The notes beneath the pieces were generated by a model. That model searched no databases. It was not told where the DNA came from and was given only the letters and a program-made list of their open reading frames with translations. Positions 1-64,000 of a stretch of DNA of 64,000 nt are shown here, piece after piece. The DNA is from Kineococcus rhizosphaerae. Lineage in GTDB: Bacteria > Actinomycetota > Actinomycetes > Actinomycetales > Kineococcaceae. The stretch spans positions 62,001 to 126,000 of the forward strand of contig NZ_PVZF01000012.1 in NCBI RefSeq assembly GCF_003002055.1, read 5' to 3'. Each line of letters starts with the position of its first letter. Positions within the stretch are counted from its first letter, which is position 1. The translations under genes were made by a program, and so were the position numbers.

Positions 1-396
1 GACCAGGCCTCCCGCAACCAGCTCGCCCGCGGTGCGCGCCTGGTGGAGCTGCTCAAGCAGCCGCAGTACACGCCCTTCTCCCTCGAGGAGCAGGTCGTCT
101 CGATCTGGGCGGGCACGACGGGCCAGCTCGACTCCGTCGAGGTCGAGGACATCTCCCGCTTCGAGCGCGAGTTCCTCGAGCACGTCAAGCGCAACCACGC
201 CGAGCTGATGCAGGGCATCCGCGAGACGAAGCAGTTCTCCGACGGCGCCAAGGACGAGCTGAAGAAGGCCATCGACGCCTTCAAGCCGCAGTTCTCGGCC
301 GGGGAGACCAGCCACACGGTGCCCGCGGACGAGGACCACGGTCAGACCGACGCGGACGACATCTCGCAGGAGCGGATCACCACCACCAAGCGCTGA
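1..396 (+). CDS. atpA: ATP synthase F1 alpha subunit, C-terminal part
   Basis: Partial gene: the frame is open from base 1 and the last 131 residues are visible. They match the C-terminal helical domain of the alpha subunit (start [20 protein letters not shown], then a QPQYTPF segment typical of AtpA). The protein is part of the catalytic alpha3-beta3 hexamer of the membrane F1Fo ATP synthase and carries the non-catalytic nucleotide sites. atpG, atpD and atpC follow on the same strand, the usual bacterial order. The C-terminal tail is acidic and Asp/Gln-rich (around [11 protein letters not shown]), an extension common in actinobacteria. The N-terminal nucleotide-binding domain lies outside the window, so nothing can be said about its P-loop. 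Confidence 0.95.
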
Positions 397-448
397 GCAG
401 CGCTGGGGTAGTCGAAGGACCGAGCGGAGCAAGGAAGAGGAGCAGGAC

Positions 449-2876
<2,428 letters not shown>

Positions 2877-2877
<1 letters not shown>

Positions 2878-3152
2878 TGGCTCTGCAGGTCGAGCTCGTG
2901 GCGGCGGACCGCTCGGTGTGGTCCGGCGACGCGACCCTCGTGCGCGCCCGCACCGCCGAGGGCGACATCGGCATCATGGCTGGCCACGAGCCGATCCTGG
3001 CCATCCTCGCTCCGGGTGACGTGGCGATCACGGGCTCTGGGTCGGAGGGTCTCACCGCCACGGTCAGCGGCGGGTTCTTCTCGGTGGACCACGACAAGGT
3101 GACGATCGTCGCCGAGCAGGTCGAGGTCACCGCGGGTTCCGGCGCGCGCTGA
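2877..3152 (+). CDS. atpC: ATP synthase F1 epsilon subunit, short form
   Basis: 91 residues. The N-terminal beta-sandwich is complete (LQVELVAADRSVWSGDA, EGDIGIMAGHEPILAIL, GGFFSVDHDKVTIVAEQVE). The protein ends just after this domain with SGAR. Most bacterial epsilon subunits run 120-140 residues and carry a C-terminal pair of helices that can insert into F1 and inhibit ATP hydrolysis. That domain is missing here, and the downstream bases do not encode it in any frame because DUF2550 starts 16 nt later. The ATG overlaps the atpD stop by one base. Epsilon should still couple gamma to the c-ring, but inhibition by the C-terminal helices looks impossible. Confidence 0.93.
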
Positions 3153-3168
3153 GAACGGCTGAGCGACG

Positions 3169-3621
3169 GTGCACGAGGTCCTGCTCTCCCTGGAGGTCGC
3201 AGGCGCGTGCGCCGTCGCTCTGCTCGTGGTGCTCGTCCTGGTGGTGGTCCGCCGGCGCCGGCTGATGGCGCGGCTGGGGACCTTCGACTGCTCCGTCCGC
3301 CAGGTCCGGCGCGGTCGTCGCCGGTGGGCGCTGGGCGTCGCGCAGTACGAGGTCGACCGCCTGGACTGGTACCGCACCTTCTCGTTGTCCCCGCGCCCGT
3401 CGTGCAGCTACGCACGGCGGGCGCTGGCCGTGACCCTGTTCCGCGACGCCGAGGGCGCCGAGCTCGTGGCCGTCCAGCCGGGGGCGATGGTCGTGGAGTG
3501 CCGCCTCGAGGTCGACGGGGCGGGGGAGGAGATCGACCTGGCGATGGGCAAGGACGCCTACACCGGGTTCGCGAGCTGGCTGGAGTCCGCCCCGCCCGGT
3601 CAGGGCGTCAACGTCGCCTGA
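3169..3621 (+). CDS. DUF2550 family membrane protein
   Basis: 150 residues from a GTG start, 16 nt after atpC. One strong N-terminal transmembrane helix (about residues 5-27, ACAVALLVVLVLVVV) is followed by an RRRRL stop-transfer stretch and a cytoplasmic domain rich in Trp, Tyr and Arg (RRWALGVAQYEVDRLDWYRTFSLSPRPS). This is the actinobacterial DUF2550 family, which regularly sits directly behind atpC (Rv1312 in M. tuberculosis). Its function is unknown. Position and spacing suggest cotranscription with the atp operon. The family assignment rests on context plus overall pattern. Confidence 0.8.
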   Translation: MHEVLLSLEVAGACAVALLVVLVLVVVRRRRLMARLGTFDCSVRQVRRGRRRWALGVAQYEVDRLDWYRTFSLSPRPSCSYARRALAVTLFRDAEGAELVAVQPGAMVVECRLEVDGAGEEIDLAMGKDAYTGFASWLESAPPGQGVNVA

Positions 3622-3637
3622 GACCGGGGCCGGTCTC
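3620..3637. terminator. Hairpin between DUF2550 and the convergent gene
   Basis: GAGACCG-GGGC-CGGTCTC, a 7-bp perfect stem with a 4-nt loop, begins inside the DUF2550 stop codon and ends 3 nt before the convergent gene's stop. It lacks a T-tract, as usual at high GC. It could serve both strands. Confidence 0.5.
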
Positions 3638-3640
3638 CGC

Positions 3641-3964
3641 TCAGCGCTGCTCCAGGATCTGCCGGGCCAGTCCCGCCTCGGTGGGGAAGACCATCACGCG
3701 GGGGCCTTCGGTGGTGGGGGCCAGGGTCGCGCGGATGCCCGCGTCGAGCAGGGTCCGGCGCTGGACCTCCGCCTCGATGAACGTGGTGGGTTTGGAGACG
3801 ACCTCCAGCAGCCCGTACTCGTCCTCGGTCCCGGGCTGCGGGCGGCGTTCGACCACGGACTTGCCCCGTGAGTACGTCCAGCGCAGCAGCACCACGAGGA
3901 GCCCCACGGCGACGAACGCGACGAGGGGCCCGAAGGCGAACGAGTAGCTCCCCCAGGACTGCAC
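3641..3964 (-). CDS. Small membrane-anchored protein of unknown function
   Basis: 107 residues from GTG. An N-terminal transmembrane segment (about residues 6-27, SFAFGPLVAFVAVGLLVVLLR) is followed by a cytoplasmic domain. The segment YGLLEVVSKPTTFIEAEVQRRTLLDAGIRATLAPTTEGPRVMVF resembles the DUF2007-like fold, in which a ligand or signal domain tracks residues shared between two subunits; this is a loose resemblance only. It converges on DUF2550 across a hairpin. A CACAAT hexamer 6 nt before the GTG (3971-3976, minus strand) could be a -10 box of a leaderless transcript. Function unknown. Confidence 0.7.
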   Translation of the reverse strand: MQSWGSYSFAFGPLVAFVAVGLLVVLLRWTYSRGKSVVERRPQPGTEDEYGLLEVVSKPTTFIEAEVQRRTLLDAGIRATLAPTTEGPRVMVFPTEAGLARQILEQR

Positions 3965-4007
3965 CCCCGCATTGTGCTCCTCGGTGCGCTGGTCGCCCCC
4001 GTCAGGT

Positions 4008-4058
4008 CACCGTTCGGCATCGGCGTCGCAAGTCACTACTTAGCGGTACCGAACGGTG
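4008..4058. repeat. 10-bp inverted repeat with 31-nt spacer
   Basis: CACCGTTCGG at 4008-4017 is exactly repeated in reverse complement, CCGAACGGTG, at 4049-4058. It lies in the 264-bp divergent region between the small membrane protein and the STAS gene. Centre-to-centre distance is 41 bp, about four helical turns, which would suit a regulator bound on one DNA face. The rest of this region shows nothing clear. Confidence 0.4.
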
Positions 4059-4228
4059 GCAGAGTGTGCTCACAGGCGATCGACCGTCCCACTGCCCCCA
4101 GTCGTCACACGCACGCACCACGCACGCAGCGTGTGATCTTCAGAACCGGGTGCAACCGGACGGGCGTCTCCTGCGTCCCACCGGTGACGATCACGAGATC
4201 ACGACCGGCGTCCTCGGGGGAGGAACAC

Positions 4229-4747
4229 ATGGCGATCGACTTCGCACCGAGCGCGGCCGACGACGTCGCGGCACGCCGGGCTGCCCGTTCGGCGCCCGGA
4301 CACCTCGCGCACGTCGACGAGGAGGTGCACGGGAAGGTCGTGCACGTCGCGGGCCGCCTCGACGTCCACACCGTCCCGGGCGTCCGCGAGGCGCTGCACG
4401 CGGCCGTGGACGCCGGGACGGGGGACCTGGTGGTCGAGGTGGACGACATCGTCGTCGCCGACGCCACGGGCCTGGGCGTGTTCGTGGGGGCCCACCGGCG
4501 CGCGCAGCGCTGCGGGCGCCGCCTCGTGCTGCGCCACGTCCCGCTGCCGGCGCTGCGGCTGATGCGGGTCACCCGGCTGCACCTGGTCCTGCTCGTGGAC
4601 GAGCCCACCGCCGGCCTGGACGTCCCGACCGAGGACGAGCGCAAGGCCGCGCGCCGCGCCCGGGCCGAGGCCATCCTGCACCGCGGGACGGACCGGGCTC
4701 AGAACAGGCGCGAGTCGACGTCGTCGATGCCCCGCAAGGCGTCGTAG
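4229..4747 (+). CDS. STAS-domain protein (anti-sigma-factor antagonist type)
   Basis: 172 residues from the ATG that follows a strong GGGGGAGGAAC ribosome site. A longer in-frame start exists upstream but covers non-coding sequence. The STAS fold spans about residues 35-130: [24 protein letters not shown], then [30 protein letters not shown]. In SpoIIAA/RsbV-type antagonists the DSxGL serine is the phosphorylation site; here the motif is DATGLG, with threonine at that position. It is likely part of a partner-switching circuit controlling a sigma factor, but no kinase or phosphatase gene is nearby. The C-terminal tail is basic and overlaps nucS tail-to-tail by 49 nt. Confidence 0.78.
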
Positions 4748-5394
4748 TCCAGCACCACGCAGCGGATGCCGCGGTCGGTCGCCAGCGTCCGGGCCTGCGG
4801 CTTGATCTCCTGCGCGGCGAAGACGCCGGTCACGGGGGCCAGCAACGGGTCGCGGTTCATCAGCTCCAGGTAGCGGGTGAGCTGCTCGACGCCGTCGATC
4901 TCACCCCGCCGCTTGATCTCGACGGCCACGGCGCGGCCCGCGTCGTCGCGGGCCAGGATGTCGACCGGCCCGATCGCCGTCATGTACTCGCGCCGGACGA
5001 GCGTGTACCCCTCACCCAGGGTGGCGATGTGCTCGGCCAGCAGCTTCTGCAGGTGGGCCTCGACGCCGTCCTTGACCAGGCCGGGGTCCACGCCGAGCTC
5101 GTGCTCGCTGTCGTGCAGCACCTCGTGGATCGAGACGACGAGCCGGTCGTCGGTCTTGGCGTGCTGGACGGTCCACGTCTCGACCACGCCCGCCTCGCGC
5201 TGGTCCTCCTCGGGCACGGAGACGGTGAGCTTGGCGGGCGGGCTCATCCAGTTCAGGGGCTTGTAGGACCCGCCGTCGGAGTGGACCAGGACGCTGCCGT
5301 CGGCCTTGGCGATCAGCAGCCGCGTCGCCAGCGGGAGGTGGGCGGTGAGCCGGCCCGCGTAGTCGACGGAGCAGCGGGCGATGACGAGACGCAC
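4699..5394 (-). CDS. nucS: Endonuclease NucS/EndoMS (mismatch-specific)
   Basis: 231 residues. NucS cuts both strands at mispaired bases and replaces MutS/MutL mismatch repair in many actinobacteria and archaea. The N-terminal DNA-binding half is [20 protein letters not shown]. The RecB-like nuclease half contains GPVDILARD with the metal-binding Asp and AVEIKRRG with the catalytic Glu and Lys, then the QLTRYLELM helix. The C-terminus DSRLF resembles the sliding-clamp contact reported for NucS. I chose the GTG at 5394 because family proteins begin RLVIARCSV and because a TAAGCT -10 box lies 8 nt upstream. A longer frame reaches 5460 but adds a non-conserved stretch. It is syntenic with Rv1321. 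Confidence 0.93.
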
Positions 5395-5402
5395 GAGGGG
5401 CG

Positions 5403-5408
5403 AGCTTA
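5403..5408 (-). promoter_or_regulatory. -10 box of nucS (leaderless)
   Basis: TAAGCT on the minus strand, 8 nt before the GTG at 5394. It fits the actinobacterial TANNNT consensus and implies a transcript that starts at or near the start codon. Confidence 0.5.
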
Positions 5409-5576
5409 CGCACCCCGCGTCCCCGGCCCCGTGGACGCCCGTGGCACCCGTTCGCCGCACGGCGTGTAACGAATCGCGGCCCCGCGACGACTACGTGTCG
5501 AACCGGGCGGGCCACGGTGGTGTGGAGGGGACACCACCGCGGCACCGTCCGGGAGCGCGTTTGAGAGCATCTGCGG

Positions 5577-5864
5577 GTGCCCCGTGCGAACCGTCGTCGC
5601 CAGGACCCGCCACCCCGGGCCCCGCTGGGCCGGGGCGTGGACCGCTCGGTGTCCGGCCCGGACGGGGACTGGGTGGTGCGCGAGCTGCGCGGGACGACGT
5701 CGACGAAGACCTACACGTGCCCCGGCTGCCGCACCGGCATCCCCCCGGGGACCCCGCACCTGGTCGTCTGGCCCGCGCGCGGCACCTTCAGCCCCGGCGA
5801 CGGCGCCACCGAGCGCCGGCACTGGCACCGGTCGTGCTTCCAGCTGCGCGGGCAGCGCCGCTGA
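5577..5864 (+). CDS. Small zinc-ribbon-like actinobacterial protein
   Basis: 95 residues from GTG. The N-terminus is basic (MPRANRRRQDPPPRAP). The core reads VVRELRGTTSTKTYTCPGCRTGIPPGTPHLVVWP, and near the end RRHWHRSCF. CPGC plus the later HxxxC could bind one zinc ion. Homologues in actinobacteria are often labelled ATP/GTP-binding protein without, as far as I know, experimental support; I see no P-loop here. No TANNNT box precedes it. It sits between nucS (divergent) and the aldolase-like gene. Function unknown. Confidence 0.72.
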   Translation: MPRANRRRQDPPPRAPLGRGVDRSVSGPDGDWVVRELRGTTSTKTYTCPGCRTGIPPGTPHLVVWPARGTFSPGDGATERRHWHRSCFQLRGQRR

Positions 5865-5893
5865 CCCCTCGGCGCCACCGCCGGGCGGGTGGG

Positions 5894-5899
5894 TAGCGT
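5894..5899 (+). promoter_or_regulatory. -10 box of the aldolase-like gene (leaderless)
   Basis: TAGCGT, 6 nt before the GTG start at 5906, with no Shine-Dalgarno sequence between. Confidence 0.55.
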
Positions 5900-5905
5900 G
5901 CCCGG

Positions 5906-6964
5906 GTGAGCACCCTCCACGACCCCGACGCCCGCGGGTTCGCCAGCGACAACGCCGCCGGCATGCACCCCGACGTCCTCACCGCCCTCGTCGAGGCCAA
6001 CGGCGGGCACGTCGCCAGCTACGGCGGCGACCCGTACACGAGCGCCCTGACGCAGTCCCTGCGCACCCACTTCGGACCGCGCACGTCCTCCGCGGTCGTC
6101 CTGACCGGGACGGGCGCGAACGTCGTGGCGCTGCAGGCCCTGACCCGCCGCTGGGAGTCGGTGCTCGCCTCCGACCAGGCGCACGTGCTGCACGACGAGG
6201 CCGGTGGCCTGGAGCACGTCGGTGGGACGAAGGTCATCGCCCTGCCCACCGTCGACGGGCTCGTCGACCCCGCCGACGTGGAGCGGGCCGTGCAGGCGGC
6301 GGACAACCCGATGCGCGCCCCCGTCGGCGCGCTCACGCTCACCCAGAGCACCGAGCTCGGCACGACCTACTCCGTGGACCAGCTGCGCGACCTCGTGCGC
6401 GTCAGCCACGGCCTGGGCGTGCGCGTCCACGTCGACGGCGCGCGGCTGGCCAACGCGGCCGTCTCCCTCGGCCTGGGGCTGGGGGAGTTCACGACGCACC
6501 TGGGCGTGGACGCGGTCTCCGTCGGCGGCACCAAGAACGGCGGGGGCGTCGCCGAGGCCGTGGTGGTCGGCGAGGAGCACGCCGAGGCGCTGCGCCGGCT
6601 CGTCAAACCCTCGATGCAGCAGTCGTCGAAGACGCGCTTCGTCTCCGCCCAGCTCCTCGCGCTGTTCGGGGGCGACCTGTGGCGGCGCACCGCGGGCGCG
6701 GCGAACGCGGCCGCCCGCGACCTCGCCGGGGTGGTCGAGGCGGCGGGGGCGAAGATCACCCGCCCCGTGCAGGCCAACGGCGTGTTCGCCGAGCTGCCGC
6801 CGCACGTCGCGGCCCGCGCGGCGGCGCGCGTCCCCTTCCACGTCTGGGACCCGCACTTCTCGCCGGCCACCGTCGAGGTGCGGCTCGTGGCGAGCTTCGA
6901 CACCACCGCGCAGGACGTCGCCCGGTTCGGCGCGGTCCTGGCCGAGGAGTTCGCGCGTGGCTGA
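5906..6964 (+). CDS. Low-specificity L-threonine aldolase / beta-eliminating lyase family
   Basis: 352 residues. A fold-type I PLP enzyme: DPDARGFASDNAAGMHPDVLTAL at the N-terminus, YGGDPYTSALTQSLRTHFG, HVDGARLANAAVSLG with the PLP-contacting Asp, and GGTKNGGGVAE with the Schiff-base lysine near residue 210. Family members cleave L-threonine or allo-threonine to glycine and acetaldehyde, or carry out related retro-aldol or eliminase reactions on 3-hydroxy amino acids. The TAGCGT box 6 nt upstream supports the GTG start. The stop overlaps the downstream hydrolase gene by 8 nt, so the two are probably cotranscribed and translationally coupled. The exact substrate is not visible. Confidence 0.85.
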   Translation: MSTLHDPDARGFASDNAAGMHPDVLTALVEANGGHVASYGGDPYTSALTQSLRTHFGPRTSSAVVLTGTGANVVALQALTRRWESVLASDQAHVLHDEAGGLEHVGGTKVIALPTVDGLVDPADVERAVQAADNPMRAPVGALTLTQSTELGTTYSVDQLRDLVRVSHGLGVRVHVDGARLANAAVSLGLGLGEFTTHLGVDAVSVGGTKNGGGVAEAVVVGEEHAEALRRLVKPSMQQSSKTRFVSAQLLALFGGDLWRRTAGAANAAARDLAGVVEAAGAKITRPVQANGVFAELPPHVAARAAARVPFHVWDPHFSPATVEVRLVASFDTTAQDVARFGAVLAEEFARG

Positions 6965-7664
6965 GATCCGGGCCGACACGGTGCTGCCCGCGCGCCGCGA
7001 GGAGGTCGAGCTGCACACCGCCGACGGGCTCACGCTCGTGGGCGAACTCGCCCTGCCCGCCGAGAAGGACCCCGTCGCCACCCTCGTGACGCTGCACCCG
7101 CTGCCCACCAGCGGCGGGTTCATGGACAGCCACGTCCTGCGCAAGGCCGCCAACCGGCTGCCGGCCCTGGCCGACCTCGCGGTCCTGCGGTTCAACACGC
7201 GCGGGACCGAGTCCCCGCGCGGGCGCAGCGGGGGCAGCTTCGACGCCGGGGACGGCGAACGGTTCGACGTCGCCGCCGCGCTGGAGTTCGCCGAGTTCCG
7301 CGACCTGCCGCGCGTGTGGCTGCTGGGGTGGTCCTTCGGCACCGACCTCGCCCTCGTCCACGGCCGGGACCCGCTGGTGGAGGGGCTGATCCTGCTGTCC
7401 CCGCCGCTGCGCTGGTCGACGCCGCAGGACCTGCGGGCGTGGGCGGAGTTCGGCCGGCCCGTGACGGCCCTGGTGCCCGAGTTCGACGACTTCCTGCGCC
7501 CGGCCGAGGCGAGCGAACGCTTCGCCGCGCTGACCCAGGCCGAGATCGTCCCCGTGGCCGGGGCCAAGCACCTGTGGGTGGGGGAGAACTCGGTGCGCCG
7601 GGTCCTGGACGAGGTGGTCGCGCGGGTCAACCCCGCGCGCTCACCCCTGCCCACGCAGTTCTGA
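6957..7664 (+). CDS. Alpha/beta hydrolase, short form
   Basis: 235 residues from the GTG that overlaps the aldolase-like gene by 8 nt. An alpha/beta hydrolase core is visible: VTLHPLPTSGGFMDSHVL (oxyanion region), LRFNTRGTESPRG, the nucleophile elbow GWSFGTD, an acid candidate in PEFDDFLRP, and a C-terminal histidine in AGAKHLWVGE. It resembles the CocE/YdeN-like small hydrolases that lack a lid. Substrate unknown. Coupling to the PLP enzyme suggests a shared pathway, but this is only context. It ends 6 nt from the convergent DivIVA-like gene. Confidence 0.82.
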   Translation: MAEIRADTVLPARREEVELHTADGLTLVGELALPAEKDPVATLVTLHPLPTSGGFMDSHVLRKAANRLPALADLAVLRFNTRGTESPRGRSGGSFDAGDGERFDVAAALEFAEFRDLPRVWLLGWSFGTDLALVHGRDPLVEGLILLSPPLRWSTPQDLRAWAEFGRPVTALVPEFDDFLRPAEASERFAALTQAEIVPVAGAKHLWVGENSVRRVLDEVVARVNPARSPLPTQF

Positions 7665-7670
7665 GGGGTC

Positions 7671-8753
7671 CTAGCCCGCCTGCTCGACGGGCTCCTCCTC
7701 GCGCACGTCCAGCTCGCGGGCCGGCAGCTTCGGGGCCAGGCCCAGCAGTCCGCGCAGGTCGTCGAGCTGGTCGGTGATCTGGTCGCGCTGGGACATGAGC
7801 TCGTCGACCTCCGCCTGCGCGTTGGCGCGCGAGCGCTCGGCCTGCTCACGGGCGGTCTCGACCATCGACTGGGCGCGGGCGCGCGCGTCGGACAGCAGCT
7901 CGTCGGACTCCCGGCGGGCCGTCTCGGCGCGCAGCGACGCCTGCGCGATGGCGTCGGCGCGGATCGCCTCGGCCGCCTCGACGGCCTCGTTCGCCCGCTC
8001 CTCGGCCTCGGCGGCGCGCTGCTCGGCCTCGGCGATGCGCGCGGCCGTGCGGGCCGCGGCGACCTCGAGCCGCTGGCGGTCCTCCTCGGCCGCCTGCGCG
8101 CGGGCCGCGGCCAGCGCGAGCTCCTGCTCGCGCACGCGGGCGTCGGTGCTCGAACGCAGCTCGATGGTCTCGCGCTCGGCCTGCGTGCGCAGGGCCGCGA
8201 CCTGGCGCTCGGTCGCGGCGATCAGCTCGGCGCTCTCGTGCCGGGCACCGGCCAGGAGCTGGTCGGCCTGACGGTGGGCGGCCGCGGTGACCTCGGCGGC
8301 CGTGCGCTGGGCGGCGTCGACCATCCCGTCGGCCTGGTGCTTGGCGCGCGCCACGATCTCCTCGGCGTCCCGGCCGGCCTCCCCGGTGCGGCGCCGGGCG
8401 TCCTCGTCGGCCTGCTGGCGGGTCGAGGCCGCCTCGGCGCGGGCCTCCTCGCGCAGCCGGTCGGCGTCGCGGCGGGCCGAGCGCAGGATCTCCGAGGACT
8501 GGTCCTCGGCCAGGCGCAGCAGCTTCTCCATGCGGGCCCCGAGGCCGGCGTAGGAGGGCTTCTCGTGCTCGCGCAGCTCCTTGTGCGCGTCGGCGAGCTT
8601 CTCCTCGGCCTGACGCAGTTCGTGGTCGCGCTGGGCGACGCGGGCGCGGGCCTCGGCCAGCGCGTCGTCGAGGTGCTTCAGGCGCGCGTCGACCTGGCTG
8701 CGTTCGTAGCCGCGGACGACGATGCTGAACGCGTCGTGGGAGTCGGTGGACAC
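7671..8753 (-). CDS. DivIVA-like long coiled-coil protein
   Basis: 360 residues. The N-terminus FSIVVRGYERSQVDARLKHLDDAL is a DivIVA-type membrane/curvature-binding segment (compare F..RGYdr.QVD). Residues of about 30-330 are almost entirely Ala/Glu/Arg/Gln heptads, predicted as continuous coiled coil. There is no transmembrane segment. In actinomycetes such proteins (DivIVA, Scy, FilP, Wag31 relatives) organise polar growth or act as cytoskeletal scaffolds. This one is shorter than Scy and lacks a recognisable enzymatic domain. The start has a GGAGG site 7-8 nt upstream. The exact cellular role is not determined by the sequence. Confidence 0.82.
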   Translation of the reverse strand: MSTDSHDAFSIVVRGYERSQVDARLKHLDDALAEARARVAQRDHELRQAEEKLADAHKELREHEKPSYAGLGARMEKLLRLAEDQSSEILRSARRDADRLREEARAEAASTRQQADEDARRRTGEAGRDAEEIVARAKHQADGMVDAAQRTAAEVTAAAHRQADQLLAGARHESAELIAATERQVAALRTQAERETIELRSSTDARVREQELALAAARAQAAEEDRQRLEVAAARTAARIAEAEQRAAEAEERANEAVEAAEAIRADAIAQASLRAETARRESDELLSDARARAQSMVETAREQAERSRANAQAEVDELMSQRDQITDQLDDLRGLLGLAPKLPARELDVREEEPVEQAG

Positions 8754-8848
8754 CGGCGGACCTCCGGCGGGTACGAGGGGGCGGGAACGGACTGAGCGCA
8801 GCGTAACCGCGAGGACCCGGTGGATCCGGAGGGGACACGGGGCGGGGG

Positions 8849-8854
8849 TAGTTT
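8849..8854 (+). promoter_or_regulatory. -10 box of the thiamine-binding protein gene
   Basis: TAGTTT, 6 nt before the GTG at 8861; leaderless arrangement. Confidence 0.5.
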
Positions 8855-8860
8855 CACAGG

Positions 8861-9202
8861 GTGATCGTCGCCTTCTCCGTCGCCCCGTCCGGTGGTCCCG
8901 TCCCCGTGGACGGCGAACCCGACTCCGTCAGCGCCGCCGTCGCCGACGCCGTCCTGGTGGTGCGCTCCTCCGGGCTGCCGCACCGCACCGACTCGATGTT
9001 CACGACCATCGAGGGCGACTGGGACGAGTGCATGGACGTCGTCAAGCGGGCCACCGAGGCCGTGGCCCGGCACGGCACCCGCGTCTCGCTGGTGCTCAAG
9101 GCCGACGTCCGCCCCGGCCGCACGGGGGAGATGACCGGAAAGCTGGAGCGGCTGGAGGCCGCGGTCGAACGGGCGCAGGGGGAGGCCGGCCGGGGTCAGT
9201 GA
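8861..9202 (+). CDS. MTH1187/YqgV-type thiamine-binding protein
   Basis: 113 residues. It begins with IVAFSVAPSG and contains SDAVLVVRSSGLPHRTDSMFTTIEGDWDECMDVVKRATEAVARHGTRVSLVLKADVRPG-type sequence, the ferredoxin-like alpha/beta fold of the DUF77/MTH1187 family. Some members bind thiamine or related pyrimidines. There is no catalytic motif. The C-terminus is charged (KLERLEAAVERAQGEAGRGQ). The TAGTTT box and lack of a ribosome site point to a leaderless mRNA. The stop codon is the first TGA of the tandem 11-bp array that follows. Confidence 0.8.
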   Translation: MIVAFSVAPSGGPVPVDGEPDSVSAAVADAVLVVRSSGLPHRTDSMFTTIEGDWDECMDVVKRATEAVARHGTRVSLVLKADVRPGRTGEMTGKLERLEAAVERAQGEAGRGQ

Positions 9203-9254
9203 CCCGCGGGTGACCCGCGGGTGACCCGCGGGTGACCCGCGGGTGACCCGCGGG
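9200..9254. repeat. Five perfect tandem copies of an 11-bp unit
   Basis: TGACCCGCGGG is repeated five times without a mismatch (9200-9210, 9211-9221, 9222-9232, 9233-9243, 9244-9254), followed by a partial TGAC. Each junction contains the 10-bp palindrome ACCCGCGGGT. The first TGA is the stop codon of the preceding gene. The array lies between two convergent genes, so it may act as a structured terminator, or it may be a slippage-prone minisatellite. Confidence 0.9.
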
Positions 9255-9284
9255 TGACTCGGGGACGACCCCGGCCGGCGCCCG

Positions 9285-9743
9285 TCAGCGCCTGCGGCGC
9301 AGCAGGACCGCGTCGGCGCTGAAGCGGCCCGCGCCGGTGAGGGCGAGCACGAGGCCGAGCGCGGCGTACAGCAGCGCGTTCTCGCCGTTGACCTGACCGT
9401 CGACGAGGAAGCCCTGCGGGGCGTGGGCGAGCAGCCAGATCCCGGCCATCTGCGCCAGCAGGAGCGTGCCCGCGACGCGGGTGGCCAGGCCGAGCAGCAG
9501 CAGCGTGCCCAGCCCCACCTCTCCGAGGATCGAGAGCCAGCCGAAGAAGGTCGGGCCCGGGACCTGCAGGGCGGCGGCGTAGCCCGTCGCCGTGGCGGGG
9601 TCGGCCAGCTTGGGGACGCCGTGCACGAGCAGCAGCGCCCCGGCGACCAGGCGCAGCACGAGCAGGCCGGTCGAGGCGGTCGTGGTGCTGCGGACGACCT
9701 GCGGGCCGTCGGTGCGCACGGTGCCGGTGGTGGGTGCGGTCAC
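9285..9743 (-). CDS. DoxX family membrane protein
   Basis: 152 residues from GTG at 9743, which has a GAGGAG site 7 nt upstream; longer in-frame starts only add Arg/Pro-rich non-coding sequence. Four hydrophobic helices are visible (LLVLRLVAGALLLVHGVPKL; FFGWLSILGEVGLGTLLLLGLATRV; TLLLAQMAGIWLLAHAP; ALLYAALGLVLALTGAG), with the family's HGxxKL near the first helix and a GlyGlu-Gly pattern in the second. DoxX proteins are small inner-membrane proteins. In mycobacteria one member joins superoxide dismutase and a thiol-oxidoreductase in redox defence. No partner is evident here. Confidence 0.85.
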   Translation of the reverse strand: MTAPTTGTVRTDGPQVVRSTTTASTGLLVLRLVAGALLLVHGVPKLADPATATGYAAALQVPGPTFFGWLSILGEVGLGTLLLLGLATRVAGTLLLAQMAGIWLLAHAPQGFLVDGQVNGENALLYAALGLVLALTGAGRFSADAVLLRRRR

Positions 9744-9941
9744 GGGGGGTTCTCCTCTGCGTCGGGAGGGAGCCGGGCGTGGGCGGCGGCTCTTCGGGCG
9801 GGCACGAGGTGCACCCCCAGCACGGGGCGCGGAGCTCACCGGTTCACCCGCACGACGTGTTCTGCGCCACAACGCGCACCGTCGGCGAGTCGTCCACCAC
9901 GCAGCGTGATCGGTACGACCGGGACCCGGACCGCATGCGCC

Positions 9942-9947
9942 TAGGGT
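9942..9947 (+). promoter_or_regulatory. -10 candidate for the membrane protein/lipoprotein pair
   Basis: TAGGGT, about 37 nt before the GTG at 9985; unlike the leaderless promoters, it leaves room for a short 5' UTR containing an AAGGA ribosome site. Confidence 0.35.
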
Positions 9948-9984
9948 GTCCCCCCGTACCCCTCCCCAAGACGAAGGACCCGAC

Positions 9985-10635
9985 GTGCGACGCCTGGTGG
10001 CCTGGACCCTCCTCGTGGCGGGACTGGCCTGCGCCGTCGCGGGGGCGGCGCTGCTGACCGTCTTCGCCCCCGCCGAGCGCATCGACGTCACCGAACGCCG
10101 CGCCGAGCCCGGCGTGGCCGTCGTGACCGCCCCCGGCCTGCTCGAGCTGTCCGGGCCCGACGTGCGGGTCACGGCGACCGGCGCGAGCGGCACCGGCGTG
10201 TTCGTCGGCGTCGCCCGGGCCGCCGACGCCACGGCCTGGCTCGCCGACGCCGAGCGCACCACCGTCACCGGCGTCGGGGGCGACCTGTCGGACCCCGCCG
10301 CGACCACCGAGGTCACCGGCACCGGCGCGGCGGCCGACCCGCGCACCGCCGACATCTGGCTCGCCAGCCGCACGGGCACCGGGTCGGTCGAGCTGACGTG
10401 GCCCACGGCCTCCGACGGCGAGCGCCGCGACGCCGGCGGGGTCGTCGTCCTGGCCGCCACCGACGGCACCGCACCCGCCCCCGCGGCCGTGCGCCTCAGC
10501 TGGCACGCCGAGGGCACCGCGGCCAGTCACCCCGCCGGGGTCCCGCTGGTCGTCGCCGGGGGCGTCCTGGCGCTGCTCGGCGCCGTCGGCGTCCTGCTGG
10601 ACCCCCGCCGCCGCGCCGCGGGGGGGCGCGCGTGA
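9985..10635 (+). CDS. Bitopic membrane protein of unknown function
   Basis: 216 residues from GTG at 9985, which has AAGGA 8 nt upstream. An N-terminal transmembrane helix (LVAWTLLVAGLACAVAGAALLTVF) and a C-terminal one (VPLVVAGGVLALLGAVGVLL) flank about 150 extracytoplasmic residues rich in Ala, Thr, Val and Gly, with beta-strand character (VAVVTAPGLLELSGPDVRVTATG). The C-terminus is a basic cytoplasmic stub. The stop overlaps the downstream lipoprotein gene (GTGA), so they should be made together and may form a complex at the membrane surface. I do not recognise the family. Confidence 0.7.
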   Translation: MRRLVAWTLLVAGLACAVAGAALLTVFAPAERIDVTERRAEPGVAVVTAPGLLELSGPDVRVTATGASGTGVFVGVARAADATAWLADAERTTVTGVGGDLSDPAATTEVTGTGAAADPRTADIWLASRTGTGSVELTWPTASDGERRDAGGVVVLAATDGTAPAPAAVRLSWHAEGTAASHPAGVPLVVAGGVLALLGAVGVLLDPRRRAAGGRA

Positions 10636-11639
10636 GCCGCCGCACCCACCTGCGCCCCGCCGCGGCGCTGGCCACCGCCCTCACCGCGAGCCTCGTGCTC
10701 ACCGGGTGCGCGCAGCTGCCCACCGTGCGGACCCCCGCGGCCACCGACGAGGTCCCGCTCGTCGTCGAGCCCGGCCAGGCCACCCGCGTCGTCGAGGCGG
10801 CCACCGCCGTCCTGCAGGCCGGTGCCGACCCGGCCACCGCCGACCCCGCGGCGCTCGCCGCGCGCGTCAGCGGCCCGGAACTGGCCCTGCGGACCGCGGC
10901 GCACACGATCGCCGCCGCGGGCGCGAGCCCCCCGGCCACCAACGGGGCGGACGAACTCACGCCGCTGACCTCGATCCTGCCCCGCGAGAAGGCCTTCCCC
11001 CGCTGGTTCGCGACCGTCACGCAGGGCGGGGCCGACCAGTCCCCCTCGCTGGTGGTCCTGCGCTCCGCCTCGGCCCGCGACCCCTACACGGTGTGGGCGA
11101 CCCCCTCGCTGCTGCCCGGGGCCTCGCTGCCGACGCTGGCCGCCCCCGCCGACGGCGTGGCCGTGGTCGCCGACGACGAGGACACCAACCTGCCGCTGAC
11201 CCCGCGGGCCGTCGCCGAGCACTACGCCGACGTCCTCACGAACGGCGACGGCAGCCGGTTCGCCGCCGAGTTCGCCCCCGACGGGTACCGCGCCGGGGTC
11301 CAGGCGGCCGTGAGCGCCGACACCGCCGCCGTCCAGGGCGCCGGGGGCCGCTTCAGCCAGGAACGGTCCGTGCTGCCCGACGGGGTCCTGGCCGTCCGCA
11401 CGCGCGACGGCGGCGCCCTCGTCGTCGCCGGCTACACGTGGACCACGACGCTCGACATCCCCGCGGGGGCCACGAGCGGGACCCTGGAGCCGGCCTTCGC
11501 CGCGCTCGCCGGTCGCGCGCAGGGCCGCACCACCGACGTGGAGCGCCAGAGCGTCGTCGTCTTCGCCGTCCCGCCGGGCCAGGGCGCCGTGCAGGCCGTG
11601 GCCGTCGAGAGCGGTCTGGTGCAGGTCACGGCCGGCTGA
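10632..11639 (+). CDS. Putative lipoprotein of unknown function
   Basis: 335 residues. Signal peptide RRTHLRPAAALATALTASLVLTGCAQ ends in the lipobox LTGC, so it should be lipid-anchored outside the membrane. The rest is soluble, without cysteines or obvious catalytic motif. Its middle part (AREKAFPRWFATVTQ, DPYTVWATPSLLPGASLPTLA, AVAEHYADVL) has the look of a two-domain, NTF2-like exported protein found widely in actinobacteria. The GTG start overlaps the stop of the membrane protein gene. The pair is probably one functional unit. No function can be assigned. Confidence 0.75.
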   Translation: MSRRTHLRPAAALATALTASLVLTGCAQLPTVRTPAATDEVPLVVEPGQATRVVEAATAVLQAGADPATADPAALAARVSGPELALRTAAHTIAAAGASPPATNGADELTPLTSILPREKAFPRWFATVTQGGADQSPSLVVLRSASARDPYTVWATPSLLPGASLPTLAAPADGVAVVADDEDTNLPLTPRAVAEHYADVLTNGDGSRFAAEFAPDGYRAGVQAAVSADTAAVQGAGGRFSQERSVLPDGVLAVRTRDGGALVVAGYTWTTTLDIPAGATSGTLEPAFAALAGRAQGRTTDVERQSVVVFAVPPGQGAVQAVAVESGLVQVTAG

Positions 11640-11663
11640 GCCGCGCGTGAGAAGGTGTCGCGC

Positions 11664-12623
11664 ATGACTTCTCAGCCCACGGGCCCCGGCGGCAAGCTCA
11701 ACCTGCGCGGAGCGGTGGACCTCGGTGCGCTCGCGGCGCGCACCACCCGCCGCGAGGAGGTCGCCCGGCGCGCGGCGGCCGACCCCGACGCCGCGACCCC
11801 CTCGTCGCCGTTCGTCGTCGACGTCACCGAGGAGACGTTCACCGAGCTCGTCCAGGGCTCGGTGCAGGTGCCGCTCGTCCTCGACCTGTGGGCCGAGGGG
11901 TACGACCAGGGCGCCGAGGCCCTGCAGGCCCTCGCCGACGAGTTCGCGGGGGCCTTCCTGCTCGGTCGCATCGACGCCCAGGCCGAACCGGGCCTGGCCC
12001 AGTCGCTCGTGCAGTCGCTGCAGGCGCGCGCGATCCCGCTGGTCGCCGCCATCGTCAAGGGCCAGCCCATCCCGCTGTTCACCGGGTCCTACCCCGGCGC
12101 CGAGGAGATCCGCCCGGTGCTGGAGGAAGTCCTGCGCGTCGCCGAGGCGAACGGCGTGACGGGCCGGGTCGAGGGGACGGCCGCCGCTCCCGCCGAGGCC
12201 GCCCCCGCCGTCCCGCCCCTGCACGCCGAGGCGCTCGCCGCCCTCGACGCCGGCGACTTCGACGGCGCCACGGCCGCCTGGACCAGGGCGCTGGCCCAGG
12301 ACCCCAAGGACGCCGCGGCCACCGAGGGCCTGGCGCGCGTCGCCGTCCTGCGCCGGGTGGCGGGGGTCGACCTCAACGAGGCCCGCGCCGCCGCGGCCGC
12401 CGCCCCGGACGACGTGTCCGCGCAGATCGTGGTCGCCGACCTCGACCTCGTCGGCGGGCACGTCGAGGACGCCTTCAACCGGCTGCTCGGCATCGTCCAG
12501 CGCACGGTCGGCGACGACCGCGACGCCGCCCGCACGCACCTGCTGGACCAGTTCTCGGTCGTCGGCACGAGCGACCCGCGGGTCGTGAAGGCCCGCCAGG
12601 CCCTCACGCGCGCGTTGTTCTGA
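11664..12623 (+). CDS. YbbN/CnoX-like tetratricopeptide thioredoxin-fold protein
   Basis: 319 residues. I chose ATG at 11664 because GAAGG lies 8 nt upstream; a GTG three codons earlier is possible. Residues of about 45-150 form a thioredoxin fold (PFVVDVTEETFTELVQGSVQVPLVLDLWAEGYDQGAEALQAL, then FLLGRIDAQAEPGLAQSLVQSLQARAIPLVAAIVKGQPIPLFTG). The usual CxxC active site is replaced by AEGYDQG with no cysteine, so it cannot be a redox enzyme. The C-terminal half has TPR-like helices (LAALDAGDFDGATAAWTRALAQDPKDAAATEGLARV). Such proteins act as holdase co-chaperones. M. tuberculosis Rv1324 occupies the same relative position. Confidence 0.87.
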   Translation: MTSQPTGPGGKLNLRGAVDLGALAARTTRREEVARRAAADPDAATPSSPFVVDVTEETFTELVQGSVQVPLVLDLWAEGYDQGAEALQALADEFAGAFLLGRIDAQAEPGLAQSLVQSLQARAIPLVAAIVKGQPIPLFTGSYPGAEEIRPVLEEVLRVAEANGVTGRVEGTAAAPAEAAPAVPPLHAEALAALDAGDFDGATAAWTRALAQDPKDAAATEGLARVAVLRRVAGVDLNEARAAAAAAPDDVSAQIVVADLDLVGGHVEDAFNRLLGIVQRTVGDDRDAARTHLLDQFSVVGTSDPRVVKARQALTRALF

Positions 12624-12633
12624 GCCCGCGCGC

Positions 12634-14271
<1,638 letters not shown>

Positions 14272-14281
14272 GCGGGTTCCT

Positions 14282-14347
14282 TCACGTGACGTACGCCGGG
14301 TGGACCCCCCGCACGCGTGGCGTGGCGGGGTCCGGGGATCGGGGCAC
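14282..14347 (-). promoter_or_regulatory. Candidate leader peptide and hairpin of the ABC-F gene
   Basis: A 21-codon frame (GTG at 14347, protein begins MPRSPDPATPRV) stops at 14282, 10 nt before the ABC-F ATG and directly at its ribosome site. Inside it, GGACCCC (14302-14308) pairs with GGGGTCC (14327-14333). Several ABC-F resistance genes are controlled by ribosome stalling in such leaders. No ribosome site is visible before this GTG, so the idea is weak. Confidence 0.3.
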
Positions 14348-14449
14348 GTCAGATGAGCACCGCAGCGGCTCCTCGGTCGGGGACGGGACGGGACCGAGCG
14401 TGCGCCCGGCCGCCGGGGACCCGCAACCGCTTTTCCCCGCGGCCGGTCC

Positions 14450-14455
14450 TAGAGT
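14450..14455 (+). promoter_or_regulatory. -10 box of the serine hydrolase gene
   Basis: TAGAGT, 7 nt before the GTG at 14463. Leaderless arrangement; also drives the coupled lyase-like gene. Confidence 0.55.
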
Positions 14456-14462
14456 CGGGCGC

Positions 14463-15854
14463 GTGAGCACCGAAGCCACCACCCCGGACGTCACGCGTGA
14501 CGTCCCCCTGCCCCGCAGCACGCCGTCCGCGCAGGGCGTCGACGCACGCGGCATCGCGTCGTTCGTGGACGCGCTGGAGAACACCCCCGGCGTCGAGCCG
14601 CACAGCCTGCTGGTCCTGCGCCACGGCCACGTCGTGGCCGAGGGCTGGTGGGCGCCGTTCCGGCCCGAGCGGCCCCACCTGCTGTACTCGCTGTCGAAGA
14701 GCTTCACCTCGACGGCGCTCGGGTTCGCCGTCGCCGAGGGGATCGTCGACCTCGACGCGACGGTCCTGTCCTACTTCCCCGAGCACGACGACGAGATCAC
14801 CGACGACCGTTCCCGGCGCATCCTGGTCCGCCACGTCGCGAACATGGCCAGCGGCCACCGCGAGGAGACCCTGGGCCGGGCGGCGGAAGACCCCAGCGGC
14901 GACATCGTCAAGGGTTTCCTGAAGATCCGCCCGGACGAAGAACCCGGGACCCTGTTCTGCTACAACCAGCCCTGCACGTTCTCGGTGTCCGCGATCGTGC
15001 AGCGCGCCTCCGGCCAGGGGCTCCTGGAGTACCTGCGGCCCCGGCTGCTCGAACCCCTCGGGGTCTCCCCGGAGAACCTCGGGTGGCTGCGCGACGGCCG
15101 CGACCGTGAACTCGGCTGGTCGGGCTTCCACGCCCCCACCGAACTCATCGCCAAGCTCGGGCAGCTGTACCTGCAGCGCGGCGTCTGGGAGGGCCAGCAG
15201 GTCCTGCCCGAGGCGTGGGTGGTCGAGGCGACCCGCTCGCACATCGACAACGCGAGCTTCAACGACAACCCCGACTGGCAGCAGGGGTACGGGTTCCAGT
15301 TCTGGATCGCCCGGCACGGGTACCGCGGGGACGGCGCGTACGGGCAGTTCTGCGTCGTGCTGCCCGAGCAGGACGCGGTCGTGGCGATCACGTCCCAGAG
15401 CCCGGACATGCAGGCCGTGCTCGACGCGGCGTGGGAGCACCTGCTCCCGGCCCTGACCGCCGATCCGCCCGGCGACGCCACGGCCCACGACGAGGCGCTC
15501 GCCCACCGGTTGTCCGCGCTGGAACTTCCTGCGCTGCAGGGTCACCCGGTCGTCGAGGGGGAGTTCACCGCGGCCCCCGGCAGCGAACCCGCCAGTTTGA
15601 CGGCGGTGAGCACCTCGGGTGGGGAACTCGCTCTGCACGACTCGGGTGACACCCTCACCGCCGCGATCGGCCAGGGTTCCTGGGCCGACACCGGCCCCCT
15701 GGCGGTCTCCGGGGCGGGGTCGCGGGTCGACGTCCGGTTCGCCGAGACGCCGCACCTGCTGCACCTGGAGTTCGACGGTGAGCAGTTCACCGGTCGCTGG
15801 GAGACCGGACCCCTGCACGCCCCCGCGCTGAGCACGCTGCGCCGGCCGTCGTGA
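14463..15854 (+). CDS. Serine hydrolase, beta-lactamase/class C family
   Basis: 463 residues, no signal peptide. Nucleophile motif SLSKSF (SxxK) near residue 78 and a YxN-like CYNQP near residue 165. Other family landmarks are DLDATVLSYFPEH, RHVANMASGH and YGFQFWIARHGYRGDGAYGQFCVVLPEQDAVVAITS, which ends with the HGG-like region. Related cytoplasmic enzymes cleave esters, amides or D-amino acid peptides; this is not necessarily a true beta-lactamase. A C-terminal beta-rich extension of about 110 residues follows (EGEFTAAPG onwards). The TAGAGT box supports this GTG. The stop overlaps the lyase-like gene start (GTGA), so the two are coupled. Confidence 0.85.
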   Translation: MSTEATTPDVTRDVPLPRSTPSAQGVDARGIASFVDALENTPGVEPHSLLVLRHGHVVAEGWWAPFRPERPHLLYSLSKSFTSTALGFAVAEGIVDLDATVLSYFPEHDDEITDDRSRRILVRHVANMASGHREETLGRAAEDPSGDIVKGFLKIRPDEEPGTLFCYNQPCTFSVSAIVQRASGQGLLEYLRPRLLEPLGVSPENLGWLRDGRDRELGWSGFHAPTELIAKLGQLYLQRGVWEGQQVLPEAWVVEATRSHIDNASFNDNPDWQQGYGFQFWIARHGYRGDGAYGQFCVVLPEQDAVVAITSQSPDMQAVLDAAWEHLLPALTADPPGDATAHDEALAHRLSALELPALQGHPVVEGEFTAAPGSEPASLTAVSTSGGELALHDSGDTLTAAIGQGSWADTGPLAVSGAGSRVDVRFAETPHLLHLEFDGEQFTGRWETGPLHAPALSTLRRPS

Positions 15855-17272
15855 TCGTCCACCGGGGAGCCGACCTCGACCGGGCAGCGGTCCTGCGGGT
15901 CGCGGCCGGCGCCCCGGTGGAACTGGCCCCCGGCCTCCTGGCGACGGTGGGGGCGTCCCGCGGGGCGCTGCTCGCGGCGCTGGAGGGTTCCGGCCCCGTC
16001 TACGGCGTGACGACGGGCATGGGGGCCATGGCCGGCGTCACCCTCGACGCCCGTGCCCGCGCCGCGCACCAGGACAACCTCGTCGTGGGCCGGGCCGTCG
16101 GCTCGGCCCCGTGGTTGTCGGTGCCGCAGGTCCGCGCGGTGCTGGCCGTGCGGCTGCGGACGTTCCTGCACCCCGAGGCGGGGGTCTCGCCCGAACTGTG
16201 CCTGCGGCTGGCCGACCTGCTGAACCGGGGCGTGCACCCGCGCGTGCCCCTGCGCGGCAACGGGGCCGCGGGGGAGATCATCCCCCTGGCCCACGTCGGG
16301 GCCGTCGTGCTCGGCGGTGCGGACACCCTCGACGGCCGCAGCGGTGGGCCCGCCGGGTTCGGGACCAAGGAGGGCGTGGCGTTCCTGGAGGGGGTCCCCG
16401 TCGCGACCGCCCTGGCGACGCTGGCCGTCCAGGAGGTCTCCACGCTCCTCGACGACGCCGAGCGCGTGCTGGCCGCGACCTCGGAGGTGCTGCGCTCCAG
16501 CCCCGACCCCGTGCGTCCGGGGGCCGCCCGCGCCGACGACGTCCTCGAGGTGGTCCACACCCGGCTGCGGGCCCTGCGACCGGCCCCGCACGTCCACGGG
16601 CTGCAGGCCCCCCTCTCGGTCCGGGTCGCGCCCGCGGCGGTCGCGCTGGTCCGCCGCCGGGCGGGCGACCTCGCCGCGGCCGCGGACCGGGCCCTGGAGG
16701 GGGTCACGGACTCCCCGGCGTTCTGGGACGGGCGGTTCGCGGGCACGGCGGGTTTCGCCGGGACCGAGCTGGCCGGCGGGTCGGACGCGCTGGCCGCGGC
16801 GGTGCTGCACCTGGCCGAGACGTCGGTGGCCCGCACGCACCGCACGCTCGACCCCCGGCTGACCGGGCTGAACCCGCAGCTGTCGCCGGAGCCGGGGGCG
16901 CAGGCCGGGCTGGTGGCCGTGCACAAGCGGGCCGTCGGGGTCGCGCACCGGCTGCGGCGCTTCGCCGTCCCCGCGCTGACGGGGCCGGTGGAGACGTCGC
17001 TGGGTCAGGAGGACGTGCAGAGCTTCGCGCTGGAGGCGGCCGAGTCGCTGGCCGAGGTCGTCGCGGGCCTGCGCGAGGTCCTCGCGGTCGAGCTCCTGGC
17101 GGTGCACCGCGCGCGGCTGCTGCGCGGGGGACTGGCCGGGATCTCCCCCGACCTCACGGGGCTCCTGGACCGGGTGGCCGACGAGCTGGGCGAGGAGGTC
17201 GTGGACCGGCCCTACGGCCGGGACGTGGAGGCGCTCGTGGGGCTGCTCGGGGGTTCGCTCAGCCGGTCGTGA
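15851..17272 (+). CDS. Aromatic amino acid lyase (HAL/PAL) homologue lacking the MIO triad
   Basis: 473 residues. Family features: VYGVTTGMGAM with the conserved catalytic-loop Tyr, AAHQDNLVVGRAVGS, KEGVAFLEGVPVATAL, LSVRVAP with the substrate-carboxylate Arg, and TSLGQEDVQSFALEAAESL with the QED motif. The normal VGASGDLAPLAH sequence, whose Ala-Ser-Gly cyclises to the MIO cofactor, reads NGAAGEIIPLAH here (residues 137-148): Ser is replaced by Ala. The Asn of the usual NG motif is Glu, and the GGNFHG region reads FAGTELAGG. A conventional ammonia-lyase reaction is therefore unlikely. MIO-independent chemistry, for example loss of a better leaving group such as trimethylamine, is possible. 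It is coupled to the serine hydrolase. Confidence 0.82.
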   Translation: MIVHRGADLDRAAVLRVAAGAPVELAPGLLATVGASRGALLAALEGSGPVYGVTTGMGAMAGVTLDARARAAHQDNLVVGRAVGSAPWLSVPQVRAVLAVRLRTFLHPEAGVSPELCLRLADLLNRGVHPRVPLRGNGAAGEIIPLAHVGAVVLGGADTLDGRSGGPAGFGTKEGVAFLEGVPVATALATLAVQEVSTLLDDAERVLAATSEVLRSSPDPVRPGAARADDVLEVVHTRLRALRPAPHVHGLQAPLSVRVAPAAVALVRRRAGDLAAAADRALEGVTDSPAFWDGRFAGTAGFAGTELAGGSDALAAAVLHLAETSVARTHRTLDPRLTGLNPQLSPEPGAQAGLVAVHKRAVGVAHRLRRFAVPALTGPVETSLGQEDVQSFALEAAESLAEVVAGLREVLAVELLAVHRARLLRGGLAGISPDLTGLLDRVADELGEEVVDRPYGRDVEALVGLLGGSLSRS

Positions 17273-18260
17273 ACCGCGTGGAGTCGCGCACCACCAGGTG
17301 CGGGCGGAACACGACGGGGTCGGGCACCTCGCCGTCCCCGCCCAGGGCCAGGAGCTGCTCGACGGCGGCGGCGACGATCGCGTCCTCGTCCCAGGAGACC
17401 GTGGTGAGCGCGGGAGCCACGAGCGCGGCGAGCTGGTGGTCGTCGAAGCCGACGACGGACACGTCGCCGGGGATGCGCAGCCCGAGGTCGGCGGCGGCGC
17501 GGTAGACCCCGAAGGCGAGGGAGTCGGACAGGCAGAACACCGCGGTGGGGCGCCGGTCGGCGGACAGCACCCCGGCGGCGGCCTCGGCGGCGCCCGCGGG
17601 GGAGGCGGGGGCCGGCACGACGAGGAGCTCGATGCCGCGCGGCTGCGCGAGCTGCACCGCCAGCCGCTCCGAGGGGCGGCCGGGGGTGGTGGGCAGGGAC
17701 GGGGTCAGCAGCGCGACCCGCCGGTGCCCGCGCTCGGCGAGGTGGTCCAGGACCGCCCCGATCCCGAACCCGTTGTCGAACAGCACCGCTCCGCTGCCGG
17801 GGCGGGCGGTGAGGGCGTCGCCGATGGAGACGACGGCCGTGGAGGCGGGCAGCAGGCGCCAGTGGTCCGCCGACGGGTCGACGGGGGAGACCAGCGCGCC
17901 GTCGACGCGCTGGGCCGCGAACCGCTCCACCACCCGCCGCTCCACGCGGGGGTCGGCGTCGGCGTCAGCGATGGTCGCGTCCTTGTCGACCGTGCGCAGG
18001 GCGCGGGTGAGCAGGACGGACAGGTCCTGCTGCCACAGGTCGCGCAGCGAACCGCTGATCCCCACGGTGCCGGTCCGGCCGCTGGCCAGGGCGCGGGCGA
18101 TGGGGTCGACGCGGTAGCCGAGCTCGAGCGCGAGCGCCTGGACGCGCTCGATGGTCGCGGCCGACCCGCGGGTCCCGCGCAGGGCGTAGGAGGTGGCGGC
18201 CAGGGACAGCCCGGCGGCGTCGGCGACGTCCTGCAGCGTGCGGCGTGAGTCCCTCGGCAC
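17259..18260 (-). CDS. LacI family transcriptional regulator
   Basis: 333 residues. N-terminal helix-turn-helix TLQDVADAAGLSLAATSYALRG, then the hinge region with LALELGYRVDPIARALASGRTGTVGI and a periplasmic-binding-protein-like effector domain (ISGSLRDLWQQ, VSIGDAL, DNGFGIGAVLDHLAERGHRRVALLTP, FGVYRAAADLGLRIPGDVSVVGFDDHQLAALVAPALTTVSWD). The GTG at 18260 is preferred because TACTGT lies 6 nt upstream and the HTH begins soon after; a longer frame reaches 18341 through operator DNA. Its 3' end overlaps the lyase-like gene by 14 nt. The twin GTGAAGCGCTTCAC palindromes between it and the amidohydrolase gene are the obvious operators. Effector unknown. Confidence 0.9.
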   Translation of the reverse strand: MPRDSRRTLQDVADAAGLSLAATSYALRGTRGSAATIERVQALALELGYRVDPIARALASGRTGTVGISGSLRDLWQQDLSVLLTRALRTVDKDATIADADADPRVERRVVERFAAQRVDGALVSPVDPSADHWRLLPASTAVVSIGDALTARPGSGAVLFDNGFGIGAVLDHLAERGHRRVALLTPSLPTTPGRPSERLAVQLAQPRGIELLVVPAPASPAGAAEAAAGVLSADRRPTAVFCLSDSLAFGVYRAAADLGLRIPGDVSVVGFDDHQLAALVAPALTTVSWDEDAIVAAAVEQLLALGGDGEVPDPVVFRPHLVVRDSTRFTTG

Positions 18261-18266
18261 GGCTGA

Positions 18267-18272
18267 ACAGTA
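18267..18272 (-). promoter_or_regulatory. -10 box of lacI-type gene (leaderless)
   Basis: TACTGT on the minus strand, 6 nt before the GTG at 18260. Confidence 0.5.
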
Positions 18273-18313
18273 ACCGGCGGGCGTTCGAGTGCCCGTCGAA
18301 CTGGGGCGGGTAG

Positions 18314-18364
18314 TTGACACCTCGTTTGTGAAGCGCTTCACTCAGTAGGAGTGAAGCGCTTCAC
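18314..18364 (+). promoter_or_regulatory. Promoter with two LacI-type operators
   Basis: TTGACA (18314-18319) is a good -35 box. Two identical 14-bp palindromes GTGAAGCGCTTCAC follow at 18328-18341 and 18351-18364, 23 bp apart centre to centre. They have the central CG typical of LacI/CcpA-type sites. A weak -10 (TTCACT, 18338-18343) would overlap the first operator, and the second would cover the transcription start. This arrangement predicts repression of the amidohydrolase-dioxygenase operon. Confidence 0.85.
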
Positions 18365-18382
18365 GGAACAGGGGGTGATGGA

Positions 18383-19282
18383 GTGCGGACCGACTGCCAC
18401 CAGCACCTGTGGCCCGCAGCGCTCCTCGACGCCCTGCGCGAGCGCACCGACCCCCCGTACCTGCGCGGCTGGACCCTGCACCTGCCCGGCGAACCGCCCT
18501 GCGCGATCGACCCCGCCGCCCACGACGTCGACGTCCGCCGCACCCTCGAACGCGCCGACGGCACCGCCCGCGCCCTCGTCTCGTTGAGCTCCCCCCTCGG
18601 CCTGGAGCACCTGCCGGGGGAGGAGGCCGAACCCCTCCTGCGCGCCTGGCACGACGGCGCGCGGGCCTTCGGGGACCCGTTCGGCCTCTGGGCCGCCGCC
18701 GGCGTGACCGACCTCGACCCCGCCGGTCTCGCCGCGACCCTGCGCCACGAGCGCGTCGTCGGCCTCCAGCTGCCCGCCACCGCGCTGGCCACCCCGCGGG
18801 CCGTCGAACGCCTCGCCCCGCTGCTGACCGAGTGCGAACGCGCCGGCAAGCCCGTGCTGGTCCACCCCGGCCCCGCCGCCGGCACCGGCGACGACGTCCC
18901 TGGCTGGTGGCCCGCCCTCGTCCCCTACGTCCAGCAGCTGCAGGCGGCCTGGCACGCCTGGCACACCGCCGACCACCCCGCCGTCCGGATCTGCTTCGCG
19001 GCGCTCGCCGGGCTGGCCCCGCTGCACCACGAACGGCTCGCCGCCCGCGGCGGGGCGCTGGGCCGGCTCGACCCCGACGTGCACTACGAGACGAGCTCGT
19101 ACGGGCCCCGCGCCGTCGACGCCCTCGTGCGCGTCGTGGGGGTCGACCCCGTCGTCCTGGGCACCGACCGGCCCTACGCCCAGCCGTTCGAGGCGGCCGA
19201 CCTGCCCGGGTTCGGGGCCGCCTTCGCCCACGCCCTGACCACCGCCAACCCCGCCCACCTGCTCGAAGGGAGCCGACCGTGA
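18383..19282 (+). CDS. Amidohydrolase 2 family protein (metal-dependent TIM barrel)
   Basis: 299 residues from GTG. The N-terminus RTDCHQHLWP carries the HxH metal ligands (His6, His8). Further features are KPVLVHPGPAAG with the next His, HYETSSYG and VVLGTDRPYAQP with the catalytic Asp, then NPAHLLEG, the usual C-terminal Asn-Ala-x-x-Leu segment. Members hydrolyse amides or lactones or decarboxylate aromatic acids. The short WPAALLDALRERTDPPYLRGWTLHLPG insertion near the N-terminus suggests a specialised pocket. It is controlled by the twin operators just upstream and coupled by GTGA overlap to the dioxygenase-like gene. The substrate is unknown; a cyclic intermediate from the lyase-like enzymes is a reasonable guess. 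Confidence 0.83.
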   Translation: MRTDCHQHLWPAALLDALRERTDPPYLRGWTLHLPGEPPCAIDPAAHDVDVRRTLERADGTARALVSLSSPLGLEHLPGEEAEPLLRAWHDGARAFGDPFGLWAAAGVTDLDPAGLAATLRHERVVGLQLPATALATPRAVERLAPLLTECERAGKPVLVHPGPAAGTGDDVPGWWPALVPYVQQLQAAWHAWHTADHPAVRICFAALAGLAPLHHERLAARGGALGRLDPDVHYETSSYGPRAVDALVRVVGVDPVVLGTDRPYAQPFEAADLPGFGAAFAHALTTANPAHLLEGSRP

Positions 19283-19788
19283 CCCTCGCCCCCGACACCC
19301 CGCACCTGCCCGCCCCGCCCGGGCGCACCCTGAGCCCGCGCGAGCTGAAGGCCTGGGTCGACGCCGCCGCCCGCACCCCCGCGGCCTGGGAGCACCTCGT
19401 CCGGCACGACACCGGCGGGCGCCACTTCGCCAGCCTGCACCGCGACGGGGACCTCGACGTCTGGGTCCTGTGCTGGAACACCGTGGACGACACCGGCTGG
19501 CACGACCACGACACCTCCTCCGGCGCCGTCGCCGTCACCCGCGGGGCCGTCACCGAGGCCAACCCCCGGATGGGCGGCGACCCCGTCGTGCGCACCGTCG
19601 CGGCGGGACGGTCCTTCGCCTTCGGCCCCGACCACATCCACCGGATGACCGGCGCCGTCGACGGGTCCGTCTCGATCCACGCCTACTCCCCGCCGCTGTG
19701 GCGGATGGGGCAGTACTCGATCTCCCCGTCCGGGGTGATGCGCCGCACCTCGATTAGCTACGCCGACGAGCTGCGCCCCCTGGACTGA
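19279..19788 (+). CDS. Cysteine dioxygenase-like cupin (thiol dioxygenase)
   Basis: 169 residues from the GTG overlapping the amidohydrolase stop. A single cupin domain with the three-His iron site: WHDHDTSSGAV (two His) and DHIHRMTG (third His). The SIHAYSPPLWRM segment matches the Ser-x-His-x-Tyr triad of cysteine/3-mercaptopropionate dioxygenases. These enzymes oxidise a thiol to a sulfinate using Fe(II) and oxygen. Leader residues LKAWVDAAARTPAAWEHLVRHDTGGRHFASLHRDGDLDVWVLCWN are typical of bacterial type I enzymes. Cysteine is one candidate substrate, but a pathway-specific thiol is equally plausible given the neighbours. Confidence 0.85.
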   Translation: MTLAPDTPHLPAPPGRTLSPRELKAWVDAAARTPAAWEHLVRHDTGGRHFASLHRDGDLDVWVLCWNTVDDTGWHDHDTSSGAVAVTRGAVTEANPRMGGDPVVRTVAAGRSFAFGPDHIHRMTGAVDGSVSIHAYSPPLWRMGQYSISPSGVMRRTSISYADELRPLD

Positions 19789-19866
19789 GCGGGCGGACCG
19801 CACCGACCGCGTTCGCCCCTCGGGGTCGTCAGCCTCCACGACGTGCAGGAACTCCGCACCCATCGG

Positions 19867-19907
19867 GCGACACGCCGACGACCACAGCCCGGACACCGGC
19901 GTGTCGC
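19867..19907. terminator. 11-bp inverted repeat between convergent genes
   Basis: GCGACACGCCG (19867-19877) pairs exactly with CGGCGTGTCGC (19897-19907) around a 19-nt loop, in the 213-bp gap between the dioxygenase-like gene and the convergent lyase-like gene. It may be a bidirectional terminator, or an operator. The rest of the gap holds nothing recognisable. Confidence 0.4.
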
Positions 19908-20001
19908 GGAACGGGTGCAGGATCCGCGCACACCCCGGCCGATGGCACGGTCGTCCCGCCGTCCGGACGATCGTCCCCGTCCCCGTCCTGCCGGGCGGGT
20001 C

Positions 20002-21507
20002 CTAGCCCTCCAGCCGCAGGAACAGCGCCAGGTCCGCCACCCGCTCGACGACCCGTTCGACGTCGGGACCGATCGGGGCGTCCCGCGCGTCGCGGTCCAG
20101 GATCTCGTCGAACACCCCGAACAGCGCCGCCGCGCCGGGGGAGAGGCGGTCCGGCGCCGCCCGCAGCGCCCGGACCGCCGCCAGGGCCTCCACGGCCAGC
20201 ACCAGCGGCGCCAGGTCGGCCGTCTGCCGCAGCGCCCGCGCGCCCTGTGTGGCGAAGCTCGCGTGCTCCTCCAGCCCCAGCGAGATCGACACCGTCCCCG
20301 CCGTCATCGGGGCCGTCGCCGGCCGCAGCTCCGCCAAGGCGTCCTGCACGACGTACTCGCCGATCATCAGCCCCGAGCTGCCGCGCGGACCGGCCGCCAG
20401 GAACGCGCGCAGCCCGGTGTGCTCGGGCCGCAGCAGCAGCGCCAGCCGCGCCGCCGACAACGTGAGCACCCCGTACGTGGTGGCGCGCAACGTGTCCAGG
20501 GCCGTCGCCAGCGAGGCCGCGTGGAACTGCCCGTGGTGGAAGACGCCGTCGGGGGAGACCAGCGGGTTCTCCCCCGGCGTCGAGGCCTCCAGGGTGAGCA
20601 CGTCGCCCAGCGCGTCGGCCGCCGCGAACGCCGGCGCCAGCACCTGCGGGACCGTCCGCAGCGCGAACGGGTCCTGCAGTCGCGCCGCCCGCGGCCCGCC
20701 GTCCACCAGGGCGTGCAGCGCCGCCGCGACCTCGGGCTGACGCGGGTGCGGGCGCGCCGCGTGCACCCGCGGCGCCCACGCCTGCGGGTTGCCGCGCAGG
20801 GCCAGGAACGACAGCGCCGAGATCCCCAGCCCCGCCAGCAGCAGCTGGCGCAACCGGACCAGGGCCAGCGACGCCGTCGCCAGCGTCAGCGCGTGCGAGG
20901 AGATCAGCGGCAGCGCGTCGGCCGCCCCCAGCGGCGCCGGCGGGACCGACCCCGACCGCCAGGGGCGCTCGCCGACCAGCGTCAGCCCCAGCTCGGCCAA
21001 CGGGGCCAGGTCCGAGGTCCCGATGCCCCCGAAGCGGTGCAGCGTCGGCAGCGCGCCCGTCTCCACCGCGTCGGCCAGCGCGCCCAGCACGGGAGCGCTG
21101 ACGCCCGCGCCCAGCCCCGCGTGCGCCCCCGCGAGCAGCTGGTTCAGCCGCACCACGAGCGCGGCCCGGGTCGTCGGCTCGTCCTCGACCGGCCCCAGCG
21201 ACGCCGCGTGCGAGCGCAGCAGCCGCAACCCGTGCGCCCGGGGGTGCTCCTCCTGCTCCTCGTCGACCTCGACGTCCTTGTTCGCGCCCACGCCCGTCGT
21301 CGCCCCGTACACCGCCCCGGCCCCGCGCGCAGCGTCCATCGCCGCCTCCAGCGCCCCCAGCGAGCCCAGCACCACCCGGTCCACGACCGGCCGGGCCCGC
21401 CCGTGCGCGACGTCGTCCAGGTCCTCCAGGCTCAGGGCCCGACCCGACAACGCGACCCCCGGAGTCGCGCCCCGGGACCGCTGGTGCTCCACTTGTCCTC
21501 CACGCAC
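20002..21507 (-). CDS. Second aromatic amino acid lyase (HAL/PAL) family protein, variant triad
   Basis: 501 residues; start uncertain between GTG at 21507 and GTG at 21492, the latter with GGAGGA just upstream. Family features: YGATTGVGAN (catalytic Tyr loop), LQDPFALRTVPQ (substrate Arg), GENPLVSPDGVFHHGQFHA and LGLEEHASFATQGA, equivalents of the NPL, GGNFHG and QEDH regions. Where MIO enzymes have GASGDLAPLA this one has IGTSDLAPLA (Thr164-Ser165-Asp166 from the first start), one residue shorter, so standard Ala-Ser-Gly cyclisation is doubtful. It is closer to functional lyases than the protein at 15851. It diverges from the ABC importer operon across a shared promoter region containing a 25-bp inverted repeat. 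Confidence 0.82.
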   Translation of the reverse strand: MRGGQVEHQRSRGATPGVALSGRALSLEDLDDVAHGRARPVVDRVVLGSLGALEAAMDAARGAGAVYGATTGVGANKDVEVDEEQEEHPRAHGLRLLRSHAASLGPVEDEPTTRAALVVRLNQLLAGAHAGLGAGVSAPVLGALADAVETGALPTLHRFGGIGTSDLAPLAELGLTLVGERPWRSGSVPPAPLGAADALPLISSHALTLATASLALVRLRQLLLAGLGISALSFLALRGNPQAWAPRVHAARPHPRQPEVAAALHALVDGGPRAARLQDPFALRTVPQVLAPAFAAADALGDVLTLEASTPGENPLVSPDGVFHHGQFHAASLATALDTLRATTYGVLTLSAARLALLLRPEHTGLRAFLAAGPRGSSGLMIGEYVVQDALAELRPATAPMTAGTVSISLGLEEHASFATQGARALRQTADLAPLVLAVEALAAVRALRAAPDRLSPGAAALFGVFDEILDRDARDAPIGPDVERVVERVADLALFLRLEG

Positions 21508-21536
21508 GACCGCTGGTGGGTCTTCCTGGGAGAGGT

Positions 21537-21561
21537 CACGATCAGGTGTCGGCTGATCGTG
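21537..21561. promoter_or_regulatory. 25-bp inverted repeat, probable operator
   Basis: CACGATCAG-GTGTCGG-CTGATCGTG: perfect 9-bp arms and a 7-bp spacer, in the divergent region between the lyase-like gene and the importer operon. It sits just upstream of the importer -35 box. No gene for a matching regulator is adjacent, and the LacI operator differs in sequence. Confidence 0.65.
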
Positions 21562-21566
21562 CCTCG

Positions 21567-21595
21567 TTGACCGGTTCCTGCCCTGTGCTCAGCAT
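21567..21595 (+). promoter_or_regulatory. Promoter of the ABC importer operon
   Basis: TTGACC (21567-21572) and CAGCAT (21590-21595) with a 17-bp spacer. Transcription should start about 30 nt before the GTG at 21632, leaving a GGGAG ribosome site in the leader. Confidence 0.5.
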
Positions 21596-21631
21596 GTACC
21601 AGCCCACAGGTCCAACCCGGGAGCCGCCCCA

Positions 21632-22582
21632 GTGATCACGTTCGAGGCCGTCCGCAAGCAGTTCCCCGACGGGACGGTGGCCGTCGACGGCCTCGACCTG
21701 GAGCTCCCCACCGGGCGGATCACCGTCTTCGTGGGCCCCTCGGGCTGCGGCAAGACGACGTCGCTGCGGATGATCAACCGGATGATCGAGCCCACCGGCG
21801 GCACCGTCGCGATCGACGGGAAGGACGTCCGCGCCCAGGACCCCGCCACCCTGCGCCGCGGCATCGGCTACGTCATCCAGCACGCCGGGCTCTTCCCGCA
21901 CAAGACCGTGCTCGACAACGTCCTGACCGTGCCCAAGCTGGTCGGCAGGGGGCGCGAAAGGAACCGCGCCCTGGAACTGCTCGAACGCGTCGGGCTGCCG
22001 GCGGCCTTCGCCGACCGGTACCCCGCCCAGCTGTCCGGCGGCCAGCAGCAGCGCGTCGGCGTCGCCCGGGCGCTCGCGGCCGACCCGCCCGTCATGCTCA
22101 TGGACGAACCCTTCAGCGCCGTCGACCCCATCGTCCGGGCCCAGCTGCAGGAGGAGTTCCTGCGCCTGCAGGCCGAGCTGGGCAAGACCATCGCGATCGT
22201 CACCCACGACATCGACGAGGCCGTCGTCCTCGGTGACCGGATCGCCGTCTTCCGCCAGGGCGGGCACCTCGCGCAGGTCGGGACCCCCGAGGAACTGCTC
22301 ACGAAACCCGCCGACGAGTTCGTCCGGAACTTCGTGGGCCGCGACCGCGGCTACCGCGGCCTGAGCTTCCAGCGCAGCGACGACCTGCTCCTGCACCCCT
22401 TCCCGGCGGGCCGGTCCCTGGACGGCGAGGGCACGTTCCGCGACGGGGACTCGCTGCGCGTGGTCGTCGACCTGACCCTCACGTCCCCGACGGGGACCGC
22501 CGTCAAGGTCGACGCCGATGGCCGGCCGCTGGGGTTCGTGCACCACCGCGACGTCGTCGACCTGCTGGAGCAGCGCCGGTGA
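21632..22582 (+). CDS. ABC transporter ATPase, OpuCA/ProV-like quaternary-amine type
   Basis: 316 residues. Walker A GPSGCGKTTSL near residue 38, Q-loop in YVIQHAGLFPH, signature LSGGQQQRVGVARAL, Walker B VMLMDEPFSAVDPIVR and the switch His in IVTHDIDEAV. YVIQHAGLFPHKTV is characteristic of glycine betaine/choline/carnitine importers. The C-terminal 70 residues (HPFPAGRSLDGEGTF to PLGFVHHRDVVDLLEQ) are a shortened regulatory tail. It is roughly one CBS-like unit, where OpuCA usually has two, so ionic-strength gating may differ. GTG start; the stop overlaps the first permease gene. Confidence 0.88.
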   Translation: MITFEAVRKQFPDGTVAVDGLDLELPTGRITVFVGPSGCGKTTSLRMINRMIEPTGGTVAIDGKDVRAQDPATLRRGIGYVIQHAGLFPHKTVLDNVLTVPKLVGRGRERNRALELLERVGLPAAFADRYPAQLSGGQQQRVGVARALAADPPVMLMDEPFSAVDPIVRAQLQEEFLRLQAELGKTIAIVTHDIDEAVVLGDRIAVFRQGGHLAQVGTPEELLTKPADEFVRNFVGRDRGYRGLSFQRSDDLLLHPFPAGRSLDGEGTFRDGDSLRVVVDLTLTSPTGTAVKVDADGRPLGFVHHRDVVDLLEQRR

Positions 22583-23235
22583 GCGATATTGTGAAGTACC
22601 TGCGGGACAACCACTCGACGGTCCTGGACGCCCTCGGACAGCACGTGCTCCTCGCGGTCCTGCCGCTGCTGATCGGCGTCGTCGTGGCCCTTCCCGTCGG
22701 GTACCTCGGCGTGCGGTTCGGCTGGCTGTACCACCCCCTGCTCAACGTCTCCGGGCTGATCTACTCGATCCCCTCGCTGGCGGTCTTCGTGGCCCTGCCG
22801 TACGTGCTGCACACGAAGATCCTCTCGCCGGTCAACATCGTCGTGGCGCTGGCGCTGTACACGGTGGCGCTCATGGCCCGGACCGTGGCCGACGGGTTGC
22901 GATCGGTCGACCCGGCGCTGACCGAGGCGGCCACCGCGATGGGGTACAAGCGGACCCGGCGCCTGCTGGAGGTCGAACTCCCGCTGGCCGCGCCGGTCAT
23001 CCTCGCCGGGGTGCGGGTGGCCGCGGTGTCGAACATCTCCCTGGTCAGCGTCGGGGCGCTGCTGGGGGTCGGGGGGCTCGGCGCGTTGTTCACCCGCGGG
23101 TTCCAGCTGTTCTACACCGCCCCCATCGTTGTGGGGATCGTGCTGTCCATCGCGCTGGCCGCGCTCGCGGACCTGTTGATCGTGCTGTTCCAGCGGGCGG
23201 TCACGCCGTGGACCCGCGCCGTGAAGGGAGCCTGA
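22579..23235 (+). CDS. ABC importer permease 1 (OpuCB/ProW-like)
   Basis: 218 residues, GTG start overlapping the ATPase gene stop. Five to six transmembrane helices (VLLAVLPLLIGVVVALPVGYLG; LIYSIPSLAVFVALPYVL; NIVVALALYTVALMARTV; APVILAGVRVAAVSNISLVSVGALLG; PIVVGIVLSIALAALADLLIVLF). The EAA coupling loop is VDPALTEAATAMGYKRTRRLLEVELPLA. It forms half of the membrane channel and would pair with the product of the next permease gene, one nucleotide downstream. Separate permeases plus a separate binding protein distinguish this from EgtU-type fusions. Confidence 0.87.
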   Translation: MSDIVKYLRDNHSTVLDALGQHVLLAVLPLLIGVVVALPVGYLGVRFGWLYHPLLNVSGLIYSIPSLAVFVALPYVLHTKILSPVNIVVALALYTVALMARTVADGLRSVDPALTEAATAMGYKRTRRLLEVELPLAAPVILAGVRVAAVSNISLVSVGALLGVGGLGALFTRGFQLFYTAPIVVGIVLSIALAALADLLIVLFQRAVTPWTRAVKGA

Positions 23236-23236
23236 C

Positions 23237-23992
23237 GTGGACGGCAAGCCCTACCTGCTCGACGGTGCGAACTGGACCTGGTCGGGCACCGGGACCATCC
23301 CGCACCTGCTGGTGTCCCACCTGGGGTACACGTTCTTCGCCGTCCTCGTGGGTTTCGTCATCGCGTTCCCGCTGGGTCTGCTCATCGGGCACACGGGCAG
23401 GGGCTCGTTCCTGGCCATCAACGCCGGCAACGCGGGGCGGTCCCTGCCGACCCTGGGGCTGCTGAGCCTGCTCGTCGTGCTCATGGGTCTGGGGTTCACC
23501 CCCGTCCTCATCGCCCTGGTCGTCCTCGTGATCCCCCCGATCCTCACCTCCACGTACGCGGGGCTGCGCTCGGTGGACCAGAACGCCGTCGACGCGGCCA
23601 AGGGAATGGGCATGAGCTCCACCCAGGTGCTGTTCCGCGTCGAGCTCCCGATCGCGTTGCCCGTGGTCTTCGGCGGGATCCGGGCCGCGGTGCTGCAGGT
23701 CGTGGCGACCGCGACGGTGGCCGCCTACGTCGGGGGCAGCGGGCTGGGACGACTGCTGGTCGACGGGCTGGCCCTCAACGACTACGGCCAGATGGTCGCC
23801 GGGGCGGTCGTCGTCGCGGTGCTGGCCATCGTGCTGGACCTGCTCCTGGGCCTGGTCCAGCGCTACGCCGTCTCACCCGGACTCACCGGCCGCGGGTTGA
23901 AGCGCGCACGGGGAACGCGATCCGTGGCAGAGTCCGGGGCGATCCCGGACGAAGAACTCATCAGTGCAGGCTCGTCGAAAGGCACGTCATGA
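23237..23992 (+). CDS. ABC importer permease 2 (OpuCD-like)
   Basis: 251 residues from GTG, one base after the first permease stop. Five or six helices (LGYTFFAVLVGFVIAFPLGLLIG; TLGLLSLLVVLMGLGFTPVLIALVVLVIPPIL; AAVLQVVATATVAAYVG; MVAGAVVVAVLAIVLDLLLGLV). The coupling loop is VDQNAVDAAKGMGMSSTQVLFRVELPIAL. A charged cytoplasmic C-terminal tail of about 35 residues follows. It pairs with permease 1. The stop overlaps the binding-protein ATG (ATGA). Confidence 0.87.
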   Translation: MDGKPYLLDGANWTWSGTGTIPHLLVSHLGYTFFAVLVGFVIAFPLGLLIGHTGRGSFLAINAGNAGRSLPTLGLLSLLVVLMGLGFTPVLIALVVLVIPPILTSTYAGLRSVDQNAVDAAKGMGMSSTQVLFRVELPIALPVVFGGIRAAVLQVVATATVAAYVGGSGLGRLLVDGLALNDYGQMVAGAVVVAVLAIVLDLLLGLVQRYAVSPGLTGRGLKRARGTRSVAESGAIPDEELISAGSSKGTS

Positions 23993-24927
23993 ACCGCAGG
24001 AACCTCCTCGGCCTCGCCCTCCTGGGCTCCGTGACCGCGGGGTTGGCCGCGTGCGGCGGAGGCGGCGACCCGCTGAGCAGCACCTCCAGCAGCACCACGA
24101 GCGGTTCGGCCGACTCCAGCTCGGTCATCATCGGGTCCGCGAACTTCCCTGAGAGCGAGCTCATCGCCGAGATGTACGCCCAGGTCCTCGAGGGCAAGGG
24201 CGTCAAGGTCGAGCGCAAGTTCAACATCGGCGCCCGTGAGCTCTACCTCAAGGCCCTGGACGACGGGTCCATCGACCTGCTGCCGGAGTACAACGGCGCG
24301 CTGCTGGCGTACTACCTCAAGGGCGACGCGCCCCAGGGGGTGTCCAGCCCTGAGCAGGTGCTGGACGCGCTCAAGCCCAAGCTGCCCTCGGGACTGGAGG
24401 TCCTGGACCAGGCGGCCGCCGAGGACAAGGACTCCCTGTCGGTCAGCTCCGACACCGCGTCGAAGTACAACCTCAAGAGCATCGCCGACCTGGCACCGGT
24501 GGCCAAGGACCTCGTCGCCGGCGGCGGCCCGGAGTTCGTCAAGCGCTACCAGGGCCTGGTCGGGCTCAAGGAGCTGTACGGCGTCGAGTTCAAGGAGTTC
24601 AAGTCCCTCGACCCGGGCGGCCCGCTGACCGTCGGGGCGCTCAAGGACGGCACCATCCAGGTCGGCAACATCTTCACCACCGACTCGGCCATCACGACGA
24701 ACAAGTTCACGGTCCTGGAGGACCCCAAGAACCTGTTCCTGGCCCAGAACGTGCTGCCGCTCATCCGGTCCTCGAAGAGCAACGACACGATCGCCTCCGC
24801 GCTCAACGCGTTCTCGGCCAAGCTGACGACCGAGAACCTCACCGAGTACCTGTCCAAGGTCCAGGTGGACAAGCAGGACTCCGCCACGGTGGCCAAGGCG
24901 TTCCTGTCGGCCAACGGCCTGGCCTGA
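23989..24927 (+). CDS. Substrate-binding lipoprotein, quaternary-amine (OpuAC-like) family
   Basis: 312 residues. Signal sequence NRRNLLGLALLGSVTAGLAAC ends in lipobox LAAC, followed by a Ser/Thr/Gly-rich linker, so it is lipid-anchored outside the membrane. The mature protein begins SVIIGSANFPESELIAEMYAQVLEGKGVKVERKFNIGARELYLKALDDGSIDLLPEYNG in segments typical of choline/glycine betaine-binding proteins (FPES, PEYNG). Such proteins bind quaternary ammonium groups in an aromatic cage. Candidate cage residues cannot be fixed without a structure. It gives the importer its specificity. The substrate could be a common osmolyte or, from the neighbouring lyase-like genes, an amino-acid betaine. 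Confidence 0.87.
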   Translation: MNRRNLLGLALLGSVTAGLAACGGGGDPLSSTSSSTTSGSADSSSVIIGSANFPESELIAEMYAQVLEGKGVKVERKFNIGARELYLKALDDGSIDLLPEYNGALLAYYLKGDAPQGVSSPEQVLDALKPKLPSGLEVLDQAAAEDKDSLSVSSDTASKYNLKSIADLAPVAKDLVAGGGPEFVKRYQGLVGLKELYGVEFKEFKSLDPGGPLTVGALKDGTIQVGNIFTTDSAITTNKFTVLEDPKNLFLAQNVLPLIRSSKSNDTIASALNAFSAKLTTENLTEYLSKVQVDKQDSATVAKAFLSANGLA

Positions 24928-24941
24928 CCCCCACGACCTGC

Positions 24942-24969
24942 GGGGGGTGGGGGAGCAGCCCCGCCCCCC
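24942..24969 (+). terminator. Terminator hairpin after the importer operon
   Basis: GGGGGGTGGGG (24942-24952) pairs with CCCCGCCCCCC (24959-24969), 11 pairs including one G-U, around a 6-nt loop, starting 14 nt after the binding-protein stop. No T-tract follows. Confidence 0.6.
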
Positions 24970-24975
24970 CGGGGG

Positions 24976-25006
24976 TTGACCTGGAGCGCGCTCCAGGTCC
25001 TAGCGT
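24976..25006 (+). promoter_or_regulatory. MerR-type promoter of the SDR gene
   Basis: TTGACC (24976-24981) and TAGCGT (25001-25006) are separated by 19 bp, the over-long spacing characteristic of MerR-activated promoters. A perfect 22-bp palindrome with half-site GACCTGGAGCG fills the spacer (24978-24999). The -10 ends 7 nt before the ATG, so the mRNA is leaderless. Confidence 0.75.
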
Positions 25007-25013
25007 TCACGGC

Positions 25014-25976
25014 ATGACGCCACAACGACCCGTCGGTTCCGGTTTCGGTCACGACTCCACCGCGACGGAGGTCCTCGCCGGGATCGACCTCACCGGCCGC
25101 ACCGTCGTCCTCACCGGCGGCTACTCCGGGATCGGCCTGGAAGCCACCCGCGCCCTGACCGCCGCCGGGGCCCACGTCGTGGTCCCCGCCCGTCGTCCCG
25201 AGCGCGCCGCCGCCGAGCTCGCCGGGATCGAGCGCACCGAGGTCGCCGAACTCGACCTCGGGGACCAGGACAGCGTCGCCCGGTTCGCGCAGGAGTTCCT
25301 CGCCTCGGGGCGTCCGATCCACGCCTTCATCGGCAACGCCGGGATCATGGCCTGCCCCGAGACCCGCCTGGCGCGGGGCTGGGAGGCGCAGTTCGGCACG
25401 AACCACCTGGGGCACTACGCCCTCGTCAACCGGCTCTGGCCCGCTCTCGCCGCCGGGGGCGGTCGCGTGGTCTCGTTGTCGAGCTCGGCCCACCACCGCT
25501 CGGGCATCCGCTTCGAGGACCCGATGTTCACCCGCGGTGACTACGACAAGTGGGAGGCGTACGGCCAGGCCAAGACGGCCAACGCCCTGTTCGCGCTGCA
25601 CCTCGACACCCTCGCCGCGCCGCAGGGGGTCCGGACCTTCTCGATGCACCCCGGCGGCATCCTCACCCCGCTGCAGCGTCACCTGCCCCGCGAGGAGATG
25701 GTCGCCGCCGGCTGGATCGACGAAGACGGCAACGAGCTGATGGAGGGGTTCAAGACCCCCGCCGCGGGGGCGGCGACCGAGGTGTGGGCCGCCACGAGCC
25801 CGCGGCTGGACGGGCTGGGGGGCGTGTTCTGCGAGGACTGCGACATCGCGCTGCCCGTCGACGCCGACCGGCCGCCGTTCACCGCCGGCGTCGCCCCGCA
25901 CGCCACCGACCCCGAGGCCGCGGCACGCCTGTGGGCGCTGTCGGCCGAACTCACGGGCGTCGACGCCTTCGCGTGA
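25014..25976 (+). CDS. Short-chain dehydrogenase/reductase
   Basis: 320 residues from ATG. Rossmann cofactor motif TGGYSGIG (residues about 38-45), PARRPERAA after beta-2 (suggesting NADP), NAGIMACPETR, the catalytic Ser in SLSSSAHHRSG, and Tyr/Lys in YGQAK. It resembles the light-dependent protochlorophyllide-reductase/WW-domain oxidoreductase-like branch of SDRs commonly annotated simply as oxidoreductases. Substrates are probably small carbonyls or alcohols. The MerR-type promoter directly upstream implies induction, perhaps by electrophiles or aldehydes; the regulator gene is not in this window. The gene is monocistronic and converges on glgB. Confidence 0.86.
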   Translation: MTPQRPVGSGFGHDSTATEVLAGIDLTGRTVVLTGGYSGIGLEATRALTAAGAHVVVPARRPERAAAELAGIERTEVAELDLGDQDSVARFAQEFLASGRPIHAFIGNAGIMACPETRLARGWEAQFGTNHLGHYALVNRLWPALAAGGGRVVSLSSSAHHRSGIRFEDPMFTRGDYDKWEAYGQAKTANALFALHLDTLAAPQGVRTFSMHPGGILTPLQRHLPREEMVAAGWIDEDGNELMEGFKTPAAGAATEVWAATSPRLDGLGGVFCEDCDIALPVDADRPPFTAGVAPHATDPEAAARLWALSAELTGVDAFA

Positions 25977-26021
25977 CGCCGACGCCCGGGTGAGCTCGGG
26001 GCGGGCGGGGGGACAGACGGA

Positions 26022-28208
26022 TCAGGCCGGGACGAGCCAGGTGACACCCAGCGGCGGCACCCGCAGCGCGGTGGAGAACTCCTGGCCGTTCCAGGCCATC
26101 TGCTCGGCCTCGAGCGTCCCGGTGTTGACGACCCCGGAGCCGGCGAACTCCTCGGCGTCGGTGTTGAGGACCTCTCGCCAGGCCCCCGGCTGCGGCAGCC
26201 CGACCCGGAAGTCCTCGTACGCCGACCCGGAGAAGTTGCAGACCGCCACGAGCGGCTTGCGGTCAGTGCTCCAGCGGACGTAGGAGAGGACATTGCGCAG
26301 GTTGTCGCCGCCGTCGATCCACTGGAAGCCCTCGGACCGGAAGTCGTCGGACCACAGCTCTGGACGGTCCTTGTAGACGGCGTTCAGCTGCGAGACCAGG
26401 TGGTGCAGCCCCTTGTGCCACGGCGTGTCCAGCAGCCACCAGTCCAGCGACCGGGCCTCGGACCACTCCGACTCCTGCCCGAGCTCGGCCCCCATGAACA
26501 GCAGCTGCTTGCCGGGGTGGGACCACATGTAGGCCAGGTAGGCGCGGACGTTGGCGAGCTGCTGCCAGCGGTCGCCGGGCATCTTGCGCAGCAGCGACCC
26601 CTTGCCGTGCACGACCTCGTCGTGCGAGATCGGCAGCGTGAAGTTCTCGCTGAACGCGTACACCAGGCTGAACGTCAGCTCGCCGTGGTGCCACTGCCGG
26701 TTCACGGGGTCCTCGCTGATGTACCGCAGCGAGTCGTGCATCCAGCCCATGTTCCACTTCAGCCCGAAGCCGAGCCCGCCGCCGCTCGTGGGCGCGGTGA
26801 CGCCCGGGTACGCGGTGGACTCCTCGGCGATCATCATGATGCCGGGGGTGCGCTTGTAGGCCGTGGCGTTGGCCTCCTGCAGGAACGAGATCGCCTCGAG
26901 GTTCTCCCGGCCGCCGTAGCGGTTCGGGACCCACTCACCCTCGTTGCGGGAGTAGTCCAGGTACAGCATCGAGGCCACGGCGTCGACCCGCAGGCCGTCG
27001 GCGTGGAACTCCTCCAGCCAGTACAGCCCGGAGGCGACGAGGAAGTTGCGGACCTCGCTGCGGCCGAAGTTGGGGATGTAGGTGCCCCAGTCCATGTGCT
27101 CGCCCAGGCGCGGGTCCGGGTGCTCGTACAGCGCGGTCCCGTCGAAGCGGGCCAGGGCGAACTCGTCCTTGGGGAAGTGGCCGGGGACCCAGTCGATGAT
27201 GACGCCGATGCCGGCCCGGTGCAGGGAGTCGATGAGGAAGCGCAGCTCGTCGGGGGAGCCGAACCGCGACGTCGGGGCGAAGTACCCCGTCACCTGGTAG
27301 CCCCACGACCCGCCGAAGGGGTGCTCCATGACGGGCAGGAACTCGACGTGCGTGAACCCCGTGGCCTTCACGTAGTCGACGAGCTCGGTCGCGAGCTCGG
27401 TGTAGCTCAGACCCTGCTTCCAGGACCCCAGGTGCACCTCGTAGATGGAGACCGGCCCGTCCTGGGCGACCTTCGCCGCCCGCTGCTCGAGCCAGTCGGC
27501 GTCGTTCCACTCGTAGCTGCTCTCGGTGACGACCGAGGCCGTCGCGGGCGGGACCTCGCTGTACTGGGCCATCGGGTCGGCCTTCTGCCGCCAGTGCCCG
27601 TCGGCGCCGAGGATCTCGTACTTGTAGCGCGAACCGAGCCCCACCCCGGGCAGGAAGACCTCCCACACGCCGGACGAGCCGAGCGAGCGCATGCCCTCGC
27701 CGCGCCCGTTCCAGTGGTTGTGGTCGCCGACGACGCGCACCGCGCGGGCGTTGGGCGCCCACACGGCGAACGAGGTGCCCTCGACCGGGCCCAGCGGGCC
27801 CTTCCAGCGCTTGACGTGCGAGCCGAGGACGTTCCACAGCTCCTCGTGCCGGCCTTCGCCGATGAGGTGCAGGTCGACCTCACCCACGGTGGGCAGGAAG
27901 CGGTAGGGGTCGTCCACCACGAGGGGTTCGGCGTCGGGGTAGGTGACCTCGACCCGGTAGTCGCCGACGGCGCTGTCCGGGCGGACCCCGACCCACACCC
28001 CGTCGTACTCGTGGACGAGCCCGACGCGCGAGCCGTCCTCGGTGAGGACCGTGACCGCGGAGGCGAACGGCTTCAGGACGCGGTAGGTGACACCGCCGTC
28101 GTGCGCGTGCGCGCCGAGGACCGAGTGCGGGGACCAGTGCGCGCCGGCGGCGGCCCGGGCCAGGTCGTCGGCGTCGACAGGGCGGGGGACGATGGCTTGA
28201 CCGGTCAT
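26022..28208 (-). CDS. glgB: 1,4-alpha-glucan branching enzyme
   Basis: 728 residues, full length. It makes alpha-1,6 branches in glycogen or in the polymer built by GlgE. An N-terminal N1 domain and CBM48 module (SPHSVLGAHAHDGGVTYRVLKPF; EGTSFAVWAPNARAVRVVGDHN) precede a GH13 catalytic barrel. Catalytic residues are visible: nucleophile Asp in GLRVDAVASMLYLDYS, acid/base Glu in MIAEESTAYPG, and transition-state Asp in PISHDEVVHGKGS. A C-terminal beta domain ends the protein. It lies 37 nt after the maltokinase gene in a glgE-mak-glgB operon, in agreement with a GlgE-type pathway. Confidence 0.97.
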   Translation of the reverse strand: MTGQAIVPRPVDADDLARAAAGAHWSPHSVLGAHAHDGGVTYRVLKPFASAVTVLTEDGSRVGLVHEYDGVWVGVRPDSAVGDYRVEVTYPDAEPLVVDDPYRFLPTVGEVDLHLIGEGRHEELWNVLGSHVKRWKGPLGPVEGTSFAVWAPNARAVRVVGDHNHWNGRGEGMRSLGSSGVWEVFLPGVGLGSRYKYEILGADGHWRQKADPMAQYSEVPPATASVVTESSYEWNDADWLEQRAAKVAQDGPVSIYEVHLGSWKQGLSYTELATELVDYVKATGFTHVEFLPVMEHPFGGSWGYQVTGYFAPTSRFGSPDELRFLIDSLHRAGIGVIIDWVPGHFPKDEFALARFDGTALYEHPDPRLGEHMDWGTYIPNFGRSEVRNFLVASGLYWLEEFHADGLRVDAVASMLYLDYSRNEGEWVPNRYGGRENLEAISFLQEANATAYKRTPGIMMIAEESTAYPGVTAPTSGGGLGFGLKWNMGWMHDSLRYISEDPVNRQWHHGELTFSLVYAFSENFTLPISHDEVVHGKGSLLRKMPGDRWQQLANVRAYLAYMWSHPGKQLLFMGAELGQESEWSEARSLDWWLLDTPWHKGLHHLVSQLNAVYKDRPELWSDDFRSEGFQWIDGGDNLRNVLSYVRWSTDRKPLVAVCNFSGSAYEDFRVGLPQPGAWREVLNTDAEEFAGSGVVNTGTLEAEQMAWNGQEFSTALRVPPLGVTWLVPA

Positions 28209-28245
28209 GCGTGTGAGTCTCCCGTGATCGTCGGGGACCCGCCTC

Positions 28246-29637
28246 TCAGGACGGGTCGGACAGCAACCGGTGGACGGCGTCCAGCGGGATGCGCAGCCAG
28301 TCGGGCCGGTTGCGCGCTTCGTAGACCACCTCGTACAGGGCCTTGTCCAGTTCGAGCGCCGCCAGCAGCACCGCCTGGTCGCCGGTGCGGGGGTCGGATC
28401 CCGCGACGGCGCTGTACCCGTCGAGGAAGGCCTCCCGGCACCGCGCGCCCCAGGTCCCCGGCTCGGGGACCGTGGAGGCCGCGTAGTCGAAGGAGCGCAG
28501 CATCCCCGCGACGTCGCGCAGCGCGAGGTCCGGCAGGCTGCGCTCGGCCAGCGGCCGCAGCGGCTCGCCCTCGAAGTCCAGCAGCACCCAGCCGCGGGCG
28601 GCCGAGTGCAGCACCTGCCCGAGGTGGTAGTCGCCGTGGACCCGTTGCAGCGCAGGGGCGTGCGTGACGTGCCGGACGGCGTCGACGCGGGCGCGGGCGG
28701 CGGCGGCCACGTCGTGCAGCGCCGGGACGGCCGTGCACGCCCACGCCACGCGCTCCAGCAGTCCGTCGGCCAGCGCCGCCAGCCGCTCGGGCGTGGCCGG
28801 TTCGGTGGGCAGCTCGGCGGCGAGGACGGCGTGGACCTCGGCCGTGGCCCGGCCCAGTTCCCGCGCCTGCGCGCTGAAGTCCCGACCCTGCTCGACGGCG
28901 GCCGTCGCGACCCGCCAGGCGTCCTGCGAACCGGCGAGGAACTCGGTGACGTGCGCGAAGTGGCCCACGGCGAGCGACCCGTCGGTGCCGGTCCACTGCC
29001 CGTCCACCCACCCCGAGGGACGGGGGACCCGGCCGCAGCCGGCGTCGGCCAGCGCGGTCTGCACGACGACGTCGGGGTTGTCGCCCGCGGACAGCACCCG
29101 GAACACCTTGGCGATGAGCGGTGTCTCGCCCTCGTCGGCCGAGACCACGATCGAGGTGTTCGACTGCTCGCCGGACAGGACCTTGGTCCGCAGCCCCGCG
29201 GGGACGGGCAGGCCGCCCTCGGCGCTGTGGCCGTGGACGCCGAACGTCGTCGACCCCGCCCCCTCCTCGGCGGCCACCAGGGTCAGCAGGGCCCGCGTCC
29301 ACGTCGGGTCGTGCGGACCGTCGTAGATCCACGCCGGGGCCCCGTCGACGTCGGGCAGTTCCCCGACCAGGGCGTGCGCCAGGTCCGGGTCCGGGGCCGG
29401 GCGCACCGAGATCGGCACGGAGTAGACGGTGTGCGCGGCGTCGTGCCCCTCGCCGGAACGGACGGTCAGGGCAACCAGCTGCGCCACCCCGCCCTCGTCG
29501 AGCGGGGTGCGCTCGATGCGCTGGACGTGGGCGAGGACGCCCTTGTGGGCGAACCACCGCTGCCGGGGGGCCCACTCGCGCAGGAGCTCGGCGACGGCCT
29601 CGTCGGAGGCCTTGGACGTCACGACGGGAACTCCCAC
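28246..29637 (-). CDS. mak: Maltokinase
   Basis: 463 residues from GTG, 3 nt after the glgE stop; a second GTG five codons in is possible. It phosphorylates maltose with ATP to alpha-maltose-1-phosphate, the substrate of GlgE. Family features are an N-terminal cap (RQRWFAHKGV), LSGEQSNTSIVV and LIAKVFRVLSAGDNPDVVVQ in the nucleotide lobe, catalytic HGDYHLGQVLHS and the metal-binding LLDFEGEPLRPLAER. In many actinobacteria this protein is encoded next to or fused with trehalose synthase TreS. Here TreS is not in the window. Neighbours glgE and glgB support the role. Confidence 0.93.
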   Translation of the reverse strand: MGVPVVTSKASDEAVAELLREWAPRQRWFAHKGVLAHVQRIERTPLDEGGVAQLVALTVRSGEGHDAAHTVYSVPISVRPAPDPDLAHALVGELPDVDGAPAWIYDGPHDPTWTRALLTLVAAEEGAGSTTFGVHGHSAEGGLPVPAGLRTKVLSGEQSNTSIVVSADEGETPLIAKVFRVLSAGDNPDVVVQTALADAGCGRVPRPSGWVDGQWTGTDGSLAVGHFAHVTEFLAGSQDAWRVATAAVEQGRDFSAQARELGRATAEVHAVLAAELPTEPATPERLAALADGLLERVAWACTAVPALHDVAAAARARVDAVRHVTHAPALQRVHGDYHLGQVLHSAARGWVLLDFEGEPLRPLAERSLPDLALRDVAGMLRSFDYAASTVPEPGTWGARCREAFLDGYSAVAGSDPRTGDQAVLLAALELDKALYEVVYEARNRPDWLRIPLDAVHRLLSDPS

Positions 29638-29640
29638 GGC

Positions 29641-31683
29641 TCAGGCCTCGACGCGGAAGACGTGGGCGGGCTCGACGTACGGGTCGAGGCGGACGTAGTT
29701 GTTCTCGCCCCACTCGTACCGCGCGCCGGTGATCTCGTCGACGACCGTGAACGTCTCCCACCACTGCCGGCCCAGGGCCGCCATGTCGAGGTGCACCGTC
29801 GTCTCGCGCGCCGCGTGCGGGTCGAGGTTGACGACGACGACCACGAGGTCCTCGGTGCCGTCGAGCTCGACGCGACGGCGCGTGAACGCGAGGACGTTCT
29901 CGTCGTCGGTGGCGTGGAACGTGGTGCCCCGCAGCTGCTGCAGAGCGGGGTGGTGGTTGCGGATCCAGTTCAGCCTGCCCAGGTACGGGGCCAGGGACCA
30001 GCCCTCGCGCTCGGCCTTGGCGAAGTCCCGGGGACGGTACTGGTACTTCTCGTTGTCGAGCTGCTCCTCGGCGCCGGGCCGGGCGGCGTGCTCGACGAGC
30101 TCGTAGCCGGTGTAGACGCCCCACGACGGCGAGAGCAGGGCCGCGAGCACGGCGCGCAGCTTGAACACCGGCGGCCCGCCGTACTGCATGGTGGGCGTCA
30201 GGATGTCGTGCGTCGTCGGCCAGAAGTTCGGGATCATGTAGTGCGCCGACTCGGTCGTGAGCTGCTGCAGGTACTCGCGCAGCTCCCACGCCTGGTTGCG
30301 CCACGCGAAGTAGGAGTACGACTGCTGGAAGCCGACCTTGGCCAGCGTGTGCATCATCGCGGGTTTCGTGAACGCCTCGGCCAGCCAGACGACCTCGGGG
30401 TGCTCGGCGTTGACCTCCGCGATGAGCCACTCCCAGAACTCGACGGGTTTGGTGTGCGGGTTGTCGACGCGGAACAGCGTCACGCCGTGCTCGACCCACA
30501 GCAGGACCATCCGCTTGACCTCGGCGTAGATCCCGGCCGGGTCGTTGTCGAAGTTCAGCGGGTAGATGTCCTGGTACTTCTTCGGGGGGTTCTCGGCGTA
30601 GGCGATGGAGCCGTCGGCGCGCGTGGTGAACCACTCGGGGTGCTCGGTGACCCACGGGTGGTCCGGCGCGCACTGCAGCGCGATGTCCATGGCGACCTCG
30701 AGGCCGAGCTCCCTGGCCCGTCCGACAAAGAAGTCGAAGTCCTCGAACGTGCCGAGGTCGGGGTGCAGGGCGTCGTGCCCGCCCTCGGCGGCACCGATCG
30801 CGTACGGCGAGCCCGGGTCCAGGGGCCCGGCCGTCAGGGTGTTGTTCGGGCCCTTGCGGTTGATCCGGCCGATGGGGTGGATCGGCGTCAGGTAGGCGAT
30901 GTCGAAACCCATCTCCTTGATCGCCGGGAGCCGCTCGGCGGCGGTGCGGAAGGTGCCCGAGACCCAGTGCTGCGCCTCCTCGTCCCAGTACGCGCCCTCC
31001 GAGCGGGGGAAGAACTCGTACCAGGCGCTGAACGCCGCGAGCGTGCGCTCGACGCGCACGGGGTACGTCGCCGACGGGCTGACCATCTCCCGCACCGGCA
31101 ACCGGTCCAGGACGGCCCGCACGGCGTCGCTGCGGCCGGCGTCGAGCCGTTCGTGGTCACCGCGGGAGGTGTCGCGCAGGGCGGTGGCGGCCTCGTGCAG
31201 CACCGCCGCGTCCTCGGCGGTGCGCCCCGCGACGGTGGCGGCGCGCTCGAGCAGCCGGGCGCCCTCCTCGAGCATGAGCGCGACGTCCACCCCGGCCTCG
31301 ACCTTGATCGTGGCGTCGTGGTCCCAAGTGCCGTAGGGGTCCGACCAGCCCTCGACGCGCAGCCCCCACAGCCCCTCGGTGTCGGGGGACAGCGTCGCGG
31401 TCCAGGTGCTCAGGCCGGCGTTCTCCTGGTCCATCCGGGCGCTGGGCCCGTCGGTGCCGTCGGGGCGCACCAGGACCGCCGTGGCGGCGACGGCGTCGTG
31501 GCCCTCGCGGAAGACGACGGCCCGCACGGGGATCAGTTCACCCGGGACCGCCTGCGACGGCCAGCGCCCGCCGTCGACGACGGGTTGGACGTCGAGCACG
31601 GGGATGCGCCCGACCACCGGGGTGCTCGGAGTGCTGCGGCTCACGGTCAGCGTGTCGTCGGTGAGGTCTCGGTCGATCGTCAC
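29641..31683 (-). CDS. glgE: Alpha-1,4-glucan:maltose-1-phosphate maltosyltransferase
   Basis: 680 residues, GH13 subfamily 3. It transfers maltosyl units from maltose-1-phosphate to the growing alpha-1,4-glucan. Landmarks: EMVSPSATYPVRVERTLAAFSAWYEFFPRS, DIAYLTPIHPIGRINRKGPNNTL, nucleophile Asp in LFRVDNPHTKPVEFW, and acid/base Glu in VWLAEAFTKP, followed by PNFWPTTHDIL. The GTG start at 31683 lies 6 nt after a TAGGTT -10 box. It is the first gene of the glgE-mak-glgB operon and diverges from glgP. The start and length match mycobacterial and streptomycete GlgE. Confidence 0.96.
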   Translation of the reverse strand: MTIDRDLTDDTLTVSRSTPSTPVVGRIPVLDVQPVVDGGRWPSQAVPGELIPVRAVVFREGHDAVAATAVLVRPDGTDGPSARMDQENAGLSTWTATLSPDTEGLWGLRVEGWSDPYGTWDHDATIKVEAGVDVALMLEEGARLLERAATVAGRTAEDAAVLHEAATALRDTSRGDHERLDAGRSDAVRAVLDRLPVREMVSPSATYPVRVERTLAAFSAWYEFFPRSEGAYWDEEAQHWVSGTFRTAAERLPAIKEMGFDIAYLTPIHPIGRINRKGPNNTLTAGPLDPGSPYAIGAAEGGHDALHPDLGTFEDFDFFVGRARELGLEVAMDIALQCAPDHPWVTEHPEWFTTRADGSIAYAENPPKKYQDIYPLNFDNDPAGIYAEVKRMVLLWVEHGVTLFRVDNPHTKPVEFWEWLIAEVNAEHPEVVWLAEAFTKPAMMHTLAKVGFQQSYSYFAWRNQAWELREYLQQLTTESAHYMIPNFWPTTHDILTPTMQYGGPPVFKLRAVLAALLSPSWGVYTGYELVEHAARPGAEEQLDNEKYQYRPRDFAKAEREGWSLAPYLGRLNWIRNHHPALQQLRGTTFHATDDENVLAFTRRRVELDGTEDLVVVVVNLDPHAARETTVHLDMAALGRQWWETFTVVDEITGARYEWGENNYVRLDPYVEPAHVFRVEA

Positions 31684-31689
31684 GGGGCG

Positions 31690-31695
31690 AACCTA
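31690..31695 (-). promoter_or_regulatory. -10 box of glgE (leaderless)
   Basis: TAGGTT on the minus strand, 6 nt before the GTG at 31683. Confidence 0.55.
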
Positions 31696-31801
31696 CCGAG
31701 CAGGGGGCCGCTCGTCGCGCGGGAGCGTCCGGGGGGTGGGGCTGCGGGGGGCCGATCGCCCGGCTGCGGCCGAAAGCGTCGCGCGGCGGTGATCACCGGT
31801 C

Positions 31802-31807
31802 TATGGT
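31802..31807 (+). promoter_or_regulatory. -10 box of glgP (leaderless)
   Basis: TATGGT, 7 nt before the GTG at 31815. It overlaps an in-frame ATG at 31803, which argues against that ATG being the start. Confidence 0.55.
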
Positions 31808-31814
31808 CGGCGCC

Positions 31815-34379
31815 GTGAGAGCTATCAGGCGCTTCACCGTCCGGACCGTGCTCCCCGCGCCGCTGGCGCCGCTGGGGGAGCTGGCGAGCAACCTGCGCTG
31901 GTCGTGGCACAAGCCCACGCGGGACCTGTTCGAGTCGATGGATCCCGTGGCCTGGGTGGCCGTGCACCGCGAACCGGGGGCGCTGCTGGGGGCGCTGAGC
32001 ACCGAGCGCCTCGACGCGCTCGCGGCGGACGCGCGGTTCGTCGAGCGGGTGCGCACCACGGCCGCCGACCTGCAGGCGTACCTGTCGCGTCCCGGCTGGT
32101 ACGCCGGTCTGGGGGCCGACGCCCCCGCCGCGGTGGCCTACTTCTCGATGGAGTTCGGCATCACCGGTGCCCTGCCCCAGTACTCCGGGGGCCTGGGGAT
32201 CCTGGCCGGGGACCACCTGAAGTCCGCCAGCGACCTGGCCGTGCCCGTCGTCGGCGTCGGCCTGTTCTACGCGACGGGCTACTTCAAGCAGTCGCTGTCG
32301 CGCGACGGCTGGCAGCAGGAGACGTACCCCGTGCTGGACCCCGACGGCCTGCCGCTGGCGCTGCTGCGCGAGCCCGACGGCAGCCCCGCGAAGGTGTCCG
32401 TCGACCTGCCCGGCGGGCGGCGCCTGCACGCGCAGGTCTGGAAGGCACAGGTCGGCCGGGTGCCGTTGCTGCTGCTGGACTCCGACGTCGAGGAGAACGA
32501 CGAGGCCGCCCGCGGGGTCACCGACCGGTTGTACGGCGGCGGCGGGGAGCACCGGCTGCAGCAGGAACTGCTGTGCGGCATCGGCGGGGTCCGCGCGCTG
32601 CGCACCTGGTCCCGGCTGACCGGCGCGCCGGAACCGGAGGTGTACCACACCAACGAGGGGCACGCGGGTTTCCTGTCCGTCGAGCGCATCCGCGAGCAGG
32701 TCGAGCGCGGGCTGACGTTCGACGAGGCCCTCGAGGCGGTGCGCGCCGCGACGGTGTTCACGACCCACACCCCCGTCCCGGCCGGCATCGACCGGTTCGG
32801 CCGCGACCAGATCGGCCTCTACTTCGGCGGTGACAACCCGCTGCCGGGCGTGCCCGTCGAGCGCATCCTCGCCCTCGGTGCCGAGGACTACCCCGGTGGG
32901 GACCCGAACGTCTTCAACATGGCCGTCATGGGGTTGCGCCTCGCCCAGCGCGCCAACGGCGTGTCCCAGCTGCACGGCGCCGTCAGCCGCGGCATGTTCG
33001 ACGGGTTGTGGCCCGGTTTCGACGCCCCCGAGGTGCCGATCAGCTCCATCACCAACGGCGTGCACGCCCCCACCTGGGTCGCCCCCGAGGTGATCTCGAT
33101 GGGCAAGCAGTACATCGGGCCCGAACTGCCGCGCGACGGGCTGGGGTTCGAGAAGGTCGGCCAGGTGCCGGACGAGGAGATCTGGCGCACGCGCCGGGTC
33201 CTGCGCGGCCGGCTCGTCGACGACGCCCGCCGCCGCCTGAAGCTGTCCTGGCTGCAGCGCGGGGCCTCGGAGGCGGAACTGGCCTGGACCAAGGAGGTCC
33301 TCGACCCCGACGTCCTGACCATCGGCTTCGCCCGGCGCGTCCCGACGTACAAGCGCCTGACGCTCATGCTGCGCGACCCCGAGCGGCTGAAGTCGTTGCT
33401 GCTGCACCCCCAGCGCCCCGTCCAGCTCGTCATCGCCGGCAAGTCCCACCCCGCGGACGAGACGGGCAAGCGGCTCATCCAGCAGATGGTCCGGTTCGCC
33501 GACGACCCCGAGGTGCGGCACCGCATCGTGTTCCTGCCGAACTACGACATCACCATGGCGCTGTCGCTGTACCCGGGCTGCGACGTGTGGCTCAACAACC
33601 CGCTGCGGCCGTTCGAGGCGTGCGGGACCTCGGGCATGAAGGCCGCGCTCAACGGCGGGCTGAACCTGTCGATCCTCGACGGCTGGTGGGACGAGTGGTA
33701 CGACGGCGGGAACGGCTGGGCCATCCCGACCGCCGACGGCGTCGACGACCCCGACCACCGCGACGACCTCGAGGCCGCCGCGCTGTACGACCTCGTCGAG
33801 AACTCCGTCGCGGCGCGGTTCTACGACCGCGACGAGCGGGGGCTGCCCGCGCGCTGGCTGGAGATGGTGCGGCACACCCTGGCCTCGCTGGGCCCGAAGG
33901 TCCTCGCCAGCCGGATGGTGACCGACTACGTCGAGCAGTTGTACGTCCCCGCCGCCAAGGCCGGCCGTGCCGCCGTGGCGTCCACGGCCGCGGGGGCCAG
34001 GGACCTCGCCCGCTGGAAGGCCGGCGTGCGCAGCGCCTGGCCCGCGGTGCGCGTCGACCACGTCGAGTCCTCAGGCGTCGGCGACTCCGCCCAGGTCGGC
34101 GACGTCGTGCACGTGCGGGGTTTCGTGTCCCTCGGGGACCTGTCCGTCGACGACGTCGAGGTGCAGGTCGTCCACGGCCGCGTCAGCGAGTCCGACGAGC
34201 TGCGGCCGTCGGGCACGGTGCGCCTCGAACCCGCCGAGTCGTTCGGCGACGGCCGGCACCGGTTCGAGGGGGAGTTCTCCCTGCGTCAGACCGGGCCGTT
34301 CGGGTACACCGTGCGGATCCTCCCGCGGCACGCGGGCCTGGCGACCGCGGCCGAACTGGGGCTGGTGGTCAACGCCTGA
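31815..34379 (+). CDS. glgP: Alpha-glucan (glycogen/maltodextrin) phosphorylase
   Basis: 854 residues. It releases glucose-1-phosphate from glycogen or maltodextrin chain ends using phosphate and PLP. The start at GTG 31815 gives RAIRRFTVRTVLPAPLAPLGELASNLRWSWH, matching streptomycete homologues, and fits the TATGGT box. Family landmarks: YFSMEFGITGALPQYSGGLGILAGDHLKSASDL, HTNEGHAGFLSVERIR, GFARRVPTYKRLTLML, and the PLP/catalytic region FEACGTSGMKAALNGGLNL. This is the DUF3417-bearing actinobacterial GT35 type. It diverges from glgE, so synthesis and breakdown share one 130-bp control region. Confidence 0.95.
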   Translation: MRAIRRFTVRTVLPAPLAPLGELASNLRWSWHKPTRDLFESMDPVAWVAVHREPGALLGALSTERLDALAADARFVERVRTTAADLQAYLSRPGWYAGLGADAPAAVAYFSMEFGITGALPQYSGGLGILAGDHLKSASDLAVPVVGVGLFYATGYFKQSLSRDGWQQETYPVLDPDGLPLALLREPDGSPAKVSVDLPGGRRLHAQVWKAQVGRVPLLLLDSDVEENDEAARGVTDRLYGGGGEHRLQQELLCGIGGVRALRTWSRLTGAPEPEVYHTNEGHAGFLSVERIREQVERGLTFDEALEAVRAATVFTTHTPVPAGIDRFGRDQIGLYFGGDNPLPGVPVERILALGAEDYPGGDPNVFNMAVMGLRLAQRANGVSQLHGAVSRGMFDGLWPGFDAPEVPISSITNGVHAPTWVAPEVISMGKQYIGPELPRDGLGFEKVGQVPDEEIWRTRRVLRGRLVDDARRRLKLSWLQRGASEAELAWTKEVLDPDVLTIGFARRVPTYKRLTLMLRDPERLKSLLLHPQRPVQLVIAGKSHPADETGKRLIQQMVRFADDPEVRHRIVFLPNYDITMALSLYPGCDVWLNNPLRPFEACGTSGMKAALNGGLNLSILDGWWDEWYDGGNGWAIPTADGVDDPDHRDDLEAAALYDLVENSVAARFYDRDERGLPARWLEMVRHTLASLGPKVLASRMVTDYVEQLYVPAAKAGRAAVASTAAGARDLARWKAGVRSAWPAVRVDHVESSGVGDSAQVGDVVHVRGFVSLGDLSVDDVEVQVVHGRVSESDELRPSGTVRLEPAESFGDGRHRFEGEFSLRQTGPFGYTVRILPRHAGLATAAELGLVVNA

Positions 34380-34420
34380 CCCTCGTCTGCGGCCGGACCG
34401 GCGGGGGCCGCGTCGAGTCC

Positions 34421-34459
34421 CGCGTTCCCGCCCGCGTCGTGCGGGCGGGTGGGAACGCG
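34421..34459. terminator. Terminator hairpin between glgP and the convergent kelch-like gene
   Basis: CGCGTTCCC (34421-34429) with GGGAACGCG (34451-34459), extended inward by GCCCGC/GCGGGC around a GTCGT loop, leaving a small GGGT bulge. Probably bidirectional. Confidence 0.6.
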
Positions 34460-34493
34460 CGGGTCGGGGCCACGGCGGCGCCGCCGCCGGCCG

Positions 34494-35777
34494 TCACGCG
34501 GACGGGTCGAGCACCGCGAACGCCTGGTCGGCGTGGTCGGCGAAGGGCGGGCCGCCACCGGCCCGCTGCTCCTCCAGGTCGACCCCGCCGCCGAGGAACA
34601 GGCCCGTCCCGGTCCACACCGCGCAGCTGCCCGTGCGCCGCTGCCACGGTCCGTCGGCCAGCGGACGCCACGTGTCCCGGGCGGGGTCGTAGGCCGCGGC
34701 CAGCGGCCCCGTCGCCGGGTTGCACGCGCCGCCGTACGCGAGCTCCGACTCCTCCACCCCGACGCCGTCGAAGCACCTCGACCCGTCGCGGGCGTTGCGC
34801 GAACCGCCCCAGACGAGCAGTTCCGTCCCGGTCCAGCCCAGCGCCGGGCCGCCGAGCGGGCCTCCGAGCCCGTCCAGGGGTCCTCGCGCGGCCCCGGTCC
34901 ACCGGCCGGTCGCCGGGGCGAGGCGGCTGAGCCCGGCGGTGGCGTCGAAGGCCAGGAGTTCGGTCCCGGTCCACGCCACCGCCACGTCCGGGGTGCGGAC
35001 CGGCCCCCGGTCCAGCACGCGCCAGGAGGACGTGGCCGGGTCCAGGGCCAGGCCCAGGGGGACGGGGTCGGGCGTGTACGCACCCCCCAGCAGCACCCAC
35101 TCCGTCCCGGTCCAGACGTCCTGCACCCCGGCGTAGGCCGAGGCGTCGCCGCGGGCCACCGGCGGGTCCGGCAGCTCTGCCCAGGAGGCCCCGCCCGCCG
35201 GCAGCGACCACGCCCCCGCGCTGACCGACCACACCAGCAGCCCGCGGGGCGTCCACGCGCTCGCGTCGACGACGGTCCCCTCCGGCCACGGCAACGGCGG
35301 CAGCGCCCGCCAGGACCGCGTGGCGGGGGAGAACGCGGCGACGTCGAGCCGGCCCGCCGGCCGGGACTCGCAGCGGGCCCACGGGTCCAGGCCACCGACC
35401 AGCACGGCCTCGGAACCGGTCCAGTGCAGCCGGGCCCCGCTGCGCGCCTGCAGCGGGGCGGGAGGCAGCGCGGTCCAGGACCCGGCGGCCCGGTCCCGAC
35501 CCCCGACGGGGCGCCACGACGCCCCGTCGGCGCACACGGCGACGGCGCACCCGTCGGCCCGGGGGGAGGAACCGCCCCACACCAGGACCTCCTCGCCCGT
35601 CCAGACGGCGGCCAGCCCGGCCCGCAGCCCCGGCGGGGCGAGGGGGGCCGCGGGCAGCTGCGTCCAGCCGTGCCGTGCGGGGGTGGGAGACGCGCGGGGG
35701 GCGGAGTCCCGGCAGCCGGCGAGCAGCGGCCCGCCCAGCGCAGCGGCCAGCAGGGTCCGCCGTGTCGTCCTCGTCAC
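34494..35777 (-). CDS. Exported kelch/beta-propeller-like lipoprotein
   Basis: 427 residues. The N-terminus TRTTRRTLLAAALGGPLLAGC combines twin arginines with a lipobox (LAGC), so it is exported, possibly by Tat, and lipid-anchored. The mature protein holds about seven repeats of the pattern WTG(T/S)E(L/W)L(V/L)xGG (for example WTGEEVLVWGGSS, WTGSEAVLVGGL, WTGTEWVLLGGAY, WTGTELLVWGGS, WTGTGLFLGGG), consistent with a beta-propeller like kelch or galactose-oxidase central domains. No copper-binding or catalytic signature is evident. A TAGCCT -10 box lies 6 nt before the GTG. Function unknown; ligand or protein binding outside the cell is likely. Confidence 0.8.
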   Translation of the reverse strand: MTRTTRRTLLAAALGGPLLAGCRDSAPRASPTPARHGWTQLPAAPLAPPGLRAGLAAVWTGEEVLVWGGSSPRADGCAVAVCADGASWRPVGGRDRAAGSWTALPPAPLQARSGARLHWTGSEAVLVGGLDPWARCESRPAGRLDVAAFSPATRSWRALPPLPWPEGTVVDASAWTPRGLLVWSVSAGAWSLPAGGASWAELPDPPVARGDASAYAGVQDVWTGTEWVLLGGAYTPDPVPLGLALDPATSSWRVLDRGPVRTPDVAVAWTGTELLAFDATAGLSRLAPATGRWTGAARGPLDGLGGPLGGPALGWTGTELLVWGGSRNARDGSRCFDGVGVEESELAYGGACNPATGPLAAAYDPARDTWRPLADGPWQRRTGSCAVWTGTGLFLGGGVDLEEQRAGGGPPFADHADQAFAVLDPSA

Positions 35778-35783
35778 CCTCGC

Positions 35784-35789
35784 AGGCTA
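35784..35789 (-). promoter_or_regulatory. -10 box of the kelch-like lipoprotein gene
   Basis: TAGCCT on the minus strand, 6 nt before the GTG at 35777. It lies in the 9-nt gap and hydrolase 3' end, so this gene can be expressed independently of glgX. Confidence 0.5.
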
Positions 35790-36479
35790 CGGCTGCGCCA
35801 GGAACCCGCGCAGGGCGTCGAGGACGGCGGCCGGCTCGGTCAGGTGCGGCCAGTGACCCGGCTGCAGGCCGCGCAGGTCGACCCCGTGGACCAGGGGGTT
35901 CAGCGCCCGCAGGGCGTCGAGGTCCACGTCGCGGCTCGAGCGCACGTACGCGGTGGGCACGCTCAGCTCCCGCAGCAGCGGCACCGGGTCCAGGGCCAGC
36001 ACGTCGTGCCACAGCGGGCGCAGCGCCGCCTCGGGGGTGGCGAGGATCCCCGCCACGACCTCCTCGCGCAGCTGCGGCTCCCGCGGGCCCCACGAGGTCC
36101 GCATCGACTCCTCCAGGACGCGGCGCCACCTCGGGCCGAGCACCGCCGCGGCCCGGGACGTCTTGCGCGCCAGGGCGTCCGCGGTCACCGGGAGGTTGGC
36201 GTCCAGCAGCACCAGGCCGGACAGCAGGCCGGGGTGCCGCACGGCGACCAGGAGCCCCACCACCCCGCCGGTGCTGTGGCCGGCGAGCACCGAACCCGCC
36301 GGCACCTGCTCGCCGACCCGTGCGGCGACGGCCTCCAGCGACGCCTCCGGCAGCGGCGGTGCGCCGCGGTGGCCGGGCAGTTCCACCGGGTGCACGTCGA
36401 GACCGCCCAGCCCGGGCAGCAGTCGCCGGAACTGCGAGGTGCCGCACCCGACCCCGGGGACGAGGACCAGGGGAGTCAC
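35787..36479 (-). CDS. Alpha/beta hydrolase
   Basis: 230 residues from GTG. Core features: TPLVLVPGVGCG (oxyanion loop), LDVHPVELPGHRGAPPLP, nucleophile elbow AGHSTGG, the acid in YVRSSRDVDLDAL, and histidine in LQPGHWPHLTEPAAVL, the last being the usual C-terminal His. It resembles MenH/esterase-type small hydrolases. Substrate unknown. It starts 7 nt after the glgX stop, so it is probably cotranscribed with glgX, although no glycogen-related role is known for such proteins. Confidence 0.85.
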   Translation of the reverse strand: MTPLVLVPGVGCGTSQFRRLLPGLGGLDVHPVELPGHRGAPPLPEASLEAVAARVGEQVPAGSVLAGHSTGGVVGLLVAVRHPGLLSGLVLLDANLPVTADALARKTSRAAAVLGPRWRRVLEESMRTSWGPREPQLREEVVAGILATPEAALRPLWHDVLALDPVPLLRELSVPTAYVRSSRDVDLDALRALNPLVHGVDLRGLQPGHWPHLTEPAAVLDALRGFLAQP

Positions 36480-36486
36480 GGACGGC

Positions 36487-38640
<2,154 letters not shown>

Positions 38641-38646
38641 CGCCGC

Positions 38647-38667
38647 AGTCTGCCAGCTCCTTAGACT
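38647..38667. promoter_or_regulatory. Back-to-back -10 boxes of glgX and the desulfurase gene
   Basis: CAGACT (38647-38652, minus strand, 6 nt before glgX) and TAGACT (38662-38667, plus strand, 7 nt before the desulfurase GTG). The two outward-facing boxes are 9 bp apart, so each promoter's -35 region lies at or inside the other gene's start. Confidence 0.5.
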
Positions 38668-38674
38668 CGGGGGT

Positions 38675-39895
38675 GTGACGGCGGCCTACCTGGACCACGC
38701 CTCGACGACCGCCCTGCGGCCCGAGGCGCTCGACGCCCTGGTCGCGCAGGCGGCGCGCGGGGCGGGCAACCCGTCGTCGCTGCACTCGGCCGGCCGCCGC
38801 GCCCGCGTGGTCGTCGAGGAGAGCCGGGAGGCGCTGGCCGCGGCGCTGGGGGCGCGCGCGGGGGAGGTCGTGTGGACCTCCGGCGGCACCGAGAGCGACA
38901 ACCTGGCCCTGACGGGGCTCCTCCGCGCGCGGCGCGACGCCGACCCGGTGCGCCGGCGGGTCCTGCTGGCCGCCACCGAGCACCACGCCGTCCTGGACTG
39001 CGTCGAGCACCTGCAGGCCCGCGAGGGTGTCGAGGTCACGTGGCTGCCCGTCGACGGCACCGGCCTGCTCGACCTGGCCGCCCTGGAGGCGGCGCTGGTG
39101 GGCGACGACGTCGCCCTCGTCTCGCTCATGTGGGCCAACAACGAGGTCGGGACGGTGCAGCCCGTCGCCCGGGCGGCCGAGCTGGCCCACGCCGCCGGGG
39201 TCCCGCTGCACACCGACGCCGTGCAGGCCGTCGGGCACCTGCCCGTCGACTTCGCCGCCTCGGGGGCGGACCTGCTGTCCCTGTCGGCGCACAAGTTCGG
39301 CGGTCCCGTGGGCACCGGGGCCCTCCTCGTGAAGCGGGGGACGTCCCTCGTCCCGCTGCAGCACGGCGGGGGTCAGGAGCTCGGGGTTCGCTCGGGCACG
39401 CTCGACGCGGCCGGGGCCGCCGCGAGCGCCGCGGCCCTGACGGCGGCCGTGGCCGACCTGCCCACCGAGGCCCGCCGGCTCGCGGGGCTGCGCGACCGCC
39501 TGCTGGCCGGCCTCACGCAGGTCCCCGGGGCCGTCGTGCGCGGGGCCCGTCCGGGCGCGGGCAGGCTGCCCGGCAACGCGCACGTCACGTTCGCCGGCTG
39601 CGAGGGCGACTCCCTGACGTACCTGCTGGACGCCGCCGGCGTGGAGTGCTCGACGGGCTCGGCCTGCCAGGCCGGGGTGCCCCAGCCCAGCCACGTCCTG
39701 CTCGCGATGGGGCTGGACGCCGAGGAGGCCGCGGGGGCGCTGCGGTTCTCCCTCGGCTGGAACTCCACCGACGCCGACGTCGACGCCGCGCTGGCGGCCA
39801 TCGGCCCGGCCGTCGAGCGCGCGCGCCGCGCCCGCAGCTCCCGGACCGACCGGTCCCGCCGCCGTCCCCGATCCCTCGCCGGAGGAGTGTCCTGA
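38675..39895 (+). CDS. Cysteine desulfurase (IscS/NifS type)
   Basis: 406 residues. A PLP enzyme that takes sulfur from cysteine as a persulfide. [18 protein letters not shown] at the start, [35 protein letters not shown], the PLP lysine in [17 protein letters not shown], and the active-site cysteine loop in [12 protein letters not shown]. That loop is the long IscS-type form. It is followed without gap by mnmA (stop and start overlap by one base), so the main role is probably sulfur donation for tRNA 2-thiouridine. M. tuberculosis iscS (Rv3025c) is beside mnmA likewise. The GTG has a TAGACT box 7 nt upstream and no ribosome site. Confidence 0.93.
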
Positions 39896-41031
39896 TGCGT
39901 GTCCTGGCCGCCATGAGCGGAGGGGTCGACTCCGCGGTCGCCGCCGCGCGCGCCGTCGACGCCGGCCACGAGGTCGTCGGCGTCCACATGGCCCTGAACC
40001 GCAACCCCGGGACCCTGCGGACGGGGTCGCGGGGCTGCTGCACCATCGAGGACTCCCTGGACGCGCGCCGCGCGGCGGACCTGCTGGGCATCCCGTTCTA
40101 CGTCTGGGACCTGTCCGACGACTTCGTCGAGGACGTCGTGGAGGACTTCGTCGCCGAGTACGCCGCCGGCCGCACCCCGAACCCGTGCGTGCGCTGCAAC
40201 GAGCGCATCAAGTTCGCGGCGCTGCTGGACAAGGGGATCGCCCTGGGGTTCGACGCGGTCGCCACCGGCCACTACGCCCGGGTGCTCACCGGCTCCGACG
40301 GCACCGCCGAGCTGCACCGGGCCGCCGACGCGGCCAAGGACCAGTCGTACGTGCTGGCCGTCCTGGACGCCGACCAGGTCGCCCACGCGATGTTCCCCCT
40401 CGGGGACGCGCCGACGAAGGCGCAGGTCCGCGCGGAGGCCGAGCGCCGCGGGCTGCCCGTGGCGCACAAGCCCGACAGCCACGACATCTGCTTCATCCCC
40501 GACGGCGACACCCGCGGGTTCCTGGCCGACAAGCTCGGTGAGGTCCCCGGCGAGGTCGTGGACGAGGACGGGCAGGTGCTCGGGACCCACTCCGGCACCT
40601 ACGGCTTCACCGTCGGCCAGCGCAAGGGCCTGGGGATCTCCCGGCCCGCGCCCGACGGCCGGCCCCGGTACGTGCTGAGCATCGAGCCCGTGCGCCGCAC
40701 GGTCACGGTCGGCCCGGCCGAGCGGCTCGCGGTGGCCGCGCTGCGCGCGGTGGACCCGGTGTGGAACTGCCCCGCGCCGCAGGGCCCCGTCGAGGTCCAC
40801 GTCCAGGTCCGCGCCCACGGCGACCCCGTGCCGGCCGTGGCCGAGCTGCGCGGCCCCGAGCTGCACGTGCAGCTGCGCACGCCGCTGACCGGGGTCGCCC
40901 CCGGCCAGACGGTCGCGGTCTACAGCGGGACGCGGGTGCTGGGCTCGGCGACCATCGCGGGGACGACCTCCGCGGCCGGTGCGGGGACCAGCGCCGGGAC
41001 GAGCGCGGGGACCTCCGTCGAGACCTCCTGA
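39895..41031 (+). CDS. mnmA: tRNA 2-thiouridylase
   Basis: 378 residues. It adds sulfur at C2 of the wobble uridine in tRNA Lys, Glu and Gln. P-loop [13 protein letters not shown] at the N-terminus, [14 protein letters not shown] with the first catalytic Cys, [14 protein letters not shown] with the second Cys, and [11 protein letters not shown]. The family core ends near [16 protein letters not shown]; a 25-residue Ala/Gly/Thr/Ser tail ([16 protein letters not shown] at its end) follows. That tail is encoded by four 12-bp repeats and overlaps the GGDEF/EAL gene on the other strand by 112 nt. ATG with GGAGGAG upstream; coupled to the desulfurase gene. Confidence 0.95.
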
Positions 41032-42863
41032 GCCGGCTGCGGCCGGGCGTACAGGAACCCCTGCGCGTAGGTGCAGCTGAGGTCGCGCAGCACCTGGGCC
41101 TGCTGCTCGGTCTCCACGCCCTCGGCGACGACGTCCAGGCCGAGGCTGCGGGCGAGTTCGATGATGGTCGAGACCAGCGTCGTCGCCGACCCGCCGAGGG
41201 CGAGGTCGCTGATGAACGACCGGTCGATCTTGACCGTGTCGACGGGCAGCCGGCGCAGGTACGACAGGCTCGAGTACCCCGTGCCGAAGTCGTCGATGGC
41301 GACCAGGACGCCGGTGGCGCGCAGCTGCGCCAGGCGGGCCGAGACGGCTTCCAGGTCGCCGACCAGGACGCTCTCGGTGACCTCCAGCGTCAGCTGGTGC
41401 GGGCGCAGACCGCTGTCGCGCAACGCGTCCTTGACGACGGTGAGGATCTCGTCGGTGCCGAGCTGGACGGCCGACAGGTTCACCGCGACCCCGACCGGGT
41501 GGCCGCGCTCGGCCGTCCACGTGGCCGCCTGCGCCGTGGCGGTGCGCAGCACCCAGGCCCCGATCGCGAGGATCTCGCCGCTGGCCTCGGCCAGCGGCAC
41601 GAACTCCAGCGGGGAGACCATGCCCCGCTCGGGGTGGCGCCAGCGCAGCAGCGCCTCGTAGCTCTTGGCGCGGGAGTCGGTCTCGTGCTTCCGGAAGTCG
41701 ATCGTGGCCTGGTAGAAGACCTCGAACTGCCCCCGGGCCAGCGCGTCCGCGAGGTCGTCGCGCAGCGAGGCCTTGTCCTGGGCCTCCTTGGACATGCCTT
41801 CGGCGTACGCCACGAGCCGGTTCTTGCCGCCGGCCTTGGCCCAGTACATCGCCAGGTCGGCGTTGCGCAGGAGCTCGTCGGCGCCCTCGAGCTCGCTGAG
41901 GCGGCCGCACATCGTCGTGGTGTCGGCGGTGCCGAGGCTGGCGTGGACGTGGACCGGCTGGCCCTCGACGTCGACGGGCAGGCTCAGGGCCGCCAGGAAC
42001 CGTTCCCCGACGCGCCGCGCGGGGGCCTCGCCGCCGTGGACGACGACGGCGAACTCGTCCCCGCCGAGCCGGGCGACGAGGTCACCGCCGCGCACGCTGG
42101 AGCGCAGCCGCTGCGCGACCGCCAGCAGGAGCTGGTCACCGGCGGCGTGACCGCGCGAGTCGTTGACGTTCTTGAAGTCGTCGAGATCGACGAACAGGAC
42201 CGCGACCTCCTCGCGGCGCGAGAGCACCCGCGCCAGGAACTCCTTCAGGAGCGTCCGGTTCGCCAGTCCCGTCAGCGGGTCGCGCAGTCCCTGCTGCTCG
42301 TTGAGCCGCCAGGAGGCCAGGTGCGTGACGCTCGCGGCCAGCACGAACGCGGCGTGCACGAGCATCCACCGCCACGGGTGGGCCATGGCGGCGTGGTGGC
42401 TGAAGACGTACTTCGGCGCCAGGGTGCCCAGGAGCCCGTGGTGGACCACGACGATGCTCAGGCCGATCCCGAAGGGCACCCAGTCCTGGTAGAGGGCGAC
42501 GAGGCCGATCATCACGAAGAAGTGGAAGTGCGCCTCGGTCTGGCCGTGCCAGAAGTCGACGAGGACCGTCGAGGCCAGGAACAGGCTCATCGAGGCCCCG
42601 GCCGAACGCACCTTGCGCGAGTAGGTCCGCGGCCACGCCAGGGCCAGCGGGGCGGCGACCAGGGCCCCGCCGGCCAGGCACCTGAGCGCCCCGTGGTCGG
42701 CGAACGCGCCGAAGATGACCAGGCCCACGGCCTGCAGCGCCGCGACGCGGACGATCGCGACGTGCCGGCGGTGCCACACCTCGTCCGGCAGCATCCGGCC
42801 GGTGGGCAGGAGCGACAGGACGGTCGCGCAGCGGCGGCGCACGGCGGCGCGGACGGAGCTCAC
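40920..42863 (-). CDS. Membrane GGDEF-EAL protein (c-di-GMP synthesis/degradation)
   Basis: 647 residues from the GTG at 42863 (an upstream GTG at 42893 is possible). About six N-terminal transmembrane helices (from [19 protein letters not shown] to [18 protein letters not shown]) form a sensor module. The GGDEF domain follows ([39 protein letters not shown]), then EAL ([59 protein letters not shown]). Both catalytic signatures look intact, so it may make and degrade c-di-GMP. The last 35 residues, rich in Val/Pro/Ala ([13 protein letters not shown]), are antisense to the mnmA tail and are outside the EAL fold. Confidence 0.92.
40981..41028. repeat. Four degenerate 12-bp tandem repeats, coding on both strands
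   Basis: Units 40981-40992, 40993-41004, 41005-41016 and 41017-41028 share the pattern GCGGGGACCAGC with a few changes. On the plus strand they encode AGTS-type repeats at the end of MnmA; on the minus strand, VPAL-type repeats in the GGDEF-EAL protein. Confidence 0.75.
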
Positions 42864-42933
42864 GGTGGTGCTTCGGCACCCGCGCGCCCGTACCGGACCC
42901 CGCTCACCCGCCCGGCGCAGCACGGGGTGCGGC

Positions 42934-44235
42934 TCAGCCGCCGACGAGGACGGTGACGGTGTGGATCAGCAACCCCACGAGCCCGCCGACGACCGTCCCG
43001 TTGATCCGGATGAACTGCAGGTCGCGCCCGACGTGCAGCTCGATGCGCTGCGCCGCGTCCTGCCCGTCCCAGCGCGCGACGGTGTCGGAGATGACGGTCG
43101 CCAGCTCCGGGGCGAAGCGGCGCACGACGTGCCCCGCCGCGTCGGTCAGGTGCCCCTCGACCCGCAGCGCGAACGCCTCGTCGGCCACGAGCCGGTGCCC
43201 GACGTCGACCAGGGCCTCCTCGCTGCGCACCCGCAGCGAGGAGGCGGGGTCCTGCAGCGCGTCCAGGAGGAAACCCCGCACGCTGGACCACAGACCGGCG
43301 ACGGTGTCGGCCAGGCCCGGCGAGCTCAGCAGCCGGTGCTGGAACTCGTCGGCCTTGGCGCGGGTCTCGGGGTCGTGCTGCAGGGCGTCGGCGTAGCGGG
43401 CCAGCAGGTCGTCGATGGCCTTGCGGCCGGCGTGCCCGCGGTCGGCGACGACGTCGTCCACCCACGTCTGGGCCTCGGTGTAGACGCGCCTGCCCAGGCG
43501 GTCGTTGAGCCAGTCCGGCGCCCACAGCGGCGCCCGGTCGGTGACCATGCGCCGCACGAGGTCCTCGTTGCGGCGCAGCCACGTCTGGACCTCGATGAGC
43601 GTGAGGTCGACCACGGGGTGGTGGGTGCCGTCACGGACGACCTCCTCCAGCAGCCGTCCCGCGGTGGGGCTCCACGACTGCGCCCCGAGCCGGCGGACGA
43701 GGACCTGGTCGATGACCTGGGTGACCTCCTCGTCGCGCAGGATCCCCAGGGCGCCGGTCAGGATCGTCGCGGCCTCCTCCACGACGCGCTGGGAGCCGCC
43801 CCGCTCCACGAGCCAGGACCCCACCCGGCGCGGGATGCCGGCGCGCACCACCTTGTCCCGCACGACGTCCTCGGCGAGGAAGTTCTCGGCCACGAACTGC
43901 TCGAGGCTCTTGCCGAGCGCGTCCTTGCGGCGGGGGATGAGCGCGGTGTGCGGGATGGGCAGCCGCAACGGGTGCCGGAAGATCGCGGTGACGGCGAACC
44001 AGTCGGCCACCGCGCCGACCATCGCTGCCTCGGCCGCGGAGTTCACGAAACCCCACCCGCCGTCGCGCCCGATCGTCAGCGCGTAGACCACCGCGGCCAG
44101 GGCCAGCAGCCCGGTGGCCAGCAGCCGCATGCGGCGCAGGCCCCGGCGCCGCTCGTCGTCGGAGACCCCCCCGACCGTCGGGGCGGTGACGGCGGGCGGT
44201 CGGGGGGTGCTGCTCACCGGGTCATCCTCGCTCAC
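42934..44235 (-). CDS. DUF445 family membrane protein
   Basis: 433 residues from the GTG at 44235 that overlaps the upstream hydrolase stop (GTGA). A transmembrane helix after a charged N-terminus (RLLATGLLALAAVVYALTIG), then the family signature AAEAAMVGAVADWFAVTAIFRHPLRLPIPHTALIPRRKDALGKSLEQFV. A long helical cytoplasmic or periplasmic region follows, and the C-terminus contains FIRINGTVVGGLVGLLIHTVTVLV, a second membrane segment. DUF445 proteins have no firmly established function. Cotranscription with an exported peptidase-like hydrolase is likely. Confidence 0.87.
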   Translation of the reverse strand: MSEDDPVSSTPRPPAVTAPTVGGVSDDERRRGLRRMRLLATGLLALAAVVYALTIGRDGGWGFVNSAAEAAMVGAVADWFAVTAIFRHPLRLPIPHTALIPRRKDALGKSLEQFVAENFLAEDVVRDKVVRAGIPRRVGSWLVERGGSQRVVEEAATILTGALGILRDEEVTQVIDQVLVRRLGAQSWSPTAGRLLEEVVRDGTHHPVVDLTLIEVQTWLRRNEDLVRRMVTDRAPLWAPDWLNDRLGRRVYTEAQTWVDDVVADRGHAGRKAIDDLLARYADALQHDPETRAKADEFQHRLLSSPGLADTVAGLWSSVRGFLLDALQDPASSLRVRSEEALVDVGHRLVADEAFALRVEGHLTDAAGHVVRRFAPELATVISDTVARWDGQDAAQRIELHVGRDLQFIRINGTVVGGLVGLLIHTVTVLVGG

Positions 44236-45923
44236 ACCCCGGCCGGGGCCACCACCTGCGTCCACGCGGAGCGCAGGACCGTCGCCAGCGGGCCCTCCTG
44301 CCCGGCCCCGCCGACGGGCGGCAGGCCGACCCCCTCGCAGGTGACGTCCCCGTCGGGGACGGCCCCCGTCGTCAGGAAGTCCCCGACCACGTCGTCCACG
44401 CACGCGTTGCCGCCGAGCCCGTACAGGCCGTGGTCGCCCTCGTCCTCGACCGTGACCAGCACCGACGACCCCAGCGCCGCGTGGGTCTTCACGGCGCCCT
44501 CGTAGGCCGTCGCCGGGTCGTGGCGCGACTGCACGATGAGCAGCGGCGGCAGGTCGTGGCCGTCGACCGTGGGCAGGTCGACGGGGGCGCGGTCCCACGC
44601 GGCGCAGACCTGGGCGCTCTTGCTGTAGCCCACGAGCGGGTACCTCGCACCCTGCTCGGTCCCGTAGGCGTCCCAGAACGCCTGGTCGGTCGTCCACGGG
44701 CTGTCGTTGCAGGTGGTCGCCGCGAAGGTCGCGGCCGTGGTCCGGCCCGCCCCGGGCGGACCGGTGAGCCGTTCGACGAGCTCGACGAGGAGCCGCTGCA
44801 GCGTCGCGGGGACCGGCAGGTCGGCCGGGCCGCGCAGGGCCAGCACGGTCTGCAGCCCGCCGAGGGTCTGCGCGAGCGTGGGGAACTGCGCCTTGCCGTA
44901 CATGGCCTGCACCACGAGGGTGTCCAGCCCGTTGCCGTCGAGGTCCGCGGTGAGCAGCGGCAGCGGCCGGGCGACCAGTTCGGCACGCAGCCGCTCGTAC
45001 GTCGCCGTGACCTCCTGCGGGGTCGAGCCCAGCCCGTACGTCGCGTTCCCGGTCGCGGCCCACGGCGTGAAGTCGGCGTCGAAGCGGCGCTGGAACGCCA
45101 TCGGCTGGTAGGAGAACACCTCCTGGTAGCCGGCGGTCGCGTCGACGGTGGAGTCCAGGACGAAGCGCCCGACCCGGGCCGGCAGGTGCGTCGCGTACTG
45201 CGTGCCCAGCCAGGTCCCGCCCGAGTACCCGACCCAGTCGATCGTCTCGCGGTCCAGCGCGTCGCGGACCACGTCGACGTCGAAGACGGTCTGGCGGGTG
45301 TTGACGACGGGGGCGAGCGGGTCGCCCGCACAGCCCCGCGCCACCGACGCGATCGTGTCCGCCGTGCGGGCCAGGGCCTCGGGGGAGCGGTCGCGCACGT
45401 CGGGCAGCGGGTCGGTGGCGCCCGCGCCGCAGGACAGCGTCGAGCTGGCGCCCGTCCCGCGCACGTCCAGGCCGATCACCTCGGTGCCGGCCAGGGCGGG
45501 CACCTGCGAGCCGAGCACGGCCAGGGACAACCCCGCCCCGCCCGGACCCCCGGGGTTGGTGACGATCGTGCGCGCCGGGCGGGGGCCGGTGCGCGGTTCG
45601 CGGCTGATCGTGACCTGCAACGGGTCACCGGCCTGCGGGGCGTCCCAGTCCCGCGGCACGGCGACCTGCGCGCACTGCAGCCCGGAGGTCAGGCCGGCCA
45701 GCACGCCGAGCTGGGCGGTGGTGCACGGCGACCACGCGAGCCGCTGGTCGCGGAAGCGCTCCGGCGTGCGCCGCTCGAAGTCGCGCTGCGCCTGCGCGAG
45801 CCGGTCCGGGCGGGCGGCGTCACCGGTGGGGGCCGCCGAGGCCGGTGGGGCGGCGAGCAGGAGCGACCCGCTCAGCGCGAGGACGCCCGCGACACCGGCG
45901 ACGGCTGGACGGCGGTGGTGCAT
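44232..45923 (-). CDS. Secreted tripeptidyl-aminopeptidase-like alpha/beta hydrolase
   Basis: 563 residues. Signal peptide HHRRPAVAGVAGVLALSGSLLLAAPPASA ends in an AxA site, so the protein is secreted. Peptidase family S33/TAP landmarks are CAQVAVPRDWDAP, TNPGGPGGAGLSLAVLG, GLDVRGTGASS, nucleophile elbow GYSGGTWLG, CNDSPWTTDQAFW, PPLLIVQSRHDPATAYEGA with the catalytic Asp, and EDEGDHGLYGLGGNACVDDVV with the His and a TAP C-terminal cysteine. It resembles the Streptomyces SlpD/SlpE and Tap exopeptidases that remove short N-terminal peptides. ATG with a GGGAGGGG site upstream. Confidence 0.9.
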   Translation of the reverse strand: MHHRRPAVAGVAGVLALSGSLLLAAPPASAAPTGDAARPDRLAQAQRDFERRTPERFRDQRLAWSPCTTAQLGVLAGLTSGLQCAQVAVPRDWDAPQAGDPLQVTISREPRTGPRPARTIVTNPGGPGGAGLSLAVLGSQVPALAGTEVIGLDVRGTGASSTLSCGAGATDPLPDVRDRSPEALARTADTIASVARGCAGDPLAPVVNTRQTVFDVDVVRDALDRETIDWVGYSGGTWLGTQYATHLPARVGRFVLDSTVDATAGYQEVFSYQPMAFQRRFDADFTPWAATGNATYGLGSTPQEVTATYERLRAELVARPLPLLTADLDGNGLDTLVVQAMYGKAQFPTLAQTLGGLQTVLALRGPADLPVPATLQRLLVELVERLTGPPGAGRTTAATFAATTCNDSPWTTDQAFWDAYGTEQGARYPLVGYSKSAQVCAAWDRAPVDLPTVDGHDLPPLLIVQSRHDPATAYEGAVKTHAALGSSVLVTVEDEGDHGLYGLGGNACVDDVVGDFLTTGAVPDGDVTCEGVGLPPVGGAGQEGPLATVLRSAWTQVVAPAGV

Positions 45924-46010
45924 GGGGACTGCCCCTCCCAGGAGTCTGCTGTGGAAGGACCATCCAGTCGCACCCGCCCGGGTGGCGGCGTCTGACCAGG
46001 GGTGCGGTCC

Positions 46011-46032
46011 GGGTCCTCCCTTCGGAGGACCC
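46011..46032 (+). other. Hairpin upstream of the MetE-like gene
   Basis: GGGTCCTC (46011-46018) pairs with GAGGACCC (46025-46032) around CCTTCG. It lies where the -35 region of the next promoter would be; it may be an operator rather than an RNA structure. Confidence 0.35.
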
Positions 46033-46041
46033 GTGCCCCGG

Positions 46042-46047
46042 TACCGT
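46042..46047 (+). promoter_or_regulatory. -10 box of the MetE-like gene (leaderless)
   Basis: TACCGT, 7 nt before the GTG at 46055. Confidence 0.5.
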
Positions 46048-46054
46048 CACGGGC

Positions 46055-47045
46055 GTGCCAGGAACTGCCGCCGCCGTCGGGTCGATGCCCGGCGAGGACC
46101 CCCGCGAAGCCGCCCGCACCGTCTTCGGCGAGCTCGGCGACCCGCCCCACGTCCCGCACCTGGCCCAGCTGCCCGCCCGCGGCCCCGGCGCCGACCCGCT
46201 GGGCCGCACCGCGTCCCTGCTCGTGGACCTGCCCGTCGACCGCCAGCCCGCCGGCTGGCGCTTCGTCGACGCCCCCGGCCGCGACGCCGCCCGCGCCGAC
46301 GCGTTCCTGCGCGCCGACCTCGACGAGCTCGCCGAGGCCGCCGACGGCTGGAGCGGTCCGCTGGCCCTCGCCGTCGTCGGGCCCTGGTCCCTGCTGGCCG
46401 CCGTCGAGCTGAACCGCGGCGAGCGCAGCGTCTCCGACCCCGGCGCCCGCCGCGACGTCGTCGCCTCCCTCGCCGAGGGCCTGACCCGGCACGTCGCCGA
46501 CGTGCGCCGCCTCGTGCCGGGGGCGCAGGTCGTCGTCCACGTCGAGGAACCCTCGATCGCGGCCGTCCTGGCCGGCCGCCTGCCCACCCAGTCCGGCTAC
46601 GGGACCCTGCGCGCCGTCGACCGCGCCGAGGTCCGCGACGGCCTGCGCGACGTGCTGGCCGCGGTCCGCTCCGCCGGGGCCGAGCCCGTCGTGCGGCTGA
46701 GCCCCGCCGAGGCGCCCTGGGCGCTCGTGCGGGAGGCCGGGGCCGCCGGGATCGCCCTGGACGTGCGCGACCTCGGCCCCGCCGGGTGGGAGTCGGTCGC
46801 CGCCGGCGTCGAGGACGGCCAACGGCTGTGGGCCGGGGTCCTGCCGGTGCGCGGCGCTCCGCCGTCCGTGGCCGCGCTCGTCGACGCCGTCCGCCTGCCC
46901 TGGCGGCGCGTCGGGCTGCCCGCCACGGCGCTCGCCGACGTCGTGCTGACCCCGGTGTCGGGACTGGCCGACACCGACCCCGCCGCGGTGCGGGGACTGC
47001 TGACCCGGCTGCGCGAGGCGGCCGCCGCCCTGGAGGAGGCTTCCG

Positions 47046-47053
<8 letters not shown>
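46055..47053 (+). CDS. MetE-like (cobalamin-independent methionine synthase family) protein, probably not catalytic
   Basis: 332 residues from GTG at 46055. It resembles the C-terminal barrel of MetE (GSMPGEDPREAARTVFGEL at the start, HLAQLPARGPGADPLGR, VVGPWSLLAAVELNRGE, VVHVEEPSIAAVLAGRLPTQSGY). MetE binds zinc through His-x-Cys and a distal Cys. The corresponding segment here reads VVRLSPAEAPWALV, and the protein contains no suitable cysteines, so methyl transfer to homocysteine is unlikely. Actinobacteria conserve this gene just upstream of ligA (Rv3015c in M. tuberculosis). Function unknown. Its stop overlaps the acetyltransferase gene by 8 nt. Confidence 0.82.
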
Positions 47054-49753
<2,700 letters not shown>

Positions 49754-49756
49754 GGG

Positions 49757-50299
49757 TCACAGCGATCCCCCGCGTGCGTCGCGGCGTTCCCCCGGCAACC
49801 GGGAACGCCGCTCGCCCTGCGCCAGGAGTTCGACGAGCTTCGGGGTGAACACGACCCCCTTCGCCTCCGCGAACTCGCGGAAGGTGCGGACCGCGTTCCG
49901 TTCGGCTCCCCGTCCGAACAGCGGCAGCGCAGCGACCTGCACCGGGGTGTTCGGGCCGGGCTCGTCGAACGCGCCGCCCTTGACCCGCAGCACCGGCCCA
50001 CTGCCGGACGCGCGCCACGTGGTCGGCCCCCACGACGCCTCCAGGACCTGCGACCAGGGGTACGTCGTCGTCGAGCCCCGGGACTCCACGACGACCGCCT
50101 CGGCGGTCAGGCGCACGACGTCGCCGCGGTGCCGCACGACGGACCAGACGAGGCTCACCGCGGCCGCCGCGGCGTACCCGATGACCACCTCGGCCGGGAT
50201 CGGCCGCCACCACAGGAGCAGCCCGGCGAGCGCCGCGAGGCAGACCGCCCCGGCCAGGGCCCGGCCGGTGCCGCTGGCCCTCAGCGTCCGCTCGTCCAC
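49757..50299 (-). CDS. PH-like domain membrane protein
   Basis: 180 residues from GTG at 50299; an ATG at 50338 would add 13 residues without obvious conservation. Two adjacent transmembrane helices (ALAGAVCLAALAGLLLWW and VVIGYAAAAAVSLVWSVV) are followed by a bacterial PH-like domain (DVVRLTAEAVVVESRGSTTTYPWSQVLEASWGPTTWRASGSGPVLRVKGG) and a charged C-terminal tail. Actinobacteria carry several such proteins near ribosomal or riboflavin genes; their role is unknown. It converges on ligA (3 nt apart) and diverges from gatC. Confidence 0.75.
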   Translation of the reverse strand: MDERTLRASGTGRALAGAVCLAALAGLLLWWRPIPAEVVIGYAAAAAVSLVWSVVRHRGDVVRLTAEAVVVESRGSTTTYPWSQVLEASWGPTTWRASGSGPVLRVKGGAFDEPGPNTPVQVAALPLFGRGAERNAVRTFREFAEAKGVVFTPKLVELLAQGERRSRLPGERRDARGGSL

Positions 50300-50399
50300 A
50301 CCCCATGATGACGTCGGTGGCGCCCACCGTCGGTCCATCGTCGTCGGTCGCTCGTCGCGCTCTCGGGCGGTGGACGGAGGACATCCCCGCCGACCCGAA

Positions 50400-50405
50400 T
50401 AGACT
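50400..50405 (+). promoter_or_regulatory. -10 box of the gatC operon
   Basis: TAGACT, 8 nt before the gatC GTG at 50414; no ribosome site, so a leaderless gat mRNA is likely. Confidence 0.5.
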
Positions 50406-50413
50406 CGCTGCTC

Positions 50414-50713
50414 GTGTCCGCTATCTCCCGTTCCGAGGTCGAGCACCTCGCGCGCCTGGCGCGCATCGACATGTCCGACGAGGAGCTGGACCGCATGGCG
50501 GGTCAGCTCGACGCGGTCCTCGATGCCGTCGCGGCCGTCGCGAAGGTCGCCACCGACGACGTACCCGCCACCTCGCACCCCGTGCCCCTGACCAACGTGA
50601 CCCGCCCCGACGTCGTCGGTGAGGTCCTCACCGCCGAGGAGGCGCTCGCGGGCGCCCCCGCCTCGGAGGACGGCCGGTTCCGGGTGCCCATGATCCTGGG
50701 GGAGGAAGCGTGA
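50414..50713 (+). CDS. gatC: Asp/Glu-tRNA amidotransferase subunit C
   Basis: 99 residues. [66 protein letters not shown] matches GatC, a small stabiliser that wraps around GatA and GatB. The C-terminal segment ends [15 protein letters not shown], the conserved FxVPxILGEE close. It is the first gene of gatC-(small frame)-gatA-gatB, which converts misacylated Glu-tRNA(Gln) or Asp-tRNA(Asn). The stop overlaps the small frame's GTG. Confidence 0.95.
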
Positions 50714-50832
50714 GCGACGAGCAGCGCGACGGCGCCTGGACCGAGGCGACACGCCGACGGAGTCGGTGCGTGGTGCCGAGGGAAGGCGGCGTCACCGGCG
50801 CCGCGACGGAGCGAACGGAGGGTGTGGCGTGA
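50710..50832 (+). CDS. Candidate 40-residue coupling peptide between gatC and gatA
   Basis: A 41-codon frame fills the gap between gatC and gatA exactly. Its GTG (50710) overlaps the gatC stop as GTGA, and its TGA (50830-50832) overlaps the gatA GTG as GTGA. A GGGGGAGGA ribosome site lies 3-4 nt before the GTG. The peptide begins [17 protein letters not shown] and ends ERTEGVA; it is hydrophilic, with a basic centre and no known motif. It could be a real small protein, or mainly a means to carry ribosomes from gatC to gatA. gatA also has its own GGAGGG site. Chance cannot be excluded. Confidence 0.45.
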
Positions 50833-52355
50833 GCGAGCTGATCCGCAGGACCGCCGTCGAGCTCGCCGAGGCCCTGCGCACGAAGGAGGTCTCGGCCGTC
50901 GAGGTCACCCAGGCGCACCTCGACCGCATCGACGCCGTCGACGGGCCCGTCCAGAGCGGCGTCCACGCGTTCCTGCACGTCGACCACGAGGGCGCCCTGG
51001 CCCGCGCCCGGCAGATCGACGCCGACCGCGCCGCCGGCGCCGACCTCGGTCCGCTCGCCGGGGTCCCGATCGGGGTCAAGGACGTCCTGACGACCAAGGG
51101 CCTGCCCACCACCGCCGGCTCCCGGATGCTCGAGGGCTGGGTCCCGCCGTACGACGCGACCGTCGTGCGGTCCCTGCACGACGCCGGTCTCGTCGTCCTC
51201 GGCAAGACCAACATGGACGAGTTCGCGATGGGCTCGACCACCGAGCACTCCGCCTACGGCGACACCCGCAACCCGTGGGACCCCACCCGCATCCCCGGCG
51301 GCTCCGGCGGCGGGTCCGCGGCGGCGCTCGCGGCCTTCGAGGCCCCGCTGACCATCGGCTCGGACACGGGCGGCTCGATCCGCCAGCCCGCGGCCGTCAC
51401 CGGCACGGTCGGCGTCAAGCCGACCTACGGCGCGGTCTCGCGCTACGGGCTCATCGCGCTGGCGAGCTCGCTGGACCAGGCCGGCCCGTGCGCCCGCACG
51501 GTGCTGGACACCGCGCTGCTGCACGCCGTCATCGCCGGACACGACCCCCTGGACTCCACCTCGATCCCGGCCGACGTCCCCGACGTCGTGGGTGCCGCGA
51601 AGCTCGGCGCCTCCGGCGACCTGACGGGCGTGAAGGTCGGCGTCGTCAAGGAGCTGTCCGGCGAGGGCTACGAACCCGGGGTCGTCGCCCGGTTCGAGGA
51701 GGCGCTGGAGGAGTTCCGCGCCGCCGGGGCGCAGGTCGTCGAGCTGAGCCTGCCGAACATCGTCCACGCGCTCGCCGCGTACTACCTGATCCTGCCGAGC
51801 GAGGCGTCGAGCAACCTCGCCAAGTTCGACGGGATGCGCTACGGGCTGCGCGTCGTGCCCGAGGGCGAGGGGGTGACGGCCGAGGCCGTCATGCGCGCCA
51901 CCCGCGCCGCCGGGTTCGGCGACGAGGCCAAGCGGCGCATCGTCCTGGGCACCTACGCCCTGTCCGCGGGCTACTACGACGCCTACTACGGCAGCGCGCA
52001 GAAGGTCCGCACGCTGGTCCAGCGCGACTTCACCGCCGCGTTCGGCGACGTCGACGTGCTCGTCTCGCCGACCGCGCCGACGGTCGCGTACCGGCTCGGG
52101 GAGAAGCTGGACGACCCGCTGGCGATGTACGCCGGCGACGTCGCGACGATCCCGGCCAACCTCGCGGGGATCCCGGGCATGTCCCTGCCCGCGGGCCTCT
52201 CCGAGGGCCTGCCGGTGGGTCTGCAGATCCTCGCGCCGCAGCAGGCCGACGACCGGCTGTACCGGGTCGGGGCGGCGCTGGAGACGCGGTTGAACGACAG
52301 GTGGGGCGGGCCGTTGCTCGCGAAGGTCCCGACGTGGCAGGGGGTGTCGGCGTGA
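50829..52355 (+). CDS. gatA: Asp/Glu-tRNA amidotransferase subunit A (amidase)
   Basis: 508 residues. Glutaminase/amidase subunit that supplies ammonia to GatB. The Ser-cisSer-Lys triad is visible: Lys in [10 protein letters not shown], the Gly/Ser-rich signature [14 protein letters not shown], and the nucleophile Ser in [14 protein letters not shown]-terminal features include [18 protein letters not shown] and [21 protein letters not shown]. The GTG at 50829 has GGAGGG 6 nt upstream, which decides the start. The stop overlaps gatB (GTGA). Confidence 0.97.
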
Positions 52356-53869
52356 GCGTCGAACTGGTGGACTACGACGAGGCGGTCGCGCAGTTCGACC
52401 CGGTGCTGGGCCTGGAGGTCCACGTCGAGCTGAACACGAAGACCAAGATGTTCTCCGGCGCGCCCACGGAGTTCGGCGCCGAGCCGAACACCCAGGTCGA
52501 CCCGACGTCGCTCGGGCTGCCCGGCGCGATGCCGGTGCTGAACGCCAAGGCGTTGGAATCCGCGATCCGCATCGGCCTGGCGCTGAACTGCTCGATCGCG
52601 ACGTACTGCCGCTTCGCCCGGAAGAACTACTTCTACCCGGACATGCCGAAGAACTTCCAGACGTCGCAGTACGACGAGCCCATCGCCTTCGACGGCTACC
52701 TCGACGTCGACGTCCCGGCCAGTGAGGACGGCACGAAACCCGCCTTCACCTACCGGGTGCTCATCGAGCGCGCCCACATGGAGGAGGACACCGGCAAGTC
52801 CCTGCACGTCGGCGGTTCCACCGGCCGCATCCACGGCGCCGAGTTCTCCCTCGTGGACTACAACCGCGCGGGCATCCCGCTCATCGAGATCGTCACGAAG
52901 CCGCTGGAGGGCACGGGCGATCGCGCCCCCGACGTGGCGAAGGCGTACGTGGCGGCGCTGCGCGACCTGCTGCGCTCCCTCGACGTCTCCGACGTGAAGA
53001 TGGAGCAGGGGTCGCTGCGCTGCGACGTCAACCTGTCGCTGCGGCCGTCCCCGCAGGCGAAGCTCGGGACGCGGTCGGAGACGAAGAACGTCAACTCGCT
53101 GCGCTCGGTCGAACGGGCCGTGCGCTACGAGGTGTCCCGGCACGCCGCGGTCCTGCGCTCGGGCGCGAAGGTCGTCCAGGAGACGCGCCACTGGCACGAG
53201 GACACCGGCCTGACGACCTCGGGCCGCGAGAAGTCCGACGCCGAGGACTACCGGTACTTCCCCGAACCCGACCTCGTCCCGATCGAGCCGGACCCGGCGT
53301 GGGTGGAGGAGCTGCGCGCCTCGCTGCCCGAGCCGCCCGCCGTGCGCCGCAAGCGGCTGCACGCCGAGTGGGGCTTCTCCGACCTGGAGTTCCGCGACCT
53401 CGTCAACGCCGGTGCGCTCGACGTCGTGGAGGCCACCGTCGCGGCGGGCGCCTCGCCGGCGGCGGCGCGCAAGTGGTGGTCCGGGGAACTGGCCCGGCGC
53501 GCCAACGTCGACGGCGTCGACCTGACCGACCTGCCCGTGCGCCCGGCCGACGTCGCCGAGCTCGCGAAGCTCGTCGAGGACGGCAAGCTCACCGACCGCC
53601 TCGCCCGCGAGGCCCTCGAGGGCGTCCTGGCCGGGGAGGGGTCGGTGGCCGAGGTCGTCGAGGCGCGCGGCCTCATCGTGGTGCAGGACGACGGCGCGCT
53701 CGCCGCGGCCGTCGACGCGGTCCTGGCCGCGAACCCGGACGTCGTGGAGAAGATCCGCGGCGGGAAGGCGCAGGCCGCCGGGGCGCTCATCGGTCAGGTC
53801 ATGAAGCAGATGCAGGGCAAGGCGGACGCCGCGAAGATCCGTGAGCTGATCGCGGCGCGCGTCGGCTGA
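52352..53869 (+). CDS. gatB: Asp/Glu-tRNA amidotransferase subunit B
   Basis: 505 residues. The kinase-like subunit that activates the tRNA-bound carboxylate with ATP and transfers ammonia. [22 protein letters not shown] at the start, [96 protein letters not shown] and the C-terminal tRNA-binding YqeY-like domain ending [25 protein letters not shown]. Last gene of the operon; a strong hairpin follows. Confidence 0.97.
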
Positions 53870-53883
53870 CCGGGCCCCCACCG

Positions 53884-53950
53884 CCCGACTCCTGGGGACC
53901 TCTCGACGTCTCGGCCGCGTCCGAGGTGCGGGAGGTCCCCGGGAGTCGGG
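53884..53950. terminator. Long inverted repeat between gatB and the DedA gene
   Basis: Arms 53884-53902 and 53932-53950 pair over 19 positions (CCCGACTCC and GGGGACCTC against GAGGTCCCC and GGAGTCGGG) with one T-G pair in the middle, around a 29-nt loop. It sits between convergent genes and is probably a bidirectional terminator. Confidence 0.75.
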
Positions 53951-53963
53951 TCAGGACGGGCGC

Positions 53964-54569
53964 TCAGGCGCGCCGTCGCTCGTGGACGAAGCGGTTGAGC
54001 AGCGCGTCCACGACGAACCCGAGCGCGAGGGCGATGACGATGCCGAGCGCTGCCCCCACCAGCGGGGTGGACTCGATCCAGTGCCCGGCCAGGGAACCGA
54101 TGGCGATGGAGTAGGCCGCCCAGGTGCACGCGGCGAGCGCGCTGAGGGGCACGAACCGCCGGCGCGGGAACCGCACGGCCCCGGCGGTGAGGTTGACGGC
54201 GATGCGCCCGATCGGGACGTAGCGGGCGGCGAGGACCGCGAAGGCCCCGCGCTTGTCGAGTTCGGCGGCGGCGCGGGTGAAGGCGCGTTCGAGGCGCGGG
54301 TGGCCCGCGATCCAGCGGCGCAGGGGGGAGTGCCGGCCCATCGCGTAGGTGAGGTTGTCGCCGACGAACGCGCCGACGAGCGCGCACGCGAACAGCGCCC
54401 ACCGGTCCGGGTGCCCGGTGTCGGCCGCGATCGCGGCCAGGCCGATGACGACGGACTCGCTGGGCAGCGGCGGGACGAACGCGTCGAGCGCGGCGAGGGC
54501 GAGCACGGCGGCCAGCACCCACGGGGCTCCCGCGTGCTCGGTGACGAGCGCGTTGAGCTGGTCGAACAC
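53964..54569 (-). CDS. DedA family membrane protein
   Basis: 201 residues. Five to six hydrophobic stretches, with family landmarks FVPPLPSESVVIGLAAIAAD, LVGAFVGDNLTYAMGRH, PLRRWIAGHP, AFAVLAARYVPIGRIAVNLTAGAVRFPRRRFVPLSALAA and WAAYSIAIGSLAG. The ExxP and RYVP(I/G)xR patterns are typical. DedA proteins act in lipid flipping (undecaprenyl phosphate or phosphatidylethanolamine) and membrane homeostasis. Start GTG at 54569. It diverges from pdxY. Confidence 0.9.
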   Translation of the reverse strand: MFDQLNALVTEHAGAPWVLAAVLALAALDAFVPPLPSESVVIGLAAIAADTGHPDRWALFACALVGAFVGDNLTYAMGRHSPLRRWIAGHPRLERAFTRAAAELDKRGAFAVLAARYVPIGRIAVNLTAGAVRFPRRRFVPLSALAACTWAAYSIAIGSLAGHWIESTPLVGAALGIVIALALGFVVDALLNRFVHERRRA

Positions 54570-54650
54570 CTCGTCAGACTGCCACGTCGGGCCCTCCGGC
54601 GGCCGATCGGTCCCCGCCGGCTCGCAGGAGCGAGGACCTCGCCGCGCGCG

Positions 54651-54656
54651 TATCCT
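54651..54656 (+). promoter_or_regulatory. -10 box of pdxY (leaderless)
   Basis: TATCCT, 7 nt before the GTG at 54664. Confidence 0.55.
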
Positions 54657-54663
54657 CCGGCGG

Positions 54664-55515
54664 GTGAAGGTCCTGTCGATCCAGTCCTCCGTCGCCCACG
54701 GTCACGTCGGCAACTCCGCCGCCGTCTTCCCCCTGCAGCGCATCGGGGTCGAGGTGATCCCCGTGCACACCGTGAACTTCTCCAACCACACGGGGTACGG
54801 GGCCTGGCGCGGACCGCTCATCGCCCCGGCCGACGTCGCCGACGTCCTCACCGGTGTCGAGGAGCGCGGGGTCTTCCCGCAGGTCGACGCGGTGCTGTCG
54901 GGGTACCAGGGCGGGGCCGGGATCGCCGACGTCATCGTCGACGCCGTGCGCCGGGTCAAGGCCGCGAACCCCTCGGCGATCTACGCGTGCGACCCCGTCA
55001 TGGGGAACGCGAAGTCCGGCTGCTTCGTCGCCCCCGAGATCCCGGACCTGCTGCGCGACCGGGTCGTCCCCGTGGCCGACCTCATCACCCCGAACCAGTT
55101 CGAGCTGGGGTACCTCACCGGCACCGATCCCGGTTCCCTGGAGACGACCCTGGCCTCGGTGGACGCCGCACGGGCCATGGGCCCCTCCACCGTCCTGGTG
55201 ACCAGCGTCGAACGTCCCGACCGCGAGGAGGGGACGATCGAGGTGCTCGTCGCCGACGACGCCGGGGCCTGGATCGTGAAGACCCCGCTGCTGCCGTTCA
55301 AGGCCAACGGGTCCGGCGACGTCACGGCCGCGCTGTTCACGGCCCACTACCGCGCGACCGGGGACGCGAAGGTCTCCCTGGAGCGGACCGTGTCCAGCGT
55401 GTTCGACCTGATCGAGCTGACCCACCGCTCCGGGCAGCGGGAACTGCAGCTCGTCGAGGCGCAGGAGTCCTACGCGCACCCGCGGCTGCAGTTCAGCGCC
55501 GAGCGGGTGCGCTGA
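54664..55515 (+). CDS. pdxY: Pyridoxal kinase
   Basis: 283 residues from GTG at 54664, fixed by the TATCCT box; an upstream in-frame ATG lies inside DedA. It phosphorylates pyridoxal with ATP in the B6 salvage pathway. Ribokinase-like features: VLSIQSSVAHGHVGNSAAVFPLQRIGVEVIPVHTVNFSNHTGYG (pyridoxal-binding), CDPVMGNAKSGCFV, LITPNQFELGYLTG, VLVTSVERP, and the catalytic FKANGSGDVTAALFTAH. These match PdxY/PdxK rather than the ThiD/PdxK bifunctional type. Confidence 0.93.
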   Translation: MKVLSIQSSVAHGHVGNSAAVFPLQRIGVEVIPVHTVNFSNHTGYGAWRGPLIAPADVADVLTGVEERGVFPQVDAVLSGYQGGAGIADVIVDAVRRVKAANPSAIYACDPVMGNAKSGCFVAPEIPDLLRDRVVPVADLITPNQFELGYLTGTDPGSLETTLASVDAARAMGPSTVLVTSVERPDREEGTIEVLVADDAGAWIVKTPLLPFKANGSGDVTAALFTAHYRATGDAKVSLERTVSSVFDLIELTHRSGQRELQLVEAQESYAHPRLQFSAERVR

Positions 55516-55524
55516 GGGACGGGG

Positions 55525-56691
55525 TCAGGACAGGGGCACCGAGACCAGCCGGTCGTCGCCGGGCCGGGCGGTGCCCCGGAACGTGTTCGACGTGAGGACC
55601 CACAGCGAACCGTCCGGCCCCACCTCGACGGTCCGCAACCGGCCCAGGGTCCCGTCGAGGTAGGCGTCGGGCGTCCCCGTCGGCCCCTCGGGGGTCACCG
55701 GGACGCGCCACAGCTTCTGCCCGCGCAGGGCCGCGACGTACACGGCGTCGGGGGTGACGGCGATGCCGGAGGGCGAGGCGTCGTCCGTGGCCCAGGTCTG
55801 CAGGGGCGCGACGTACTTGCCGCCGCCATCCCCCTTCCCCTCGACCTCGGGCCACCCGTAGTTCCCGCCGGGGCGGATGAGGTTCAGCTCGTCCCAGGTG
55901 TCCTGCCCGAACTCCGAGGCGTACATCCGCCCCGCGGCGTCCCAGCCGAAACCCTGGACGTTGCGGTGCCCGTAGGACCAGGTGCGCGAGCCCGCGAACG
56001 GGTTGTCCGGCGGGACGGACCCGTCGGCGCCCACCCGCAGGATCTTGCCGCCCAGGGAGTTCACGTCCTGGGCGCTGGGACGGTCCTGCGCGTCGCCGGT
56101 CCCGACGTAGAGGTCCCCGTCGGGCCCGAAGGCGATCCTGCCCCCGTTGTGCGTCGAGTTCTTCGGGATGCCGGTGACGATCGGCGTGGCCTCCGTGAGC
56201 CGGTCCTGCGCCAGGGTGTAGCGCACGACCCGGTTGTCGTCGCGGGCCGTCTGGTAGAGGAAGACGTGCTGGTCGCTCGCGAACCCCGGCGACAGCGCGA
56301 CCCCCAGGAGGCCGCCCTCCCCGCCGGGGGAGACGTCCGGCACCTTCCCGTCGGGGCCGTCGGCGCCCACCACGGTCTGCACGCCGGGCCCGACCCGCAC
56401 CACCCGCGCCTGGTCGCGCAGCGTCACCAGGGCCGTCCCGTCCGGCAGCACCGCCAGCCCCCACGGGACGGCGAGCCCGGTGGCGATGTCGACGGGCGTG
56501 CCGGGTTTGCCGATCGCGGCCGCGACCGGGTCGGGCAGCGCCGTGGGGGACGCGGTGGTCGTCGCGGACGGCGCGGGCTCGGACACCACGGGGGCCGTCG
56601 ACCGCACCGGGTCCGGCGTCGGGGCCGAGCAGCCCACCAGCACCGCCCCCGTCAGGGCCGCGGGCAAGAAGGTCCTCCACCGGGTCCGCAC
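55525..56691 (-). CDS. PQQ-dependent sugar dehydrogenase-like lipoprotein
   Basis: 388 residues from GTG at 56691. Lipobox LVGC after RTRWRTFLPAALTGAV, so it is a lipoprotein on the outer face of the membrane. The six-bladed propeller of the aldose dehydrogenase/soluble GDH family is recognisable: VPWGLAVLPDGTALVTLRDQARV, GGEGGLLGVALSPGF, NSTHNGGRIAFGPDGDLYVGTGDA (catalytic His in THNGGR), NPFAGSRTWSYGHRNVQGFGWD, ASEFGQDTWDELNLIRPGGNYGWPEVEG, and TWATDDASPSGIAVT. It oxidises aldoses using PQQ if the cofactor is available; no pqq genes are in the window. It diverges from the 2-hydroxyacid dehydrogenase gene. Confidence 0.9.
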   Translation of the reverse strand: MRTRWRTFLPAALTGAVLVGCSAPTPDPVRSTAPVVSEPAPSATTTASPTALPDPVAAAIGKPGTPVDIATGLAVPWGLAVLPDGTALVTLRDQARVVRVGPGVQTVVGADGPDGKVPDVSPGGEGGLLGVALSPGFASDQHVFLYQTARDDNRVVRYTLAQDRLTEATPIVTGIPKNSTHNGGRIAFGPDGDLYVGTGDAQDRPSAQDVNSLGGKILRVGADGSVPPDNPFAGSRTWSYGHRNVQGFGWDAAGRMYASEFGQDTWDELNLIRPGGNYGWPEVEGKGDGGGKYVAPLQTWATDDASPSGIAVTPDAVYVAALRGQKLWRVPVTPEGPTGTPDAYLDGTLGRLRTVEVGPDGSLWVLTSNTFRGTARPGDDRLVSVPLS

Positions 56692-56737
56692 CCGTCCATC
56701 CTCACCCGGCGCCCGTCCGATGGCGAGAACGGCTGGG

Positions 56738-56743
56738 TAACGT
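56738..56743 (+). promoter_or_regulatory. -10 box of the 2-hydroxyacid dehydrogenase gene
   Basis: TAACGT, 7 nt before the GTG at 56751; leaderless. It overlaps a GTG at 56742, arguing against that start. Confidence 0.5.
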
Positions 56744-56750
56744 GCCCGCC

Positions 56751-57665
56751 GTGAGCGTCCCCGTGAGCATCGTGGTGAGCGTGCCGTCCGCGTCGTGGGC
56801 CAGGGCCCTCGGGCCCGTCGAGGGCGCCGAGGTCGTGGTCTGGGACGGGCAGGCACCCGCCCCTGACCCGGCGCCGGACCTCGTCGTCCCGCCGTACGTC
56901 GCGACCCCCGACCTTTCGCACCTGCCCGCGGGGACGCGGGCCGTCCAGCTGCTGACCATCGGCTACGACGGCGTGCCGGAGCAGCTGCCCCCGGGCGTGC
57001 GGCTGTGCAACGCGACCGGCGTGCACGAGACCTCGACGGCCGAGCTCGCCGTCGGCCTGACGGTCCTGGCCCTGCGCGGTCTGGCCGACGACGTCCGGTC
57101 GATGGCGACGGGGGACTGGAGGCCCTCCCTGCGCACCTCGCTGGCCGACCGCCGGGTGCTCGTCGTCGGCTGGGGCGGCGTCGGGCGGGCCACCGCCGCG
57201 CGGCTGGCGCCCTTCGAGTGCTCGGTCACCGCGGTCGGCACTCGGACCCGGGTCCAGGACGGCGTCGCCGTCCACGCCGTCGAGGAACTGCCAGACCTGC
57301 TGCCGGAGCACGACGTCGTCGTGCTCGCCTGCCCGCTCACCGAGCGGACCCGCGGGCTCGTCGGTGAGCGGTTCCTCGCCGCGCTGCCGGACGGGGCCCT
57401 CGTCGTCAACGTCGCCCGCGGCCCGGTCGTGGACACCGGCGCGCTCGTGGCCGAACTGCGCACCGGCCGGCTGCGGGCCGCGCTCGACGTCACCGACCCC
57501 GAACCCCTGCCCGCCGACCACGAGCTGTGGACCCTGCCCGGCGTCGTCGTCACCCCGCACGTGGGCGGGAACTCCACGGCCTTCCGGCCCCGGATGGTCG
57601 CGTTGCTGACGGAGCAGATCGCCCGGCTCGCAGCGGGTCAGGAGCTGCGCAACGTCATCGTCTGA
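56751..57665 (+). CDS. D-isomer-specific 2-hydroxyacid dehydrogenase family protein
   Basis: 304 residues. NAD-binding fold VLVVGWGGVGRATAARLAPFECSVTAVGTRTR, where GWGGVG is the nucleotide loop. Catalytic regions: [51 protein letters not shown] with the substrate Arg, TDPEPLPADHELWTLPGVVVTPHVGGNS with Glu and His. It reduces 2-keto acids or oxidises D-2-hydroxy acids, NAD(P)H-linked. Substrate unknown. The 3' end overlaps the convergent chelatase gene by 11 nt. Confidence 0.9.
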   Translation: MSVPVSIVVSVPSASWARALGPVEGAEVVVWDGQAPAPDPAPDLVVPPYVATPDLSHLPAGTRAVQLLTIGYDGVPEQLPPGVRLCNATGVHETSTAELAVGLTVLALRGLADDVRSMATGDWRPSLRTSLADRRVLVVGWGGVGRATAARLAPFECSVTAVGTRTRVQDGVAVHAVEELPDLLPEHDVVVLACPLTERTRGLVGERFLAALPDGALVVNVARGPVVDTGALVAELRTGRLRAALDVTDPEPLPADHELWTLPGVVVTPHVGGNSTAFRPRMVALLTEQIARLAAGQELRNVIV

Positions 57666-58338
57666 GGGTCTCGTCGTAGCGCGCCAGGACCAGGTCCACG
57701 ACGCGGGGATCGATCCCGAGGGGTTCGGTGACCAGCGCCGCGCCGACCGAGCCCAGCCGCGCGGAGAACACCCCCGGCGCCAGCAGGTAGCTGACGACGG
57801 CCACCGGACCGGGCCTGGCCGCCGCGACGGCCCCGGCCACCGGGGGGTCCTGCGCGGACAGGAACCCGGAGGTCACCGGACGTCCCAGGCGCTGCGACAG
57901 CGACTGCGCCGCGCGGGCGACGTCGGCCTGCGCCTGCGCGTCGGACGAACCCGCCGCGGCCAGGACGACGTTCCCGGCGAAACCCCCCAGGCGTTCGACG
58001 AGGACGTCGGTGATGACCTCGCTGGGACCCAGTGCGGCCGAGGCGACCGCCCGCCCGCCCCCGCGGGTCAGGGCCTCGGCGATGTCGACGCGCACGTGGT
58101 ACCCGCTGGACAGCAGCAGCGGCACCACCACCGCGTCCCGCCCGGCGTCGGCGCACACGCGCTCGACGACGTCGGCCAGGAAGGGCTCGTGGACGTCGAC
58201 GTGCGCGGCCTCCACGTCCAGCCCCGGGCGGGCGGCCCGCACGGCGTCGCGCAACCCGTCGACGACGGAACGGCCTGCGGCCGAGCGGGTCCCGTGCGAG
58301 CAGGCGATCAGCACCGGGGGGAGCACCGGGGAGTTCAC
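57655..58338 (-). CDS. Sirohydrochlorin chelatase (CbiX/SirB type)
   Basis: 227 residues. Two repeated chelatase halves: LIACSHGTRSAAGRSVVDGL with the metal-binding His, VVVPLLLSSGYHVRVDIAEAL with the second His, then ALGPSEVITDVLVERL and PVAVVSYLLAPGVFSARLG. It inserts Fe2+ into sirohydrochlorin as the last step of siroheme synthesis; a cobalt role is possible but the nirBD context favours iron. The GTG overlaps the stop of the HemD-like gene. Last gene of the nitrite/siroheme operon. Confidence 0.9.
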   Translation of the reverse strand: MNSPVLPPVLIACSHGTRSAAGRSVVDGLRDAVRAARPGLDVEAAHVDVHEPFLADVVERVCADAGRDAVVVPLLLSSGYHVRVDIAEALTRGGGRAVASAALGPSEVITDVLVERLGGFAGNVVLAAAGSSDAQAQADVARAAQSLSQRLGRPVTSGFLSAQDPPVAGAVAAARPGPVAVVSYLLAPGVFSARLGSVGAALVTEPLGIDPRVVDLVLARYDETLRR

Positions 58339-59432
58339 GAGGCCACGTCCAGCCGGTAGCCGCGCTTGACCACGGTCCGCACGAGACCGGCGTCCGGCAG
58401 TGCGGAGCGCAACCGGCCCACGGTCACCTCGACGGCGTGCACGTCGGCGGCGCCGGGCAGCGTCGGCAGCAGGTCCTCCCGGCTCAGCACCGCCCCGCCG
58501 GCGTCGGCCAGGCGCCGCAGCACGGCCCGTGGCCCCGGGGCGAGTTCGAGCACCTCGCCGTCCAGGAGGGCGGTCTGCGCGCGCAGCACGAGCCGCCCGT
58601 GGCTCGTGGCCACGTCGGCCAGCGGGTGCGCGGCCAGGTGCGCCGTCAGCGTCCGCAGCAGCGCCCCGAGGCGCCAGCGGTCCGGGATCAGGGGCTCGAC
58701 CCCCTCGGCCCGCAGGGGTTCAGCGGTCACGTCGCCCACCGCGCACGCCACGACGCCGTCGCCGAAGGCCGCGACGAGGTCGTCGCGGCGCCCGAGCGTG
58801 CGCGCCTTCTCCAGAAGTGCCACCGCGCCGGGGGCGCTCGTGAACGTCACGGCGTCCAGGGACCGGGAGGCGACGAGGTCGACGAGCCGGTCCACCGCGC
58901 CCGGGTCGGCCGGTGGCAGCCACCGGTACACCGACACCCCGCGCACCCGCGCCCCCGCCGCCAGCAGCGGGGCGAGCTGGTGCTCGTCGGCCGCCCCGTG
59001 CAGCTGCACCACGATCGAGCGGCCCGCCACGCCCTCGGCCACGAGGCGCTCGACGGCCTCCGCGGTCTGCTCCGAGGCCGCCGACCACGTCTCGCGCAGG
59101 CCGTTGGCGCGGATGACCCCCGTCGCCTTGGGGCCGCGGGCGACGACCTGGGCCCGGCCCAGCGTCGCCAGCAGGTCGGCCGCGAGCCCGGCGGCGTCGG
59201 CGGCCTCCACCCAGCCCCGCAGCCCGATGCCCGTCGTGACGAGCACGACGTCCGGCGGGTCGGCGATGACGTCGCGCGTCTCGGCCAGCAGCTGGTCGTC
59301 CTCGGTCAGCGGGACGATCCGCATGGTCGGCGCGTGGACCACGCGGGCGCCCTTGCGCTCGAACGTCGCGATCATGTCGCCCGAGCGGCGGTCGCTGGTG
59401 ATGCCGATCGTCACGCCCAGGAGTTCACTCAC
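58335..59432 (-). CDS. Uroporphyrinogen-III synthase fused to a winged-helix domain
   Basis: 365 residues. Residues 1-255 are HemD-like, with two alpha/beta domains (LGVTIGITSDRRSGDMIATFERKGARVVHAPTMRIVPL; VVARGPKATGVIRANGL; LDAVTFTSAPGAVALLEKA). Residues of about 275-360 are an OmpR-type winged helix (GRLVLRAQTALLDGEVLELAPGPRAVLRRLADAGGAVLSREDLLPTLPG, HAVEVTVGRLRSALP, VVKRGYRL). Fusions of this kind occur in actinobacteria beside nitrite reductase genes. It may both cyclise hydroxymethylbilane and bind DNA, or act mainly as a tetrapyrrole-sensing regulator. It is coupled to both neighbours by GTGA overlaps. Confidence 0.88.
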   Translation of the reverse strand: MSELLGVTIGITSDRRSGDMIATFERKGARVVHAPTMRIVPLTEDDQLLAETRDVIADPPDVVLVTTGIGLRGWVEAADAAGLAADLLATLGRAQVVARGPKATGVIRANGLRETWSAASEQTAEAVERLVAEGVAGRSIVVQLHGAADEHQLAPLLAAGARVRGVSVYRWLPPADPGAVDRLVDLVASRSLDAVTFTSAPGAVALLEKARTLGRRDDLVAAFGDGVVACAVGDVTAEPLRAEGVEPLIPDRWRLGALLRTLTAHLAAHPLADVATSHGRLVLRAQTALLDGEVLELAPGPRAVLRRLADAGGAVLSREDLLPTLPGAADVHAVEVTVGRLRSALPDAGLVRTVVKRGYRLDVAS

Positions 59433-60685
59433 GAGTGCGGACGGTAGGCGACCGGCGCGCCGGGCGTCACCTCCGCCTCCTCCTCGGCCAGACCCGCCAC
59501 GGCCCCCACGACGATGACGGCGGGGTTGCGCACCCCGCGCTCGCGGGCGAGGTCGGCGATGTCCGCGAGGGTTCCCCGGGTCGTGCGCTGCCCCGCGCGC
59601 CAGCCGTTCTCGACGACTGCGACAGGGGTCGTCGCGGGTTTGCCCGCGGCGACGAGCGCGGCGGCGGTCCGCGGCAGCGTCGTGACGCCCATGAGGAGCA
59701 CCAGGGTCCCCTCGACGCGGGCCAGGGCGTCCGCGTCGACCTCCTCGTGGCCGCTGACCACGGTGACCGAGCGCGCCAGCCCGCGGTGCGTCACGGGGAT
59801 CCCGGCCGCGGCCGGGACGGCGAACGCGCTCGTCACGCCCGGGACGACCTCGACCTCGACCCCCGCGGCGCGGCAGGCGAGGACCTCCTCCCCGCCGCGG
59901 CCCAGCACGTACGGGTCGCCCCCCTTGAGCCGCACGACGCGCCGGCCCGCCAGGGCGTGCTCGACGAGGATCCGGTTGATCTCCTCCTGCGGCACGGGGT
60001 GGTGGTCGGGCGTCTTGCCGACGTCGACGACCTGGACCTCGGGGTCGAGGTCGGCCAGGACGTCGGTGGGCGCGAGCCGGTCGACGACGACGACGTCGGC
60101 CTCGGCGAGCCGGCGCCGGCCGCGCAGCGTCAGCAGGTCCACCTCACCCGGCCCGCCCCCCACGAGGGTGACCCGGCCCGGGCCCGGCCGCCGTCGGCGC
60201 AGGGGAGCCGCACCGGAGTCCAGCCAGCGCGACAGGGCCTCGCGCAGCCCGCGGGCGCGGCGGGGGTCGCCGCCGGCGGTGACGGAGACGGTCACCTCGC
60301 CGTCGCCCATGTCGCGCCGCACGACGGCCGGCGTCCACGCGGCCGACGCCTCGGCGTCGTCGGCGCGCACGCACCAGACCCGCAGCGCCTCGGCGGCCGC
60401 GGCGACCGCCGCGTCGGCCCGGGGGTCGCCCGTGGCGGTGTGGACGAGCCAGACGTCGGCGACGTCGGCCGGTTCGACCTCCCGGGCCTGCCAGCGCAGG
60501 TGCGGCAGCAGGTCGCGCAGGTCCTCGCACAGGCTGGGCGCGACGACCAGGACGTCGGCGCCGGCGGCCACGAGGTCGGCGGCCCGGCGGGCCGCGACGG
60601 GGCCGCCGCCGGCCACCAGGACCCGGCGCCCGGTCACGTCGAGGTGCAGGGGGTACCGCGCAGCACCGGTCACGCCACTGGTCAC
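59429..60685 (-). CDS. cysG: Siroheme synthase: precorrin-2 dehydrogenase plus uroporphyrinogen-III methyltransferase
   Basis: 418 residues from GTG at 60685, overlapping the nirD stop (GTGA). N-terminal Rossmann part YPLHLDVTGRRVLVAGGGPVAARRAADLVAAGA (residues about 10-150) oxidises precorrin-2. The C-terminal SAM-dependent methyltransferase has RVTLVGGGPGEVDLLTLRGRRRLAEADVVVVDRL, VGKTPDHHPVPQEEIN, VVRLKGGDPYVLGRGGEE and VVPGVTSAFAVPAAAGIPVTHRGLARS. The CysG chelatase function is probably carried by the separate CbiX-type gene. It makes siroheme for NirB. Confidence 0.94.
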   Translation of the reverse strand: MTSGVTGAARYPLHLDVTGRRVLVAGGGPVAARRAADLVAAGADVLVVAPSLCEDLRDLLPHLRWQAREVEPADVADVWLVHTATGDPRADAAVAAAAEALRVWCVRADDAEASAAWTPAVVRRDMGDGEVTVSVTAGGDPRRARGLREALSRWLDSGAAPLRRRRPGPGRVTLVGGGPGEVDLLTLRGRRRLAEADVVVVDRLAPTDVLADLDPEVQVVDVGKTPDHHPVPQEEINRILVEHALAGRRVVRLKGGDPYVLGRGGEEVLACRAAGVEVEVVPGVTSAFAVPAAAGIPVTHRGLARSVTVVSGHEEVDADALARVEGTLVLLMGVTTLPRTAAALVAAGKPATTPVAVVENGWRAGQRTTRGTLADIADLARERGVRNPAVIVVGAVAGLAEEEAEVTPGAPVAYRPHS

Positions 60686-60984
60686 AGGGACACCTCCACG
60701 AGACCGTCTGCCGTCACCCGGCACGGGTGCACGGCGATCGAACCCTCCCCGCCGGCCGCCTCACCCGTGGTGAGGTCGAACGCGGTCAGGTGCAGGGGGC
60801 AGACGACGACTGTCTCATCGATCTGCCCGTCCGCCAACGGCCCACCGGCGTGCGGGCAGGCGGCCTGCACGGCGCTGACCTTCCCGCTGCGGTGCCGGAA
60901 CAGCGCGACCTGCTCGCCGTCGACGACGTACGCGCGGCCCTCCCCGACGGGCAGGTCCTCCACGCTGCACACCGGGCGGCTCAC
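60682..60984 (-). CDS. nirD: Nitrite reductase small subunit (Rieske-type)
   Basis: 100 residues from GTG at 60984 overlapping the nirB stop. A Rieske [2Fe-2S] domain: CPHAGGPLADG (CxH) and VVCPLHLTAFDLTTG (CxxH). SRPVCSVEDLPVGEGRAYVVDGEQVALFRHRSGKVSAVQA at the start is typical of NirD. Some NirD proteins have lost the cluster ligands; these are intact here. It partners NirB in reduction of nitrite to ammonium with NAD(P)H. Confidence 0.92.
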   Translation of the reverse strand: MSRPVCSVEDLPVGEGRAYVVDGEQVALFRHRSGKVSAVQAACPHAGGPLADGQIDETVVVCPLHLTAFDLTTGEAAGGEGSIAVHPCRVTADGLVEVSL

Positions 60985-63515
60985 GAGCGCACCGCCGGCA
61001 TCCCCAGGGGGAGCGCGGGGCGGAACTGTCCGGTCGTCACGGGGGCGGTGCCTTCCTGCCAGGGGTCGCGGTAGTTGTCGACGGCGGCCTGCACGCGTTC
61101 GTCCAGGCCCGCAGCCAGACCGTCGGAGTCGTCCACGAGGACCTTGCGCACGCGCTCGATCCCGAGACGGGGGACGAACTCGTAGGTGCGTTCCAGCCAG
61201 TTCCCCCACTCCCGGTAGAACTGGATGAACCGGCCGGTGAGGGTCAGCACCTCCTGCGCCGAGCCGACGGTGGCCAGCAGGTCGCCCTTGCGGACCGTGG
61301 CCCCGGCGGCCCCGCCGACGTAGACCTCCCACTTGCCCGCCCCGACCGCGACGACCCCGATGTCCTTGACGTAGGCCTCGGCGCAGTTGCGGGGACAGCC
61401 CACGACGCCGAGCTTGAGCTTGGCGGGGGTCTCGATGCCCTGGTAGCGGGTCTCCAGGTCGATGCCGAGCTGGGTGGAGTCGTCCAGCCCGAACCGGCAG
61501 AACTCCGAGCCGACGCACGTCTTCACGGTGCGGAAGCTCTTGCCGTAGGCGTACCCGGACGGCATCCCGAGGTCCGCCCACACCTTCGGCAGGTCCTCCT
61601 TGGCGACGCCGAGCAGGTCGATGCGCTGCCCGCCGGTGACCTTGACCATCCCGACGTCGTACTTGTCGGCCACGTCGGCGATCTTGCGCAGCTGCTCGGG
61701 GGTCGTGACGCCGCCCTTCATCTGCGGCACCACGGAGAACGTCCCGTCGCGCTGGATGTTCGCGTGGACGCGGTCGTTGATGTACCGCCCGTCGCGCTCC
61801 TCCTCGATGCCCTCGGGCCACATCATCCGCAGCAGCGACGTCAGGCCCATCTTCGACTTCGCGTCCTCGACGCCGCCGGGGGCCAGTTCGCGGAACACCG
61901 CCGAGACCGACTTCAGCCCGCGCTCGCGGATGGCGGCCATGAGCTCGGGCTTGGCCAGCGGGACCCCCGGGACGTACCAGCCCACGCTCTCGTCGACCGT
62001 GAGGTCCCCGCCCGCGGCCCACTCGGTGATCTGCTCCACGAGGGGTTTGCAGGACCCGCAGCCCTTGCCGGCCTTGGTCTTGCCCATGACCGCCGTGATC
62101 GACGTGCAGCCGCCGGCGACCGCGTCGACGATCCTCCCCTTGGTGACGCCGTTGCAGTTGCAGACCTGGACGTCGTCGGACAGCTCGGCCACCGACGTCG
62201 CCTCGTCGGGGGATCCGAGGTCGAACAGCAGGCTCGTGCGCTCTTCGGGCAGGGGCAGGCCCTGGTCGAACGCCTGGGTGAGGAACGCCGTCTTGCGGAC
62301 GTCGCCCAGGAGCGTGGCCCCCACGAGGCGGCCCTCGCGGACCACGACGTTCAGGTACACGCCGCGGTGCGGTTCGGAGAACACCACGAACTCGTCGTCG
62401 TCGCGCTCGGGGCCGGGCAGGCCCATGGCGACGACGTCCACGCCGGCGACCTTGAGCTTCGTGGACGTCCGGGTGCCGTGGTACTCCGCGTCCGGCCGGG
62501 CGCCGGTGAGGTGGTCGGCCAGGACGCCCGCCTGGTCCCACAGCGGGGCGACGAGGCCGTAGGTCTGGCCGCGGTGCTGGACGCACTCGCCCACGGCGTA
62601 CACGTCGGGGTGGCTGGTGCGCATCCGGTCGTCGACGACGACCCCGCGCTCGACCTCCAGCCCGGAGCGGACCGCCACGTCGACGTTCGGGCGGATCCCC
62701 GCCGCGATGACCACGAAGTCCGCCTCCAGGACCGTGCCGTCGGGCAGTTCGACCCCCTCGACCCGGCCGGTGCCGCGCAGACCCCGGGTGCGGACGCCGG
62801 TGTGGACGCGGATGCCCAGTTCCTCGATCTTCCGGCGCAGGACGCGCCCGGCCTCGGGTCCGAGCTGCTGGTTCATGAGGTGCGCGGGGGAGTGGACGAG
62901 GTCTACCTGCAGACCGTGCGTGGCCAGGCCGTGCGCGGCCTCCAGGCCGAGCAGCCCGCCGCCGATGACGACCGCGCGGCGGTGGGTCTTCGCCGAGGTC
63001 AGCAGGGACCGGGCGTCGTCGAGCGTGCGGAACGTGAACACGCCGTCGAGGTCCAGCCCCTCCATCGTCGGGAAGAACGGCGTGGACCCGGTGGCCAGCA
63101 GCAGCGTGTCGTAGGGGGTCCGGCCGCCGTCGGCGTCGTGCACGACCTTGGCGAACCGGTCGATCCGGTCCACCCGGACCCCGGCGCGCAGGTCGATGGA
63201 GTTCTGCGCGTACCACGGCAGCGCGTTGAGGAAGATCGCCTCCTCGGTCTCCTCGCCGGACAGCACGTGGGACAGCATGATGCGGTTGTAGTTGCCGTAC
63301 GGCTCGTCCCCGAACACCGTGATGTCGAACTGCTCGGCACCGCCGCGGTCGAGGAGTTCCTCCACCGCGCGGATGCCGGCCATGCCGTTGCCGACGACCA
63401 CCAGGCGGCGGCGGTGGTGGTCGCGCTGGCGGGGGACCGGGCGTTCCCGGGTCCCCGTCCGCGTCTCGGTCCCCGTCTGCGTCTCGGCCCCCGTCTCGTC
63501 GATGCTCACCGTCAC
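60981..63515 (-). CDS. nirB: Assimilatory nitrite reductase [NAD(P)H], large subunit
   Basis: 844 residues. FAD domain (RRLVVVGNGMAGIRAVEELLDRG), NAD domain (RAVVIGGGLLGLEAAHGLATHGL), a BFD-like [2Fe-2S] segment (VQVCNCNGVTKGRIVDAVAGGCTSI and KGCGSCKPLVEQI), then the sulfite/nitrite reductase half with siroheme/[4Fe-4S] cysteines in TCVGSEFCRFGLDDS and VVGCPRNCAEAYVKDIGVV. It reduces nitrite to ammonium in the cytoplasm. The N-terminus carries a Thr/Glu/Arg repeat-like stretch (ETQTGTETRTGTRERP). The GTG overlaps the stop of the 115-residue protein gene. Confidence 0.96.
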   Translation of the reverse strand: MTVSIDETGAETQTGTETRTGTRERPVPRQRDHHRRRLVVVGNGMAGIRAVEELLDRGGAEQFDITVFGDEPYGNYNRIMLSHVLSGEETEEAIFLNALPWYAQNSIDLRAGVRVDRIDRFAKVVHDADGGRTPYDTLLLATGSTPFFPTMEGLDLDGVFTFRTLDDARSLLTSAKTHRRAVVIGGGLLGLEAAHGLATHGLQVDLVHSPAHLMNQQLGPEAGRVLRRKIEELGIRVHTGVRTRGLRGTGRVEGVELPDGTVLEADFVVIAAGIRPNVDVAVRSGLEVERGVVVDDRMRTSHPDVYAVGECVQHRGQTYGLVAPLWDQAGVLADHLTGARPDAEYHGTRTSTKLKVAGVDVVAMGLPGPERDDDEFVVFSEPHRGVYLNVVVREGRLVGATLLGDVRKTAFLTQAFDQGLPLPEERTSLLFDLGSPDEATSVAELSDDVQVCNCNGVTKGRIVDAVAGGCTSITAVMGKTKAGKGCGSCKPLVEQITEWAAGGDLTVDESVGWYVPGVPLAKPELMAAIRERGLKSVSAVFRELAPGGVEDAKSKMGLTSLLRMMWPEGIEEERDGRYINDRVHANIQRDGTFSVVPQMKGGVTTPEQLRKIADVADKYDVGMVKVTGGQRIDLLGVAKEDLPKVWADLGMPSGYAYGKSFRTVKTCVGSEFCRFGLDDSTQLGIDLETRYQGIETPAKLKLGVVGCPRNCAEAYVKDIGVVAVGAGKWEVYVGGAAGATVRKGDLLATVGSAQEVLTLTGRFIQFYREWGNWLERTYEFVPRLGIERVRKVLVDDSDGLAAGLDERVQAAVDNYRDPWQEGTAPVTTGQFRPALPLGMPAVRS

Positions 63516-63859
63516 ACCTCCACGAGGCCGAGGTCGACGACGACGCAGCCGGTCAGGCCCTCGGGGGCCATGACCTGCAGCTCCAGCGTCGAGGGTGCCT
63601 CGACGTCCTCGACGATGCTCAGCGGGACGTGCACGGCGTCCCTGGCGCCGATCGGGAACAGCCGCACCGCGACCCCGTCGCGCAGCAGCGCCACGACCAC
63701 CAGTTCCCCGGTGGGGTTGCCGCCGCGGAAGTAGACCGGTTGCGCGCGGTACCCGTCCGGGACCCGGAAACCGGTCAGGCCCTCGAGGGGGACGCCCTTC
63801 TCCAGGCCGGCGCCGGTGAACGGGTACGTGCCCTGCAGGAAGCGGGGGGTCGAGCTCAC
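63512..63859 (-). CDS. Conserved small protein upstream of nirB, function unknown
   Basis: 115 residues from GTG. No signal peptide or membrane segment. Two similar-looking beta-rich parts are seen (FLQGTYPFTGAGLEKGVPLEGLTGFRVPDGYRAQPVYFRGGNPTGELVVVALLRDG and the later PLSIVEDVEAPSTLELQVMAPEGLTG), compatible with a small beta-barrel. It lies between the MFS transporter and nirB and is translationally coupled to nirB, so it likely acts in nitrate/nitrite assimilation, perhaps as an assembly or regulatory factor. I do not recognise the family. Confidence 0.7.
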   Translation of the reverse strand: MSSTPRFLQGTYPFTGAGLEKGVPLEGLTGFRVPDGYRAQPVYFRGGNPTGELVVVALLRDGVAVRLFPIGARDAVHVPLSIVEDVEAPSTLELQVMAPEGLTGCVVVDLGLVEV

Positions 63860-63869
63860 GGTGGTCTCC

Positions 63870-64000
63870 TCAGATCCGGGCGCCGGCGAAGCGCTGGGCG
63901 CGGCCGACCTTGTAGACGGCGAACGTCACGACCGCGCAGACGGCGTAGAAGGCGATGAAGCCGACGAGGGCGGGCTGCAGGGAGCCGGTGTCCTTGATCG
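63870..64000 (-). CDS. MFS nitrate/nitrite transporter, C-terminal fragment
   Basis: Only the last 42 residues are inside the window, ending at a TGA at 63872-63870. They read ...SLQPALVGFIAFYAVCAVVT then FAVYKVGRAQRFAGARI. One transmembrane helix followed by a short basic tail matches the C-terminus of NarK/NasA-type major facilitator transporters (compare the FIAFY-xVCxxxTxxVY pattern). It would be the first known gene upstream in the nirBD operon, separated from the 115-residue protein gene by 10 nt. The identification rests on a short piece plus context. Confidence 0.7.
   Translation of the reverse strand, partial: IKDTGSLQPALVGFIAFYAVCAVVTFAVYKVGRAQRFAGARI

Follow-up and report, generated by a model that had tools for sequence, protein, structure and literature searches.

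A candidate aerobic cluster for the breakdown of ergothioneine or a close thiohistidine betaine in Kineococcus

A ten-gene locus of the genus Kineococcus, at positions 14463–24927 of the window (the whole stretch of 64,000 nucleotides analyzed), is best read as serving the aerobic catabolism of ergothioneine or of a thiohistidine betaine very similar to it. We give this reading a probability of about 0.58 and infer all of its substrates and reactions. In the proposed pathway, an ABC importer would take up the substrate, and a cupin would oxidize the C2 sulfur of ergothioneine to the sulfinate. Much as its relatives release CO2, an ACMSD-like amidohydrolase would then cleave the sulfinate group off the ring carbon, yielding hercynine and sulfite. 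HAL-like B, a lyase that lacks the MIO cofactor, would next split trimethylamine from hercynine, and the resulting urocanate would enter the Hut pathway and be finished by the ordinary HutU/HutF route. To our knowledge, the way in which aerobic bacteria degrade ergothioneine has been clarified only in part. The initial annotation had proposed a catabolic locus for a thio- or betaine-type amino acid; the substrate class remains plausible, a thio/betaine histidine derivative being the best reading, and the details (order of steps, importer, and serine hydrolase) required revision.

Arrangement, conservation, and regulation of the locus

All the genes originally named were present, at or very near the coordinates first given, and the divergent orientation described for the importer operon and HAL-like B was confirmed. 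Five other Kineococcus genomes keep the arrangement (L068–L072, of which L068 ends inside permease 2), as do Paractinoplanes, Labedella, Actinoplanes, and Nocardioides (L080, L086, L090, and L091), in which the serine hydrolase is missing and a different gene precedes HAL-like A. Because it is conserved in these genomes, the arrangement is not attributable to chance, and the conserved co-occurrence on which the initial annotation had staked its reading was thus found in Kineococcus and in other actinobacteria. In other actinobacteria, three modules are also found separately: LacI with the amidohydrolase–cupin pair, HAL-like B with the ABC importer, and a partner gene with HAL-like A. Scans of the window with Rfam (at gathering cut-offs) and for tRNAs gave no matches.

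The first gene encodes a serine hydrolase of the beta-lactamase fold (14463..15854, plus strand; PF00144, E = 7.3e-32; SLSK motif at residue 76), which shares its final 4 bases with the beginning of HAL-like A. It scored 204 bits against NF045925, far below the cut-off of 800. Among the loci scanned, its orthologues were restricted to Kineococcus, and a gene of the ornithine-cyclodeaminase (OCD) family replaces it at 11 of 16 HAL-like A loci, with an RpiR regulator adjoining the OCD–HAL-like A genes in most OCD-type loci. Given this distribution, the serine hydrolase, initially counted as a member of the locus, was set aside as a core enzyme.

The LacI-family regulator (17259..~18260, minus strand; Peripla_BP_3, E = 5e-33) has a LacI helix-turn-helix match of 25.7 bits (E = 9.9e-6), just below the cut-off of 27. 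Its start likely lies near 18260; the listed open reading frame, which extends to 18341, would run into an operator. The LacI–amidohydrolase gap holds two perfect 14-bp palindromes of the sequence GTGAAGCGCTTCAC (18328..18341 and 18351..18364, neither assigned a strand), which are the sole exact copies in the genome and putative LacI-binding sites. Acting through these tandem operators, LacI would keep the amidohydrolase–cupin operon repressed until induction of the pathway. No LacI site turned up in searches for the palindrome at HAL-like A, at the HAL-like B/importer unit, or upstream of the serine hydrolase; among the sites searched, LacI-type sites were confined to the LacI–amidohydrolase gap and the LacI–importer gap of locus L088. 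Control of the whole cassette by LacI was accordingly set aside. An inverted repeat, CACGATCAG-N7-CTGATCGTG (21537..21561, no strand assigned), separates HAL-like B from the importer.

The cupin and its amidohydrolase partner

The cupin, a proposed ergothioneine dioxygenase of the CDO type (19279..19788, plus strand; PF05995, E = 2e-12), matched the group of PDB 8qfl at 227 bits (E = 1.1e-66), nests in the 8qfl clade in a tree, and is 65% identical to 8qfl, which we take to be ergothioneine dioxygenase. A three-histidine iron site with a Ser-His-Tyr triad is the pattern of thiol dioxygenases, and both are present in the cupin (His75, His77, and His121; SIHAY at residues 132–136). H75, H77, H121, H134, and Y136 were invariant in 23 aligned cupin sequences, and S132 was kept in at least 90%. 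Nalivaiko, Vasseur, and Seebeck reportedly described ergothioneine dioxygenase and its partner enzyme in 2024 (PDB 8qfl–8qfr). Relative to that system, with 8qfl taken as the dioxygenase, the window cupin belongs to the same clade and the same amidohydrolase neighbor, the putative partner, occurs at 16 of 17 such loci; the present locus differs in also carrying lyases, an importer, LacI, and operators. The sulfur step of the cupin may therefore already be known, given a clade member with solved structures and a reportedly published function, and to call the locus undescribed, as was done at first, is probably too strong for this step. In PMC11818489, 'ergothioneine dioxygenase' is described simply as degrading ergothioneine to trimethylamine.

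The amidohydrolase (18383..19282, plus strand), a proposed sulfinate desulfinase, overlaps the cupin start by 4 bases. As a single sequence it had no Pfam match at 0.01 and only weak PDB similarity (best E = 0.013); Amidohydro_2 was matched by 10 of 22 aligned members. As a profile, it matched ACMSD (8.7e-10), isoorotate decarboxylase (6e-6), and 5-carboxyvanillate decarboxylase (0.0023), together with some uncharacterized metal-dependent hydrolases. With these three Amidohydro_2 decarboxylases it shares profile similarity and the metal-ligand pattern HxH...H...D (HQH at residues 6–8, His161, and Asp262), so that it resembles the ACMSD type in both respects; the similarity is weak, however, and the enzyme is proposed to lose sulfite rather than CO2. 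An ACMSD-type decarboxylase profile would suit a desulfinase role.

HAL-like lyases, importer, and urocanase

HAL-like A (15851..17272, plus strand; 473 aa; PF00221, E = 6.8e-78) and HAL-like B (20002..21507, minus strand; 501 aa; PF00221, E = 1.1e-91) are HAL/PAL-fold proteins. Their altered cofactor triads, already noted in the initial annotation, were borne out: GA-AGE and IG-TSD, respectively, replace the GASGD of Pseudomonas HutH, and Ala-Ser-Gly is absent from both. They share the fold of HutH and are 32–33% identical to the HutH of the same genome, but lack the MIO triad and scored 197 and 214 bits with the hutH model (cut-off 539). Both keep the Tyr53 and Glu414 positions; HAL-like A has Arg at the position of HutH His83 and Glu, Gln, or Ala at that of Asn195. 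According to PMC13405746, ergothionase has a HAL fold without MIO. With the Treponema denticola ergothionase (PDB 6s7j), HAL-like A and B have in common the HAL fold, the lack of MIO, and a triad one residue shorter at the same place, and HAL-like B additionally has the ergothionase-like GVGxN(K/R) motif (in 7 of 9 rows; GVGANKD in the window). Unlike ergothionase, each forms its own supported clade (100/100 and 100/99 in one tree of 32 rows), outside the ergothionase clade of 6s7j and four plasmid relatives. A search of plasmids for HAL-like A at 1e-25 gave no matches. The weakest part of our explanation is the role of HAL-like A: together with its partner, an OCD-family enzyme or the serine hydrolase, it probably acts on a related compound as a second cofactor-less amine lyase.

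The importer comprises a ProV-like ATPase (21632..22582; PF00005, E = 5.3e-36; TIGR01186 at 306.3 bits, below the cut-off of 326.6), permease 1 (22579..23235; PF00528, E = 9e-19), permease 2 (23237..23992; PF00528, E = 1.4e-24), and an OpuAC substrate-binding protein with an altered quaternary-amine cage (23989..24927; PF04069, E = 2.1e-51, and alignments), all on the plus strand. As described in PMC9732360, EgtU has an aromatic cage of F293, Y341, Y419, and Y443, an invariant Gly244, and the carboxylate Lys242. Aligned to the residues given there, the window protein, which shares the OpuC-type importer family, keeps R379 and E375 as R186 and E182, and is aromatic at two of the four cage positions (Y101 and F229), Y341 and Y443 being replaced by D148 and Q253. 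Gly244 and Lys242 correspond to Phe53 and Ala51, Thr296 to Ala104, and Asn339 to Asp146; the glycine-betaine protein AfProX also has Asp at the last position and Phe at Gly244. As several EgtU-defining residues in that description are absent from the binding protein, an EgtU-type importer was set aside, and the suggested likeness to ergothioneine transporters is not supported in detail; these replacements count against our reading.

The genome carries its own hutH-hutU-hutF elsewhere. The single hutU-family gene found in it is canonical, scoring 905.8 bits for hutU (cut-off 375), 646.6 bits for thiourocanate hydratase NF058530 (cut-off 930), and 719.1 bits for S-methyl thiourocanate hydratase (cut-off 880); the earlier statement that no thiourocanate-hydratase-like gene is present thus extends genome-wide, as tested. 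Linkage to hutU recurs elsewhere: 3' of the binding protein gene in Labedella (L086) and Frigoribacterium (L178), as hutH-hutU near the amidohydrolase–cupin pair in Nocardioides (L051/L091) and L052, and, in L193, at a distance of 6 kb from HAL-like B and its importer. Six hutU genes of cupin genomes (L051, L052, L086, L178, L183, and our own, the L193 gene standing outside this scoring) scored 906–929 bits for hutU (cut-off 375) and 646–667 bits for thiourocanate hydratase (cut-off 930). With all scored urocanases canonical and a single hutU-family gene found in the genome, a thiourocanate hydratase route was set aside.

Alternative readings and implications

The cupin might be an ordinary cysteine or 3-mercaptopropionate dioxygenase in a cluster for another thiol, such as one derived from ovothiol or cysteine, as its designation as cysteine dioxygenase by both Pfam and PDB would have it. 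This is improbable, since the cupin stands far apart from the remaining CDOs in the class (46–76% identity for clade members versus 29–42%) and since the amidohydrolase lies within 1.5 kb of the cupin at 16 of 17 loci (cupin identity at least 46%), compared with none of 12 other CDO loci; the 7.1 kb contig of L067, a cupin-like outlier at 46%, carries no amidohydrolase. The urocanase linkage also points to an imidazole side chain. For the same substrate, the steps might run in another order, HAL-like B (or A) making thiourocanate before the cupin and amidohydrolase desulfurize it to urocanate. This order, too, ends at urocanate, fitting the canonical hutU, and HAL-like B has the triad deletion and GVGxN(K/R) of ergothionase; its grouping apart from the ergothionase clade speaks against it. 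Moreover, 8 of the 16 non-Kineococcus genomes with the amidohydrolase–cupin pair have neither HAL-like B (at least 40% identity) nor HAL-like A (at least 44%), although a lyase of another family is possible there. The lyase step is therefore not universal, the amine-first order of the initial annotation is probably to be reversed, and we consider a thiourocanate-first order unlikely.

A somewhat stronger, still doubtful, competitor assigns the importer, HAL-like A, and the partner of the latter (OCD-family enzyme or serine hydrolase) to a separate pathway for another amino acid or amine that merely lies beside the sulfur module. In two genomes, those of K. vitellinus and Marisediminicola, HAL-like A accompanies the importer (L078 and L088) with neither a clade cupin nor hutU, so these two components are not tied to the ergothioneine route. 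The OCD–HAL-like A–importer unit and the cupin of L081 lie on different contigs, an RpiR regulator adjoins OCD–HAL-like A at most of these loci, and half of the binding-protein cage is replaced by acidic or polar residues. Against this, the cupin is present in 9 of 15 genomes with HAL-like A, a much higher share than the 18 of 296 for genomes of the class (Fisher p = 2.5e-7, phylogeny not corrected), and in L193 and L194 the importer is paired with HAL-like B at a site apart from HAL-like A. Two further genomes count against the ergothioneine route itself: Kineococcus G304 has HAL-like B and the importer together, HAL-like B at a contig end and the cupin not found; K. siccus (G297) has cupin and importer, hutU not found. 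EgtD is absent from five of six cupin-bearing Kineococcus tested, which fits scavengers and favors that route.

A bolder version of the ergothioneine reading, which we hold tentatively, is a complete aerobic ergothioneine-to-Hut route through two new cofactor-less HAL-fold lyase families: HAL-like B would be a hercynine lyase releasing urocanate and trimethylamine, and HAL-like A with the OCD-family enzyme would act on a second quaternary amino acid, one whose degradation is not yet known. A literature search of open-licence PMC articles found no title on this cassette, and the route may still be published. Yan, Huang, and Zhang reportedly described a bacterial ergothioneine sulfonate catabolic pathway in 2022, which, by its title alone, concerns breakdown of oxidized ergothioneine, as proposed here. 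As a portable cassette with named enzymes, the cluster is directly testable. If the reading is true, it would add a source of trimethylamine from ergothioneine besides ergothionase, and two further lineages of MIO-free HAL-fold proteins.

Gene content and candidate regulatory sites

The genes named in the initial annotation at 14463–24927 were all recovered by gene calls based on codon-position GC and Pfam: a serine hydrolase, two HAL/PAL-fold proteins (HAL-like A and HAL-like B), a LacI regulator, an amidohydrolase, a cupin resembling CDO-type thiol dioxygenases, and an ABC importer. Overlaps of 4 bases, which are frequent in coupled genes, join four neighbouring pairs (serine hydrolase/HAL-like A, amidohydrolase/cupin, ATPase/permease 1, and permease 2/binding protein). 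The window also contains a glycogen/maltose-1-phosphate cluster at 26022–34379 (GlgB, a maltokinase N-cap protein, GlgE, and a glycogen phosphorylase-like gene) and, at 60981–63515, a protein resembling nitrite/sulfite reductases that carries NAD(P)H and BFD domains.

Two exact copies of the palindrome GTGAAGCGCTTCAC, at 18328 and 18351, are the only ones in the genome (a Kineococcus assembly of 5.61 Mb, in which the window spans 62001–126000 of contig C12). When two positions between G and C were left free, the gap divergent from LacI held a site with no more than one mismatch in 19 of the 22 distinct loci carrying a close LacI orthologue (window included); among the others, L059 and L062 each have a two-mismatch site and L054 has none. 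Such a site (at most one mismatch) was found in none of the nine scanned loci without this orthologue, and 969 kb of background gave 12 matches when up to two mismatches were allowed. Within the window, no such site was found at HAL-like A or at HAL-like B/importer. Between HAL-like B and the importer lies a perfect 9-bp inverted repeat (21537–21561), intact in the Kineococcus genome G303 and less so in other relatives, which may be the site of a second regulator.

The cupin and its partner amidohydrolase

The cupin scored 227 bits against PDB entry 8qfl and its relatives. CDO-like matches at 1e-10 were found in 130 of 296 genomes of the class, with 18 of these (the window's own included) having at least 46% identity to the window cupin and the remainder at most 42%. 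In the tree, 8qfl was nested within the ≥46% group; its label in the PDB sequence file is simply cysteine dioxygenase, and we take it to be the ergothioneine dioxygenase (Nalivaiko, Vasseur and Seebeck, 2024). The 46% outlier (loci L018/L067) formed a long branch among other CDOs, and its 7.1-kb contig contained no amidohydrolase; therefore, 17 genomes is the safer size for the cupin clade.

The amidohydrolase was located within 1.5 kb of the cupin in 16 of 17 loci other than the window's own, the sole miss being this outlier, and beside none of the other CDOs in 12 fetched loci. The window amidohydrolase by itself had no Pfam match at 0.01; Amidohydro_2 was matched by 10 of 22 aligned members, and their profile found ACMSD, isoorotate decarboxylase, and 5-carboxyvanillate decarboxylase. 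By reasonable analogy with the loss of CO2 in these relatives, the amidohydrolase would release sulfinate from imidazole C2.

Two lyase-like proteins without the MIO triad

Both HAL-like A and HAL-like B lack the MIO triad, and their loops are shortened by one residue at the position where that of ergothionase is also shortened. The alignment includes several reference and relative sequences that are incomplete; in it, equivalents of Tyr53 and Glu414 were present in every row, and HAL-like B had GVG in 9/9 rows and N-K/R in 7/9 (NKD in the window). At the position of the HutH NGT motif, HAL-like B has SSxA, whereas ergothionases have SxNA. HAL-like A, HAL-like B, ergothionase, and HutH formed four separate clades (100/100, 100/99, 100/100, and 98/98, respectively), and thus neither protein was classed as an ergothionase, although both may work like one.

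On Polaromonas sp. JS666 plasmid 1 (L163, 5968–9697), an ergothionase-like gene, an ornithine-cyclodeaminase (OCD) family gene, and a binding protein form one gene run, indicating that the association of OCD genes with a MIO-less lyase extends beyond actinobacteria. A Paracoccus saliphilus plasmid (L164, 546–7599) carries hutI-hutH-hutG-hutU followed by an ergothionase-like gene; at 943.5 bits this hutU is canonical, a hint that a MIO-less lyase on this plasmid may likewise yield urocanate.

Distribution of the modules and reading of the cluster

Among the best 80 of 208 matches to HAL-like A in genome contigs, 16 loci had at least 44% identity, followed by a drop to ~32%, and 11 of the 16 had an OCD-family gene directly 5' (assigned by Pfam in four loci and by similarity in the others). 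The serine hydrolase was present in L078, neither gene preceded HAL-like A in L088 and L092, and L079 and L089 start too near HAL-like A for the preceding gene to be judged. The complete set minus the serine hydrolase was found in L080, L086, L090, and L091, and in L086 and L178 a canonical hutU lies 3' of the binding protein. Divergence of HAL-like B from the importer was also seen away from the cupin (L193, L194), and L192 has HAL-like B without the importer. In 15 genomes with HAL-like A (same best 80 matches, L082 aside), the cupin was present in 9, not counting the truncated cupin of L085, and hutU in 12.

Some observations argue against reading the cluster as an ergothioneine-degrading one. 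HAL-like A and the importer occur together in K. vitellinus (L078) and Marisediminicola (L088), two genomes with no cupin and no hutU. The binding protein retains two of the four aromatic cage positions of EgtU, the known ergothioneine importer, but lacks its Lys242 and Gly244, so the imported compound, judged from these residues, may not be ergothioneine itself. Across 12 Kineococcus-family genomes, the cupin was present in 7 and hutU in 8, with hutU in 6/7 genomes with the cupin and 2/5 without it. EgtD, which methylates histidine in ergothioneine synthesis, was found in 1/6 cupin-bearing Kineococcus (G297 aside) versus 2/4 without the cupin, a suggestive difference in a small sample.

Outside Kineococcus, 16 cupin genomes (G097 aside) all had a HutH-like match at 32–35%; HAL-like B was present in 8, two of which also had HAL-like A, and neither was found in the other 8. 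This survey favours the proposed step order, and the cupin outlier L067 is a small loss to the reading. The initial annotation had proposed a possible undescribed catabolic locus for a betaine- or thio-type amino acid; its observation holds, and its interpretation is supported in part. Collectively, we favour, somewhat above even odds (probability about 0.58), oxidative degradation of ergothioneine by this cluster via hercynine and then urocanate.
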